A stretch of 64,000 bases of DNA. Origin: Macrocystis pyrifera (Eukaryota; Sar; Phaeophyceae; Laminariales; Laminariaceae). Positions 1-64,000 of this stretch are shown here, piece by piece (position 1 is the stretch's first letter; every line of letters starts with the position of its first letter). A program made the position numbers and the translations under genes. The notes beneath the pieces were generated by a model. The model did no database searches and was not told the origin of the DNA. It saw only the letters and a list, made by a program, of their open reading frames with translations. The stretch is from the NCBI GenBank assembly GCA_031763025.1, contig JASSKH010000001.1, forward strand, positions 12,875,102 through 12,939,101, read 5' to 3'.

Positions 1-1352
1 GGTGTTGTACTCTGCAGTCTTGTCGGTATTTCACTCTAATATGTGCAATGTATACTCGGATGTTTCGCTCTCAGGACAAAACTACTTCTGCTGCAGTACT
101 CGAAAAATATATTTCTCCATTCACAAATATCTTTCCTTTTGGCACGTAACACGTAGAACGGGTCGTGCTACACAGCAACACATTAACCCAACTCAATAAC
201 AAGTTACCCGCATACAAAGATGTGAACATGTAACACGCCGCAAACAGACTTGTTGCTGTAGTTAGGCACAATGGTTCAACAAATACACCTCTTTCTGCTG
301 TACTTGTTCGGTGCTGCCAGCACCAGACCAACGCTAGGTATGCCAAACTCAGCAACAGGGTGGGCTTAGCAGTCTTCTTGCTGCATATGATACGTAATGA
401 CAATGAAAAGGTGCACACGGGCAAAGGGTCTTTGTGCAGTCAATGAGCTCACATCATTCGCACGTATCTCGACTGAATTATGATGGCACATTTACCCTTC
501 TCATTCAAAATGTATTATGAAGTACTGATATACTGTTAGGACACAGCAATGATACAGGAGCAGACTATTTGCGAAAACATTACTCGACGTTTCGCACTTT
601 CTGAATTGCTCTACTTTCACCTAATAAGACTCGTACTCGCATCGATGCCCAGCCAGAGCCCTCGACCAGTCAAACCATAAATGAGGCAGACGTCATTGTC
701 CTGCAGTGCGTCTACAGGATAACTTCAGTAAGGGAAACTATATACGTATACGTCTGAGCATCTTATTCCTATTTCGAACATTCCTAAATCTCAATCTTCA
801 ATGTTCGGAGATTATCTACCAATTTCAAATCAGTCAACCTAATAACGGAAATCGCCACAGAAATAAATCAACAAAGTAAAAAATGCCTGGTGCGGACATA
901 CGTCCTTCCTGGTGGTGCCCCGGTCCCTTCTCCTCCATCGTCTCCCTCGTGGGGCAGCGCATCCTGTCGTGCACGTGCGTTATCCCGAAAAACACAGAAA
1001 ACGGTTAGGTACTCCTGCCGCGATGCAGCCACCCCTTACACATGCTCCACACGAATAAGAGATTATTCCTCTCAGAGTCGAACAAAAACAGTCACCGCGA
1101 CGGATCTTTGCCTTCAAGTATGGCGTTGTTTGAAGTTAGACCATACGCCGGAGGATGGAAAGTAAAGCTTCGACAATGTTTCACGTCGTAGCAGTCGGCC
1201 CCAATATCATGTCATTCTAAAGAATAGAAAGGTCTGACTGAACTTCCTGCTACAGCGTCTATCACAACGCTATGTTGGTGCCGATGCGTATAATTTCCCC
1301 CCGTCCATTTAACATCATATGTTTGCTTCTCGCTCTCCCTCTCAGTCGCACT
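1..1352. repeat. 1.34-kb direct repeat, copy 1 (truncated by window start)
   Basis: This stretch is nearly the same as 24154-25491, in the same orientation, with scattered substitutions and small indels (by eye a few percent). The shared block ends at the same point in both copies, just after a CTCTCAGTCGCACT motif. Here that motif is followed by an A-rich run (about 1353-1380); in the other copy it is followed by a TA microsatellite. Neither copy contains a convincing open reading frame. An abrupt end against an A-rich or TA-rich tail is what a retroposed non-LTR element or a large non-autonomous element would leave, but no reverse transcriptase is visible, so the class is not known. The left end lies outside the window. 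Confidence 0.9.
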
Positions 1353-1445
1353 AAAAAAAAATATAAATAATAATATTATTACGATTTTTGGGGTCGTTGT
1401 CACTTGCTAGCTCTTGGCAGACAGACCAACTGATAAACAGCTCTT

Positions 1446-1605
1446 CGCAAACCGCCCTTCTTCTTTGAAACAGCGAACAGCCAAACAACCTTTCTTCCTT
1501 CTTTGAAACAGGCGAACAGCCAAACAACCTTTCTTCTTTCTTCTTCGCCGAACAGCCAAACAACCATTGTTCTTTCTTCTTCCGCAAACTGCCAACCAAT
1601 AGACA
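1446..1605. repeat. Tandem repeat, about 36-39 bp unit, ~4 copies
   Basis: A unit reading roughly CGAACAGCCAAACAACC plus a pyrimidine-rich TTCTTTCTTC tail recurs with starts near 1474, 1513, 1549 and 1583, with a partial unit before 1474. The units differ in length mainly in the TTC tract. The minus strand reads through as a repetitive WLFA-type peptide, which is a by-product of the repeat and not a gene. Confidence 0.85.
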
Positions 1606-1658
1606 GCTTTTTCGCACGGCGCCTAAAAGAGGCGTCTCGCCTTCGACGAACGGCATAG

Positions 1659-4294
1659 ATAGGTGCAGCTGTCCGCGACCAAGCTGCTGCTGTCGGTGGC
1701 GAACTTGCTGGTGCTGCAACCCCCGCCTCTCCCTTCTCCACGCCCCCTAAGCTAACCTCCCCCTCGTCGAGAGGCGCGTGGTCCTTGCCCTCTGGCACGA
1801 GAGCGGCAACGATAAAGACCGACCTGGTGCCGGCTGTTGTTTGCGACCAGTGCACGGACCAGCACTTGGTCAAGAACTGCGCGCCTTGTGTCAAAAACGA
1901 AGTGGCCTTCGCCACCTGCAAGGATCTCACGTGCGTGGTGGCGGGATCATCCTGACAGGGCGCACGACTGCGAGTTCTGTGCTCGCCCGATCAAGGAAGG
2001 GACTGTCTCGTACTCCATCGAGACTGCTGACAGTGGTGAGTGTCTTATGTCTATTGTGCATGCTGTCTGGTGCCAGTACGTTTTTTTGGGTTTTCAATTG
2101 CCTTTTTGCATACAAACCTACGTCAAAGCGTTATTTTTGTTTTTTTACTCATCCATACTCGCTCTTTCCCCTTCGTGCGTTGCGTCGGCTCCTCTTACAC
2201 ACAGTGCACGCGAACGCGCACATGCACAACTGTTTGCGGGACGTGAACGAAGGTACGGAGGATTCAGCTGTCGCCGTCACCGCTGCACCGAACGACATGA
2301 GTGCTGCTGCTACTGTGGTGCATTTTCGGTGCATGCACACGATTTGTTGTTTTACATGTTTTGGTGACCCCACGTACTCATTTTGCTCGTTTTCGGCTGC
2401 CGCTGCTGCTGCTGCTGCTGTCAGCGCCAGAGTGAGTGCTGCTGCTGCTGTGCACCTGCTTCTCCTGCGCAATCGCTGCTGCTGTAGTGCTGCTGCGTTG
2501 TTGCCGTGCTGTGCACCTGCTGCTGCTTCTGTGCACTTGCTGCTGCTGTATATAGTGCTGCTGCGTTGTTGCCGTGCATCATGCTGGAAGCGTACATATT
2601 TTCGGGTCGTCAATTCCGTATGTTTTGCGATGGCGGCATACCAGGGTAACTGCTTTTTTTCTTCCTTATTTTCATATCGTTGCTATGCTGCTGCTGCCAA
2701 TGCTGCTGATGCTGCTGCTGCTGCCAACGCTGCGGCGATTCGTTGCAGCTTCTGCTGCTGCTAGTGCTGTAGCTGCTAATGCTGCTGCTGCTAATGCTGC
2801 CGCAATATCCACTGAATGTTCGAATGTACTCGGATTACTGTTTTTCTTGGTCGTTTTTGTACCCAAATGGTTCCTTTTGATCCGTGAAAAAAATATTTTT
2901 GTCGTTTTGCTCCTGCATTTTGCGTACCTACTGCAATTTTTCTCGTTTTTGGCTTGGTTATTTTCATATATGTCGTTGCTATGCTGCTGCTGTGGTGCTG
3001 CTGCGTTGTTGCCGTATATCATGCTGCACTTGTGTGTGTACATATTTCGGTATCGTCAATGAAATTCCGTAGGTTTTGCGATTGCGGCATACCAGGGTAC
3101 ATATTTTTTTTCTTCTTTATTTTCATATCGTTGCGATGCTGCTGCTGCCAACACGGGTTATTGTTTTCATTGGCCATTTTTGTACCCAAATGCTTTTTTT
3201 TATACGTAAAAAAATATATGTGCTCCTGCATTTTGCGTACGTACTACTTTTTCTCGTATTTCGTATTGTTGCTATGCTGCTGCGTTGTTACCGTACAGCA
3301 TGCGGAGGTGGGTCTATAGTGAGGTACCAAAAATACTTTTCGGACGGCCTCGGGGTACATACTTTTTTTTTTCCCTTATTTTCATATCGTTGCTATGCTG
3401 CTGCTGCCAACGCTGTGGCGATCCGTTGCTACTTCTGCTGCTGCTGCTGCTGCTGCTGCTTTTAGTGCTGCCGCGAGATTCACTGAATGTTTGATAATTG
3501 TGTTTCCTGGTCGTTTTGTGGCGCTGCTGCGTTGTTTCCGTACATCATGCTGGACATGATTGGTGTGTCTTTTACACTTAAACTTGTGCGTGTGTACATA
3601 TTTCTGTGTCGTCAATGATTTTTTTTGTGGTGCTGCTGCGTTGTTGCCGTACATCATGCTGGACGTGATTTGTGTGTGTACTGTGCTAAACTTGTGTGTG
3701 TACATATTTCTGTATCGTCAATGAAATTACGTACTTGCTGCTTCTGCTGCTGCTGCTGCTGCCGTCGTATGGCAAGCGATTACGTACTGCTGTTGTGCCG
3801 CTGTAGAGCAGTACAAATAATGAACTCTGCCCCCCCATCCCCCTTCCCCCTCCCCCGCCATTCCCTGCACGCCACTCCCGCCCCGCACACCCTTTCTATG
3901 TTTAGTTCGACCAGGTCCGTGGCAAGTGCTACAACTGCCGCCTGACGGACTCCAATATCAAAGACGGAGGTATCATCATCAAGCGCAAGAAGACATCCTT
4001 CCATTTCGCCTGCTCCAGGGCTTCGCGGAATTCCGAAGCTGTACACCAAGCAGATTGTCGCCATCCAGGACGAACGAAAGGAAACAAATTGTTTCCCACA
4101 TTTCCCAAAATCACGATTATTTCTTCCTACACATATCCAACGGGTTCAACAGCGAACAGATCCACACTCTGGGCCTCCCGCCTCGTTTCTACAGCATCCT
4201 GGAAGACAATTTACGTATAATGTCGCATCCAAACTCCTATGCTGGCTACATCGAAATCGCGGCCGCCCAGCAGCTATATACCACATTTCCATAA
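1659..4294 (+). pseudogene. Broken PHD/ePHD-like zinc-finger gene with a large CTG-repeat intron
   Basis: The first coding block (1659-1953) reads a cysteine-rich segment containing VCDQCTDQH, NCAPC, ATCKDLTC. After a stop, the next frame continues with HDCEFCARPIKEGT (about 1956-2035). A good donor (GTGAGT) sits at 2036. A pyrimidine tract and TTTAG at 3901-3905 look like the acceptor, followed by KCYNCRLTDS, then GGIII, then FHFACSRAS. The order Cys-x2-Cys, GG-I, FH-x2-C is typical of extended PHD zinc-binding modules in chromatin proteins. The frames do not join cleanly across the proposed intron, and the 3' part (3926-4294) continues only by changing frame again. I therefore call it a pseudogene or badly decayed gene rather than a working reader protein. 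The family assignment is inference from cysteine/histidine spacing alone. Confidence 0.45.
2398..3765. repeat. CTG/GCT-rich higher-order repeat inside the intron-like region
   Basis: Runs of CTG/GCT triplets (for example 2398-2420, 2690-2760, 3436-3460, 3739-3760) are embedded in longer repeated units. A motif of the type GCTGCTGCGTTGTTGCCGTA followed by CATCATGCTGG occurs near 2555, 2997, 3273, 3522 and 3631. A second motif, TTATTTTCATATCGTTGC, occurs near 2667, 3119 and 3377. So this is a set of several-hundred-base units, each carrying triplet tracts, and not simple microsatellite sequence. The alanine- and leucine-rich reading frames across it are low-complexity shadows. Confidence 0.85.
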
Positions 4295-4457
4295 CCGTTG
4301 TCGTTGCCGGACTGCTGCTTTATCTCCTGTCCCAAACCTTCCTTTAAACAACAGCCTGTATGTTGTATATCATCCACATGCCAAGCACTACTCCACTCTC
4401 TCCCCACACTGATGAAAGATGTTATTCTTATTATTAGACGAATGTCATTCTTACTCT

Positions 4458-4557
4458 NNNNNNNNNNNNNNNNNNNNNNNNNNNNNNNNNNNNNNNNNNN
4501 NNNNNNNNNNNNNNNNNNNNNNNNNNNNNNNNNNNNNNNNNNNNNNNNNNNNNNNNN
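4458..4557. other. Assembly gap (100 N)
   Basis: Exactly one hundred undetermined bases, the usual placeholder for a scaffold gap of unknown length. It lies directly before the point where repeat copy A begins, and about 700 bases after the CTG-rich block. Confidence 1.
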
Positions 4558-6427
4558 GTTACTGGAGTACGAGTTCCATGGATAAGAAACCGCAGTCGTT
4601 TTTACGTCCCTTTAGACGGAGAGAGGCGGCATACTGTCTCCACCATCGCGCCGAGCACTTTCCGTTTACATCACAACATCTATCCGACCTGCTCAAGTAT
4701 CTAGTAGAAAGTTCGAAACATGTGTGCATCTACGTACGAAGCGACATCCATCAAACACACTTCACACTATTCGATCCATGTCGACGTCGACCTCCACACA
4801 TCCACCGAACGAACGAGCCCACTCAGCAATGCTGAGCTTCCCCGCCTACACCCCGAATGATATTAACCAACATACTTCTCCACTCCTGCATACCCTTCGT
4901 TGGTATTTGTGGTGTTCTACACGTGCTGAAAATCTAAGTCCACTCTGACCTCCACACCGACCAAAAACAGACTAGTCCACCCATCCACGAACCTCCCCCT
5001 TCTCCCGCAGTTTAAACATATGGGCGGAAAAACATCATTATTCCGGATTCATTCGCATACCAAAAATGAAATCCATCCTTGCGAAGGAACCGGGTGTACC
5101 GTAGAGATAACGATTTGCGTCGTGTCGCATCTTTCAGGTTCCATGCGATGTCGCTGTCCTTGGGGCTGTGTCACATTTATCAATCAGCAATGTAATCAAC
5201 GCGAAAGGCTACTGCTACTGCTGTAGAGCACCTTACTCAATTGAACCGACGATGTTAACTTTGGGCAACGTTCGCCGGGCCGACACACTTGAAGGAGATG
5301 CTTGTATTCGGTTGGAACGGGATGCTGCCGCGCAATTCAAATGTCTATGATCGTGTGTTCTACAGCCGAGTTGAACAACATTTGTCGCTCAAAGTCTACG
5401 GAAGGATTACGCATCAGTATTCAACGACACCGGATACGGGCGCAACACTGAGAGCTGAAAACGTTGGGCGGGTTGTGCGTGGCACGTGCTACCCCCCACA
5501 TGTACGCTACCGGAGAGCCACTGTCGAACACACAGTAATATTGATCGGTGTACGAAACAGTCAACAAGTGCGTACGGTCTCCAGCGGTATGTTCTTGTCC
5601 ACGCCCCGGCGGACTCGAACGGTGAGTTACTCAACCATGAGCTGCACCTGAGTGTTCGGTTCAGAGTTCGGACAACGAGGCACGTGTTAGATTCACCCCC
5701 TCTCACGTGAAACAACGAATCGTAACACGCTAGTACTGGTTCTGGGTCACATGGAGAACGAGGCAAGGGATTTTTATGGCTGGCGTTAGTCTGATCACGA
5801 CCCCTGTCGACGAAGGGTGCTAGCCCAAGAACATAAAGTAGTTCCAGCTGTAGTTGCCATCGGTGGACAACAGAATACCCCCGTAGTCATTGTGGTAGGC
5901 GCTTTAGGATATCGAAATGCGGGGCAAGCTGTAACTTGTCGCGATGGCAGGACAGGATACCCCTGACGATTTACGAGTGTAAGAATAAAGTACCGGGAAG
6001 GACCTACAACGTGATTGCAAGCCTTGAACTCGAAACGTGATGTGTATGCGGTCTGGACTATTAAACCGGATCTTATAAGACTGAAAAGGCCGTCAGGGGG
6101 AAAAAAACGGACGCAAATGGGTTTTTCACGGTCTAACGTGTTCCCCTACGTCGTGGGGGAGTAGGTAACCACCAAAGTCCACACCGTCTAGACAACGTAC
6201 GAATGATCTAAGACATCCTAACGTACACGCGTCTCGCGCTTTGCCTTGTATACGTTGGTGAACACTCGGTCGTCAAACGTATAGTAGACATTACAACCGC
6301 AAGTGATGTATCCAAAGACTTTTACCGACTAATGCATAAGTTGTATGTCAGTGGGCAAAAAATAACATGACATGTACAGAATGTTTTACGGGTTGAGTTA
6401 TTCTGAAGTATTTGGTTTCTTAAATAT

Positions 6428-6930
6428 TCATTCGACGTACAGGGTGACATGCTGCAACCCTCGTAAACCATATACCTCCGTCAGGCTGAGCCACACGTCG
6501 CTGTTCGACTGGTAGTCGTCAAGGTATAGCTTAAGCTCAGACGTCTCATCCGTTTGGAGGTCGAAAGTCTGGAATCCATTCGTTTTACCGCTGGACTTGA
6601 TCTTGCTGATGTATTTTCCGTTCGAGTACACCTTCAGCTTACGAGTGTTCTCCTTGCCGTCGTAGAAGGCGATTTTAATTTTCTCGAGGTCCTGAGGTTC
6701 CTTGAACTTGTATTTGATCCAGCACCCCTTGTCGTTGTCGAGGATTTCTCCCTTGCACGACCAGCGAGAGTTCGACGCGAGGCTGTCGTCCGGGTGTTTT
6801 CGGGGATGCAGCCGTCCGGCCTACAGCCAGGGTATTTCGTCCTCGGGTCGTACCCAGAGGCACTCACTTTGACGGTTGTCCTATCGCCTGCATCGACAAG
6901 GGCTGGTATGGGGGCGGCAGGTGGTACACA
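6428..6930 (-). pseudogene. F5/8 type C (discoidin-like) domain exon, copy A
   Basis: Reading the minus strand from about 6930, a domain of roughly 165 residues unfolds in order: VDAGDRTTVKVSASGYDPR, CRPDGCIPENT, then after a one-base frame slip SRWSCKGEILDN, GCWIKYKF, KIKIAFYDGKENT, KVYSNGKY, FQTFDL, ELKLYLDDY, VWLSLTEV. The pattern PENT...SRWS...W-I-x-Y...I-x-I-A-F-Y-x-G...TFDL is that of F5/8 type C / discoidin carbohydrate-binding modules of secreted proteins. Only one frame break interrupts this copy, making it the best preserved in the window. No upstream or downstream exon can be joined with confidence. An exon-sized piece of a once-secreted lectin-like or enzyme-linked binding protein is the likely origin. 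Confidence 0.6.
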
Positions 6931-7984
6931 TATGACGAAGGATATGGTGGATTAGTATTCATCTCCCTTCATGTACGTATGATCGGGCAAACATGTATGT
7001 TTCCTGAGTGTGACCCCGTCGTCGGTCGTCGCTTTCTGAGAAAAACAAAAAGGTGCGGACCGCTTGTGGGGTGTGAGGTGGCATCACCAGCGGACCTCGA
7101 GCCAACTACGATATTTGGACAAATACGTTCTAAAGTTCATTGGCGGCTAAACCAAAGTTCAGGCATGCCTTCCAGTGGTGCGTACCGCAGTAGGTGCTGG
7201 GTATTCGCCGTAACACTAACCCATCGCGTACGCCGTACCCTATCGTGTACGGACCTGGAGCTTCATGAAATCATGTTATCTCAAGGATAAAAGGCTCTAC
7301 GGCAGGCCACTCCGCCCCAGTTGCGACAGAGACACATTTGTTTATCTCCGCGGATTATATACGTTATGTAACTCACTGTTCGACCAGGGAAGCACGAATG
7401 AACAAATCGAACGTCACACCATCCTTGTTCGAGCGCAAGCCACTGAAACCCAGTCTAACGTTTTAAATCAATCACGGAGTACTTTCATATTATCGTACGA
7501 ACCCCCTTTCTAAATATGGTATCTGACCTTTCTAGGAGCGTGATATCCGGGATTAGGATACGCGTGCTTCCCTGGTGGTGGACGCTAACTACAGTAGCTT
7601 GCGCCACTGTTCGTTGCTCAAAGCATCCATGTAATAGTTTCGCCCACTTCGACACTTGGTAAACGTACGAGCAGGGCTAGAAACGGCGATGAAACTTTAA
7701 CTACACGAGTTACTGTTAGTATGGACCACGACAGCAGTATGTGTTGTACTAGTACAACTACCCAAAGTAGTATCACAGTGGTGTGAAGTGTTGACGACCT
7801 GGCCCGAACGTAGTAATTCCGACACTTTGTTGCGCCAGGATTAGACCAGTTATAACAGGTACCACTAACTCCGCGCTAAGTTGCACATTCCCAGAGATTT
7901 TTCACATGGTTTGGGCTAGAGTTGTGGTTGGCGAATACTACAGCTTGACGCATTCTCGGCATGTATCCTAGTACTGTACTGCTG

Positions 7985-8406
7985 TAATTATGTTTTTTGG
8001 GCGTGTGTTGTTAGCGTGTATACACCCTAGTTCGAATTTAGCTTTTGTGCCGTCAAAACCTTCAGCGCCATGCTGTTCACCCACAAGCAGCGCAATAAGT
8101 TACAATCCGAACCAGGGTGAATCTTGTGCTGGTGCCTGGAGCACAGGAGTTGCACCAATCGCTCTTATAAGGAAACCAAATACCCCCTGCATACTACGGG
8201 GCAGTTGTTTTGGTTACGATAGATACCTCAAGGCTAAGGCTACAGGCAGGTGGGGAGCCGGATCCATGCGGAAAAACAATACCAGGCACGGTAATATATT
8301 TGCAGAAGCCATACATTCTTCTTTCGGACCGTTCCGTCAAAAAACATTTTATGTGCCTTTGTTCATGTGGAATGCGTCGATGCCGAGAGGCTTTCGTCAG
8401 ACACAA
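7985..8406 (-). pseudogene. Conserved decayed block of the gene family, copy A
   Basis: This block matches 53350-53760 well, and its 5' part (minus strand) weakly matches 19180-19310. Minus-strand remnants shared between the copies include a start of the type IDAFHxN, then VPxxVxPH, SPP, and a C-terminal ALLVGEQH. All copies need frame changes to read through. I do not recognise the fold. It lies between the F5/8C exon and the glycine-codon-rich tract in both A and D, so it is probably another exon of the same ancestral gene. Confidence 0.35.
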
Positions 8407-9021
8407 GCAACCGTACAGAGGAACTTAACGCCAGAAAGATAGCAGACCCCGACAAGGTGACATTTGATGATAGGATACGATTGCACACTACCTACTCGTT
8501 GCATTCCTGAATCTTGACATGCAGACGTGTTCCTTGGCTGACGAAACCTACTGCTCTTCGTGGATGAAGGTACTGGCATTTATGGTGATGGCGGTGCCCT
8601 CGTATCGTATCAATCGTTCATACTTCTCCGCTGCTCACCACAAGGGTTGTCGACCAAATCGATACGAGCCCGTTGATATTGAATCTAGAGCGATACGGCA
8701 TTTGTTCGCTTCAGTAAATTTCCAGTCATCTATGACAATTGGAATTTGGGCCGAAGAAAGACCATTTGATCTCCATAGGGACGAATGCAATCTATCAACG
8801 CCACACCATTCAAACACTAATGTGGAGATACGTTTGCTCTCAACAAATATTCAGGTTGACCAACGTCACAAACACAGGACAAAAAACTTAGGCGGTTCCT
8901 TAGTATCAATATACGGCGTGATCCCTGATTGCATGGACTGTACCACCTGAGCCATGCCTGTATTCGTCTTACCTGAGGAAGTGCCGACGGTAGCAGCGTA
9001 GATGGCAGCCAGGAGGGTAAA

Positions 9022-9026
9022 AGGAC
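9022..9026. other. Paralogous empty site for the copia insertion (AGGAC)
   Basis: Sequence on both sides of this AGGAC (CAGGAGGGTAAAAGGAC, then GCATAGTGC and on to TGTCAGGCGGT) matches the left flank of the copia element (ending AGGAC at 54388-54392) and its right flank (AGGACGCATAACGC at 61529 onward). It therefore shows the arrangement before insertion. Confidence 0.85.
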
Positions 9027-9059
9027 GCATAGTGCAAAAAGGTGGTATATTACGGAAAT

Positions 9060-9125
9060 TTACGTGTCAGGCGGTTGAGGCGGTGGTGGTGGTTGTGGTG
9101 GTGTGGTTGTGGTGAGTTGTGCGTG
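9060..9125. repeat. GGT/GTG-rich low-complexity tract
   Basis: A run of GGTGGTGGTTGTGGTGGTG-type triplets. The equivalent tract in copy D is 61575-61635 and is somewhat longer. It marks a fixed point within the gene/repeat unit. Confidence 0.8.
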
Positions 9126-10189
9126 GCGCGGTGGAAACGCGAAATAACATTGAAAGGGTTCCTCACCCAAGCGCGTGCAACCTCTGAACCAGCTATCGGT
9201 CTGTCCAGCAATATGAACTGGCATCCGAAAGAGGTGAAGGAACCGGGTTAAAACGAAAACCTCGCTAACTGGATAGAGCTATATCACGTTGGACTATGGT
9301 CTTTGTCGGTATTGCGCCGGCTGAACTATAATCCCTGTCTCCGTACCGATCTCGTGCTTTGGCTGCAGGTAGGTCTGAATGTCGTCCGGAATGATTTACT
9401 GGGATGACCTCTGCGCATGCCCGATCGTCGGAGCCAGGCTTACACCAGCCAAAACTAAGGGTATTAGCAGAACGAACGCTAGCTACGGTACGGCGCAGAA
9501 TATGTTTGCTTCGATAGTGTCCCCATACTACTGAGCATTGGACAATAGGCTGCCGCACTGAAATGTCTACTGAACATTGACCACGACAGCGGAAGGCTAC
9601 AGTCACCGATAGTAATATTACCTATCACGCTTACTTTCAAGCGGTTTTATCGCGTAGGCACCGCAGTATTTCATTTTGCGCGTTTCTGCCGGCTGTCACG
9701 CGCACGGACAATAATCGTACGGATTTCAGCGAACGAAAGCGACACGCTCCATTTGGTCTCGCGTCCGCGTTGACGACGAGGTCATGCGGTAATGGTGTCG
9801 TCACTTTTTCATTACAGCAATGCTTTCGCTTCGTATCTGTCGATAATTACACGGACGTACTGGAGTAGGCGACCCTCCTGGTCGCTTGCTGAATAACGAT
9901 GACTAAGAACTTGGTCCGCGCTAGTGTACAGTAAGAAGTATTTCACAAGTATCCGCTTGAGAAACAGTAAGAGTTCCTTCTCAATGTCCGTATTCGAAGT
10001 AAAGTTATTTTGTACCAGACAGTGGCTACTGTAAAACCTACGCCCAGCGAGTAAGGCGGGCGTTAGTGCGTTCCCACTGTAGGTAAAGTGAACATGTTAA
10101 TGGCTACTTGAGGACCTGCGGTATTACATCGCATGTGCCGTTTTAAAGTGGAGTAGAGATCTGTGGAAGGTATGTGAAGTATGTCGAGA

Positions 10190-10335
10190 AGGAATGCATC
10201 AACGAGAAATAACACCAATTTTCAACATTGTGCACAATCTATTCGTTCTTACCGCCGTGAAACCACAGCAGCAGTATCGCTTGACGAGGGGACTTCCAAC
10301 CACAAACTTATTCGAGCCCACACCTGAAATATACA
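10190..10335 (-). pseudogene. Second F5/8C-like domain remnant, copy A
   Basis: The minus strand reads ILLLWFHGGKNE, then VENWCYFS and MHSFST, with stops between. Its counterpart at 62613-62830 is open and reads ILLLWFHDGKNEGIVHT, AENWRFFSWMHS. The run I-x-L-x-W-F-H-x-G-K-N-E lines up with IKIAFYDGKENT of the better preserved discoidin-like exon at 6428-6930. I infer a second, more diverged domain of the same type in the ancestral protein. Confidence 0.35.
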
Positions 10336-10706
10336 GTACCAGTTAAGTAATATATATTTCTACAAGTGCAGTCTAGAAGTCGATCGGTTTCCGTATACGG
10401 GCATGCGAAACACATTCTTCGTATCACAAGTCACTCGATGGGTGGAAACAGATTATGGTAGTTATCCCGGCGCTATTGCATACGCGTATGGGTTTTAGAT
10501 GAACAAGCTGTATATGGGCTCGCTTCAAAGTCAAGCATAGCTCACCCTCAACTGAATCACTACTCGTCCACTGCGATGCAGCATCCTGGTCAACTTTCGT
10601 AGAACAGGATCCCAGCTAGGTTTTACCACCATGCGCTCTGTTTCTTACTGGCCACCATCTACGCTGCACCATTGGCTCTTATCCCTGTCTGTATTGTATG
10701 TCAATA

Positions 10707-12149
10707 CTTCTTCTGTATCATAAGTCTGTGCCGTTATGGGCGCTCAATTGTTAGGGTACTTCCATGTTGACGTTTAGCCTTTGGTTATGTGCGTTATAAA
10801 GGCAAAACAAATCCAAAGCTGACTAAAACAGAATTAAAAGTGAAGACCGTGTTATACACAAAATTAGGTCAAAATATGCCCATTTTGGCCCTTTTCCCGA
10901 GAATATTTTTTGAGAACTGTTTTGAGAATTTTTGATAGAATTCTTGTGACATTTCGTGATTAACACCCAAAACCTACCCCACGGCGCACGTGTCTTGGTT
11001 TCAGTGTGGTCCCCCCAAGTGCATTGATTTTAATGTGGAACCAATAATGTCTTAGTTTTAGTGTGGTTTCACTATTACACTGGTTTGAATACGGGGGGAC
11101 GCGGCATGGAGGTTGAGTAGAGCGAGGGGGTTGGGTTCGGGCCCTACTGTTGTTTTTTTCCTCGCAAGTGCCTTGGTGTTTGTGTGGGACCTCCAAGTGT
11201 CTATTTTTAGTGTGGAGCCCCCGAGCGTCTTGATTTGAGTGTGGGGGTCACTCTTATACTGGTTTTAGTATGAGGGACGCATTATCGATGGTTGAGAATA
11301 GGGGGAGGTTAGCTTTAGGGTTTGGGATAATTATTGTTTTTTGAGGGGGGATCAGGCTTTGTGCCCCACCCACCCCTCCCTGGAAAGGGGCAAAACATGG
11401 CTGATTTTGGGCCCAACTCAATGTTTTCCGGCCGTTTAGCCGCATGGGTCAAGCACCAGCTAAAAAACAAAAAAATGGTTTTTCTTGCTAAACAAACGCC
11501 AGATAATTGAACAAAAAAATCGGGAATCAGATCGGACACCGTTAAGGGGGCGCAAAAACATAACGGCACAGACTTGTGATACAGAGGAAGTATACGTACA
11601 GCAGGATAGGTGCTGCAGAACTAAAAAACAAACGAGACCACCCGTACGCTCGATAGCTCCTGACTCGCGTAGCCCTGTCAGTCGGGAAAAGTGAGGCCAA
11701 GCGTACTTCCCGTCTTCATGGCACGACTAAGTGGTGTGCATCTGAAACTTGGGTTCAGAAGGGCTCACTTCCTCTCCAATTCCTTTATACACAGTCGAAG
11801 GCAAAAACAGCACTACCAGCAATGGTTCGTCTGAAAATACTCATTTTTTTCATACTTTATGTGTTTGTACGGGTGAACGTCGGTTCAACATTGTCCAAAT
11901 AGTTCCCCCACTGTAACCTGAAAGTTGCAGGCCCTCTATCGCATAAACATTTGACCTCCCCCAGCGATCGCGAAACTCTGGCTGGCAAGTCCTACCGATG
12001 TACGTATACATTTGTGTGTGCCTATGAATTTGCTCGGACCCGGGCACCTAATGGATTGTTTTGCCGGAGCAGCGCTAACCAACGTGTCGGTGATTTTTAT
12101 TTTTATAGCACTGCTGGATAGACACGTCCCGCAGTCAATCTCGGTCCTT
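10707..12149. other. Unique or inserted stretch between repeat blocks, with an internal 178-bp tandem repeat
   Basis: Copy A loses similarity to the other copies at 10706, and the second-part repeat resumes near 12150. No gene is visible between them. The stretch is T- and G-rich on the plus strand in its first half and carries the tandem repeat described at 10994-11350. Confidence 0.5.
10994..11350. repeat. Tandem duplication, about 178-bp unit, two copies
   Basis: Two units start at 10994 and 11172 with CTTGGT, and share in order a series of TTTAGTGTGG-like submotifs, a TACTGGTTT motif, a GGACGC motif, and GGTTGAG followed by a G-rich AGGGGG stretch. Inside each unit the TTTAGTGTGG-type submotif recurs about every 35 bases. 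The two units differ substantially, so the duplication is old. A GTGTGGAACC motif also appears near 63428. Confidence 0.7.
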
Positions 12150-14340
12150 GCTACCATGAAACATCAATTCAGTGAATGGAGCAGACTTGCGAAATCGTAT
12201 GCAACCGTAATTTATCTGCGGTAAACTTACCGTACGTCTTAATTCAAAGCGTAGATAACTGTGAAAGATCTCCATTTCTCGAAGAGCACACTTTATATTT
12301 GCCTACAATAAGAACGTCATTTATGCGTGCTTGGTTGTCAAAGTCATGTCTGATACAAGTATTGTTGAAAGTGTCATTGTGCAAGTATCTTGATGTTTTA
12401 TTTTTGTTCGACGCATCACCGATCCTGCATTCAGGATGCTACCAAACGATTTCACCTCCTTGCTAGAAGCTAGTGCCCCGCCGCGTCGACACCGCCACTG
12501 TACCGCAGCACAAAAGATCATGTTCAAACGGTACACCGTCTACAGTGCGTTTATGCCTGCGTTCTTTCCTATACAACTTCGTGTCCACACCTTCTTCCAG
12601 TAGGTAGGGTAGGCGCGGCGGTTCGATCACTGGTGACCATGTTGTACGATGTGACCTCTCACGGGTCAGACAACGTGGCCTTTGAGCTGTTTAACACCGG
12701 TAGCTGATGCCTGAAATATGGTAATCATGGTCTACATTTGGGTTCTTTCAGAGTGTACAGGGCTTCCAGAGCTCTCTACACGTTTAACTGGGGCATATAT
12801 CATGCTTTTACCCACTGTCATTACAATATAGGTAACAATCGTTCGAGTGCGACTCGCTCACTTGCTGTTCAAAGCCTTGTAGGGCGTCAATGAACTTACT
12901 GCTTGCACTGTGCGTTCGCGGGTTTCAGCGTGTTCGGCCAAGTAATCCCTCCATGAAGTCAGCAGGGGCCATATACCCACTGGATTCCGTACGGATTTGT
13001 TTCTGCGAAATTGGTCAACAATGTTTGGTAACGAACAGCCGCTCACAAGACCAAGCACAGTTAGCGCTGGCGCGACAACAAAGGTGAGTCTCCGTTTCAC
13101 CACATGGAAAAACGAATCCCGTTTGGGTATCATCGCGGTCATGACCTCATCATAGTACCTTCCACATTACTCGTGTTGAATATATCATTCAGCCCGTACC
13201 GATCTCAGGCGCAGCAGTACATTAGTAGTAGGTACGAGCAGGAAACTCGCTTCGTGACCAGGCTAATAATAAGGAGACTGTGTTCCAATAGACTATTTCG
13301 GTACAACATACGTTACGCCGATGGAGCAGAAATGTTTGCAGAATATTGCTATTAACACGAGGTACAAACAACCGTACATAGCTGTGCACTTTATTCGTGT
13401 CCGAGTATATTTAGCCTGTTTAGACTTATGATTAACTCAAATGAATACGAAATCGTTCACTTTTAAAACGAGTGACCGACGACGGGATGGGCGCTGAGGT
13501 GCTTTACAAACTGGTGAGTATCAGGTAGTGATTGTATATATATTAATGCTCCGGCGGATTGGTAAAAATAAATCTTAAGCTTACTACACTATCACGTTCC
13601 GTTTTCGTGTCGTGTGTCAATTTAGCCCATAGTTCCCGTTCCAAGCTCAGAACAGGCTGCTGTTACCCATGGAGGTTGGGCACGTTGACCAGACATGACC
13701 CCCAGGTGCGGCGGAGATAGTCAGCCGAGAGAGTCATCTCTTCCGGGTATTATGGGACTTGCGCGAGGTCACCCACTGAAAGAAACGAAGGCTATGAGGC
13801 CTTTCCGCCGGACTTGGTCGAGTTACGGTCCACCCTACCCGTTGGGGCGTTGGTCCTCATTTTTGTATTAGCACCAGGGCTTCCCACGTGGTCCCCCACC
13901 GTAGTACTAGCCTGGCCCGATGCCGCTTAACTTCACCGAGCGGACGAGATGCGGTGCGATGGACGTGGTATGGCTGTTCAGTATTTTCACCAAACCACTC
14001 GACACCTTGTCTTGCCGTGGAGTTTAATAAAAATATTCTGAGCATGGATGAATCCATAATACTCTATCTGCCTTCCCCTCTATCCTAGTTTCTGCGTTCG
14101 ACGGTGGAAAAAGCTTTCTGTACGTAGGTAACGATGTATTTTCTGCAGTGTTTCGAGAACGCCGAGCAAGAAACTACCTGCACAAACACGTACCGTCGCC
14201 CACCATACATTGTTTGTGCTCTTGGATAACATTGTGTGTCGAAAGTAATTTGGATTGGCCGGGCTCCTCAGCCTAACATCGTTGGGATACCGTTAGGTCT
14301 ACAGTATGATATTAAGTGATCTACAATGTGTTTGGGACAT
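12150..14340 (-). repeat. Second-part repeat block, copy A
   Basis: Matches 20890-22945 in the same order and orientation. Examples: GCAGACTTGCGAAATCGTATGCAAC at 12181 (about 80% alike), the TTACCGTACGT motif at 12228 and 20968, the region 12885-13150 against 21640-21885, and 14095-14310 against 22695-22920. In copy B it follows the first part almost directly; here it is separated by about 1.4 kb of other sequence. Reading frames in it are all broken except the exon at 12858-13142. Confidence 0.65.
12858..13142 (-). pseudogene. Putative signal-anchor exon of the gene family, copy A
   Basis: An open minus-strand frame of 94 codons starts MTAMIPKRDSFFHVVKRR and continues with a hydrophobic run (LTFVVAPALTVLGLVSG), then CSLPNIVDQFRRNKSV. 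Basic residues followed by about 15 apolar residues and a small-residue/Cys end is the layout of a signal peptide or signal anchor. The equivalent block in copy B (21640-21885) keeps MTAMIPK, ALTMLGLVSG and related segments but contains a stop, which suggests an exon that was once selected. It lies upstream, on the minus strand, of the discoidin-like exons, so it could be the 5' exon of that gene. That link is inference. Confidence 0.35.
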
Positions 14341-16049
14341 ACCGTCTGTGTTATATGAAGGTGTGGGACTTCTTCATGGTGTTGCAGATTCAGTTTTCAT
14401 CAATATCCGATCTTGGGGTGATACATAGAGCTCCTACAGAAACCTATAAGAGGGCTCAAGGGGCGTGGTTCGCTGGAGATGGTGTCGTCACCTGATGTTG
14501 ATTAGATGTGGCTGCATTCCCAGACGGGCAAAGGTCTTCGAGCGTGTGCCTTCCATGCGAGGCAGGAAGCTAGCTTGCGTTTTGTTGGCACTTCTATACG
14601 CCACCTTGAAGCTACAATTTTTTTACGAATTTACTCGCATCAATGGGAAATGACGTGACACAGGTTCCTAGAGCTCGTTGTTTCGTCCATTGACTCAGCT
14701 TGTGCCGACACTCGACCTGATCAGCACTATGTCAAGGTGCTACTTGGTCGGGTCGGTGAATGCAGCTTGATACCGCTCGGACCGACCATCGGGCACGGTT
14801 GCAGAGGCGACTTCGATGTATTTTACCCCTGCATCTCAAGAACTATATTCAAGATTCTGGGATTAGAACTCTGATGCCAAGCCCAAATTTGACAGCCGTG
14901 CTCATCGCACGCCAACGTCACGCCACTAGGCAACCATGCGCTCGTATTATTGATCCGAGAATTGGAAATATTGCCACCAAAACACCTTGCAACAGCATTC
15001 GTGCGACTGAAATGAGGTTGAATACACGTGTGGTTTGTACAGTATCAAGAACGACGATCGACCAAATCTGTGTTGATCAGTCTTTAACGCTTGGATCAAC
15101 GAAAACACGGCAATTGAAGATTTCCAACTAAACTCCCCCTGGCGGGCACAAACGTGCACACACTTGTCGGGATGTCCATGGGCTCTTGTGAACGTACCCT
15201 TTACCTTTTAGGCGTCGGATCATCTCTATAGCTGTGCTCCCCGTTATAAATGCGGGTTTCTGTAGCGCTGTAGTATCGGTGGTTGAGCTGAAAATTGGCC
15301 TCTTCGGGCGATTGTTTGTTATCACCCTGGACGGTTGCGCCACTGCGATGAGCCTGCTGGGAGACTACAACGGACATATGAAGCGCATCGAAGTTGTACA
15401 CGACAATCAAAACTACATATTCGAATTTCTGATATAGTTGATGTATTCAATCAAGGGTACTACTGTTCCTGTGAAGGCCGAGCGGGGTACAGTAGTACCC
15501 TGGGTGGAGCTGAACGTTGTCCTCTTCCGGGAGATTTTTTGTGTCCCTTTGCTGGTCGCGCTTCTCAGCTGGACTGTCTTCGGACAACACGCTTCCATTT
15601 GGTGCGTGTTGACAGTACAGCACAACCTGCTGAACGTATAGGAAACTCGGACCACATGACGACCCTTGTAGGGTACTCCACAAACTTCGTATGTACATAG
15701 GCGTATGGCTAATGTCCCCAAGTCGTCATGTACGAGTATGCTGTTTCTCATCATCGCACCACGCCGTTTGCTGACCCCTCAAGGGCCTGATCGGGATGTA
15801 GGCTCCTAACCTGATGGGTTTGACAACTAATGTTGGCTCTAGAATCCACGTGCGTCGACAGGAGTCACGCTATGGTACGACAGCCCCTTATACGTATTTC
15901 CGGCATATGCCAATTGAACTAGCTAGGAAATCGCATGCGAGGTTGTCGAGCACGTTTTATTCAACAAACGTCGGGCGTACCGTGCATAAGCCCAATCCTC
16001 CCACGTCACACAGCGGTAGTTTTGCAAACGCCAAGAGTACAATGATTCA
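14341..16049. other. No recognisable gene
   Basis: Between the second-part repeat of copy A and the start of copy B I see no domain, tRNA, LTR or simple repeat. A small direct repeat of GGTACTAC/GTAGTACCC-type sequence near 15450-15500 is the only local structure noticed. Short open frames are present on both strands but are not supported by any motif. Confidence 0.5.
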
Positions 16050-19000
16050 CGTTACTGGAGTTCGAATTCAATCGAGTCGAAAGCACAATCGTATTTATTC
16101 TCCGCCCATCTCTCCGAGACGGCGTCTCTTTTGACGGAGAAGGGGCATACTGTCTCCCTCAGCACTCCGAGCGGAACTCTTTCGGTGTACATCATAACAC
16201 CTATTCGACAAAAGAAATCTCGTAGAAGTTCGAAGCGAGTTTGCCTCTACGTACGAATCGACATCGATGACACACACTCCGCACCATTCGATCCTTCGCG
16301 ACACCAATCTCCACACACCCGCCACACAAACGAGTCTATCTACCAGTTCAGAGATTCTCTCCCGTAAACCGCGAATAGTATTGATGGACATACTACGCCA
16401 TTCCCGGAGACCGTCCGTTGACGTTGGGGGTGCTCCACACGTGTCAGTATTTGTCGATACCGGCCTCCGCACCAGCAAAACAAACGATTGCCCAAAACAA
16501 CAAAAGTTACCCCCCCCCCTTTAATTTAGAACCTATGTGTGACATTTACGACACATTTGCTGGTTGATTTGAATACCATCCATGAAACTTTTTTTCCGGC
16601 GGAACCGGATGTACCCTGAACGTAAAAATTTCACGCCGTGTCGTATCCTTAAGGTGCCTTTCGATGTCGTTGCTCGTGGGATTTCTGAAGCATATCAATC
16701 GACCATTTGTTCTACGCGAAAGGTCACCGCTACTGATGTCGCGAACAAAACCCAAGTAAACCGACGGTGTTAACGTATGTCAACGATCGCCCGGCCAGCA
16801 GACTTGAAGTTAATGCATGTATTCGGTTGGAACAGGGCACGATCGCGCAAATGCAAATGTGTCTGACATTTCGTTCTACAGCAGAGATGGACAACGTTCG
16901 TAACTCGTCGTTGTGACAAACATCACGCATCAAGAAGCGACGGTGCCTATGACGGGCACTCCGCATATTAGTTGGAAACGTAGGGCGAGGTGTGCATGGC
17001 ACGTTCTACCCATCCCATGTGTAGCCTCGACGAAACACTGTTATACGCGTAGCTATTTAGAAATTTCTTAGAAGCAGACAACGGGTTCGTACGGTCTCCA
17101 GCAGCCCCTTCTTGGCCAGGTCCCGAAGGGCTTGAACGATGAGTTACTCAACCATGAGCTGCACCTGAGTGTTTGTTCCAGAGTTTGGACAACAAAGCAC
17201 GTGTCGGATTCACCCCCTCACGCGTGACACTACGAAGCGTAGCCTACACCTACTGGGTCTCGGTGTCGTGGAGAACTAGACAAGGATATATATGGCTGGC
17301 GTTAGTGAGGCAGTGCATCTTGTCGTCGAAGGGTCCCACCCCAAGAAGATACGGTAACCCAGCTATAGTTCTAATCTGTCTAAACGACGTACCCCAGTAG
17401 TGATTAGAACGTCGTCAATGTAAACGAATGATAGTCTAAAATTGCGCGCGAATCTGCAACTTGACGCAATAGCAGGTCACGATGTCCGCGACGTTGCATC
17501 GAGAGTAAGACCAAAATACCGGAAAGGGGGTACAAGTTACTTGCAAGCCTTGAATTCGATTCATGCATCACATATAAGCCGGACAAATTCAAATATTCCT
17601 GCGAGAGCGAGCATTTCGCCGGAAATAGGAGATTAACACATTCACTCTCCAACGGTTTCCTGGACGTCGTGGGGTAGAACGTAGATACAAACAACCTATC
17701 TTCGAGGACACGAACGAGTGACCTAAGACGTCCTACGGTGTCCACTTCTTCCGCTACATCATGTATACGTTGGCGAAGGCTCGACGGTTCTGCGCACCAT
17801 GTTCGTCTCAACCACACGCAATATAACCAAAGAGTTTTGAAGACTAGATGCACTGCGAGTCGGTGGACATTGGCTTAGTGCATCACGCGATGGGACGTTA
17901 CTCAGCCTACGTTTTACTTGTTGTGCGAGTCGTGGCTGTGGTGGCATCAAACCTGGCATCTACAGAGTTGCACCCAGGTCCAGGTATGTCAAGCGTTTAG
18001 CTTCTTCCATAGAAACCAACGTGCAGGGTGACATTTTGCAACTCTCCACAACAACGTACCTCCGTCATGCTGAGCCTCATGTCGCTGTTCGACTTGTAGT
18101 CGTTGAGGTGAAGCTTGAGCTCGGAGGTCTCATTCGTTTCGAGGTCGAACGTCTGGAATTTAGTTGTTTTTCTGTTGGACTTGATCTTGCTGTGGTATTT
18201 TCCATTCGAGTACACTTTCAGCGTACGGGTGTTCTCCTTGCCATTGTAGAAGGTGATTTTGCGTGTTCACGATGTCCTGCCGTTCTTAGAATGTGTGCTT
18301 GATCCCGCACGCTTTGTTGTTGTCGAGGATGTCCCCCTGGTACGAACAGCGAGAGTTCAACGAGCGGTTCTTGTCCCGGGTGTTTTCGGGGATGCAGCCG
18401 TTCGGCCTACAAGCAGGGTACGACATCCTCGGGTCGTACCCAGCGGCATCCACTCCGACGATTGTCCTCTCGCGCGCATCGACAAGTGCTGATATGAGGG
18501 CGGCATGTGGACGACAGATATTGTGGACCAGTGTTAATCTTCTTGAGAGCACGCAGCGCTTGATGCCATGAACGAGGCACAATCGCGTGAATATGTTTCC
18601 CGAAGACGATTCTGTCAGTGGTTGTCGCTTTCTTGGGAGAGATCGAAAGGATAAAAACTCTTTCGGGGCAGATGATTTCGTTCGAGAGCGGACCTCAAGC
18701 CGACACGATGTCGGATAAACGCGTTGTTATACCGTTTGTCGGCATCAAAGCCAGCTCCGAGGAAGGCATTCCAGCAATGCGTACGGACGTAGGCACTGAA
18801 TAATAGGCGGGAAACAATCCCCAACACGTTCAGTGTGCTGTATAATAACCTATGGTTTGGGTCAATATTGACACATAACCTCCCGCTCTCGCGATGTTGA
18901 CTTTAGCGTATTTTTATATTCTGGCGCTACTGTTCCAAAGCGGGATTAGCAACTGTCGGCACCAACCGTGTGATATAACTCGCCTCAGTGCACCCCGATG

Positions 19001-20310
19001 CTGTATAAAGCCGGGTACATTTCCTGCATTTATTTAGTGCACCGAGTTCGCAAGTATCTCTCATTCGAATACAAGACGTGTCATCATAAAAAACGGTATG
19101 CCTTTAGATACCATCGAATGGTTGTTGGGAATAATACGACTAGCGCAAGGCCCGGAGCTTCAGACAAGTTACGAATCGGAGCATTATGGATGTACCTTGT
19201 TCGTTAGAGACGACAAACTGCATTGGAACATTGGGGCGTATATACTGTGGTCTCTGTTGCTGTGGAATGCATCGATAACGCATGCCCGTCCCCAGACACC
19301 AGACACCAAATAAATATACCCTTTGTGCGCCACAAGGGTAGCGGACTGCTTTGCGGCCCCCACAATGATAATCAATCATTGCACACAACCATGGTATATT
19401 TTGGCGTCTAAGAATATTCAACAGCGGCCGAAACCTACCGAGCGTTGTGACGAAGTCAATAATATTAGAAGCATTCATGATGCCGTCATATTTGATGAAT
19501 TGGTCATTCGTTTATCCTTCTCAAATCCACCCGTGGCCAATTATAATCAAGTTAACCGTGGCAATGGAATGGACGCGCGAGGGGACCGAAGGTACAACGA
19601 CAAAGCGCGTTTTGGTTTGCCTGAAGCGCAATTGACACTGGTGCGTACGCCAATGTTGTATTGCCCATAGACCTGGACCGGCAAAAATGTAGTGATTGGA
19701 TGCCTATGGGACCCACCGAAGCAACAAGAGATAACGAAATCTAACAATATGTTGCCTCTGTCGTGATCCGTTGCTTCGTAGCATGTGTCCAGTACAATCA
19801 TCACAGCAAGAATCAAGGCAACACAGCACAAAACGCACTTCGCCCAACGCTGCTGCCTGGTTTAACATGGCCTTGATCGTATCGGACAAACCTTTCATTT
19901 TGTCTACTCACCCGAAGAGGTGCCACCGGTGGCAGCGTATGTGGTGGCCAAGGGAGGGAAATACCGCACTGTGCACAACCGTTACGGAGATTGGTGATTA
20001 TTACCGTTGAGCTTGTAGTATTGGGGCACTGGCGAGTGGATGGTGGTGTGGTGACAAGGGGGCCGAGTACTGGTAGGGTATCGACACCAAGCGAGCCTAC
20101 GACCGGAACCAGCTATCAGTACGTTAACCGTCACACCTAGCATCTGAATCGTGTACAAGCACCGGAGAAAACTGAAAGCCGCATTCACTAGATGGAAGAA
20201 CCGTAGTGACCACACTGGGCGTGTACTCAGCTCTTCGTCGACTAGAATTTGATCGATTCTCAGTACCCCCATTATAGTTCGAACCACATTGTTCGAGGAA
20301 CGGGCGCATG
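16050..20310 (-). repeat. Diverged gene/repeat unit, copy B (first part)
   Basis: Starts with GTTACTGGAGTTCGA, matching the first bases after the assembly gap in copy A, and follows the same block order as copies A and D: 16246, 16600, 16800, 17095-17200 (which shares GAGTTACTCAACCATGAGCT with copy A), 17997-18540, then weaker matches to about 20150. It is more decayed than A. The last part of the unit seen in A and D (the WFHDGKNE region) was not located here. Confidence 0.7.
17997..18540 (-). pseudogene. F5/8 type C (discoidin-like) domain exon, copy B
   Basis: Minus-strand remnants follow the order seen at 6428-6930: ALVDARERTIVGVDAAGYD, CRPNGCIPENTRDKN, SYQGDILDNNKACGIK, then after frame changes YSNGKYHSKIKS, FQTFDLETNETSELKL, SDMRLSMTEV. 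At least two frame breaks lie between GIK and YSNGKY. The tryptophans of the SRWS and CWIKY motifs in copy A are replaced here (SRCS, CGIK), which suggests loss of binding function as well as loss of frame. Confidence 0.55.
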
Positions 20311-20889
20311 TTCGTCAGATATTAGGGTTGAGATGATATCTGTGATGTACCGTCTGGGCGACTAAAGCCCGAACCAGCTGACAATCTCTACATGTAAATC
20401 ATGCACAGCGCGAAATAATGGCTCACAATTCCTCTTTCACTATTGAAAGTTCTGCATGCTACCGAACATTGGCTGAAAGAAGGTCGCCGTGCTGAAGTCC
20501 CGACCGAACACATACCACGACACCAACGTTTGTCTGCTGTTGCCTGTTTGTACCATTTTTCTCAACAAACAGTACCATGCAGATGCAGCAGCGAGCTACG
20601 GATAGTCCCTCGTTTCTGGCTACAATCTTCCGTACACGTTCTTGTGACATAAGCTAAAGGGGTATGCCAATTTGGTACGCCATGCGCAACTAAACACAAA
20701 CGTTGTATATGTGCCCTACCTTGCCCATTGCACAGCACGTTTGCTATGGGGACAGATATAGGCATAAAGGGGCGTGTTCTGCCTACTTTTTCATAATGTG
20801 CGTGAATACCTTGGTGTGTGGCAACGCACAGTATGTGTACTCGTCGATGCTACACTCTGAAGCACGGCATTTGAAGAACCGCGCCATCA
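20311..20889. other. No recognisable gene
   Basis: Joins the first and second parts of repeat copy B. Only short unsupported frames were seen. Confidence 0.4.
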
Positions 20890-21639
20890 GGTACCATTGA
20901 ACAGGATTAGAGATAATACAGCAGGCTTGTGAAACCGTATGAAACTGTTAGTCCCTGTTTTAAACTTACCGTACGTGTCAGTTCAAAGGATTGATAGGTG
21001 TGCAATACATTCAAATTGATAAAGAGCTCATTCGTTTACGGCAGAGAACGTCGTGTATCGATGCTTGGTTTCAAATGTCATGCCTGTTTCTCTACGACTC
21101 TTGTTCGAAATATAATTGTACTAGAACGTTATTTCCGACTTATTCATTAGGACACATCGCCGATCCATATTTCGGGATGGTATCACATGGTTTTCCGCCG
21201 TCCTGCCTCTACCAATTGACCGGCCGCGCCGAGACCAACACTGCGCTGCAACACGATATATCACGTTCGAACAGCACAAAGGCTAATGAATGATTATTTA
21301 GTGTGTTCGACACTATTTAAGATGGATTACATCTATTTATCGTGAAGAAAAGGTAGGCGCAGCGGATACTGATCCTTGTGGGTACCGGGACGTGACTCTT
21401 GTCCTGTTTCAGAGTGGTAGCTGATATGTGAATGCGGTAGTCCAAATAAAGGTTATTTGATAGTCCACAGGGGTGTCAGAGTTACCTACATGTTCATCCG
21501 GGACATTTATTGTGCTCTTTAGCTGTTATCATTACAGGTTTGGTACTAATTATTTCTGAGCGACCTGTTCACTCGGGTTTACGTTTCAAACGACAGTAAA
21601 ATGATAGTATGTTAAGGGACATACAGCTTGCAATGTGTG

Positions 21640-21885
21640 TTTGTGTGTTTAATAGCTTCTTCGACCACGTGATTCACACATCAAGTACTCAGTAGGGGCA
21701 TTTTACTCACTGTATTCCATACGAACTTATGTCGGACAAAATTTTCAAACACGTTCGTTGAAGAAAGACCGCTCACAAGACCCAGCATGGTCAGCGCTGC
21801 ATGAGCAAAAAGTAGGGCCTCCCTTTCGCCACACGAGAATTCAAAATCTTACTTGGGTATCATTGCGGTCAGAAGCCCATACGGG
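21640..21885 (-). pseudogene. Putative signal-anchor exon, copy B (with stop)
   Basis: Minus-strand reading retains MTAMIPK, a hydrophobic ALTMLGLVSG, and a following segment with NTV and PLLS, matching 12858-13142. A stop directly after MTAMIPK breaks the frame. Confidence 0.3.
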
Positions 21886-22146
21886 TAACTTTCTTGTGAC
21901 ACGTATTGCATCTATAACACAAACCACACCGGCTTAGAATTTGGCAGTAGTGGGACGCAAGAGCAGGCGACTGGTGTCTGGATCAAGATCAACAATATGA
22001 AGCCTATGGTACAGCAGGCAGTCTCGTCGATGCTCGATACAACATACTTTGCGCTGATGAGGCAGACATGTGTGTAAACTATTACTACGAAGTACCAACT
22101 ACTATTACCGGGGGTCCATAGTCAATAGGACCTATGGTATACATAA

Positions 22147-22164
22147 TATATATATATATATATT
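22147..22164. repeat. TA microsatellite
   Basis: About nine TA dinucleotides within repeat copy B. Confidence 0.95.
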
Positions 22165-22945
22165 CAGCCTGTTTTACTAACAAAATTTACTCCCATTAAC
22201 CATGGACCCCCGTAATAAGTACAAGCTACAATACAGAAGTGTGCGGTCATCAGGCACACGAGTATATGTTCAGCCCGCCTGGGCGTACTACTGACTCAAA
22301 CGCGCCCGAACACATTCAGTACCAGTGACCGACCACACGCGACATGTTCTACTATAGAGGTAGCAAATTTCTGTAAACAGTAGTTCTGAATGACGGGGTT
22401 CCCAAGATTATTGGAATGCCAATCATGTTTCGAGAAGTGACGTTTATGTATACTTGGACCGTGGGAGTTTTCAGCGGGGTGCTATTTGATTTTTGTATAC
22501 CCTCTATCGCAGGACACCTCACGATTAACGCTGATGTGCACCACCAAGTTGTATATTTCAGGTAATAGTTATATACTGTAGTTTTACCCCACCACTCGAA
22601 AACTTGTCTTCCCGTTGATTTTTTCTGTGAAGTTTTGTGAGCACAGGCTAGAGTGTCTGTTTAGCTAAATGGCGTTTCCAGTCTATCCCGGTACCTGCGT
22701 TCGACAGGGAACGAAGTATGTCGATACTGAGCGAACGATGTATTTTTCCACAGTTTTGAGAAGGCCGAGGAAAAAACTACCGGCACAAACCCGCACCGTC
22801 GTCCATCCAACTTATTGGGTAGCCTCTACGGTAGCCCTCTATGGCCAGACGTTTTTTTTACTGGCCTTGCTCCTCAGCCCGATATCGTTGGAATCGCGAT
22901 AAGTCTACAGCAGTCAAGTGGTTCAAGACTTGTTTCGTGATATAC

Positions 22946-24153
22946 CTGATGTGCTAGAAAAAAGCTTAGGAGTTCTTAAGCAGGTTGCTCGTTTTAGCTC
23001 TTCTCAACACTCGACGCGTGGGTGATACATACGTAAGACTTCTCAAGACACCAGGAGAGGGCCTACCGAGGTGAACCAGTTCCGGCCGTATTCCCCAAAC
23101 GGTTTGTTGGTTGATCTCTAAACGTGTAGACGCAGCAAGCACGGGAACGCGTGGTTGACTCCAGATAATAGCACCGAACTTCTGTTCTATTAAATCCTCG
23201 CTGTCGACTCGACTCGCCTCATATGCAGCTACACCTGACAAGGGACATTGTTGGTCACACATTATCCTAATACCCTACTACCAGAATCCCTTTCCAGCAT
23301 GGAACTCCTATATCTACGATTGATTATATATGTTGTGTTCCTGAGTACAATCAACTCCCCCCCTACTCATTATACACGACCATACAAATATCCTCACTGC
23401 TCCAGTGCAACATTCCCCCATCTCTGTACATGAAAATGTAGAACAGTAGTTTCCCCTTGTCCCCTATTCCCGCTATAGATGCACAGATCGCGAAGGTTAT
23501 GCGAGATGGCATACATTTCTTTTCGCTGAAATTTTATTCGACGCTGAAAGTACTCGAAAATATAAAAAAAAACAACTCTCGGCGCAATCCAAATCGACCA
23601 GAACACAACTCAGCAACACAAACAATGAAATTTTCCATCCATTTCACACGAACCCACATTTTATGAAGTGCCCCCCCAATGTCCCGAACGCTATTGCTGT
23701 TGCGTCCGCCGCGGGTGCCTCTCCGTCGGGTCTCACGGCGTCACCGCAGCTCGGTTCATTCAGCTGATCTTCCTGGGTAACATCAGACGTCTCCTCCGCA
23801 GCATTGAACCTGCACACACAAGAGACGGGGAGTGCACTCGAGCATGTAGGTCTGCATCGGGTGTTTTGCTCTTTTCACGCATTCATAGCTTGCAAAGTCT
23901 TCTTTACCACTATAGTTCAACTTCTCAAATGCTAGCGCAAATAAACAGTTATTTGTCAACGAGAATACCTGGTCCCACATCCAACCCACGTATTCGTCGA
24001 CCACTATATACTGCAGCACGTACTTACATATACTGCAGTACGTACTTGGTGAACATATACAGCAGTACCATGCAAACTGTTTTCGTCTCAGCTCATACCC
24101 ATGACACTACCATCATCAGCAGTGGTACCGAGGTAACAAACGCTGGACGATGG
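22946..24153. other. No recognisable gene; small 22-bp tandem at 24003-24050
   Basis: No domain identified. At 24003-24050 the motif ATATACTGCAG(C/T)ACGTACTT occurs twice in tandem, with a partial third (ATATACAGCAGTAC) after it. The right part probably belongs to the 1.34-kb repeat, whose other copy is cut off by the start of the window. Confidence 0.5.
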
Positions 24154-25490
24154 GGTGTTGTACTCTGCAGTCTTGTCGGTATTTCACTCAAAACTGTGCA
24201 ATGTATACTCGGATGTTTCGCTCTCAGGACAAAACTACTTCTGCTGCAGTACTCGAAAAATACATTTCTCCATTCACAAATATCTTTCATTTTGGCACGT
24301 AACACGTAGAACGGGTCGTGCTACAGCAACACATTAACCCAACAACTCAAAAACAAGTTACCCGCATACAAAGATGTGAACATGTGACATGCCGCAAACA
24401 CACGTGTTGCTGTAATTAGGCACAATGGTTCAACAAATACACCTCTTTCTGCTGTACTTGTTCGGTGCTGCCAGCACCAGACCAACGCTATGCCAAACTC
24501 AGCAACAGGGTGGGCTTAGCAGTCCTCTTGCTGCATATGATACGTAATGACAATGAAAAGGTGCACACGAGCAAAAGATCTTTGTGCAGTCAATGAGCTC
24601 ACATCATTCGCACGTATCTCGACTGAATTATGATGGCACATTTACCCTTCTCATTCAAAATGTATTATGAAGTACTGATATACTGTTAGGACACAGCAAT
24701 GATACAGGAGCAGACGATTTGCGAAAACATTACTCGACGTTTCTGAATTGCTCTACTTTCATCTAATAAGACTCGTACTCGCATCGATGCCCAGCCAGAA
24801 CCCTCGACCAGTCAACCATAAATGAGGCAGACGTCATTGTCCTGGAGTGCGTCTACAGGATAACTTCAGCAAGGGAAACTATATACGTGTACGTCTGAGC
24901 ATCTTATTCCTATTTCCAACATTCCTAAATCTCAATCTTCAATGTTCGGAGATTATCTACCAATTTCAAATCAATCAATCTAATAACGGAAATCGCCACA
25001 GCAATCAATCAACAAAGTAAAAAATGCCTGGTGCGGACATACGTCCTTCCTGGTGGTGCCCCGGTCCCTTCTCCTCCATCCTCTCTCTCGTGGGGCAGCG
25101 CATCCTGTCGTGCACGTACGTTATCCCGATAAACACAGAAAACGGTTAGGCACTCCCGCCGCGATGCAGCCACCGCTTGCACATGCTCAACACGAATAAT
25201 AGATTATCCCTCTCAGAGTCGAAAAAAAAGAGTCACCGCGACGGATCTTTGCCTTCAAGTATGGCGTCGTTTGAAGTGAGACCATACGCCGGAGGATGGA
25301 AAGTAAAGTTTCAACGATGTTTCACGTCGTAGCAGTCGGCCCCAATATCATCTCATTCTAAAGAATAGAAAGGTCTTATTGAACTTCCTACAGCGTCTGT
25401 CACAACGGAATGTTGATGCCGATGCGTATAATTTCCCCCCCGTCCATTTAACGTCATCTGTTTGCTTCTCGCTCTCCCTCTCAGTCGCAC

Positions 25491-25491
<1 letters not shown>
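24154..25491. repeat. 1.34-kb direct repeat, copy 2
   Basis: Near-identical to 1-1352 in the same orientation, with small deletions (for example an ACGCTAGGTATGCC-type stretch shortened near 24487). The match ends at the GTCGCACT motif and is followed by a TA microsatellite. Similarity may extend further left, beyond what the window allows to be compared. Confidence 0.9.

Positions 25492-25521
<30 letters not shown>
25492..25521. repeat. TA microsatellite at the end of direct repeat copy 2
   Basis: About a dozen TA dinucleotides placed exactly where copy 1 has its A-rich run, so it probably grew from an A/T-rich element tail. Confidence 0.95.
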
Positions 25522-25527
<6 letters not shown>

Positions 25528-28500
25528 GTTGGGGCACAGCACGAGATCCCCCTGCACTTTTTCTCTATAACGGTCGATGTTTTGCGATTGTCGCGAGTCG
25601 AAGTCAACCCATTCAACCCATTCTTCCCTCGTCGACTCGCTTAGAATGGTGCCCGCCCAGCTCTTCGTTCTCAGCGGTCGATTCTATTTGATTAGTTCGA
25701 TAATCACCACAGTGTGATTCAATATTAACAATTTACTTCAAGTAGCATTTGAAGGTCCACTCTAGACAACCTGGGCGACAATATGTTGTGTATAAAATGA
25801 AAGAACGTGTCATCGACTGAGTATATAGAAAAATTCACACGTTGCCGTGTGGACCACCGAGGCGACCGGTTGTTGTTTGTACATACCTGGTAGCGGTCAA
25901 GCTAGTAAGTCAACCGACTTCATGAAGAGAAAGCAAATCTATTCTGGTAGATTACCTCCCTTCGTTCGTGAGAGATTCCGTAATCACTGTCGCACCGACT
26001 ACGGCTGCTTAATTAATCGAGTACTATACAAGCGATTAAGACGAGTAATAAACGTTCGTTGAAATAGCGTGATGATGGTATCAAAACGCAGGTTTCTCCT
26101 GCATTGTCAACTAAAGAAGTTGAGTAGTAATGCGACCCTGGTGATTTCCACAATCGAGGTTTCGACCCCGCATGCAGTGCCCCGTATTCGCCAAATGTTG
26201 TCTGTACATTGATGACCAGACGGGCTGACGCTACATCGGATGTAATCCCGTCAATACGTTCCTCACGTGGCTAGTATATTTCCTGTGACTACAGATACCG
26301 ACAACATTATCGTCCAACGCCTTACAGAGTGATATTCGATCTCGCGACGATTCATCAATCCTCCGCTTTTAAAATATTTTCGAAGGAATCATTGTGCTTT
26401 TTCGGTAGTGAGGCTACCGTTGATTCGACATCTCTAATGAACGACGGAGGTGAGCGAGAAACGTGTTGGGCCCAAAATCTATGCCCGCATGCACAGCGTT
26501 CAGATCACATTGGGTGTCACTGCAACCTGACCACGGCGACCGTTATTATATGAATCTTGTCTGGGGAGCAAACGCATCTTTGCCGTTCTGGACTGGTTTT
26601 AGGGAAGGGTCAAAGCTATGGAAGGGTAAAAATGAATGGAACACATTGAAGATTTCTTCCGCAATGGAACCCGACGTGATTAATTCCGTCAGTGCCCGAT
26701 AGATATTTTTGTAACAGGGTACAGAGAAGGATACGTCATTAACGTGTTCATGCTTCGAAACATTTGAGCATGACAGGGGTGATAGCGAAAAACAAAATAT
26801 ACGCGACAGAGTTAGCGCGGCGCGTGGCACGAAGATACGTGGGAACCCACTGTTAGTTTTGCGCGCAACCGTAGCTGGGACCATGATAAACCACTGATAC
26901 GTGTGAACGTAGTATGAGCTTCGTACTAGCCTCGCGACAACCAGAGGCGTATCGGCATCGAGGAAAAACGATAGAAACTGGACACAGATAAAAAACTCCT
27001 GTCCAATATCATGAAGACGATCCGACATTCCGAAAGCGCGGTTTTCAGAGGCCTGTTACTCGGGGTAGACAACCGCCAATTGATGTGTCTCCTTCAGCGC
27101 CAGTTTTATGTAAATCTAAAGTCCCGTGAAAATCGAGGTTTCCCGACCACGTACTCAGCAAGCCTCCCTCTCCTGATTTTATCAGGCCACAGTAAAACAA
27201 GGGGAAGACCCCTACGCTGTCGCGCCCCTGCGTGACAAAGGCAGCTTCTGCCTAACCGCACCCGCTCAAATATTTTCAAAGCACAACCTCGTCATACCGC
27301 ACTCGTCGCACGCGTGACGACAGATGCCGATTCAAGCTGTAGGCGGTAGCTGTGTGTTTTGTTGTTGTAGATTCTCCTGGGCATATCCTGGACGTATTGA
27401 CCTAGCTCACAACCTATTGGGAAACCGTCTGGAGGACACCTCGATGGCACCTTGATGTTCCAAGACATATGCATCGACCCGAAACAAAATGGTTAACTTC
27501 TTACAAGTTATATTCGAATGGTAAACAACTAGTTAACCTAATTTAAGACACCACAAGGACTTGCACAACGCATACACTGGTTAACGTGAAGGTATTTACA
27601 CGATGAACGTGTGGTTTGTGGGACTTTTGCTGGACGTCAGTGCGACTGAATAGCGCGACGGTGAGATTTAAAGACGTATCCGGAGCGATAGTTAACGTCA
27701 CCCCTACGATGGCAGACGTCACCACCGGGTATCGACCCGTTAGACTAAACCCACTATGAGATGTACGACACTTGGCTGCTCGTATACGGTGTCTATGTAA
27801 GGGTTAATTCACCGAGAATAGCACCTGATCAATTACACGAGGAGAGTAGAATTACACAAAGCCTGCAGCATTGCGTTGGTTCATCGGTCGGGAAAATATC
27901 TCTGGACAACATGGTCCAATAAAGATACAGGACGGCGCGAATGTGGGGTTTTTGGGGTGGGTCTGACATCCATGTATAAGGACTGAAATCGACAACTTGT
28001 TCCTGCGTGTAGATATCTAAATTCGCCGTGATAGTGTTTAGTGGAGCCGTATCACACTGATCGGTTCAATTTGAACGACAGTTTCACGGTGTCGAGGCGT
28101 CCTACGGCATAGACAGGGAGAGAAAAACCGTTGCGTCAAGCAAGCCCAAGGAACACTGGTATAACCCAGGAATATGTACGTTGGGCTTGGGCTGTTGAAG
28201 AAGGGCTTGTTTGCTCGATTTAGTTTTATTTTTTCGGAATACCCTGGAGCCTCTAATAGCCTCGCCATCGATACCATGTCATCGTTTAGTCAACGTAGCC
28301 AGTAGGACTCTTTCTTACACGTATTCATGCACAGTTTTTTTACGAAGCGCACCCACTACAATGCCCCAAACGTCTGCATTACTAGACAGGCGTAGGTTCT
28401 CTTGGAACAAGAGCATGCGGGCAGCCCTGTCCGTGGAGGATCGTGATGTAATGGCTTCATACACGCCAGGTTAACTTACAGTCGCACTACGCACAACTTT

Positions 28501-28574
28501 CAATGCATAACTGGGTGTCCTGCATATTGGTACTAGTTGACCCAGCCTTTTGTGTAGGATCATTTCAAGTGTGG
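25522..28574. other. No recognisable gene
   Basis: Several open frames exist, the longest 160 codons on the minus strand at 26546-27028. None shows a motif I recognise, a neighbour relationship or a matching copy elsewhere in the window. Confidence 0.45.
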
Positions 28575-29282
28575 TTACATCTCCGTTATGCTCAGCCAGA
28601 CATCAGTGTTCAACTTAGGGCCGTCCAGGCACAGCGATATGTCGTGGGTTTTATCAGTGAAGAGGTTAATGCTCTGGGAGCCAAGCATCGAACCGCAGGA
28701 CGTGGTTGTAGTGTGGACGCGTTCTACGATAGAGATAACACATTTTCGACAATAGGTGTTCTGAATGACGAGGTCCCCTAACCACAAATAGTCGGAATGC
28801 TTATGTTGTTTTCGAACATGACCTTATATTATACTTGGCCCATGGAAGTATTCATACGGATGCGACTCGAGTTTCATTACTCAGTTTTTGGGTGAGGTAT
28901 GGCGCTTCTTAAGGTCAAGTGAGGAGCCTCAGAACACAAACGGTGCACCTCTACTGTAGCATGCGTCACTGGTGGTTAACGTTGTCGAAAGCGTCCAGCG
29001 TCATGGTGTTGTCGTCACCCTGTGGAAGGCAATAGGAATCCTGACAATGTCTTGGGGTTTTATGAAGGAATTCATGACGCAGCACACACCGTCCTTTTCA
29101 GAGCTGTCAAAGATGTCCCCTGACGTGACCAGCCAGAGTTGGCCCGAATGTCGTATTCCCAGGTGCTGGAGGGTACGCAGACATTCGGGCTGCAAATGCT
29201 GACGGACTTCCTCGTGTTGTACCCGTGGGCGTCCACGTCTACCCAATTACTGTCGCTGACGTCGACCAGGACTGAAACAGAG
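28575..29282 (-). pseudogene. Diverged F5/8 type C-like domain, possibly split by an intron
   Basis: From about 29282 the minus strand reads VLVDVSDSNWVDVDAHGYNT, CSPNVCVPSSTW, ANSGWSRQG, then in the next frame SGDIFDSSEKDG, KPQDIVRIPIAFHR, and in a third frame GDDNTMTLDAF. About 300 bases further on, at 28575-28690, the end of the domain appears: INLFTDKTHDISLCLDG, TDVWLSITEM. This matches, element by element, FDLQTDETSELKLYLDD and VWLSLTEV of the 6428-6930 exon. The gap between the halves could be an intron or an insertion. This copy is clearly more distant than A, B and D and may stem from a different domain of the same protein. Confidence 0.45.
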
Positions 29283-29545
29283 GTGATAGTGTGCGACGGG
29301 TAGTTCGCATCCAGAGCGTTATAATATGGTAGATCTAGACGTGTTCTGTGATAGAGCTAGCACATTTCCGCTAAAACGTGTTCTGGATGACGGGGTTCCT
29401 TAAAACCAAAAACGTCGGAATCCCAATCCTGTTCGAAAAAAACAAAATGTATACATGACCAATTATAGTATCGATCGGCATGGAATTTGATTATGGCTGC
29501 AGTCAGTTTCCCGGTGAGGTGTGGAGATCTTTAGGTGAAGAGCTC
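28730..29545. repeat. Local duplication (28730-28935 and 29355-29545)
   Basis: Both parts read GTTCTGXATGACGXGGTXCC, then a GTCGGAAT motif, a TATACTTGGCC or TACATGACCAATTATAG motif, and a TTTXXGGTGAGGT motif, in the same order about 620 bases apart. Related sequence is at 22380-22500 and 48090-48300. These units flank the F5/8C-like piece, so they look like repeated intron/exon borders of the same gene family. Confidence 0.55.
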
Positions 29546-31774
29546 CAAAAATGGTAGGGTGAGCCAGTGCTTTACGATGTCTCTCTGTATCTGCTGAGCT
29601 TCACTCCTGTCTGTAGTCGTCGGTACGCAAAGAAAAATCATTTCGGTCGTAGTGCCATCATTGCACATTCGCTTTTCCCAATTATGAATCGCAGATTTGG
29701 TGGTTTCGGATTGTAACGTATACATAGATTTTTACGTTTCGAATGGTGGCGATATGTATTGATTCCACTCTCACTTAAACGATAACCTCGGCGGGCTCGT
29801 AAACCAGGGGATATGTATTTTTACATATTGTGGGTAAAAGAGTCTTGCCCAAAATAATGCCAATTACTACAAACCATCGATACGGATGTCTAAGCTGCCC
29901 AACGCTGAACTTAGTTTCACTAGTGTGATCGACAGCCTTAACAACTATCTAAATTGTTGACGATATTGTGGATTTTCAGGAAAACACATTTCTTCGAAAT
30001 AGTACAATGTGTTCTTTTTTATCTTCCTTCTTGGAAAGTCAAGCCTCAAAATAGAAAAAAAATGTCCGTTTCCACGTGGCGTTTGTTTGTGGGGCCACTA
30101 GTCTCAGTATTGTAATACTCGCTTGACACAAAGCCATTGTGCACTCACGTGACGAGCAGTGGACGTTTAAGCAACTTTGGAAGAACGGTGGTTGCCTTCA
30201 ACCACTGTGTGAAGAAATTCCTGTGTTGCTCCGCGAAAATATATTTCTACTGTAAGGGGTATTTTACACATCACAATCATCGAGTTTTATCCGGTGAAAA
30301 GGAATATTGCGAGGTACAGAATGTTTAGAAGGTTAAAACAACTTGTTCCAAACCATATAGTACAAATTTTTCATCGATTAGTGCATTCACACATTGAGTA
30401 GTATGCTGAGATGCTTTAGCCGCCACCATCGGTGGCCATTCCATGTCGATGGCCATCCAGTATATTTCTGCTTGGATTGGTGCAGTCATGGGCTTTCGTG
30501 TAGAGTGTATTGTTAGTTTGCAAGCAATTGTACATTCAGAATATGTCATGAAGTATAACTGTGCACTGTCTGCACAAGAAACAACTGTGATGATAATTGT
30601 GCCTGAAACGTCGCAGCCATGGGCCCTACACGTAGATGGCACTGTACGCGGTGAGCGTGCAAGGCGAAAAGATGTAGAGCAAGACCTGAAGTAACCTACA
30701 GGTCGAAAGAAAGCCTACTGGTGGTTACTCTCCAGGCACGTACGTTTAAAAAAAAGTGGGATGCAAAGGGTATGTCATGTCAGAAGTATACACGCATCCG
30801 TGACGAGTGCCTGATGGTTTAGATAACTTTCGCCATATATAGTGGTCCAAGTACGTCGAAAGTAGTACAGGGGATGAGTCATATTCACTGGCACGTAGTA
30901 TATTGTAGTCTTAACCCATTTGCGTGCATGTTTAGATGATATCAGACAAGCACACTGGACGAACACAATGCGTGCGTGGCAAATATTGGTGCGACCGTCT
31001 CAGGCCGATCAGTACCATCACGGTACGCGAAGCCTAGACATACATGTGAGGTTCCAAACTTAACCGAGTCGATACAAACAGAGCTAACTATCATGGAACT
31101 GCATGGACATTACCTATTCTGTCTCTCTCTCGTTACGTAGTCGCCACTGGGGGCTCTATATCCGTTTGGTCTGGCCACAAGCGAGGACAACATCATCCAC
31201 AACGACTGTAGAAGGCTTGAAACACATCAATCGTATCAATGTCCATGACATGTATATCTTAACCAGTATGCGCTTCTCTGACCATACCAACTGTGTATTT
31301 AAGATGCTCGCCAGTAAGTGTACATATCGTCAATGGCCTCTACATTTGTCTTTTTCCGGCTGGGGTAGACCCTAGTCTTCCAGGCATGCCTTCAAAATGC
31401 CTGAACTACTGGTTCTGAAACAGGCGTGCCTGAACTACTATTTCCGTGCCTTTATTTCCTATCTTTATGCCTATCTCAAATGAACTTTGCTCATTCACAC
31501 AAAGATACTTGAAATAAGTATTGTGCTTGTCTTGGGGCAACTTGAAAGTTTCAGGCACGGCTCGGGCATAATTTTAAGGCAAATGCCTCCCATAGATAGG
31601 AACACCAAGACAAGGCAGACATATGCCTATCGTTTGGCCAATCACAGTTTCTTTAGCCTGCGGTGTGCCCATCTCGACGCGCTTGAACGCCTTAAAGTCC
31701 AGGGCCTAGCCTGGGGTTTAGCGATGGTCGCTGGCCGGGTACGGGAATAGATCGCTGAACTATCAAACTCCTAT
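29546..31774. other. No recognisable gene; TGCCT/AGGCA-rich stretch at 31380-31640
   Basis: Open frames of 105 codons (minus, 30325-30642) and 90 codons (plus, 31103-31375) carry no motif I recognise. Just before the gypsy LTR, 31380-31640 is rich in TGCCT and AGGCA motifs, including two copies of TGCCTGAACTACT at about 31399 and 31428. It may be a small old inverted-repeat element, but I could not define termini. Confidence 0.4.
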
Positions 31775-32270
31775 TGTGATATAGGTGGAGTATTCAAGGG
31801 CTATAGACATAGAAAATACGTTGCAGTCTTGTAGTCTCACGAATACGAGAATAATCCAAAGAATGGATTAACCCAGCGGATATTCCGTTAGTCGAGAGTA
31901 ACGTTCTCTTCGGAATGTTCCCTAGGGCGGATAGCCCGTTAGACGAGAGTAATGTTCCTTGACGCAGATAGGACTACCAAGTGAGAAGCTCTTATATTAG
32001 CAGAAGAACGACCGGTAGCCATAGGAAAGTTCTGTAGGCGTACATCAGATAAAAGGAATTTAGGAGAGCTTGTGGCGTGGGGTGGGACGAGTATATCTGG
32101 GCGTCGAGTCCCACCCCCCTACCTCTCACTTCTCTACCAGAGCACCTCCTCAGCTCTCGCCATCAATAAGAAGATCTAAATCAGAAGAAGCGAAGCACTG
32201 CTTTCCAGCTGCCAGAACCACCTGCGTCCCTTACCACTACCCTTACCACTACCCTAGAGCGGTCACCGCA
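31775..32270 (+). repeat. 5' LTR of the gypsy element
   Basis: Begins TGTGATATAGG and ends GGTCACCGCA, i.e. TG...CA. Same length (496 bp) as the 3' LTR at 44116-44611, with about 8 mismatches and no indels noticed. Confidence 0.95.
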
Positions 32271-35188
32271 TCACATCTGACGTCGTCGCATTCAACGAAT
32301 GTTCTGGCCAAGCTTGGGACTGCAGCGCTTCTTCTAGATCTTCTCACGATCATGTGAGCCATCCCTATCCGGGTGGCATCTGATTTTGAAGTAATTTTGT
32401 TTTTTGTTTTTATGTGCCCTGTTTCTCGTTTCTTTCGTTCTTCTTGCTCTCTCTTTTCTTTCGTTTTTTCTTCTTTTTGTTTAACGAACCTGCGTTACTG
32501 AGTGCGTTTATAGTGTAGAGCGTGACAAGCTGCCTAGTGGCATAAGTAGACGCTTCTCCCCTCCCAGTATAGGTGAGTTGACGCTTCTCTCCTCTTAGTA
32601 GGCACCGTCAAATCGCACGTGCAAGTACGTACAACAAGCTCTGCTGTTCTTTCTTAGTAAGTACTTGATATATAAGTACTGGTGCTATTAGCAGTATGAT
32701 GATCGAGGTTTGTTTTTTCCGCTCCTTATACCCCGTCTCCGCCGTGGAATGACGAGATCGATGACCTCCACGATACGATTCCACGTGGTTGAATGCACCT
32801 GGAGACCCCCCCAAATGACCTCGTGCTCATCGCACAAACCAAGCAGCGTTTTCCTTTGTACCCCTCCGCCTCGATATGCCCGCCCTTTCACAGGGAATGC
32901 ACGTAGTAAGTACTACTGTAGGTGGAACTACTGGCACATTCTTGCCCGCAGACATTTTGTCTGCATCTTCCGGTTTATACCCGTGTTGTATAGGATTTGA
33001 CCCTTACCACGACTACAAAGAAGCTGCTATCGTACTGGTAGGACAACCACGCAGCAGTACCTTATTCTTTGGTACCAGTACGTGATATGTATGCCGGTGG
33101 TGTGACCTACTACGCCATCGTTAGTATACGCATCTGTATGCAGCGTACAAACGGCTCGACCATAATTGCGAATTGTATCCGCTTGTATCCATCGCATGGA
33201 ATATTCGCCTGCGAGTTCTTGAGAGGCCATTATTATTATTTATTTATTTTTACCTGATACGAGCAATGGTATACGTATTGACTGACCTCACTTGCGACCC
33301 CCTGATAGCGAGAAGAATCATATATATATATTTTATTTTTATTTTTTTTCGTGCCGTTACCGGATTTCAAACCATATACTGGCCTACAGAGACTGGTATA
33401 CGAGCGAGGTACAAATAGTGAATAGTGGTACCATGGTACGTAGTAATAATATTACGTATATTATAGAGAAAATTCCCGTGAACCTCCCCCTCGTTCCCTG
33501 CCATATATTCAGGTAGCCAAACGATGCACAATTGGGTCGGTCTCCCCGTCTCGATGTGATGTGTGTGTGTGTAGGAACGCATATACTCGCAGAACAATCT
33601 TATATGGTTGCACGTAGTAGCTCTTTTGGGACCAGCGTACATATGTGCACCCCTCTTCAGATTGGCCCATCCTTACGCTGCTTCTACCCTACGAGGTACA
33701 GAACAAGCGGCATGATGCACCTCTTGCGGCGCCTTCACTATAAGAACAGGGCGCATGTTGCCAAAATTGACCAGATTTCTGCTACATTTTTTTGCCCCAC
33801 TCCCACAGCCTACAGAATACAAACAACGGCCATTATTCCATTTGTTTTTGTTTTTTTTTGTATTACTGCTGCTCTTTACGTGCACGTTTCCCAGCGTTAC
33901 GACATAACACAGCTTTATGATGCTGAACCTTGTCCCACGGCTGCCTGTGTGCATCTAAATTTCTCAGTTTTACGCCAGAAATACGGTATAAGCTGCCTAC
34001 GTGCACGATCTTCAGCGTTAACGATACAACGAGGCTTTATGGCGCCCAACCTTGTCTGACTACTGCTGTTTACGTCTACCCCCCCCCCAGCTGTACTACA
34101 TTAACAGAATGTACGACACCTGATCTGGTCCGAATCTTCTGTTTGGTCGAGTTTGTTTTCCCTCCCTTTCCCGTTTCGCTTTCGACTTTTGTTTTTTGTT
34201 TTTTGTTTTTTTTTTCCCGACTTTTAAGCCAAAGCAGGGTAGACACTGTTCGAGTTTGTAACAAGTGTTATTTTCCAGCGTATCCCATCCCTACCCGCTT
34301 TTACAAATATGCAGGGTACACGCTGCCTAGAACTGTAACACTACAAAGGCTACACAAACGAGTAACATATCATGTGTTTACCCCTTGTTTGTCCAGCTTC
34401 TCACAAAAACAGCAGCTGCCTGCTGCTCATATATGGGGCATAATAACTGTGGCCCGGGCAGTGACCAGTTCCAAGGAGATGAACTAAATGCTGGCCAAAT
34501 TAAACAAAATAATATACACTTTTCGCGGCGGATTAGAGTATTGGACCTCCCCACAGGAGCCGAATGATACTATTTTCCACATTTTTACGTACCGGGGTCA
34601 ATTTATTTATTTTTTGTTTCCCACTTGTGTTCCGAAATGCACCGGTTGCTGTCTGTTTTGCCACGGAACGACAAGCTGCCCACCGTTTAGGGAATCGCCC
34701 GATATTCTGTGCAGCTACTAAATAGTGCCGGCATGCTGCATTTTTTTTCCCCGACTCGACCTGCACATTTTCTGTACGGGTACACTTATTTGTATCCCAA
34801 CGAAAGGTCTTGCACTGCCCACGCTCTGTAATCGTCACGCCCTGCTATCATTACGAACATTGGGCATTTCAGACCGAGTTCTGTTCAATTATGTTCAACT
34901 GATATCACTTGAGTGACCCCGGCGTCACTACCGTCAATCAAACGCGAGGCGCCTGACGCTAGTTAGATGCCCTCAACTATAAAAATTCCTTCGACGGGCA
35001 CTAAAATCGTGGCACGCACAACCTCAACACCCCCTATCATACGTCTTTACCGTCACTCCTTTCTCTCTCCTAGATCGGTTTGTTGGTATTGTAGCCGCCT
35101 ACCCTGATCCAAGCCTGGATCCACCCACCCTCTCCATCTTCCACCAAACCTTTTCCTGCCCCAGTACAAGCGTTCCACCCGCCTAAAC
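32271..35188 (+). other. Gypsy leader region, 2.9 kb, no gene
   Basis: An unusually long stretch between LTR and gag. It is T-rich with several poly-T and TTTTG runs (32390-32480, 33338-33350, 34190-34216). It contains a 12-bp palindrome GTACCATGGTAC at 33428-33439. A diverged tandem repeat of about 121 bp starts at 33878 and 33999 (ACGTGCACG, then CAGCGTTA, CTTTATG, AACCTTGTC), with a possible third degenerate unit near 34300. No open frame has a recognisable domain. Another element nested here cannot be excluded. Confidence 0.5.
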
Positions 35189-36992
35189 ATGGCCGAGAAA
35201 GCTTCCTCCACCAACATTCCCGGCGCCCACCCCCCCGACGCCACCAACCCCCGCGAGGCGAGGTATGCCGCAAGGGCCTTTCGCGCTACCGACGACGACA
35301 CCCCTGGCTTCGAAACCATTCGGAGCGACTTCACGCTACACCCCACCACACCGGGATCTTCTCCAATGGGAGCACTCACGACCAGTGCCGGGCCTACCAT
35401 CAACCCGGAGGTCTCTGCACAGGAAACCTCCACCCTGGCTCTCAATCCGGGGCGTTACCAAGGCGATCCCACGGCCCTCCGTGAGTGCCGTGCGGCCCTC
35501 AAAGCCCACCACGAGCAGCTCCTCCTTCTCGCGAAAGAGGGCGCTGACCTCCTACTCGTGTTACCGCCGTCCCCCACCCTTTCCTCGAACCCTTTCGACT
35601 CCACCTATGGGACCACAGGTGCGACCGCGGCCACCACGGCCCAATCGCAGCCGTTCGCTCCTCACCATGGGCACCCTATACGTCCGCCGCGATGTCTAGG
35701 ACCAGAACCTCCCAGCCTCCCAAAAACCAAACTGGGACCACAATGTCCCAGGCACCACTACCGGCCCAACCCTTGCCAGCCCCCATACCCACTGGGCACC
35801 GGCATCCGCAGACGTTCGGCTTTGAGCCCAATGACTGGGTCTTCCTCGACGCTAAGCTCCGCTGGATGCAGAGTACACGCGACGCGACGGCCTCGGATGT
35901 CTCGCTAGAGACACACCGTGTATGGCGGCTCTTCACATCCGACTGTAACCCGTCGATCGCTTTCGTTCTGGCCCGCGTCGCCACCGAGGGTGTTTCTTCC
36001 GAGTTCATCGGGGCCGCCCATACCCGTTTACTTGAGCCACGGTATTGTCACTCGAACGCCGACCGCGGCTACGTGTGGAACCCAACCGTCTCGACCCGCT
36101 CCCCCGACACACCCAGCCACCCGCCCCACGACGGACACGCCATCGCCGGTGACACCGCCCCTTCCCACCTCGACAGCGCCCTCCCACGACGACAGCGCCC
36201 CCCTCCACACGAGCGCGCAGCCTGATGACGAGAGCCAACACGGAGCCCACGACGGAGGCGGAACGTCGTGGTGTCCCACGCCCACGCCCTACGAGCTCAC
36301 GGTGACCCCTGCCCCAACTGCAATGGCACGGACATAGTATGAAGACCTTCTCCGAGCACTTCGCAACACGTTCGGCATCCTCAGCCCGGTACGCCTACCG
36401 CCAATGGCAGCAGAGGATGCTCTTATATCGCCGTGGACACTACGAGCACAACCTGGAGCGAAACTCCAACCGCTCCGACAACAACAACCGTCGAGGCAAC
36501 AACAACAACAAACCGCAGCGGAAACTACAACAGCAACCGCTCCAACGAGAACCACTCCCGCAACTACCGCGGCAACAACGGGCGCTCCGACAACTGGCGG
36601 CACAACAACGGCCGGACATACGACAACGGCAACCGACAGTCGCCAGGGCAACAGTTACATCGACAACGCATCGAGCCTGCCCCCTCGTCTTCAGCATTGA
36701 CGGTGCATACCCCTGCGACCAACACTTCCGCACCTGCCGCCCCCGCGAACATGCGGATGGGCAGCAACCACTCGGGTACCCACCCGAACCAACGGCCACC
36801 GGGCACCTTCCGCACCAACTGACAAACCGGTGGTGGAGCAACTGCCGCATCTCCACCAACAGCATCTACTGCGAGCACCCGAGGCTCCCAGGACGCACGA
36901 ATAAATCACGTGCATCACGCCTCCCCGACCCCTGCCCTCCAATGCCCCCCCCCTACCCCAGCCCATTTCACAGCCACTTGTTCAAGCACTGA
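35189..36992 (+). pseudogene. gag of the gypsy element (frameshifted)
   Basis: The start is taken at the first ATG after the leader, in context AAACATGGCC, reading MAEKASSTNIPG. This frame stays open to 35908 and is proline-, threonine- and alanine-rich. From about 35692 the next frame reads a more structured part (FGFEPNDWVFLDAKLRWMQ, ETHRVWRLFTSDCN), which I take as the capsid-like portion, to about 36225. A third frame continues from about 36339 with FSEHFAT and AYRQWQQR, then an asparagine/glutamine/arginine-rich stretch. No CCHC zinc knuckle could be read in any frame. At least two frameshifts separate these parts. The identification as gag rests on position and composition rather than on a diagnostic motif. 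Confidence 0.6.
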
Positions 36993-37474
36993 TCATCTTG
37001 CCCAAGTGATTGCCTTGAGGTGTGGGCGGGAGGAGGCCAAGACGCCGAGCCCCACCGGGATGCTCCACTCGACGTCTTCTGGTGGTGAGCAACGCTGCTT
37101 GCCGACTATTGCCGAGACCCCAGACATTGCTACCCTGGGAAACGTCTCGACGATTACGGCTACCAGCGGTTCCGGTTCACACGAAAAAACTGTTTCGTCT
37201 ACCGGGCCATCGCCCCCTGAGCCTGCCACAAATTGGCCGCTCCATGCGCGCTTGTTCCAGCATGCGCGCATTTCTTGTGACAGCGTTGAACCCGCGAACG
37301 ACGGGCTTCCTCCAGCTGCCACGGTGTTGACACCACCGCTGTCCCTGAGCCTCGAGGGACAGTCCCGTTTTAAATACGGAAGACTCGCGACCAACGTCGA
37401 CCAGGGTCTGCCCTGAGCCCCCTGACTCGTCCTCCTCGCCTGCTTCGCGCAAAGCGTGGACATGGACCCCAGAT
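36993..37474 (+). other. Decayed gag/NADAR linker of the gypsy element
   Basis: Coding-like base composition, but no frame is open across the stretch. Peptide pieces such as DYCRDPRHCYPG appear in broken frames. Probably the missing C-terminal gag and linker sequence. Confidence 0.4.
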
Positions 37475-39240
37475 ATGGCATCCCCTAGCGAGTATGCCCC
37501 TGTTCTCCAAACGTTGGACGATAGGGCGCTTGAGGGTCGTCCCGCCCGGCTGATAAGCCCCGGCGAGGACCGCCCCGGTACCTCGGCTTTGTCGAGCAAT
37601 TCCCCCGCGAACACGAGGGTTCCGGCCAGCACCGCTCGATCGTTGCTGACTCTACCTCCGTCGACGCCAGGCGGCGATAGGAAAGATTATCGTCGCCCCC
37701 CACCCCCGACACAAAAAACGTCATCAACTGCACACGTCACCGCAGAGGCCGCCTCATCTTTCCACTTCTTCTGGGACTCCTCTTCGGTCTTTTCGCAGTG
37801 GTACCTGTGCGACATCGAACACGATGGCGTCACATACAACAGCGCTGAGCAGATGATGATGGCGCAGAAGGCCGCACCCTTCGGGGACATCACAACTGAG
37901 CGCCGCATCAAAGCGACCCGCGACCCGGCCCGCCAAAAAGCACTTGGGCGAACCATTTCCGACTTCGACTAAAGGGTCTGGGAGCGACACCGCTACACCA
38001 TCGTCCTCTACATTAACTTCTCCAAGTTCCGCCAACACCCGGAGCTACGGGAAGAGCTAATAGCAACCGGCGACAAGCACATCTCCATGGCCAGCCCACA
38101 CGACCTCATCTGGGGCATAGGCTTCAAGGCCGACCATCCGGACGCCTGTGACCCGACGCGTTGGCGTGGTCGGAATCTGCTGGGCAGGATACTGATGGAC
38201 GTTCGAGAAAGCCTCGGCGCCGCCCAGCCTCCATTTCCTCCCCATCTTCACGACCCGGAGCCAACACCCGCCCTCACCGACTCCACCCGGGTCTCCCCCA
38301 CAGCCGACGGCATCCACGAAACAAGCCCGACCCGTCCATGGCAACCGCCTACCTCTCCACTTGGGCCACTCCTACCGCCGTCTACCCCGACGCCTACCCG
38401 AGCAGCCACTTTGCCCAAGGGTCCACCATCAACACCGCAGCCCACAGCCACCTCCTTACCCGCCGCCCGCCGATACCAGAACACGGACCATGCGGCATCA
38501 TTACCGTCGACGACGCGTCGTTCACGACGAAAGTACTCGTGCACAGCGGCCCCCCCCGTCACTACGCGCCGCGAACTCGTGGCACTGCTCGACACCGGCT
38601 CGCCCCAGTCGTTTATCACCGCAACCGCGGTGGAACAACTGAAGGCTTCCCAGGCAGCCACCGATGCGTGCGAACGGCACAGTTCCCCCCGTTCACGGGG
38701 AGGTTTCGGCACTTCAGCCCCCCTTTCCACCTCCGTCTCCATCCGCTTAAGCATCCAGTTTATGCGCCTGGTGCAGCACCCCATCCTTCTGGGACGAGAC
38801 AGCTGGATGCGCTTCGAGCAACGCTCGTATACCACGCTCCAGCAACAGCCCACCCTCCCCTATCAACCTCCCCGGCGAACCCGCGGTGAGCTCTCCTTGA
38901 ACCACCATGACCCCAGCGGAGCCTCTGCATTCATTTCCAACGATCGTTCCACTGACGACGTATACCCCCTCCGATTCGCCGGCAACAAAGCTATTTCGCT
39001 TTCCTCCACCCCCAAGCTCGTCAAGGTCAACCAGGCGCGTCAGTTAGTCGCTCCAGCATTTACCGGGAACTACATGGTGAACATGCTCCCCCGTGAGAAC
39101 CCCCTTTCCGACACGGCCATTTTCGTCTCGGATATAAACCAAACGGTCCAACTATCTGGATCTACCGATCTCGAGCCGGGCGACCTCCTCGGAACCTCCA
39201 GCTCCCCACTGGTACAGGTACACTTTCCACCCTTGGACAC
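37475..39240 (+). pseudogene. NADAR domain fused to retroviral-type aspartic protease (gypsy polyprotein)
   Basis: One frame, interrupted only by TAA at 37970-37972, runs from a proline/serine-rich linker into a full NADAR (YbiA/DUF1768) domain at 37760-38215. In order it shows FWDSSSVFSQWY, YNSAEQMMMAQKAAPFGD, DPARQKALGR, FD-stop-RVWERHRY, KFRQHPELREELIATGD, ASPHDLIWGIG, WRGRNLLGRILMDVRESL. Family members hydrolyse N-glycosidic bonds of ADP-ribosylated or phosphoribosyl-linked compounds; the Glu of SAEQ is the conserved acidic residue by homology. After a proline-rich linker, VALLDTGSPQSF (Asp codon at 38591) and HPILLGRDSWMRF mark the aspartic protease, followed by a beta-rich segment to about 39240. 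The stop lies inside NADAR just before a conserved Trp, so this copy would make a truncated domain unless read through. Confidence 0.9.
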
Positions 39241-39246
39241 CCTTCC

Positions 39247-39694
39247 TTGGCCCCTCCCCATCCCCCTCCGATTCCGGATGTACATGCCCTCCACGACAAC
39301 ATCCCCGTGGCCGACCAGAGCCCATCGACAGACGACTCTCCTACCGCACCAAAAGCCCCGTGCCCACAACTTCTTGCACGCCTCAACGCCGACCAACGGG
39401 AAAGCATCCTCGACTTCTGGGAACGTCTGCCGTTACACCTACGCGACGTCAACTTCGACCTGCACGGTTCTAGATGAACCCCGTCGGTGATCAACCTGGG
39501 AGACGTCCTCTGCGAATTCCTGGACGTCTTCTCCACCACCAAGACTGACTTCGGCTCGTGCCCGCTCATGCCGTTCAAGATCACCGTACCCCCGGACAGC
39601 CCAACGGCTCGAGCTCCTTTCAGCGCACACCTACACGCTGGAGTACCGGAAGGGCACGACCAACGGCAACGCCGACTTCCTCTCCCGGCTTCCC
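39247..39694 (+). pseudogene. Reverse transcriptase/RNase H remnant with the catalytic core deleted
   Basis: Frame 39247-39477 reads the pre-RT segment (LLARLNADQRESILDFWERL) to a TGA at 39475. The frame continues INLGDVLCEFLDVFSTTKTD, CPLMPFKITVPPDS (to about 39600), which is the usual N-terminal edge of a Ty3 reverse transcriptase. From 39620, in another frame, the next recognisable sequence is HTYTLEYRKGTTNGNADFLSRLP, the C-terminal edge of RNase H. Everything between, including the YxDD polymerase motif and the RNase H active site (normally more than a kilobase), is absent. The junction falls within about 39600-39620. Confidence 0.85.
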
Positions 39695-40606
39695 CAACCA
39701 GCCACCGACGCCGACCGCACCGGACGCAACCGCCTCACTGGCCCCGACACCGTCGGCATCTACCTCATCCACCCTTGCGGCTTCGCGCCGAACGACCTTT
39801 CCACCCCGGGTATCGGCTTGGGTGGGCTCGTATCCCCCCCTTCCAGACCCATCCCAACCGTCCAGCCGCTCCCCTCACCGACAACGACTTCCGCGACTTT
39901 CGCCTACTCGGACCACGTATGGAGCACCCCACCCTTTCCCCCGCAACCCACACCTTCATCGGGCCTATTGCGACCCGCGACTCCATCACCGGACAGCTTG
40001 CCGGCACCGAGAATGCCGCCGTGAACACCGGAGCTCCTCCAGGCTCGGCTTCCATGCCGTCCGTCGTCTCTCCGCCGCCCACCATTGGCGCCACGACACC
40101 AGCCCTTCCAGGTCTGATATCTTCTCTGACCCGCCATGGCGTCGCCGCTGCCGCGGGAATCCCTCGGCCTACAGCCGACTACCGGTTTGGACGCCGACCG
40201 CCACCCAAGCCATTGGCGCCCACTACGCAAAGAACAACACCCTCAACAATGCCCTCTCCGCCGGCACCAACACCACCGGTAGTGCCCCTTCTTGAGCCCG
40301 TCGTCGAACCCGATGACGACCCCTACCTCCTCGCCTGCGTCGAGCACTACACCTAAAAAAACTGGGCGCGAGAAAAACGCGCGGAGCCCCTGCGCTGCGC
40401 CACCATCCGCTTCCTGTCGTTGGACTCCCCCAGCCCCACGTCGGACGACCTCCTGGACTTCATCCCCCCGGCCCGGCGCCCACAACTTTCGGACGTCCTC
40501 CAAAAGCAAGCTACACCGTACCGACGACGAAACCTCCCTCCTGGTCCAACGACCACCCACAACCTCATCCGGGAACAGTCTACCACCACCCGCCCCCTCT
40601 ACCCCA
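39695..40606 (+). pseudogene. Linker between RNase H and integrase of the gypsy element
   Basis: Follows the RNase H edge with TGRNRLTGPDTVGIYLIHP, then several frame-shifted proline-rich pieces and CVEHYT, a TAA at 40354, and WAREKRAEPLRCATIRFLSLD in the same frame. There is no catalytic domain. At least two frame changes are needed to cross it. Confidence 0.5.
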
Positions 40607-41413
40607 CGCGTCTACGTGCCAATGTTAATGCGCCTTTGGGTGCTGAACACATGCCACGACACCACCTCTCTACACCTGGGAGTCACCCGAACGGTCCATA
40701 TGTTGGCACGTTTCTTTTGGTGGATTGGCATGGACGCTTCCGTCCGCTGGTGGATCCGCCGTTGCCTTCAATGCCAGGTGCGGAAGACCTCTCGGCACAC
40801 CATTCGTTGGCCCATCCTTTCTCTTCCTTTGCCCAACGGGCCTGGCATCACCGTCAGCGTCGACTACTTCGGGCCCCTGCCGCTCACGCCGCGCGGGAAC
40901 GTCCACCTCCTCCTCTTCACAGACCGCTTCAGCCGCCGCGCCGACATGTATGCCGTTTCAGCGGCGCAGTTCACGGCCGCCGGCACTGCCGACATCTTCC
41001 TGAACGAGTACATCCCTCTCTGGGGGTGCCCGGTTACACTTCTCTCCGACAACGGACTACATCTCACCTCCAAGCTTACGAACATCGTCTACGAACGCCT
41101 TGACGCCCACAAGGTCAACACCAGCTCCTACCACCCCTGCACCAACGGCGGCGTCGAGCGCGTCAACCACGTGCTGGCCCACATGCTCTCTATGGTTGGC
41201 AACGAACAGCAGACCGACTGGGACGTGCTGCTCCCACACGTGTCGTCGGCCTACAACAAATCCGTGAACGCCGCCACAGGGCTTGCACCTAACGAAGTCC
41301 ACATGGGCCGCCTTCCTCGCCTCCCGCTCTCGGTCTTCGAACCCGACAGCATCGGCGGTCGCCACAGCTTGGACTGCGATCACCTGGTTTACATCAACCT
41401 CGCCACCGACTGA
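40607..41413 (+). CDS. Integrase (HHCC zinc-binding plus DD35E core), gypsy element
   Basis: An open frame with the zinc-binding HHCC array in CHDTTSLHLG and CLQCQ, and the catalytic triad in VSVDYFGPL (Asp codon 40862), TLLSDNGLH and NGGVERVN. Exactly 35 residues lie between the second Asp and the Glu. A GLAPNEVHMGRLPRLP segment follows, as in Ty3 integrases. The frame is open upstream to 40292, and no start codon is expected because the protein is cut from a polyprotein. It ends at TGA 41411-41413, after which the same frame continues into the C-terminal domains, so the stop separates the catalytic core from the chromodomain. This is the best preserved catalytic domain in the element. Confidence 0.9.
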   Translation, partial: RVYVPMLMRLWVLNTCHDTTSLHLGVTRTVHMLARFFWWIGMDASVRWWIRRCLQCQVRKTSRHTIRWPILSLPLPNGPGITVSVDYFGPLPLTPRGNVHLLLFTDRFSRRADMYAVSAAQFTAAGTADIFLNEYIPLWGCPVTLLSDNGLHLTSKLTNIVYERLDAHKVNTSSYHPCTNGGVERVNHVLAHMLSMVGNEQQTDWDVLLPHVSSAYNKSVNAATGLAPNEVHMGRLPRLPLSVFEPDSIGGRHSLDCDHLVYINLATD

Positions 41414-42487
41414 CAACGACGCGCCTATTCCCTCGTCCGCGAACCACACCGACTCACCGTACAGCGCAGCAACGCGCCCATCATGGCCGCCCTGATAGCA
41501 TCCCCCCCCTTCACCGTAGGCGGCTGGGTTTGGGTCTACAACTCCGCCTCAACCATCCGCCAAGGCGTCAAAAAGGGCACCGACGCAACCGTCCTCAAGA
41601 CGAAGCTTTCCCTGAACTGGAATGGCCCCTTCAAGGTCCTCGCCGTAGGGCCGACGCCCGCCTCAAACACCCCCGACAATCGCCCCCTTCACGACAAGCT
41701 GTTTTTCCTCGACCTTCCATCGGACCTTCCGGGACGCGACTCCAAGCCACGCGTCTCCGTCCAACGATACAAACCTTGCCGGAACCCCGACGACACCAGC
41801 GACATCCCCAAGCATCTGCCCGCGGACCTTACTACATACGTGCTCACAGCTTCTGCCGCCAAGTCCCCACCTTACCACGTCACCGTCGACGACGTCACTC
41901 CTCCACCGGAACGCCTCGAGGTCGAGCAGATCACTGGCCATCAACTCGTACGCGGCCGCGGCGAGGTCATCGCCGTTCTGTACGAGACTCACTGGACTGG
42001 ACTTCTCAGCCCCTCTTGGGAACGCGAGCTGGACCTTCAACACTTCCGGCGCCACATCCTACTGCACTGGTCACGATCACCAACCCAGCACCGCCAGACG
42101 AACCGCCTCTACCGCCAGATGCCCATCGGCGCCGCTCACCGCGAACTGGCGCGATCTCAAGGACAAATCTTCCTCGCCCCAGGCTACGCCTTGGTCTCCC
42201 GCAGCCTTTGGCTCCACAACGTCAGCACCACCATCCTACCCTCCGGAGCACACATATGGTACAAGGCGCGCGACGGCCTTTGGTGGCTGGGCAAGGTCGC
42301 TCACAGCTCACCCCCTGACGCCTCTTCGGGAACTCCGCCGGAGCCTTCACCGGGAAGCTCCTACATCGTCCGGTTCCTGGACGACCCCGGCCCGATCAAG
42401 ATCGACCTCCAACCCGCCCGCTACACTACAGCACGGAACGCCGTATACGGATCATGGTGTCTTCAACTCCTGGGAATGGAACCCTAG
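41414..42487 (+). CDS. Integrase C-terminus with chromodomain and Tudor/SH3-like domain, gypsy element
   Basis: Same frame as the integrase, open from just after the TGA at 41411 to TAG at 42485-42487. The part after 41483 starts with an integrase-tail segment (GGWVWVYNSAS, LSLNWNGPFKVLAVG) and RYKPCRNPDD. A chromodomain-like block at about 41915-42070 reads LEVEQITGHQ, YETHWTGLLSPSWEREL, FRRHILLHW. Such domains steer chromovirus integration toward marked chromatin. A further block at about 42245-42472 reads IWYKARDGLWWLGKV, YIVRFLDDPGPIKIDL, YGSWCLQ, which resembles a Tudor/agenet-type SH3 barrel with an aromatic-rich first strand. The second domain's identity is inferred from pattern only; the chromodomain is more certain. 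Confidence 0.7.
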   Translation, partial: QRRAYSLVREPHRLTVQRSNAPIMAALIASPPFTVGGWVWVYNSASTIRQGVKKGTDATVLKTKLSLNWNGPFKVLAVGPTPASNTPDNRPLHDKLFFLDLPSDLPGRDSKPRVSVQRYKPCRNPDDTSDIPKHLPADLTTYVLTASAAKSPPYHVTVDDVTPPPERLEVEQITGHQLVRGRGEVIAVLYETHWTGLLSPSWERELDLQHFRRHILLHWSRSPTQHRQTNRLYRQMPIGAAHRELARSQGQIFLAPGYALVSRSLWLHNVSTTILPSGAHIWYKARDGLWWLGKVAHSSPPDASSGTPPEPSPGSSYIVRFLDDPGPIKIDLQPARYTTARNAVYGSWCLQLLGMEP

Positions 42488-44115
42488 CACGTGGGGTGCT
42501 GCGGAACTCTGATGTGTTCCGCGGAACCCCCACCGTTTCCACTCCCACCCCTGGTTAGCCTTAGTTTAGTCTTTTGTTAGTTCTGGGTATTTGGTTCTGG
42601 TTAGTCTGCAATATCTTAGGAGTAGTTCTTCAGGGTTAGTCTTCAGTAGTCATCAGCAGTCATCTTCTTGGGAGTGTTTGTTTCTATCTACCGCCACCGG
42701 TATCGCTTGACCGACCCCGTGTTGGCTACCGATCCGAGGCCGTGTATGTTTCTTTTTTTTGGGTGTGTTTTGGGAGTATCATCGCCCCCCCCCCACCCCC
42801 CCCGTTTGTTTTTCTTCTTATCGCCTACGGCTCTGTGTAACCTTTTTACGTTCAGGCCACTGACTCGTAACGATACCTTCATTTGCATTTGTGTTTGTAC
42901 TCCACTAGCCTACAGCCACTTATCGGCGATATCACGCCGAGGAAAAATCGTGTTGTAGCCTGAGCTGTACTCTGACCTTAGTCGACTTCCGCCGACCGTG
43001 TTTCAGACGGTCCTCGAGCTAAGACTATATCGAGCTTCCAGCTCATCCGTGTTTCTTCCATGTTTGACAAGTAGGGTCCCGATAGCATTGCCGCTCCGGA
43101 AGGCCGCTGAGTTATCGGCCATACATATAGCGGTTCGGACATGATCGATTTCTCCTGACCTGTGTCCAGCTTTTTGTCTGTTTTCTGGCCCCGATGGTAT
43201 TTCGTTTTCTCTTTCCCTTTTCTTCCTCTTTTCTTCTTGTTCGGTATTCCGCACAGCCCTCTGTCCTCTGGCAAACGACACCAAGTTTGCTGTCGCCCCG
43301 GTTGACCGAGTTGCACACGCTAGTGTCTGGACCCCGCGCTATCTACTACTTCGAACTGCAAGCATTCGGTCGATTTTCTTGCGGATTTTCTTGCCGCCAC
43401 CATCTTTGAGATTGTTTTTGTTGAGTTGCCTACCTTGCTACGTTTGCTGGTATTGTTAACACCACGAACAGGTCTCCGATACACCGCGTTGTTTGTTGCG
43501 CCTCTCGGCTTTAGTAATCCCTAGTGCACGCAGCCCTCATAGCACTCTAGCTGTGTCCCTTCTGTCTCGCGTGATGTCTACCATGTTAGGACCTTCGCCA
43601 CAAGACAAGGCATGGCGCCTAGCGGATATATATATGTGTTTTTGAATTGTGATCACTGTCTCCTTTTTAGAAGTTTCCTCGTTCGCCAACCCGGTTCAGC
43701 GAACAACCCTTTCGTACCTCCTTGGGCCCCAGACAACGACTCAAGTACTACGCTTGTACGTGCTTCCTTTTCCTTCACTTCGGTCTTCGTTTTCTTCTTC
43801 AGCCTTCGCTTCGGTTTCTGTCTCCTTTTGCGTTCGTCTTTCTTTGTTTTCATTTTGGGTGATTTTTCCTTTCGCCTCTGCTTTGAGTTCTGTCTCTCTC
43901 CTTTAGTCTCCCTTTCAGTGGTTGTTCTCAGCGAACACCCCCTCGTCGTAGTATTTGGGTCTTATTACGAGGTGTGGGGGGATCTATAGCCTCATTTCGT
44001 TTGTTTCGAATAGCCGCATCTTCGACCACCTTTTTCCTGGCCGTTTGGGATGAACTTTGTCATCACCCTCCGACCATCTTGTGGTCTGCATATACGACTG
44101 TTCAATGTGGCCTAG
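42488..44115 (+). other. 3' untranslated region of the gypsy element, no gene
   Basis: Begins with CACGTGGGGTGCTGCGG after the stop and is T-rich, with repeated GTTAGTCT motifs (42555-42665), a C-run at 42785-42803 and a (TTCG)-rich area near 43780-43900. No clear polypurine tract lies directly before the 3' LTR. The nearest purine run is GAGGTGTGGGGGGA at 43971-43984, about 130 bases short of it. Confidence 0.6.
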
Positions 44116-44611
44116 TGTGATATGGGTGGAGTATTCAAGGGCTATAGACATAGATAATACGTTGCAGTCTTGTAGTCTCACGAATACGAGAATAATCCAA
44201 AGAATGGATTAACCCAGCGGATATTCCGTTAGTCGAGAGTAACGTTCTCTTCGGAATGTTCCCTAGGGCGGATAGCCCGTTAGACGAGAGTAATGTTCCT
44301 TGACGCAGATAGGACTACCAAGTGAGAAGCTCTTATATTAGCAGAAGAACGACCGGTAGCCATAGGAAAGTGCTGTAGGCGTACATCAGATAAGAGGAAT
44401 TTAGGAGAGCTTGTGGCTTGGGGTGGGATGAGTATATCTGGGCGTCGAGTCCCACCCCCCTACCTCTCACTTCTCTACCAGAGCACCTCCTCAGCTCTCG
44501 CCATCAATAAGAAGATCTAATTCAGAAGGAGCGAAGCACTGCTTTCCAGCTGCCAGAACCACCTGCGTCCCTTACCACTACCCTTACCACTACCCTAGAG
44601 CGGTCACCGCA
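44116..44611 (+). repeat. 3' LTR of the gypsy element
   Basis: TGTGATATGGG to GGTCACCGCA, 496 bp, about 98% identical to the 5' LTR. Confidence 0.95.
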
Positions 44612-46549
44612 TTATACTATGGGATCATAAGGGGAAGCAGTTAATAGTGAAATATACATGGCTGAGGTGACGTCGACCGACTAAGTGACGAGAAACGGTG
44701 GCCTAAGCCTGTGCAAACAAGGTGACGTATCGGGCGCTGAATGACACCGTACGATAAATAGCCGTCGATTGCTACTGGTTATGGCAACGTGGGAATCCGC
44801 TACTAAATTGGTTTGCTCAGTACACAGTAGTCACCTGACGTGTCAGCTGCGAAAGCGGCCCGCCCTAGATTTTGTATGGGTTACTACGCCTTCTCCAGTG
44901 AGGGTGCCCCCCACCCCCCGCCAGGTCCTGAGCTCAATATGGTATTTAGATGCCAGGTAGTTCGTATTTCAAGCGCTCGTTCATTTTATAGTTTGTAGTT
45001 CAACGTTACGAACGAGCGCTCCATGCTATTCTAGACCGCTTCCTCGACACATCTTAACCCAATGTCCGAACAATTCCGTGCTAGAAGCTAGTGTTCCGCT
45101 TTGGTGCGCGCGTCGATCAGCGATATACGGTTTTCGAGGTCACTTATCCAACCCCGTTCTTGCCGCCTCCAGAAGTAACGCTTCCCGTCAGCTTCCGAAA
45201 TTAGCACACTAGCCATCAAACTCCTGCTGATCCACACGAACTCAACTCCCACGAGACACATCCTCCGTTTGCACAATGTAGGACTGATCCTAGCGCATCC
45301 ATGGATAGCCGAAGCATGTTTACAGAGCTGCACGCTGTAATTGTCGTGACGATCTCTCTTCCCCCCACGAGACGAAGGACCCATCGGCTACGAGCATGGT
45401 AAGTTGGTTTCGAGTCGTGCTTTGATGAGATTATTGTATCGCTCGCCGGTACATCTTGAGAAGTGACCATCGCCAGTTTGACACGGAGCGGGGTGGTGGA
45501 GAGGGCATACGGCGTGGCAGGTCGTATCGTCTGATATTTGGGCTGGCCAAAGTCAGTCGACGGTTTATTTCGTCGGTAGAACCAGCTTAGTTGCAATCAG
45601 TTTCCGCAGTGTACTAACCGTTGGGCGTTTGCGTATCGACCTGGCCGACTACCTCAGCAACAAACATGATCCTGTAACAACATTTGGCGCTGGCCTACAC
45701 GGTCTCCGTCGTTGCACCCAAAACTGTCAGGACGAAGGGCATTCTAAAGCAATATCTGTCATCGTTATCGCTGAGCTGTCGCTTTATCTGGAAACAGTGC
45801 CTGCTGAACGGCGTGCATGATTTTCCTAGTCGGTTGCGGGGCCGCCACAGTGTAGTTGTGGGCGAGTCTCGACTTTTAATCCGCATACGTGTTGTCTTCT
45901 TCCCCTTATCGTCCTTCACGTGTTGAGGGCACACACGACATATTACACAATATATTCCTCGAGCTGAACACGGCTCCGAACCGCCACACACGGTACCGCA
46001 TATAGAATGATGAACCACAATGTAGCGAGCACCGTTTCCTTGCCATGTGTCCTGTCCCACATGGAATGTCCCACATGGAATTAGTCCGCACATTGTCCAC
46101 AATATGTTATTATGTTCCCTTACAGTCCATCGTGACAATGGGCATTGTCTGTGAGAATCGTCGAGGGTATGCCGAACCGAGCGGACACCATCCACAAGGG
46201 AGGACATACAACCGAGTTATTGGTTTTCTGACGTGGATTTGTGAAGCATATGACAAGAGGACATATTGTTGTTTCGTGCAACTCTCTGAAACTGTCGGGC
46301 CACGAACATAATGTTGTTCGTCGGCCAGTTCTTCAATAGTCGCTACTCCTCCGGTGTGAAAATGAGATCGTTAAGTTAGAAAATCATGACCCGCCACATA
46401 TATATACGCCATATCGTTAAGGATGCGTTTACGCACGTATGATCTCCTAGCGAACCCTATAACAGTAATATATCCTCGTTAGATCTTCGTGAAAATATCA
46501 GCGAAGATTGTTCCGGGGTTTAAGATCGAGCCTCCCTAAACACACAACA
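44612..46549. other. No recognisable gene
   Basis: The right flank of the gypsy element. A CTAGAAGCTAGTG motif at 45081 also occurs at 12464 in the second-part repeat, so faint remains of the gene family may be present. Frames of about 125-170 codons on the minus strand (45216-45596 and 45695-46207) show no motif I recognise. Confidence 0.45.
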
Positions 46550-48310
46550 CAGGTTTGGCGAACGCCAAGAACGTTATGATATCCTACAATTGGTCGAGTT
46601 CCGCACTCATACGAAAAGGAAGGGTGCATACTGTCTATTGCGGCGCTTGTAGCGCCCCCATTCTAGACCCAGAGGGGGCACGAGGTGTCCGCCGCCTCTA
46701 CATCAGCCGAAAATGTTCAATACAAATCATGTCACTTTTTTGGCAGATTCAAATATCTTGTAGAGTAAAACAAAACACGCATCTGCAGTACGAACGAATC
46801 CTTATCGATGACAAACAATCTACCGCAATTAGTGCCTGTCGATACTGCCGTCCACACACCTGCCCCACTAACGAACCCACCTACCAAATGCACAAAACTC
46901 CCCCTACATACCCAAGAGTATGGACGTGAAAACTTCATCATTCACGCATGGCCTTCGATGGTATTTGGCCGGATACTCTACGCGTATTGATTCATGTCGA
47001 TGCTAACGCCCATAACGTACGCACAAGCACATCCAACAATCAATGCGAGCCTCTACCCGCAGCCATAAAAACGATATGGACAAACATAGGGCATGGTACT
47101 TGATCGAATCAGGATGCCGATAACGATTTTTCTTTTTTTCCGCAGAGTGGTGTGCGCTCTTCAAATACGCGTATCAGTTCAAGCAGTATCGCATCTTGGA
47201 CGGTCAGTGGAACACTGTCACCGTTGTGGTGATATGGGGCACGATTGTAGACTAGCCCTATGTACAAGCAATATAATCCCCTTCCCCGTGGAGAAACCAA
47301 CCCAACTATACCAGTGGTGTCAAGAGTTTTGAATGTTTGACAGGTCGTCACGCTTGATGGTGAAACTGGAATTACGTTCAAAGGGCATACGGTCGAACGA
47401 ACAAAAGTCATTCACGTAGCGTTCTACAGCGGACTCAGCCAAGCGGCGTGGCAAATTACTGTAGAATTAACCACACCACAAAATATACGGGCGCCAATGC
47501 CATGCGTAGTGTATATATGGTTTCGCCTGGGCGGCGTATGTGTGGCACGCGTTTTGCCCCGCTTACGCGCGACAAGCTAGACTTGACGAATGCACCGTTG
47601 TACACATGTCTACATTGACCAAGTACAATAAACAGACAAAATTTTGCATATTCTCCAGCAGCTCGTTCTTCATCAGGCTCCGACAGACTCAAATTGAAGC
47701 ATTTTTCTATCATGAGCCTCACCTGAATGTTTCGATCCAGAGCTTGTACGGCGATGAAGAGTTGTGCTAGGCCTAAATTTTCATGAACGTGCTTCTACGA
47801 AACGTAAGGTATCACAATTATCATAGTTCTAGCTTATGTGGGGAAAGTAACAAGCAAAATACATTGGTTGTTAGTGAGACCAGGACCCTCGGTGCATGAA
47901 GGTACCACTTCAGCAACTTAATCTCATTTGGTATTGCCATCTGCCGACGGTACAACATTCCATTACCAATCAACAACGTATAGCAAAGTAGAACTCTCTT
48001 CTAGTGTCTCCATTCCCGGGCGAAGCTGAACGCTGTAGTAATCAAGAGACAGAGTATGCACGGGGTTTACTCGAGAAATGGGTGCTGCGTTCTAGATGGC
48101 ACACTGTGACTCGAACGTGTTCTGGATTCCATTCATGTTTTGCAAAACAAAATCTGTTCACGTAGGCCATCAGATTATTCATCAATCCCAAGACTTGCAC
48201 TTTCATTCGTCTTAAAGTCAGTTTCTGGGCGGGGTATAAGAGCTCCTCAGGCGGGGATAATCATAAATAAAAAATGCACAACTACTGTAGCATGCGTGAA
48301 AAGTGTACGG
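46550..48310 (-). repeat. Diverged gene/repeat unit, copy C (truncated)
   Basis: Matches the early blocks of copies A, B and D in order: GCGAACGCCAAGAACG with 16023-16050; 46770-46900 with 16246-16340; 46925-46990 with 5025-5065; 47525-47565 with 5467-5505; 47710-47745 with 5636-5680; 47935 with 5858. From about 48000 to 48310 it instead matches the 28760-28960 type (AGCTCCTCAGGC...ACTACTGTAGCATGCGT). The F5/8C exon is missing. This looks like a deletion product or recombinant between units. Confidence 0.5.
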
Positions 48311-49029
48311 GAGCGACTGGGGACGCGTCGTAAGGGAGAGGTAGAACTTCATGATTAATACCGCACATTATCAAATCACTTTGTGGCTCTACCGTCTTCC
48401 TGGCATATATTTTCCCACACAAAGTGCTTACACCTCGGCCGTGCAACAGCAGTGCGTATGGTAAAAAACTGCAGTATCCGTATCTTCTCCAAGGAATATG
48501 CGTATCATTCTCGCATGTGTATATGCGTCATACGCACATGAAATACATACCGTTGTCGTATATAGCACTAGGCAGGGATTATCGTATATTTTCGAGGAAA
48601 TACACAAAGCTGCGAAACGGTAGTGGCGTATCGTACTCGCCAATATCTCAGGGGTGAGATAGTGGCAAGAGGCCATTTTTTGTTGGATTTTCACGTGTTG
48701 GCCTCGCGGACCAATCTTGGTGTCCATACGAGGTGTGCACCCTTTTTTTTGACACCATGTCAATAGATACCATCGGTTGGGGATGATATGGGAATGGAAA
48801 TAAACCCAATGATGCCACAGCCACGTGCAGAACAACAAGAAAAAATGTGTATTATATTTTACCATCTTCACCATTACGGTCCTGGGTAGAAAGATGGGAC
48901 AAAAGGAGGGATAGACCTAGAGAGAAGAGGAGAGAGAGGAGTGGACCCCTCTCTACCCTCCTCCCCAAACCCCACAAGAACACAAAGCAACCAAAAAAAC
49001 CGCGCTTGACCTTATTGTACTTAACCACT
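48311..49029. other. No recognisable gene
   Basis: Contains an AGAGAGAAGAGGAGAGAGAGGAG purine run (48928-48950), then a C-rich stretch. No gene motif was seen. Confidence 0.5.
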
Positions 49030-49660
49030 CTCTGAAAGTCCACCAGTGTACTTTGTCCAACGATGCGTGGTCTTTAAGTTTTCACCTCGGTCGATTTTCC
49101 CACTGGCCATTCGAGGAATTCTCATACGAGAAGAATCTTCCGCCATAATTGCTACCAATGCAAGACTCTCACGTGCCACATCACTGCGGTGATATCTCGT
49201 CCAATATATCGCAAACTCAATATTCACGTACTGCACCCCTGCGATGATCTCTCTTCTAGGCACGAAAGCTTGGTCAATATCAAAAAGACATACGTCAAGG
49301 TATAGTTTGCACGCCATTTCTGTCTGCATCCGAACTCTAGAAACGGCAACGGTGGGCGCAAAGAATTGTCCAAAATCATCGTGAACTCTCTTCTTATCCC
49401 CCGCCCTGCAAGTCTCGCGATATTTTGGTTGTGTTGTGCCGTGCGTATCGCCCTTCCTGTCAAACATTCAGTTGGCGTTGATGAAGATGTCCACTTATTG
49501 TTATACCGGCTCCAACGTCCCCGAATGCAGCAATGCCTAAAACTCGCGCCCCGTCGAGTCCGCCCAAAGACGAGCGTGCTCCCCCGCAAGACCTCCTTAT
49601 GGTTCGAGGAGAGGTTGAGGTCACTCCGGCAGCAGTGCGGCAAATCTAGTGATTTATAGG
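49030..49660 (-). pseudogene. Ty1/copia reverse transcriptase N-terminal fragment
   Basis: Minus-strand pieces in three frames follow the copia RT order: EHARLWADSTGREF and ALLHSGTLEPV (the pre-RT segment), NNKW, RKGDTHGTTQ, then DDFGQFFAPTVAVSRVRMQ, LYLDVCLFDIDQAF. The W-A-x-S-x-x-R-E-F...N-x-K-W...FAPTVAVS-x-V-R...D-I-D-Q-A-F pattern is diagnostic for copia polymerases. The DIDQAF form differs from the MDVSTA form in the complete copia element at 54393-61528, so it belongs to another lineage. The YVDD part, RNase H and LTRs are absent, so it is a relic. Confidence 0.75.
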
Positions 49661-51799
49661 GCGGTCGATGGCCGTCCAAAGTGGCGTCGATGTCCACAAG
49701 AGCAGCAAGCAACGCCGGCAAAGATTGCGGTAATTCCCTTGAATCCCCTAGCATGGGACAGTAGTTGAACGTATCCCGCAAACCTGCGGTAGTTCCTTGC
49801 GGCTGGCGGCGCTTTTAACGGCTCCTTAAGTAGTCAGCAACGATATAAGTGCCGTCTTCGACATCAGGCCGACGCGGTGGTTAAGGCGCTGGTCGATTTC
49901 CGCTGTTGACTGGGGAGGAACTCTTTCCATCAACATGACAACACCTCTTCGACATGCTCAACGCTTTCGTAGACGTTCGGAGCGTGTGTGCATCTACGTA
50001 CAAATCGACATGGATCACGCACACTCCGCACCATTCGACCTCTTTCAATACAGGATTCCACACACCCGCAACACGCACGAGTCCATCAATCAATGCAGAG
50101 CTTCCTCCGTAGATCCCGAATAGAATTGACGAACATACGTCACCATTCTCGGAGACCCTCCGTTGATATTTGTGGTACTCTACACTTGTTGTCAATCTTT
50201 ATAGACACCGACTTTCGCATTAACCTAACAAACGAGTCCACCAAATCCACGAACCTTCACCCCACCCCGCAGTGAAAAGGGTGAAATTACGCCACAATTC
50301 TTGATTGAATCGTATACCGATCATGAATTCTTCTTTCCACGGATTTGGGTGTACCCTAGAGATAACAAATCACGTCGTATCGCATCGTGGACGTTCTTTG
50401 CAATGTCGTCGACCTTGGGACTATCTGAAACACATCAATCAACTTTACTATCTAGACGAACGGTTACTGCGACTGCACGCGAGAACGAGAACCAAGTTAA
50501 CCGACGGTTTTAACGTATGGCAAACGATCGCCCCCCCGACACACTTGAAGGTGATGCTTGTATTTTGTTGGCACGGGATACTGTCGATCACTGCAAATGT
50601 ACACGACCGTGGGATCTATAGCGGAGTTTAACGGCATGCGTCACGCATCGGTAAGGCAATGGTCATACATCAACATGCAACGGGACCTATGTCGGGCGAA
50701 CCACTCAGAGTTGGAACCATTGGGCGGGGTGTGCGTGGCACGTCCTAGCCCCCCCCGCTGTGCAGCCCGATAGCCACGAGGAAAGCTCTGTGGTACACAT
50801 AGCTATAAAGCTCAATGTACGAAACAAACAACCCGTGTGCACGGTCTCGAACAGCGCCTTCTAGGCCTCGACCCTTGGACTCGAACTAGACGTTACTCCG
50901 CCCAAAGCTCCACCTGAGCAACCGGTTCAGAGTTTGGACAACACGGAACGTGTTAGATTCACTCGCTCATGCGTGACACAACGACACGAAACCTACGACT
51001 ACGGGTTCTGGGTCACGCGGAGAACGATGCAAGGGATATATGGCTGGCGCTACAGTGCCTATTTGACTCTTGTCGTCAAAGAGCCCTCGCCATGAACATA
51101 CGGTAGTTCCAGTTGTAGTTTCCATATGTCAAAAACACCATAACCCAGAGTGACTAGGACGTCATTAATATAAGCACTCCAGCATCTCGAAATTCAGGCG
51201 ATCCTACATCTTGTTGGGATGGCAGGACAGTATATGCGCGACGTTTTATCGAGAATTAGAGCACAGGCCGGACAATGCGTACAACATACTTGCAAGCCTT
51301 TAACTTGATTCGTCCCGTACATGCAACCAAGAATATTTCAAAGAGTTCATGATGAACGAGCCTGCCACAGCAAAACAAAATATTAACGCAGATACAATTT
51401 CACTGTTCGCCGGTTCCCCTGCGTCGTGGGGCAGTACGTGACTCCAAACAACACGTCATCCACGGCACGTACGAGTGATAGAAGACATCCAAAAAATGTA
51501 TACGCATCTTGCGCTTCGCCATGTCTACAGTGATGAACACTTGGTCGTCAAATGTACCATATTCTTCATTAGAGCCAGAGATATAACCAAAGGGTTTCAC
51601 CGACCTTTGCGTGCGTTGCAATTCAACGGGCATTGGTCCGGTTTATCGGTCGATGGTACATTTTGCAATGCGCAAGCCGTTCATTGAGGGAGTCGGGGCG
51701 GTGGTAACATCAAACCTGACATCTACATATCTGCACCCGGTTTCATGCGTTCTAACGCTTTTGCCCCTTTGAGTTAGTACATTGTAAAAACACGTTTTC

Positions 51800-52265
51800 G
51801 GTGACATACTCCATCACTCTTAAACCACAAACCTCCGCGATGCTGAACCACGCATAGCTCTTCGAATTGTAGTCGTTGAAGTAAAGCTTGCTTTCAAACG
51901 TCTCATCCGTGTCGAGGTCGAATGTCTAGTATTGGGTCGTGTGGCTGCCGGACGTGACCTTCTTGTGGTACTTTCTGTTCACGTACCCCTTCAGCGTACG
52001 GGTCTCATCGCCCTTGCAGAAGGCGATGCATTTTTTCTAGATGTCCTGGTGTTCGTCGAACGTGTACTTGATCCAGCACTCCTTGTTGTTGTCGAGGATG
52101 CCCCCCTTGCACGGCCAGCGAGTCGCGAGGTTCTTGTCTCTGGTGTTTTCGGGGCTGCCGCTGTCCGGGATATGGTAGAACGGCCTAATATTGCACTCAG
52201 AGGCACTCACTGTCACGGTTGTCCTCTCACCTGCGTCTAAAAGGGCTGGTATGGGGGTGGAATGT
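51800..52265 (-). pseudogene. F5/8 type C (discoidin-like) domain exon, copy D
   Basis: Minus-strand remnants: LLDAGERTTVTVSASE, SPENTRDKNLATRWPCKGG, ILDNNKECWIKYTFDEHQD, then with stops KCIAFCKGDE, YVNRKYHKKV, TFDLDTDETFESKLYFNDY, AWFSIAEV. The order is that of copy A. In-frame stops interrupt it at least twice and a short deletion removes part of the CRPDGCI segment. Confidence 0.55.
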
Positions 52266-53344
52266 GATACAAATCGGACGACGGAAGGGGTGGAATGGTT
52301 TCCATCTCCCTTGATGTACGTAGCGGTTAATGCCGTGAATACGGTACAATTGGTTGAATACGTACAGTTCCTGGTGATTCCGTCATCGGTTGTCGTTTTT
52401 TCCGGAGGGAGAAAATGTGCGTAACGCTCGGGGGATGGAAGGTGACATCTGTGAGGCAGACCTCAAGCCAACTACGATATCGGAAAAAATACATTTCATT
52501 ATTCATCGGCAATAAAACTAGCACTCAGACATCGCTTCCAGGAATGCTACCACAGTAAGTGCTGTGTATTCAATGTAAAACTACCGTAGCGCGTACGCCG
52601 TACCACATAGTGAATAGGACTGAAGACTCATGAATAAAGGTGTGTACTCAAGTTAGAAAGGCCTTTAGGGAGGCCACTCCTCCCAGTTGCGAAGGGGACA
52701 CTTTGTATAATCTACGAAGATGATGTATAGTATGTGTGACTCACAGTTTGACCAGGAAAGCACGAAAGGACACATATAACGTCATACTATCCTTGGGCGA
52801 GCGCACAACAGGGAGTGTGCACCAGAACCAAGTGAAAAGAGGGTAACCATTACTGAGCAATTTTATTGATTCGTACAGATATTGCAACGCTTCGTTTGTT
52901 TGCTTTTTGCTTCCTATGACGGTGGCGTCAGACATTACGATGCGCGTTCTCCCCTGTGTTGACGCTTACGACAGTAGTTCACACCTCTGTACGTTGCTCA
53001 AAGCTTTCATGTAATAATTTCGCCCAAAACGACACTTTGCCAATGTACAACCAGGGTACAAATGGCAATGACTGCTTTTTAACACTAGTTACTCTTTGTA
53101 TCGACTATGACTACAGTATTTCTTAAATTTAGGGGACTATTACAGTAGCGTCGAGTGTTGACGACCTGGCCCGGTCGTAGTTCTTCCGATAAGTTTTTGT
53201 GTGCCAAGGTTCGGCAAGTTATCCCAAGCTAACTCCTCACCAAGGTTTGTTCCCAGAAATATCTCAGATGGTTCGGTTAGCGTTGTGGTTGGCTAATACA
53301 CGTACACTGCACGGTTTGATAGGCTATCGGCATGTAGCCAACCT

Positions 53345-53765
53345 GCAACTACTGTACTGCTGTAAATATGTTTCTTGGGCGTATGTATGTTGTTAACGTG
53401 TTCGCGCCTCTAATGCGATTAAAGCTTTTCAACCGTCAGAACCAACAGGGCTATGCTGTTCACCCACAAGCAGCGCAATACGTTACAATCCGAATCAGGG
53501 TGCATCTTGTGCTGGTGGTTCAAGTACAGGGGAACCATGAATCGCATCAGGAAACCAACTACCCTTTAAATAGATGTTTTGATTGCGACAAGCAGCCCCA
53601 TGCTCACGGCTCCAGACAGGTGGGGAATCGGAGTAATGCGGATAAACAAGATCAGGCACCGAAGTGGAACCCGTACATGCGCCCCTGTTATCGTGGAATG
53701 CGTCCATACCGAGAAAGCTGTCTTAAGACACAAGCAACCATACAAAGATACATTACAACAGAAGG
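53345..53765 (-). pseudogene. Conserved decayed block of the gene family, copy D
   Basis: Counterpart of 7985-8406. A 70-codon minus-strand frame reads MDAFHDNRGACTGSTSVPD, YPHYSDSPPVWSREHG, NQNIYLKGSWFPD, GSPVLEPPAQDAP, followed by a stop and RIALLVGEQHSPVG. It is the most readable copy of this block. The fold is not recognised. Confidence 0.35.
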
Positions 53766-54387
53766 GTACCAGAATCCGCCAATGTCACATTTCATGATAA
53801 TTACGATTGTACACTAAATACTCATTGCCTTGCTGTATCTGGATGTACAGACGTGATCATCAACGGGCAACAACTACTGCTGGTTGTGGACCAAGCTACT
53901 GGCATTGATGGTGATGGTGGTGTCCTCGTGTCGTATGTATCGTATCAATGTTTCCATATTCTTACTTTTATCCGCTGTTGACGATAAGGGTCAAATGTCG
54001 AAACGCACCCATGGACACTGCATTTACGACAGCATGGCGCCCGTTCGCTTTCCCTGAAGTACTAACTACAGCAATACGATTTCCAGTGATCCTTGAAACA
54101 TAGAACTTCGGCCGGTGGTGCCCCATTTGATCGCCCTTGCGATCTACTTAAGAAATAAAGGCCACATTATTCGAACGAATACCTCTGTAGGGTTACTTTG
54201 GCACTTCATTTATACTCAGGATGACCAACAGCACTACAGCGTGACACAAAACCTCATTAAGTGCTTCAGCATTCATCTACCGCTTGATTTCCCGTGGCAT
54301 GTACTCTACCTCCTTAGCCTGGGCAGTATTCGTCTAACCTGAACAAGCATCGACGGTAGCGGCGTAGACGGTGTCCAGGAGGTTGAA

Positions 54388-54392
54388 AGGAC
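54388..54392. other. Target-site duplication AGGAC, left of the copia element
   Basis: Identical to AGGAC at 61529-61533 on the other side. The paralogous uninterrupted site at 9022-9026 has it once. Confidence 0.85.
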
Positions 54393-54807
54393 TATTATGG
54401 ATATTGTGATATACCCTGCACGGTGGCTGAGAGGCTGTGTCGTCGACGTTAGTTGAGGTGATGACACGTCCGAGAGGGCAGCCTGAAGACAGGAGTCCTT
54501 CCACTGCGTGAAGAAGTTGTTGCGATATTGTAACACTGGCACTTAGTTGGCCAATACACACAGCTACAAATTACAGAGTATGCAGGAGCCCAGACGATGG
54601 CTACTTCCCAGAGCTGACCAGGACAACTACGATCCACACGAGAGAGTGATCCACTCGGCTAGCAAGAAGAGTATCCTACGGAAGTAATTCCTCCGCATTC
54701 ACATACGAACGTTACATTCGAACAGACACATAAGGTATCTATGATATACAAGAGCAGTGCTGCTGAACATCGACTCATACTGCCTATGTGCTTACATTTC
54801 CAGAACA
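54393..54807 (-). repeat. 3' LTR of the copia element (left)
   Basis: About 415 bp; matches 61123-61528. Shared anchors: TGGATATTGT, GTCGTCGACGTTAGT, GAGGTGATGACACGTCC, GCAGGAGCCCAGACGATG, CTATGTGCT(T/A)ACATTTC. Read on the minus strand it begins TGTT. Confidence 0.9.
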
Positions 54808-55154
54808 TTCCCCTCAATCAAAAAGTTGCTCTGAATTGTACCAAATTTATAATGAATAAATCAAGCAAGCATATTCGTTACATGCGTAGTAAGTCAAGGC
54901 GTTTCATACGTTTCTATCACTAAAGTACCCTAAAGTACGAGTGGTGTTTACATCTTATACGTGTTACAATACATTCGTGCGCCTGCTAAAGAAGTGCGTG
55001 CTATTGTTTCCTGCACGAACCAAATTACCATGACTTTCAAACCTACATGGCTCATTCAACCAGTGATGGTGCGAGATCGAATGTCGACTACTGAGAAGGT
55101 GAGTTGATTCACAGAATCATAACAGATTCAACAACAAACACACAAACACAATTA

Positions 55155-56710
55155 TTAGAACTTGTTGTTGATGAAGTCGTTCACATTGAAGGTGTCGATG
55201 ATGCCTAGTAGATGTTTGAAGCGGTGCTTAATGCGGTGTTTCGTGCCGATGTCGGCAAGGTTGCTTTCGGTCGGGTTGTAGAAAATGGAGATCCTTCCTT
55301 CCGACACCAGCTCTCGGATATAAAAGACGCGTAGGGCGATGTGCTTCGTCCTGGAACTGAAGGAACGGTTTCCCAGTGCGTGTAGCGTTGACATGTTGTC
55401 GCAGTACAGCGGCACTTGCGCAAACTCCTTTACGAACGCAAGCTCAGACATAATGTTCGAACAGAACACTGCTTTCTTCATAGCCAGCGCCGACGTGATC
55501 ACCTCCGCCGTAAGGTCGACATGGCAGTCAGACCGTGTAGCCCCCACTTGAAGCTCATCGCTGCATTGCCCAGCATCAAGTAGTAAGAGGTGGACGTTCC
55601 GTTGTCAGGGTTGTTGGCCCAGTTGTAGTGCGAAACGGCTGTAAGCTTGAAGCCTTCCCTCTTGTACGTGACACCGAAATCAGTGGTGCCGGCCAGGTAG
55701 TGAAGAATGTGCTTGGCCACCACTATGTGCGTCTTGCTGGGTTTCGCCATCGGGCGAGCCAGTTGGACCGTAGCATATTATATATCGTAACGGAGCCCTT
55801 GCGCAATGTACATCAGGCACCCCACGGTGCCTTGATAACGTCGCGTTTCCCCCTCGCCTAGCAGAGTGTCCTCTGGTTGCCTGTTAGAAACCCCCGGACC
55901 GTAGCCAGGCCTGCTGGTCGGCTTGCAGTCCGACATCCCGAACCTCTCTAAGATACTTGCTGTACGCTTCCTGGAACATGGCCAGTGTTCGTTGCTCACG
56001 GTCCCCCTTGATTTTCATGCCAAACACAAGCGATACCTCGCCCATGTCGACAAACGTGAATGGTTGTTTTAACTTCCTTTTAACCATCGAGAAGGCATCC
56101 GAGTCGTTGCCGGCTAAACGAAAGTCGTCGACGTAGAGCGTCAAGACGATCTGGACACCGGCGTGGTTGTACAGGTAGGCGCACGTGCCAGACTTGAGTG
56201 GAGCGAACCAATCTCAACAAGCACGGGGTCGATGGTGTGGAACCAGTTTCCGGGGCTTCGCGCGAGCCCGTAAAGGCTCTCCTCTAGCTGAATGACTAGA
56301 TCACCTCCATCCATGTTCTTGACCTCGAAGACAGGTGGTTTTTCGACGAACAGCTTCTCGTGGATGTCTGCGTAACGACAGGCAGTGGACACGTCCATGC
56401 GATCCATTTCCAGGTTGGATTCCACGGCAATGCACGCTACCAGCCAAACGAACCTTCTGTAGCCTGCACACCGGAGCGAAGGTCCTGACGTAGACAAGTC
56501 CAGGCACTTGGTTCCAGCCTTTAGCCGCTAGACATCATTTGAAGGATCCGTCTGACTTACGCTTGAACACCCATTTGGACTTAATCCGCTTCCTCCCAGG
56601 AGGGTCTGCCGTGCGTGGAACGAGCTTGTAGACGTTTCGCTCCATAAGACTCGATATCTCGCGTTCGGCAGCTGCATTCCATTGCGCATCATCCGGCATG
56701 GCTCGTGCAT
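55155..56710 (-). pseudogene. Copia reverse transcriptase and RNase H (several frameshifts)
   Basis: From 56710 the minus strand reads the pre-RT (DDAQWNAAAEREISSL, KSKWVFKRKSDGSFK), then YVRTFAPVCR, ESNLEMDRMDVSTA, HEKLFVEKPP, LEESLYGLARSPGNWFH. The catalytic TLYVDDFRLAGND is intact (about 56110-56144). DMGEVSLVFGMKIKGD follows, then ILERFGMSDCKPTSRP and GTVGCLMYIA. RNase H appears as HILHYLAGTTDFGVTY, an altered first-Asp segment (SHYNWANN where DADWAND is usual), CDNMSTLHAL, RTKHIALRVFYIREL and NLADIGTK, ending with a stop at 55155. At least five frame changes are needed to join these, so no functional protein is made from this copy. Confidence 0.9.
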
Positions 56711-56711
56711 C

Positions 56712-58788
56712 TTAGATTATCCGTGGAACACCCAGTTGAGATGTCCCCACAGAATACGCATATTCCGTGAAACCGAGGGAACCGTCCCTATGGGCGACGT
56801 CAGGAAACTCTCCTTTAGCGTTGGATGCGTATGAGATACGACGGAGCTCTCGGACGGTCTTGGCGTTGGGGATGATCGTAGTCGATCTGGTGACTGCACG
56901 TGTCGACGTGGTACCTCGTCCATACCAACAACCATGTCTACCTGGCGACCCGCGAGGCGGGATGCCTCCCCGCGCAGAGCTAACACGTGAAGAGTCACCG
57001 CGCGCACGACGCCCACGCGCAGAGCCATCTTGCGATGCAGCATCAGACGGAGCGGGAGTAGAAGGCGATGAACCAAGCGGCGTCGCAGGACTAGGAGACG
57101 AACCTGGGGGAGACGCACCTTCGCCCATCTGAGGGGGGCTTACTCCCCCAGGAGAGGCAGGGCTTTCTCCCTCAGGTGTACCACCGGAAATCCCAGGAGC
57201 ACGGTCAGCAGGAAAAGACCCAGCCGGTTTCAGGCCAAGGTCAGGGTGAGTTGTCCCCCGAATTTCCTCGAAGAGGTCAGTCACAGGCGGATCCCCAACG
57301 GCATGATCAGGAGAGAGAGAATCAACTGAATGATTGAAGGTATGGTTTCGCACGTATCGTACCATGTCATCGTGGTCGTCGTATGTGAGCTCCCCGTCGT
57401 CGAAACCACCCTCATCCGACGAAGGCACGACGGAAGGCGTGTCAATGAATACAACATTTCTACTCTCCCGTACACGTCTTATCTCATAGTTGTATATCCG
57501 GCACGACTTGCTGTCAATGCTGTATCCGACAAGCCGTCTTTCCCAAGCACGGTGCTGCATCGTCCTGGTGTGGGTCTCGATGTGCCCAAACGCTCTGGAC
57601 CCAATCACCCGAAGGTGCCCGAGGTAGGGATCCTTGCCGTAGAACGCTTTGTACGACGTCCCGGTTGGCAAGGCTGCGTGAGGAGTCCGGCTGCTCAGGT
57701 AGGCAGCGGTCTGCATCAGCTCCCCCCAAAGGAAGTTAGATAGAGTCGAGTCAGCAAGGAGGATAGCGCACGATATGCACGATCGTTCGGCCGCACACTC
57801 GTTCGCACCAATCTGCTGAAGTGTGTTCGAAGAGGCAAACTCCAGCTTGATGCTGACGTCTTGACAGTACTGGCGGAATTCCGCCGACGGAATCCACAGA
57901 ACAGGTCTTGTCATTCATGAGAACGATCTCCTTCCACTTGGTCTGCTGGTCAACGAATTTGTTGACGTACTTGAAACCCCCCAACGATGAAGGTGTGAAG
58001 GGGCCAAGAGGGCAGACGGAACCGTGCTGAAAAGGACGTAAAACGCCGTATGTGGCCTGGTGAAGGGTGTTCGGAGAGGCAAACTCCAGCTTGATGCTGA
58101 CGACTTGAACGCACTGGCGGAATTCCGCACTCTTTAGTTCCGTACCCTGATCTCCGCGGAGGCAGTTGATGTGCTCCCTAGTAAGAATTTCAGTCTTTTT
58201 GTTAGAGAACGCGACGGAATCCACAGAACAGATCTTGTCCTTCATGAGAACGATCTCCTCCCACTTGGTCTGCTGGTCAACGAACTTGTTGGCGTACTTG
58301 AAACCCCCCAACGATGAAGGTGTGAAGGGGCCAAGAGGGCCGACGGAAACGTGCTGAAAAGGACGTAAACCGCCGTATGTGGCCTGCGTAGGATGAGGTT
58401 CTTGTGTGCTCTTACCGAGCGGGCAGACACTACAGTCCTTAACGTCTTCGGTGTAGTCGACGCCATTGACACGCGCCTTCTTCATGACGTACAAGCTCTT
58501 GCTGCGGATATGTCCCATGTGTCGGTGCCAGAGATCAGCGGACCCCATGTTCAAGGCAAGGCCGTCAGGGGTGTCCTTGAGGACCATCTCGCCCCCCGCG
58601 CGACCCCCAAGCTTCACCTCAATGGAGCACATGATATTTCCTGTCGTGTCATCCAACGCGAGTGTCAGCATCGCGATAACCACGCCGCCCGACTCCAACC
58701 TGGGGTTGGTCGGATGAAACAACGTCGCCACCCCCTTCAGCATCGTCGCGGTTACGGAACAAAGGTCGGTGCCCAGCTCCGGTACCAC
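56712..58788 (-). pseudogene. Copia integrase with an internal tandem duplication
   Basis: From 58788 the frame reads the tail of the protease region, then the GAG-pre-integrase HHCC finger (LWHRHMGHIRSKSL, CSVCPLGK). The integrase core starts VSVGPLGPFTPSSLGG, where the usual first catalytic Asp is Gly, then FVDQQTKWEEIVL and LRGDQGTELKSAEF (second Asp present). After the LEFASPNTL segment the core starts again (57823-58060 repeats 58067-58387). The copy nearer the C-terminus lacks 83 bases. The third catalytic residue is in ECAAERS at about 57790. The second frame (57914-56712) carries the integrase C-terminus (NFLWGELMQTAAYLSSRTPH, LRVIGSRAFGH) and a long proline/serine-rich linker to RT. 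The duplication and the Asp loss rule out activity. Confidence 0.9.
57823..58387. repeat. Tandem duplication inside the copia integrase
   Basis: 57823-58060 and 58067-58387 are near-identical. The first lacks the 83 bases at about 58131-58213 of the second, so the period is 244 at one end and 327 at the other. Confidence 0.9.
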
Positions 58789-58819
58789 AACGACGCGAAA
58801 GGAGACGTGCCGGTCCTTC

Positions 58820-59791
58820 TCACTGTCGTCTGTGATGGCACCCGAAGATAGTTCCCGTAGTACCGCCTTGGACGAGATGCTGGCCGGCGACGACTATCGT
58901 GAGTGGGACCCGAAGGTCTTCGACATCGCGCATGTGAGCCCGCACTCCTGGTGTAAGCGCAAGGTCGAGGTAATTGTCGGTCGCTCCACTGCCCACAACC
59001 ATGCGGAGAGATGATCCGTCGGAGCGGAAAGGAGCAAGCGACAACCATGTAAGAGTCGTCATGAAAGCACCGATGAACCCTGAACGTAGATGGTGGTCCT
59101 GCGTAGGTGACTCTGGTTTGGCAGCAGCCGCCGCCGGAGGTGTCTGGGAAGCGGCAGACGACGAGGCGGCCTCTGCCAAGGAAGCACCTATGGTGCTAAA
59201 GAAGAACACGAACGTATTCGGCTCGGACTGGGCCGGCTGTGCCAGAGTCAGAGACGACTGTGTCAGGTGAGCGCTCCCGATGTTGGAGAAGTTGGCTTGG
59301 CCAGCGGACTGCAGCGCCAGGTTCACAGCCAATTCTTGGGGCTCCTTCTGCTTGTGCTCCCGGAGCTCCTGCTGGTTCGGACATTCAGCATCGCTGTGCG
59401 TCATGGTTTGGTGATAAGAGCACCACTTTGGCTGAGTACTCCCACCACTGCCTCGCTTGTTCTTCCTCTTCTTCCCCCCCTGCTTTGGACGGCCCTTCAG
59501 TGCTTCTTGGGGGCAGTCGCGCTGGAAATGCCCGTACGCCTTGCAACGGTGAAACTGGTCGGTGTTTGATGCAACCACCATCGCGGCCCCCCGACCTGAG
59601 ACCACGGTTCCCGACGCGTTGCGCGATTGGTGGTCCACGTAAAAGCAGTTAGCCATCTCCTGGAGACGGTCCAAAGAACAGAACTCATCCCGGTAGTGCA
59701 TCTCGCGGATGAACTTGAATTCCGGGGGCTTGGTCAGGCCCGGCAGCATGATGTCCAGGTATACCGCGTCCGAATCCTCATCTTCCAGCAC
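58820..59791 (-). pseudogene. Copia gag C-terminus, zinc-binding motifs and aspartic protease (inactive)
   Basis: The frame from 59791 reads FKFIREMHYRDEFCSLDRL and FYVDHQSRN. The first zinc motif is FHRCKAYGHFQRDC, in which the first Cys of the usual C-x2-C-x4-H-x4-C is Phe. A basic stretch follows, then a second motif WCSYHQTMTHSDAEC (C-x2-H-x4-H-x4-C) and an alanine/glutamine-rich linker. The protease starts MVVGSGATDNYLD, in which the catalytic Asp of D-S-G-A-T is Gly (GGC where GAC is expected). The frame stops at 58820 and continues in another frame at 58788. Two key single-base losses and the frameshift mark this copy as dead. Confidence 0.85.
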
Positions 59792-60258
59792 GCGTAGGTG
59801 AAGCTTGAGATACCACTCTTTCGTGAATAAGTCAATAGAATCACCGCCAGCAAGGTGCTGCTAAGTTGAACAGCTCGTTGTGACACGCACGCCGAGCTTC
59901 TTGGGTTTGAGCGTCGAAACGCTCGTTGAGAACTTTCCAGGCTGCCACCCCACCCCCCATGGCACCGGCGTCCATCCCGCCGTGAGTACGGACAATGAGC
60001 TGCGCAAACCCGGAGGTCACGAAAAAGAGGAGGAGTATAGGCAACCGTTGGCCTTTTCCCACGCGGCCACAGCTTCCGCGTTCTCCACGGTTGCCGATGG
60101 GTGCTTTTTGCGTCCAGGACGTGATGAAGCTCCAGCGCGTGGAAGATGATTGTTTGTCGAAGCTTATTCTTCCATTCGCGAAGGCCCAAACGTCCAGTGC
60201 ATTTCCCAACAGAGTCCAGCATGAGGTGGAGCCCGAAGCCCGATTGTTCCGCCATCAC
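59700..60258 (-). pseudogene. Copia gag N-terminus (frameshifted)
   Basis: Starts MMAEQSGFGLHLMLDS, then REWKNKLRQTIIFHALELHH, as in UBN2-type copia gag. After a frame change it reads FAQLIVRTHGG, AAWKVLNERFDAQTQEARRACHNELFNL to 59841, then shifts again to join the frame at 59791. The first Met at 60258 (or the adjacent 60255) is the likely start. Confidence 0.8.
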
Positions 60259-61122
60259 TGAAGCCAGGGTAACACGTAGCTCCGCAGCTTACGACCCACG
60301 TCCGGCGGAAGCAATTCAGCGTCTGTCCGGACTACTGTGCTCCTCCGAGCACAGCTATAGACCTACCGCAGGCGGTTAGGCTGCGGTGCCGCGGAGACGG
60401 AGTTGCCACCTCCGGCCTCGTCCTGCAGGCACACGGGTCGGATATACTGCTCGTACGTGCTACGCGTCTTTCAGCGTAGGCTGCTGGCTGCTGCACGAAT
60501 GATAATATGCCTGGTCAGATCCTCCGCCTACACACACCACCGATAAAACATCAGCACGCGCAAGATATCATGGACAGACCTACCTCGCGTATGCCGCGCG
60601 CAGGTACACTTACGTGAGTCGATCACATCTGCCTATCGGCAGCAGCGGACGGCTACGAGCTATCAGTCGTATCCTCAACCCCCACACACAACCAAACCGG
60701 CAACTCAGCACGTGCAAGATATCTTGGACAGACTACGCCCCGCGAAAATAGCACGCGCAGGCGATTTCGGTAGTCAGTAAAAGACACGCAGAATACCGAG
60801 GAGGCCACTCCGCGCGCAGAACCAACAACCCGCACAACCCTATTCGGCGACCGAAGTCAACGCTTAGAAATTATGCCACAGAATGCTTTACACAGACAGT
60901 TGCGTCCCGAAAGTCCAACCGAGAGCCTAGGTGATCAGTCCGGCCTAAAAGCAAGCGGGTTGACTCAGTGTGGCCTCCAGCAGAAAGCTGCCAATTACAG
61001 CAATAGCTCCCCGCGGAAAATATCTTCTGGAAGATGTGTGTGTACTCCACAGCATTCGACGATAGCACAAGTCGCAGTCGCCGCAGGCCTTCACTCAGAC
61101 AGACTGCCGAGGCTAGAAAACC
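60259..61122 (-). other. Copia leader with a 154-bp direct repeat
   Basis: Non-coding sequence between gag and the 5' LTR. CAGCACG(C/T)GCAAGATATC(A/T)TGGACAGAC occurs at 60552 and 60706, each followed about 40 bases later by a CGCGCAGG motif, so a unit of about 154 bp is duplicated. No tRNA primer-binding site next to the LTR was recognised. Confidence 0.6.
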
Positions 61123-61528
61123 TTTTGTGGATATTGTAATATATCCGGTGACTGAGAGGTCGTGTCGTCGACGTTAGTCGAGGTGATGACACGTCCGAGA
61201 GGGTAGCCTGAAGACGAGAGTCCTTCCACTTTTTGAAGATGGTGAGATATTGTAACACTGGCGCTTAGTTGGCCAACACACACAGATACTAACCGCAGAG
61301 TATGCAGGAGCCCAGACGATGCTGCTTCCCAGAGCTGATCAGGACAGCTACGATCCACACAAGAGAGTGATCTACTCGGCTAGCAAGCAGAGTATTCTAC
61401 GGAAGCAATTCCCCCGCATATACATACGTACGTTACATTCGAACAGACACGCGAGAGATCTACGATATACAAGAGCGGTGTTACTGAACATTGACTCATA
61501 CTGGCTATGTGCTAACATTTCTATAACA
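61123..61528 (-). repeat. 5' LTR of the copia element (right)
   Basis: About 406 bp; counterpart of 54393-54807. On the minus strand it begins TGTTATAG. Confidence 0.9.
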
Positions 61529-61533
61529 AGGAC
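61529..61533. other. Target-site duplication AGGAC, right of the copia element
   Basis: Second copy of the 5-bp duplication. The sequence after it (GCATAACGC) matches 9027 onward in copy A. Confidence 0.85.
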
Positions 61534-62612
61534 GCATAACGCACGATATTGGTAAGTTACGGTAATATCTGTGTCAGGCGGTGGAAGTGGTGGTGGTGAT
61601 GGTGGTGGTGGCGGTGGTGGTGTGTTTGTGGCGTGTAGTGCGTAGCGTGGTAAGAAGGCGGAAACATAATGAAACAGTTCTTTATCCGAACGAGTCCAGG
61701 CTCTGAACTAGCGATCGGTTAATCCAGCGGTACGAACTGGCGTCCTAATCGGGTCAAGCAACTATATCAAACCGGCCTCCACGCTCGCGAGATGAATTTT
61801 TATCACTTCCAACTATTTGTCATCACCGCGCTGGCTGAACAGTAGGTCGTGTCCCCGTACCGACTTAATACCTTGGCTGCGGGTAGGTCCTAATATCGCC
61901 CGGAATTGCTCCTTGCGACTGACCTCTTCTCATCCTCGAGCGTCTGATCCAAGCGCAAACCAACCGAAAGAACGGGCACGCGTGAAACGAACGCAAGCTA
62001 AAGTACGGCACAATATCTTTCCTGCTTGAATAGTGCTCCCATACTGCTGAGTATTTGACGATAGGCTGCTGCACTGAAATATCTACCGAACATTAAGCAC
62101 GATAGCAGAATGCCTATTTTACCCATAGTAACGTTTTCCATCACGCCTACATTAGAACGTTGTTTCCAGTTAGGTACCGGTATATCATTTTTTCGCGCTT
62201 CCGCTGGCTGTCACGGAAACGGACACACTACGTATGGAAATTAGAGAACAAAAGGGACACCATATGTTTGTTGCGATGTGCGCGCTGACGGCGAGGCCTT
62301 GCCGTACTGGGTTAGTACTTGTGTTTTCAGTACAATATATTGCTTTCGCTTCGTTTCCGTCGACAATTACACGGACATACTAGAGTATGTGGCCCTCCTG
62401 ACCGCTTTCTGAACCACAATGAAAAGGACCTTGGTCCGCGCTAATGCACAGTACGAGTTCCTTCTCAATGTCCGTAATAGCGGTAAAGGTTATTTAACGA
62501 GCCCAGTGGCTATCGTGAAACATACACTCAGTGAGTAAAGAGGACGTTATGCTGTTTTTACCGCAGCTACAGTCAACATGTTAATAGCTACGGTAGCACC
62601 TGTGGTATTTTT

Positions 62613-62933
62613 TTATCGTACGTGCCAATTTGTAGTGTAATAGTAGAGAAGCTCCCCAAAGCCCGTCGAGAGGGAATGCATCCACGAGAAAAAACGCCAA
62701 TTTTCCGCCGTGTGCACAATCCCTTCGTTCTTACCGTCGTGAAACCACAGCAGCAATATCGTTTGCAGAGGGGACTGCCAACCACTCAATCGGCCGAATA
62801 AACATCTGAGGTGTACAGTGCCAGGCAAGTAGAATAATGTTATACCAATGTAGTCTAATGCCGAAACGTCGAACTCGAAAAGTCGATCGGTTTCCACATA
62901 CGGGTATGCCGAATGCTTCGTATCATTGGTCAC
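62613..62933 (-). pseudogene. Second F5/8C-like domain remnant, copy D
   Basis: A 106-codon minus-strand frame includes TVHLRCLFGRLSGWQSPLQ, ILLLWFHDGKNEGIVHT, AENWRFFSWMHSLSTGFG. Its second half lines up with the I-x-I-A-F-Y-D-G-K-E-N...Y-S-N-G-K-Y portion of the exon at 6428-6930, with copy A's equivalent at 10190-10335. The similarity is weak. The frame is open here but broken in copy A. Confidence 0.35.
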
Positions 62934-63204
62934 CCGATGGGTGCATTTCGGACTATGGTTGTTGCCCGAACGCTATTACGTGCGTATGAGTTTCAGATGA
63001 ACAACCTGTATCTGGGCTTGGTTCAAAATCGAGTTAAGCTCACCCTCAACTGAATCACTACTCGTCCACTGCGATGCGCCACCCTCATTTAACTTTCGTA
63101 GGACGAGATTCAAACCCCGCAATATCACCATGCGGGCTGTTACTTACTGGCCACCATCTACGCTTCAACATTCGCGCTTGTCTCTGTCTGTATTGTATGT
63201 CGAT

Positions 63205-64000
63205 ACAAGGTTCCCCTCCGGGAGGTGCCTAGGGGGGTGGCGCAAGGTCGAAATGGAAACCAAACAGCATGTTGTACCCCTGGTTGTCTAATAAGCATAC
63301 TATCTCATCGCATTTGAGATCACTTCAGGACGTCATGAAATACGTACATTTTTCGTGCGGACTTTTTTAAGAACTGCACCCACACCTACCCCATTTTTTG
63401 GGGACAAAACGTATTTGGAAATAGTGTGGAACCATTACTATTGATAGTGTTGTTCAAGTGGATTGATTCCGCCAAACATTATAATGATACATACTTTTTT
63501 GCCTTAAATGTATGTGTCTGTCTGTATGTATTTGTTGTGGCGCTCAATGTAAATATAGGTCTCTCCAGCACAAAAACGAAGACTTCCCACACATGAAAAG
63601 GCTAAACGTGCTCCACGCGTGACACACTACAAACACGCGCGTGACACATGACACACCGCAGATGCATTGCAAACGCGGGATACAGTTAAGACGTATGCCA
63701 ATGAAAACGCGAAGTCCAAAAGATTTTTTTCAAAAATATTGCTTTAAAAAAACAGCCGAAAATATCCCCGTACCGCCGCTGTGGGAAAAAAAAAAAAACG
63801 ATTTTTTTTTTTTTTTTTTTCTTCTTTTTTTTGCTAACGGCTGCAGGCGGCGCAATTTGTTTTTTCTCGTTGCAAATTGTCAACACGATAATAAAAATCA
63901 GCTCATCCGACGATAGACGCTCGATCTCGAAATAGAATCAACCCACGGCCAACCCGCTTGGTGCCGGGCAAGACCAACGAATATAAATGACGGCCTCGCA
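63205..64000. other. No recognisable gene; A- and T-homopolymer runs
   Basis: After copy D ends the sequence is unlike the flank of copy A. A run of 12 or more A at about 63785-63798 and about 20 T at 63801-63820 lie close together and could fold into an A/T hairpin. No domain was seen. Confidence 0.6.

What the first reader, a model, noticed from the sequence alone, without database searches (positions are those of the whole stretch)
37760..38215. NADAR (ADP-ribose/N-glycosidase) domain built into a Ty3/gypsy retrotransposon polyprotein
Seen: a complete NADAR pattern (FSQWY, SAEQMMM, KALGR, KFRQHPEL, ASPHDLIWGIG, WRGRNLLG, LMDVR) sits in the same frame as, and 125 codons before, the DTGS protease of an LTR element. 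Known: NADAR enzymes cleave N-glycosidic bonds, including removal of ADP-ribose from guanine in DNA and action on riboflavin-pathway intermediates. Inference: an element-encoded ADP-ribose eraser could undo host ADP-ribosylation of element RNA, cDNA or proteins, i.e. a counter-defence. A plain captured host gene is the main alternative. Whether such fusions are already catalogued I cannot check here.
Basis: partly seen in the sequence, partly recalled or inferred. Interest (0 to 1): 0.88.

Follow-up and report, generated by a model that had tools for sequence, protein, structure and literature searches.

The report
Kelp retrotransposons carrying an ADP-ribose eraser
This is a dead copy of a large family of virus-like jumping genes in a brown alga that carry an enzyme domain of a kind that cuts ADP-ribose off molecules; the same fusion was reported in another brown alga in 2025, so it is a new member of a known kind, still without a proven job.

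Summary
It is no one-off: the host genome, whose size and contig count match Macrocystis pyrifera, has at least 150 NADAR matches, in at least two subfamilies. All 20 larger regions opened, chosen for NADAR, also hold RT-region sequence, 17 of 20 integrase. Of 80 subfamily B copies chosen by RT or deletion-junction sequence instead, 66 keep the domain. Key catalytic residues are kept in 28-29 of 30 element NADARs, and the domain is better conserved than its flanks.

The window copy is dead: a stop inside NADAR, Met for the catalytic Glu, no RT core. At least 40 listed copies share that RT deletion, so an RT-less, NADAR-keeping form has spread.

The fusion is already in print for Ectocarpus (PMC12477816). 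Counter-defence is possible but untested; this genome gave no DarT match and one short PARP match. Verdict: real, constrained, new member of a known kind.

The parts
31770..32271 (+). 5' LTR (likely TG...CA core 31775-32270)
   Evidence: 98.2% identical to 44111-44612, 9 mismatches, no gaps; the LTR probe also finds a pair flanking another NADAR copy. No target-site duplication recognised.
35108..35908 (+). open frame in the gag position, no family match (gag assignment is inference from position)
   Evidence: same region aligned at about 88-96% in 8 sister copies
37769..38215 (+). NADAR domain (YbiA type), broken: TAA at 37970-37972 and Met at the catalytic Glu position (38087)
   Evidence: Pfam PF08719 E 2.2e-12 and 1.5e-25 on the two halves
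38591..38602 (+). DTGS motif of the aspartic protease, 125 codons after NADAR
   Evidence: Asp_protease_2 only E 0.19, below cut-off
39606..39607 (+). junction of the shared RT/RNase H deletion (about 1175 bp missing against L016 and L018)
   Evidence: a 200-bp probe across the junction matches 40 listed copies (the window among them) end to end
40616..41134 (+). integrase: H2C2 zinc-binding and rve core
   Evidence: Integrase_H2C2 E 7.7e-17; rve E 3.3e-5, 24.5 bits against a cut-off of 32.6
41918..42058 (+). chromodomain-like stretch
   Evidence: PF00385 E 0.19, below cut-off; a chromodomain is reported for the Ectocarpus relatives
44111..44612 (+). 3' LTR

Best explanation
The finding is a decayed, RT-deleted copy of a brown-algal Ty3/gypsy lineage whose Pol polyprotein carries a YbiA-type NADAR domain ahead of the protease. 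Shown: the domain, its place, its high copy number, its retention across two subfamilies, its conserved active site, and the broken state of this copy. Inferred: in working copies the domain is made as part of the Gag-Pol or Pol precursor, is packaged into the virus-like particle, freed or left tethered by the protease, and there cuts N-glycosidic ADP-ribose (or a similar ribosyl) linkages on element RNA, cDNA or particle proteins, keeping them fit for reverse transcription and integration. I give about 0.7 to 'an active N-glycosidase kept for the element's own benefit' and about 0.3 to the narrower 'it undoes host ADP-ribosylation of element nucleic acid'.
For: PF08719 above cut-off in 150 of 150 scored places (of 1264 first-look candidates). 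In 20 of 20 regions of about 10 kb picked for NADAR, RT-region sequence lies downstream; integrase in 17 of 20. Of 80 B copies picked without regard to NADAR, 66 keep at least 90% of it. Between one A and one B copy the domain is 50.7% identical, against 27.3% and 30.7% in the stretches on either side, 46.6% in the protease region and 77.4% in the RT N-part. Residues matching P. nicotianae E43, K50 and E125, whose E. coli C7 counterparts matter for guanine-ADP-ribose hydrolysis, are E in 28, K in 29 and E in 28 of 30 element NADARs, and 92, 97 and 99 of 100 kelp copies. The AlphaFold model (pLDDT 88.4) matches NADAR 8bau, solved with ADP-ribose (E 3.9e-8, TM 0.81), and YbiA 2b3w. NADAR and RT identities rise and fall together across 19 elements, r 0.965, 0 of 2000 permutations as high.
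Against: No activity is shown. 14 of 80 copies lack all or much of the domain; the 80 are the best-scoring copies of subfamily B only. Within subfamilies pN/pS is only 0.53 and 0.63, and 0.61 for 21 copies picked without regard to NADAR, as expected where most copies are dead. NADAR diverges faster than RT between A and B (51% against 77%). Ligand-contact residues Y84 (F in 30 of 30) and D86 (not conserved), and R93 (R in 20 of 30), differ from the oomycete enzyme. The window copy is catalytically dead. No DarT match, one short PARP match. The r of 0.965 leans on many near relatives.
Confidence: 0.62

Rival explanations
1. Counter-defence proper: host enzymes ADP-ribosylate element RNA, cDNA or particle proteins, and the NADAR domain erases it.
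For: NADARs reverse guanine ADP-ribosylation in toxin-antitoxin pairs and the oomycete enzyme does so in vitro; [quoted passage not shown] active site conserved; macro (3) and PARP (1) matches suggest that some ADP-ribose chemistry exists in this genome.
Against: No DarT-like writer found, while the same search rings in 1 of 14 control genomes; the PARP match covers only 51 of 199 positions, though introns hide genes from this search; no ADP-ribosylated element nucleic acid has been seen.
Confidence: 0.3
2. Metabolic or RNA-processing role: the domain removes damaged or NAD-derived groups (riboflavin intermediates, NAD caps, ADP-ribose derivatives) in the particle or on the genomic RNA, without any host attack.
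For: NCBIfam names the domain riboflavin-intermediate N-glycosidase, E 1.5e-44 and 1.2e-45; the Ectocarpus authors suggest processing of the RNA intermediates; [quoted passage not shown]
Against: Same reaction chemistry as the eraser model, so nothing here separates them; a family name is not a tested substrate.
Confidence: 0.25
3. Catalytically idle: the fold is kept as a structural or RNA-binding part of the precursor.
For: NADAR diverges faster than RT between A and B; some ligand-contact residues are not kept.
Against: The catalytic residues, not only the core, are kept in 28-29 of 30 element NADARs at about 43-63% identity to kelp A or B.
Confidence: 0.15
4. Passenger: a host or bacterial gene caught once and carried along without function.
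For: Some capture is how it began; named non-element relatives are brown-algal and bacterial NADARs at 58-62% identity to kelp A.
Against: Retention in subfamilies that differ in 49% of the domain's residues, with saturated synonymous sites (pS 0.74 against pN 0.35) and conserved active site.
Confidence: 0.04

Closest known systems
[quoted passage not shown] Gypsy-12_Ec32; PMC12477816)
   Same: Brown-algal Ty3/gypsy, NADAR at the N-terminal part of Pol, reported C-terminal chromodomain; one search lists Ectocarpus proteins with NADAR plus RVT_1
   Different: Other host (the main text has 0 occurrences of kelp, Macrocystis or Saccharina); here very many copies, two subfamilies, and an RT-less derivative that spread; whether that derivative exists in Ectocarpus was not tested, nor was a direct alignment to Gypsy-12_Ec32
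Tx1 LINEs of Crassostrea gigas with NADAR-like ORF1 (as told in PMC12477816)
   Same: NADAR built into a retrotransposon protein
   Different: Non-LTR element, other protein, divergent domain; not examined here
NADAR domains in polyproteins of positive-strand RNA viruses (PMC9503650; BFVD hits)
   Same: Domain embedded in a replicative polyprotein
   Different: RNA viruses, with an RNA-dependent RNA polymerase; 22-29% identity for the named ones
DarT1-NADAR and YarT-YbiA toxin-antitoxin pairs (PMC11543638, PMC11125620)
   Same: Same fold and catalytic positions; the YbiA type has Glu at position 125
   Different: Stand-alone antitoxins beside a writer gene; no DarT match in this genome
Retrotransposons with captured DNA methyltransferases (PMC5890265, abstract seen)
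   Same: Retrotransposons that carry a captured enzyme acting on nucleic acid
   Different: Other enzyme and hosts (dinoflagellates, charophytes); activity shown there, not here

Membership tests
NADAR superfamily (PF08719) | Curated HMM score | tested here: met
   window halves 47.9 and 90.8 bits, cut-off 35.1; L018 165.9 and L009 180.7 bits
NADAR superfamily (PF08719) | Fold | tested here: met
   AlphaFold model of the L018 domain against 8bau E 3.9e-8 and 2b3w E 1.9e-6
YbiA subfamily of NADARs | Glu at the position of P. nicotianae E125 | tested here: met
   28 of 30 element NADARs and 99 of 100 kelp copies; the one exception among the 100 is the window copy, with Met
YbiA subfamily of NADARs | Hydrolysis of guanine-linked ADP-ribose or riboflavin intermediates | not testable with these tools
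   needs a bench assay
Ty3/gypsy (Metaviridae) LTR retrotransposon | LTR pair | tested here: met
Ty3/gypsy (Metaviridae) LTR retrotransposon | RT, RNase H, then integrase | tested here: met
   relatives: L017 frame has NADAR, RVT_1, RT_RNaseH; P0173 has RVT_1, RNase H, H2C2, rve in that order, all above cut-off; the window copy itself lacks the RT core
NADAR-bearing Gypsy lineage of Ectocarpus | NADAR at the N-terminal part of Pol, chromodomain at the end | tested here: inconclusive
   NADAR position met; chromodomain only E 0.19 in the window and not listed at E 0.1 in P0145 or P0173; no direct alignment to Gypsy-12_Ec32 was possible
DarT1-NADAR toxin-antitoxin | DarT writer | tested here: not met
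   no DarT match in the genome, 0 candidates
Non-autonomous LTR derivative | Shared internal deletion of RT in many copies | tested here: met
   7 of 9 subfamily B copies, window included, share it; 40 listed copies match the junction probe end to end

The most novel reading that the evidence does not exclude
Brown-algal Gypsy elements use a Pol-borne NADAR hydrolase to wipe host-placed ADP-ribose off their RNA or cDNA, which would point to an undiscovered nucleic-acid ADP-ribosylation defence in a multicellular eukaryote; the RT-less derivative that spread while keeping NADAR would then be a cheater or helper that supplies, or hitch-hikes on, this function.
Probability: 0.25. Interest if true: 0.85.

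Novelty: new member of a known kind. Interest (0 to 1): 0.5.

Why it matters
It turns a short passage about Ectocarpus into a second host with a very large copy number, evidence of constraint on the active site, and a spread RT-less derivative. If the enzyme erases ADP-ribose from element nucleic acid, brown algae would have a nucleic-acid ADP-ribosylation system that is not described in anything I saw; the purified domain makes that testable.

Tried and rejected
One-off insertion: rejected. Chance motif match: rejected. Sister lineage without NADAR: not found, within subfamily B only. The 14 of 80 copies without a near-full domain are 2 with about half (L033 and L035, near-identical to each other, so perhaps one event), 6 with only its last 37-44 bp, and 6 with nothing in the fetched 1.0-1.1 kb. 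The 8 with a remnant lose the element at a single 5' point, with no clear element sequence further up in the fetched stretch, so they look 5'-truncated rather than NADAR-free; the 6 empty ones are undecided. The 35 of 74 proteins without PF08719 are no evidence either: three that I read (P0145, P0164, P0173) begin just before or inside the protease region, and P0162 has an unrelated N end.

Origin: a single origin of the element NADARs (with five nearby unnamed rows) is not rejected (AU p 0.42), nor is a clade with the brown-algal NADAR genes (p 0.27); deep branches are unresolved and the bootstrap had not settled, so host capture, bacterial transfer and later domestication stay open. The 65-row tree left out 54 of 119 rows: P0147, P0130, P0190 and 51 rows not known to be elements. 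In one search, 20 of 100 extracted copies were left out (2 duplicates, 18 not of full length). In one search, 40 of 41 LTR matches were used (a 66-base piece left out). Dating in years: not tried, no rate at hand. No target-site duplication recognised. DarT: none; PARP and macro: few. Paper search was useless: none of its 20 listed papers holds DUF1768.

Full report
Observation. The frame holds a NADAR domain at 37769-38215, followed after exactly 125 codons by the DTGS motif of an aspartic protease. Pfam PF08719 finds each half of the domain on its own, E 2.2e-12 and 1.5e-25, both above the curated cut-off; the halves are split by an in-frame TAA at 37970-37972. Downstream lie an integrase zinc-binding domain (E 7.7e-17), an rve match below its cut-off, and a chromodomain-like stretch of E 0.19. 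The element is framed by LTRs at 31770-32271 and 44111-44612 with 9 mismatches in 502 bases. The LTR probe finds another pair around a second NADAR copy (C195) and single LTRs near two more copies of the family; in all 6 of 40 matches, two of them the window's own, lie within 9 kb of a listed NADAR or junction on the same strand. The other 34 may be solo LTRs or belong to copies outside my lists; this was not checked.

Host. The assembly behind the window has 537,376,219 bases in 223 contigs, the largest seen 26.5 Mb. The giant kelp Macrocystis pyrifera assembly of PMC10498591 has 537 Mb, 223 contigs and a largest contig of 26 Mb (passages seen). I take the host to be Macrocystis pyrifera; this is a match of statistics, not a name in a record.

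The domain is a fixed part of a large family. The genome search scored 150 of 1264 first-look candidates; all 150 were over the NADAR cut-off. A search with a brown-algal NADAR protein (P0011) listed 151 matches of 1400 candidates at 46-60% identity, partly at other places, so there are probably more subfamilies than the two I studied. In 20 of 20 regions of 9.9 kb picked for NADAR, RT-region sequence lies downstream; integrase is seen in 17 of 20 (not in L011, L013, L024), some stretches ending before its expected place. Two subfamilies, here called A and B, differ in half of the domain's residues; the window belongs to B.

An RT-less derivative. Against L016 and L018, seven of nine B copies, the window included, lack the same stretch of about 1175 bp with RT and RNase H, with one junction. 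A 200-base probe across the junction matches 40 listed copies (the window among them) from end to end at 98-100% (40 of 563 first-look candidates scored). A probe inside the missing stretch lists 40 copies that keep it, at 93-100%, 37 of them over the whole probe (40 of 974 scored). So an RT-less form has spread, presumably by the enzymes of full copies (inference), while keeping NADAR.

Retention. Of the 40 junction copies, 35 keep at least 90% of the NADAR DNA, 2 about half, 2 only the tail, 1 none; of the 40 RT copies the numbers are 31, 0, 4 and 5. For 45 of the 66 positives the evidence is a listed NADAR match at the right distance (43, 2), for 21 the fetched DNA.

Constraint. Between an A copy (L017) and a B copy (L018) the domain is 50.7% identical, the stretches before and after 27.3% and 30.7%, the protease region 46.6%, the N part of RT 77.4%. 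Between all A and B copies used, pN is 0.35 and pS 0.74, saturated. Within groups pN/pS is 0.53 (43 A copies) and 0.63 (37 B copies); these were mostly chosen by HMM score, which favours intact copies. For 21 copies chosen by RT or junction sequence it is 0.61, with 2 stops and 4 changes at the eight active-site positions checked, in 4 copies. This fits purifying selection on source copies plus decay of most others.

Active site. PMC11543638 (passages) shows that D171, E88 and K95 of E. coli C7 NADAR, equal to E125, E43 and K50 of the oomycete enzyme, matter for guanine-ADP-ribose hydrolysis. Mapped through the alignment (paper numbers taken as chain numbers minus 2, my inference), these are E in 28, K in 29 and E in 28 of 30 element NADARs; R79, W89, D130 and W133 are kept in 29-30 of 30. 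R93 is R in 20, C in 9, K in 1; Y84 is F in all 30 and D86 is not kept. In 100 kelp copies (5 of them DNA-identical to another) the E125 position is Glu in 99, the window's Met being the only exception; E43 is kept in 92 and K50 in 97. The AlphaFold model of the L018 domain (pLDDT 88.4) matches 8bau and 2b3w; its residues 101-130, with the catalytic loop, are among the least sure (block means 59-77).

Relatives. Of 74 proteins found with a NADAR-protease-RT piece, 39 carry PF08719 by precomputed domains, 23 of them also RVT_1; the only organism named is Ectocarpus sp. CCAP 1310/34, most entries having no name. Searching with the NADAR domain alone gave 2080 proteins, 120 listed; many of the nearest (up to 84% identity) are unnamed and their context unknown. 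Named ones are brown-algal proteins (58-62%) and bacteria such as Nannocystis (61-62%). Trees do not resolve the origin: one clade of element NADARs is not rejected, p 0.42.

Prior work. [quoted passage not shown] So the kind is known. My other searches (open-licence PubMed Central only) showed no second paper on NADAR in retrotransposons among the listed titles: 20 of 104, 13 of 13, 10 of 87 and 1 of 1 hits were listed, and 'NADAR' may also match surnames in calls that did not ask for whole words. One search did not reach the question. Among the hits only PMC12477816 was opened. PMC5890265 was seen as abstract and outline.

Function. What is shown is a conserved hydrolase domain in a polyprotein. 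That it acts in the particle on ADP-ribose or like groups attached to element nucleic acid is inference, from NADAR biochemistry (PMC11125620 parts 1-2 of 6) and from the viral parallels of PMC9503650 (passages). The genome search shows 0 DarT candidates (control: rings in 1 of 14 genomes), 1 PARP match of 51 of 199 positions (control: 0 of 14) and 3 macro matches (control: 8 of 14); introns make this search weak for host genes. The counter-defence reading is therefore open.

Noticed in passing
L032, L037, L050, L056, L058, L059 (break at L018:4457 or nearby); L029, L052 (break at L018:4080-4081): Truncated copies lose the element at the same place inside NADAR with at least four different upstream sequences; a second point recurs twice. 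A strong reverse-transcriptase stop, an RNA cleavage or start site, or a favoured insertion site could do this. The upstream of L050 reads like a LINE RT end (my reading, not family-tested).
   Followed up: partly
window 37970-37974 and 38084-38088: Window-specific changes are clustered: 5 of the 12 base differences from one sister copy fall in two 5-base stretches, one with the stop and one with the lost catalytic Glu.
   Followed up: no
P0011, P0034, P0040, P0069 (two Ectocarpus, Pylaiella, Scytosiphon): Brown-algal stand-alone NADAR proteins of 227-252 aa share a Cys/His-rich N-terminal motif (PGC...C...H..C...HA); Pfam listed no family for it in the three scanned (P0011, P0040, P0069). Origin relative to the element NADARs unresolved.
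   Followed up: partly
window 56712-59860, minus strand: Remains of another LTR element: SH3_retrovirus above its cut-off, gag_pre-integrs and rve below theirs (the Copia-like label is recalled).
   Followed up: no
window 13863-13980, minus strand: A 5S rRNA match over the whole model, 68.5 bits.
   Followed up: no
window 1-1379 and 24154-25521: 94% identical direct repeats 24 kb apart; further repeats of about 70-71% at 4605-6033, 16123-17562 and 49917-51311.
   Followed up: no
subfamily B loci L015, L018-L021, L023, L028: Integrase reading is shifted at the same place (after residue 73 of the window frame), while the window reads through; could be a frameshift site or a shared defect.
   Followed up: no
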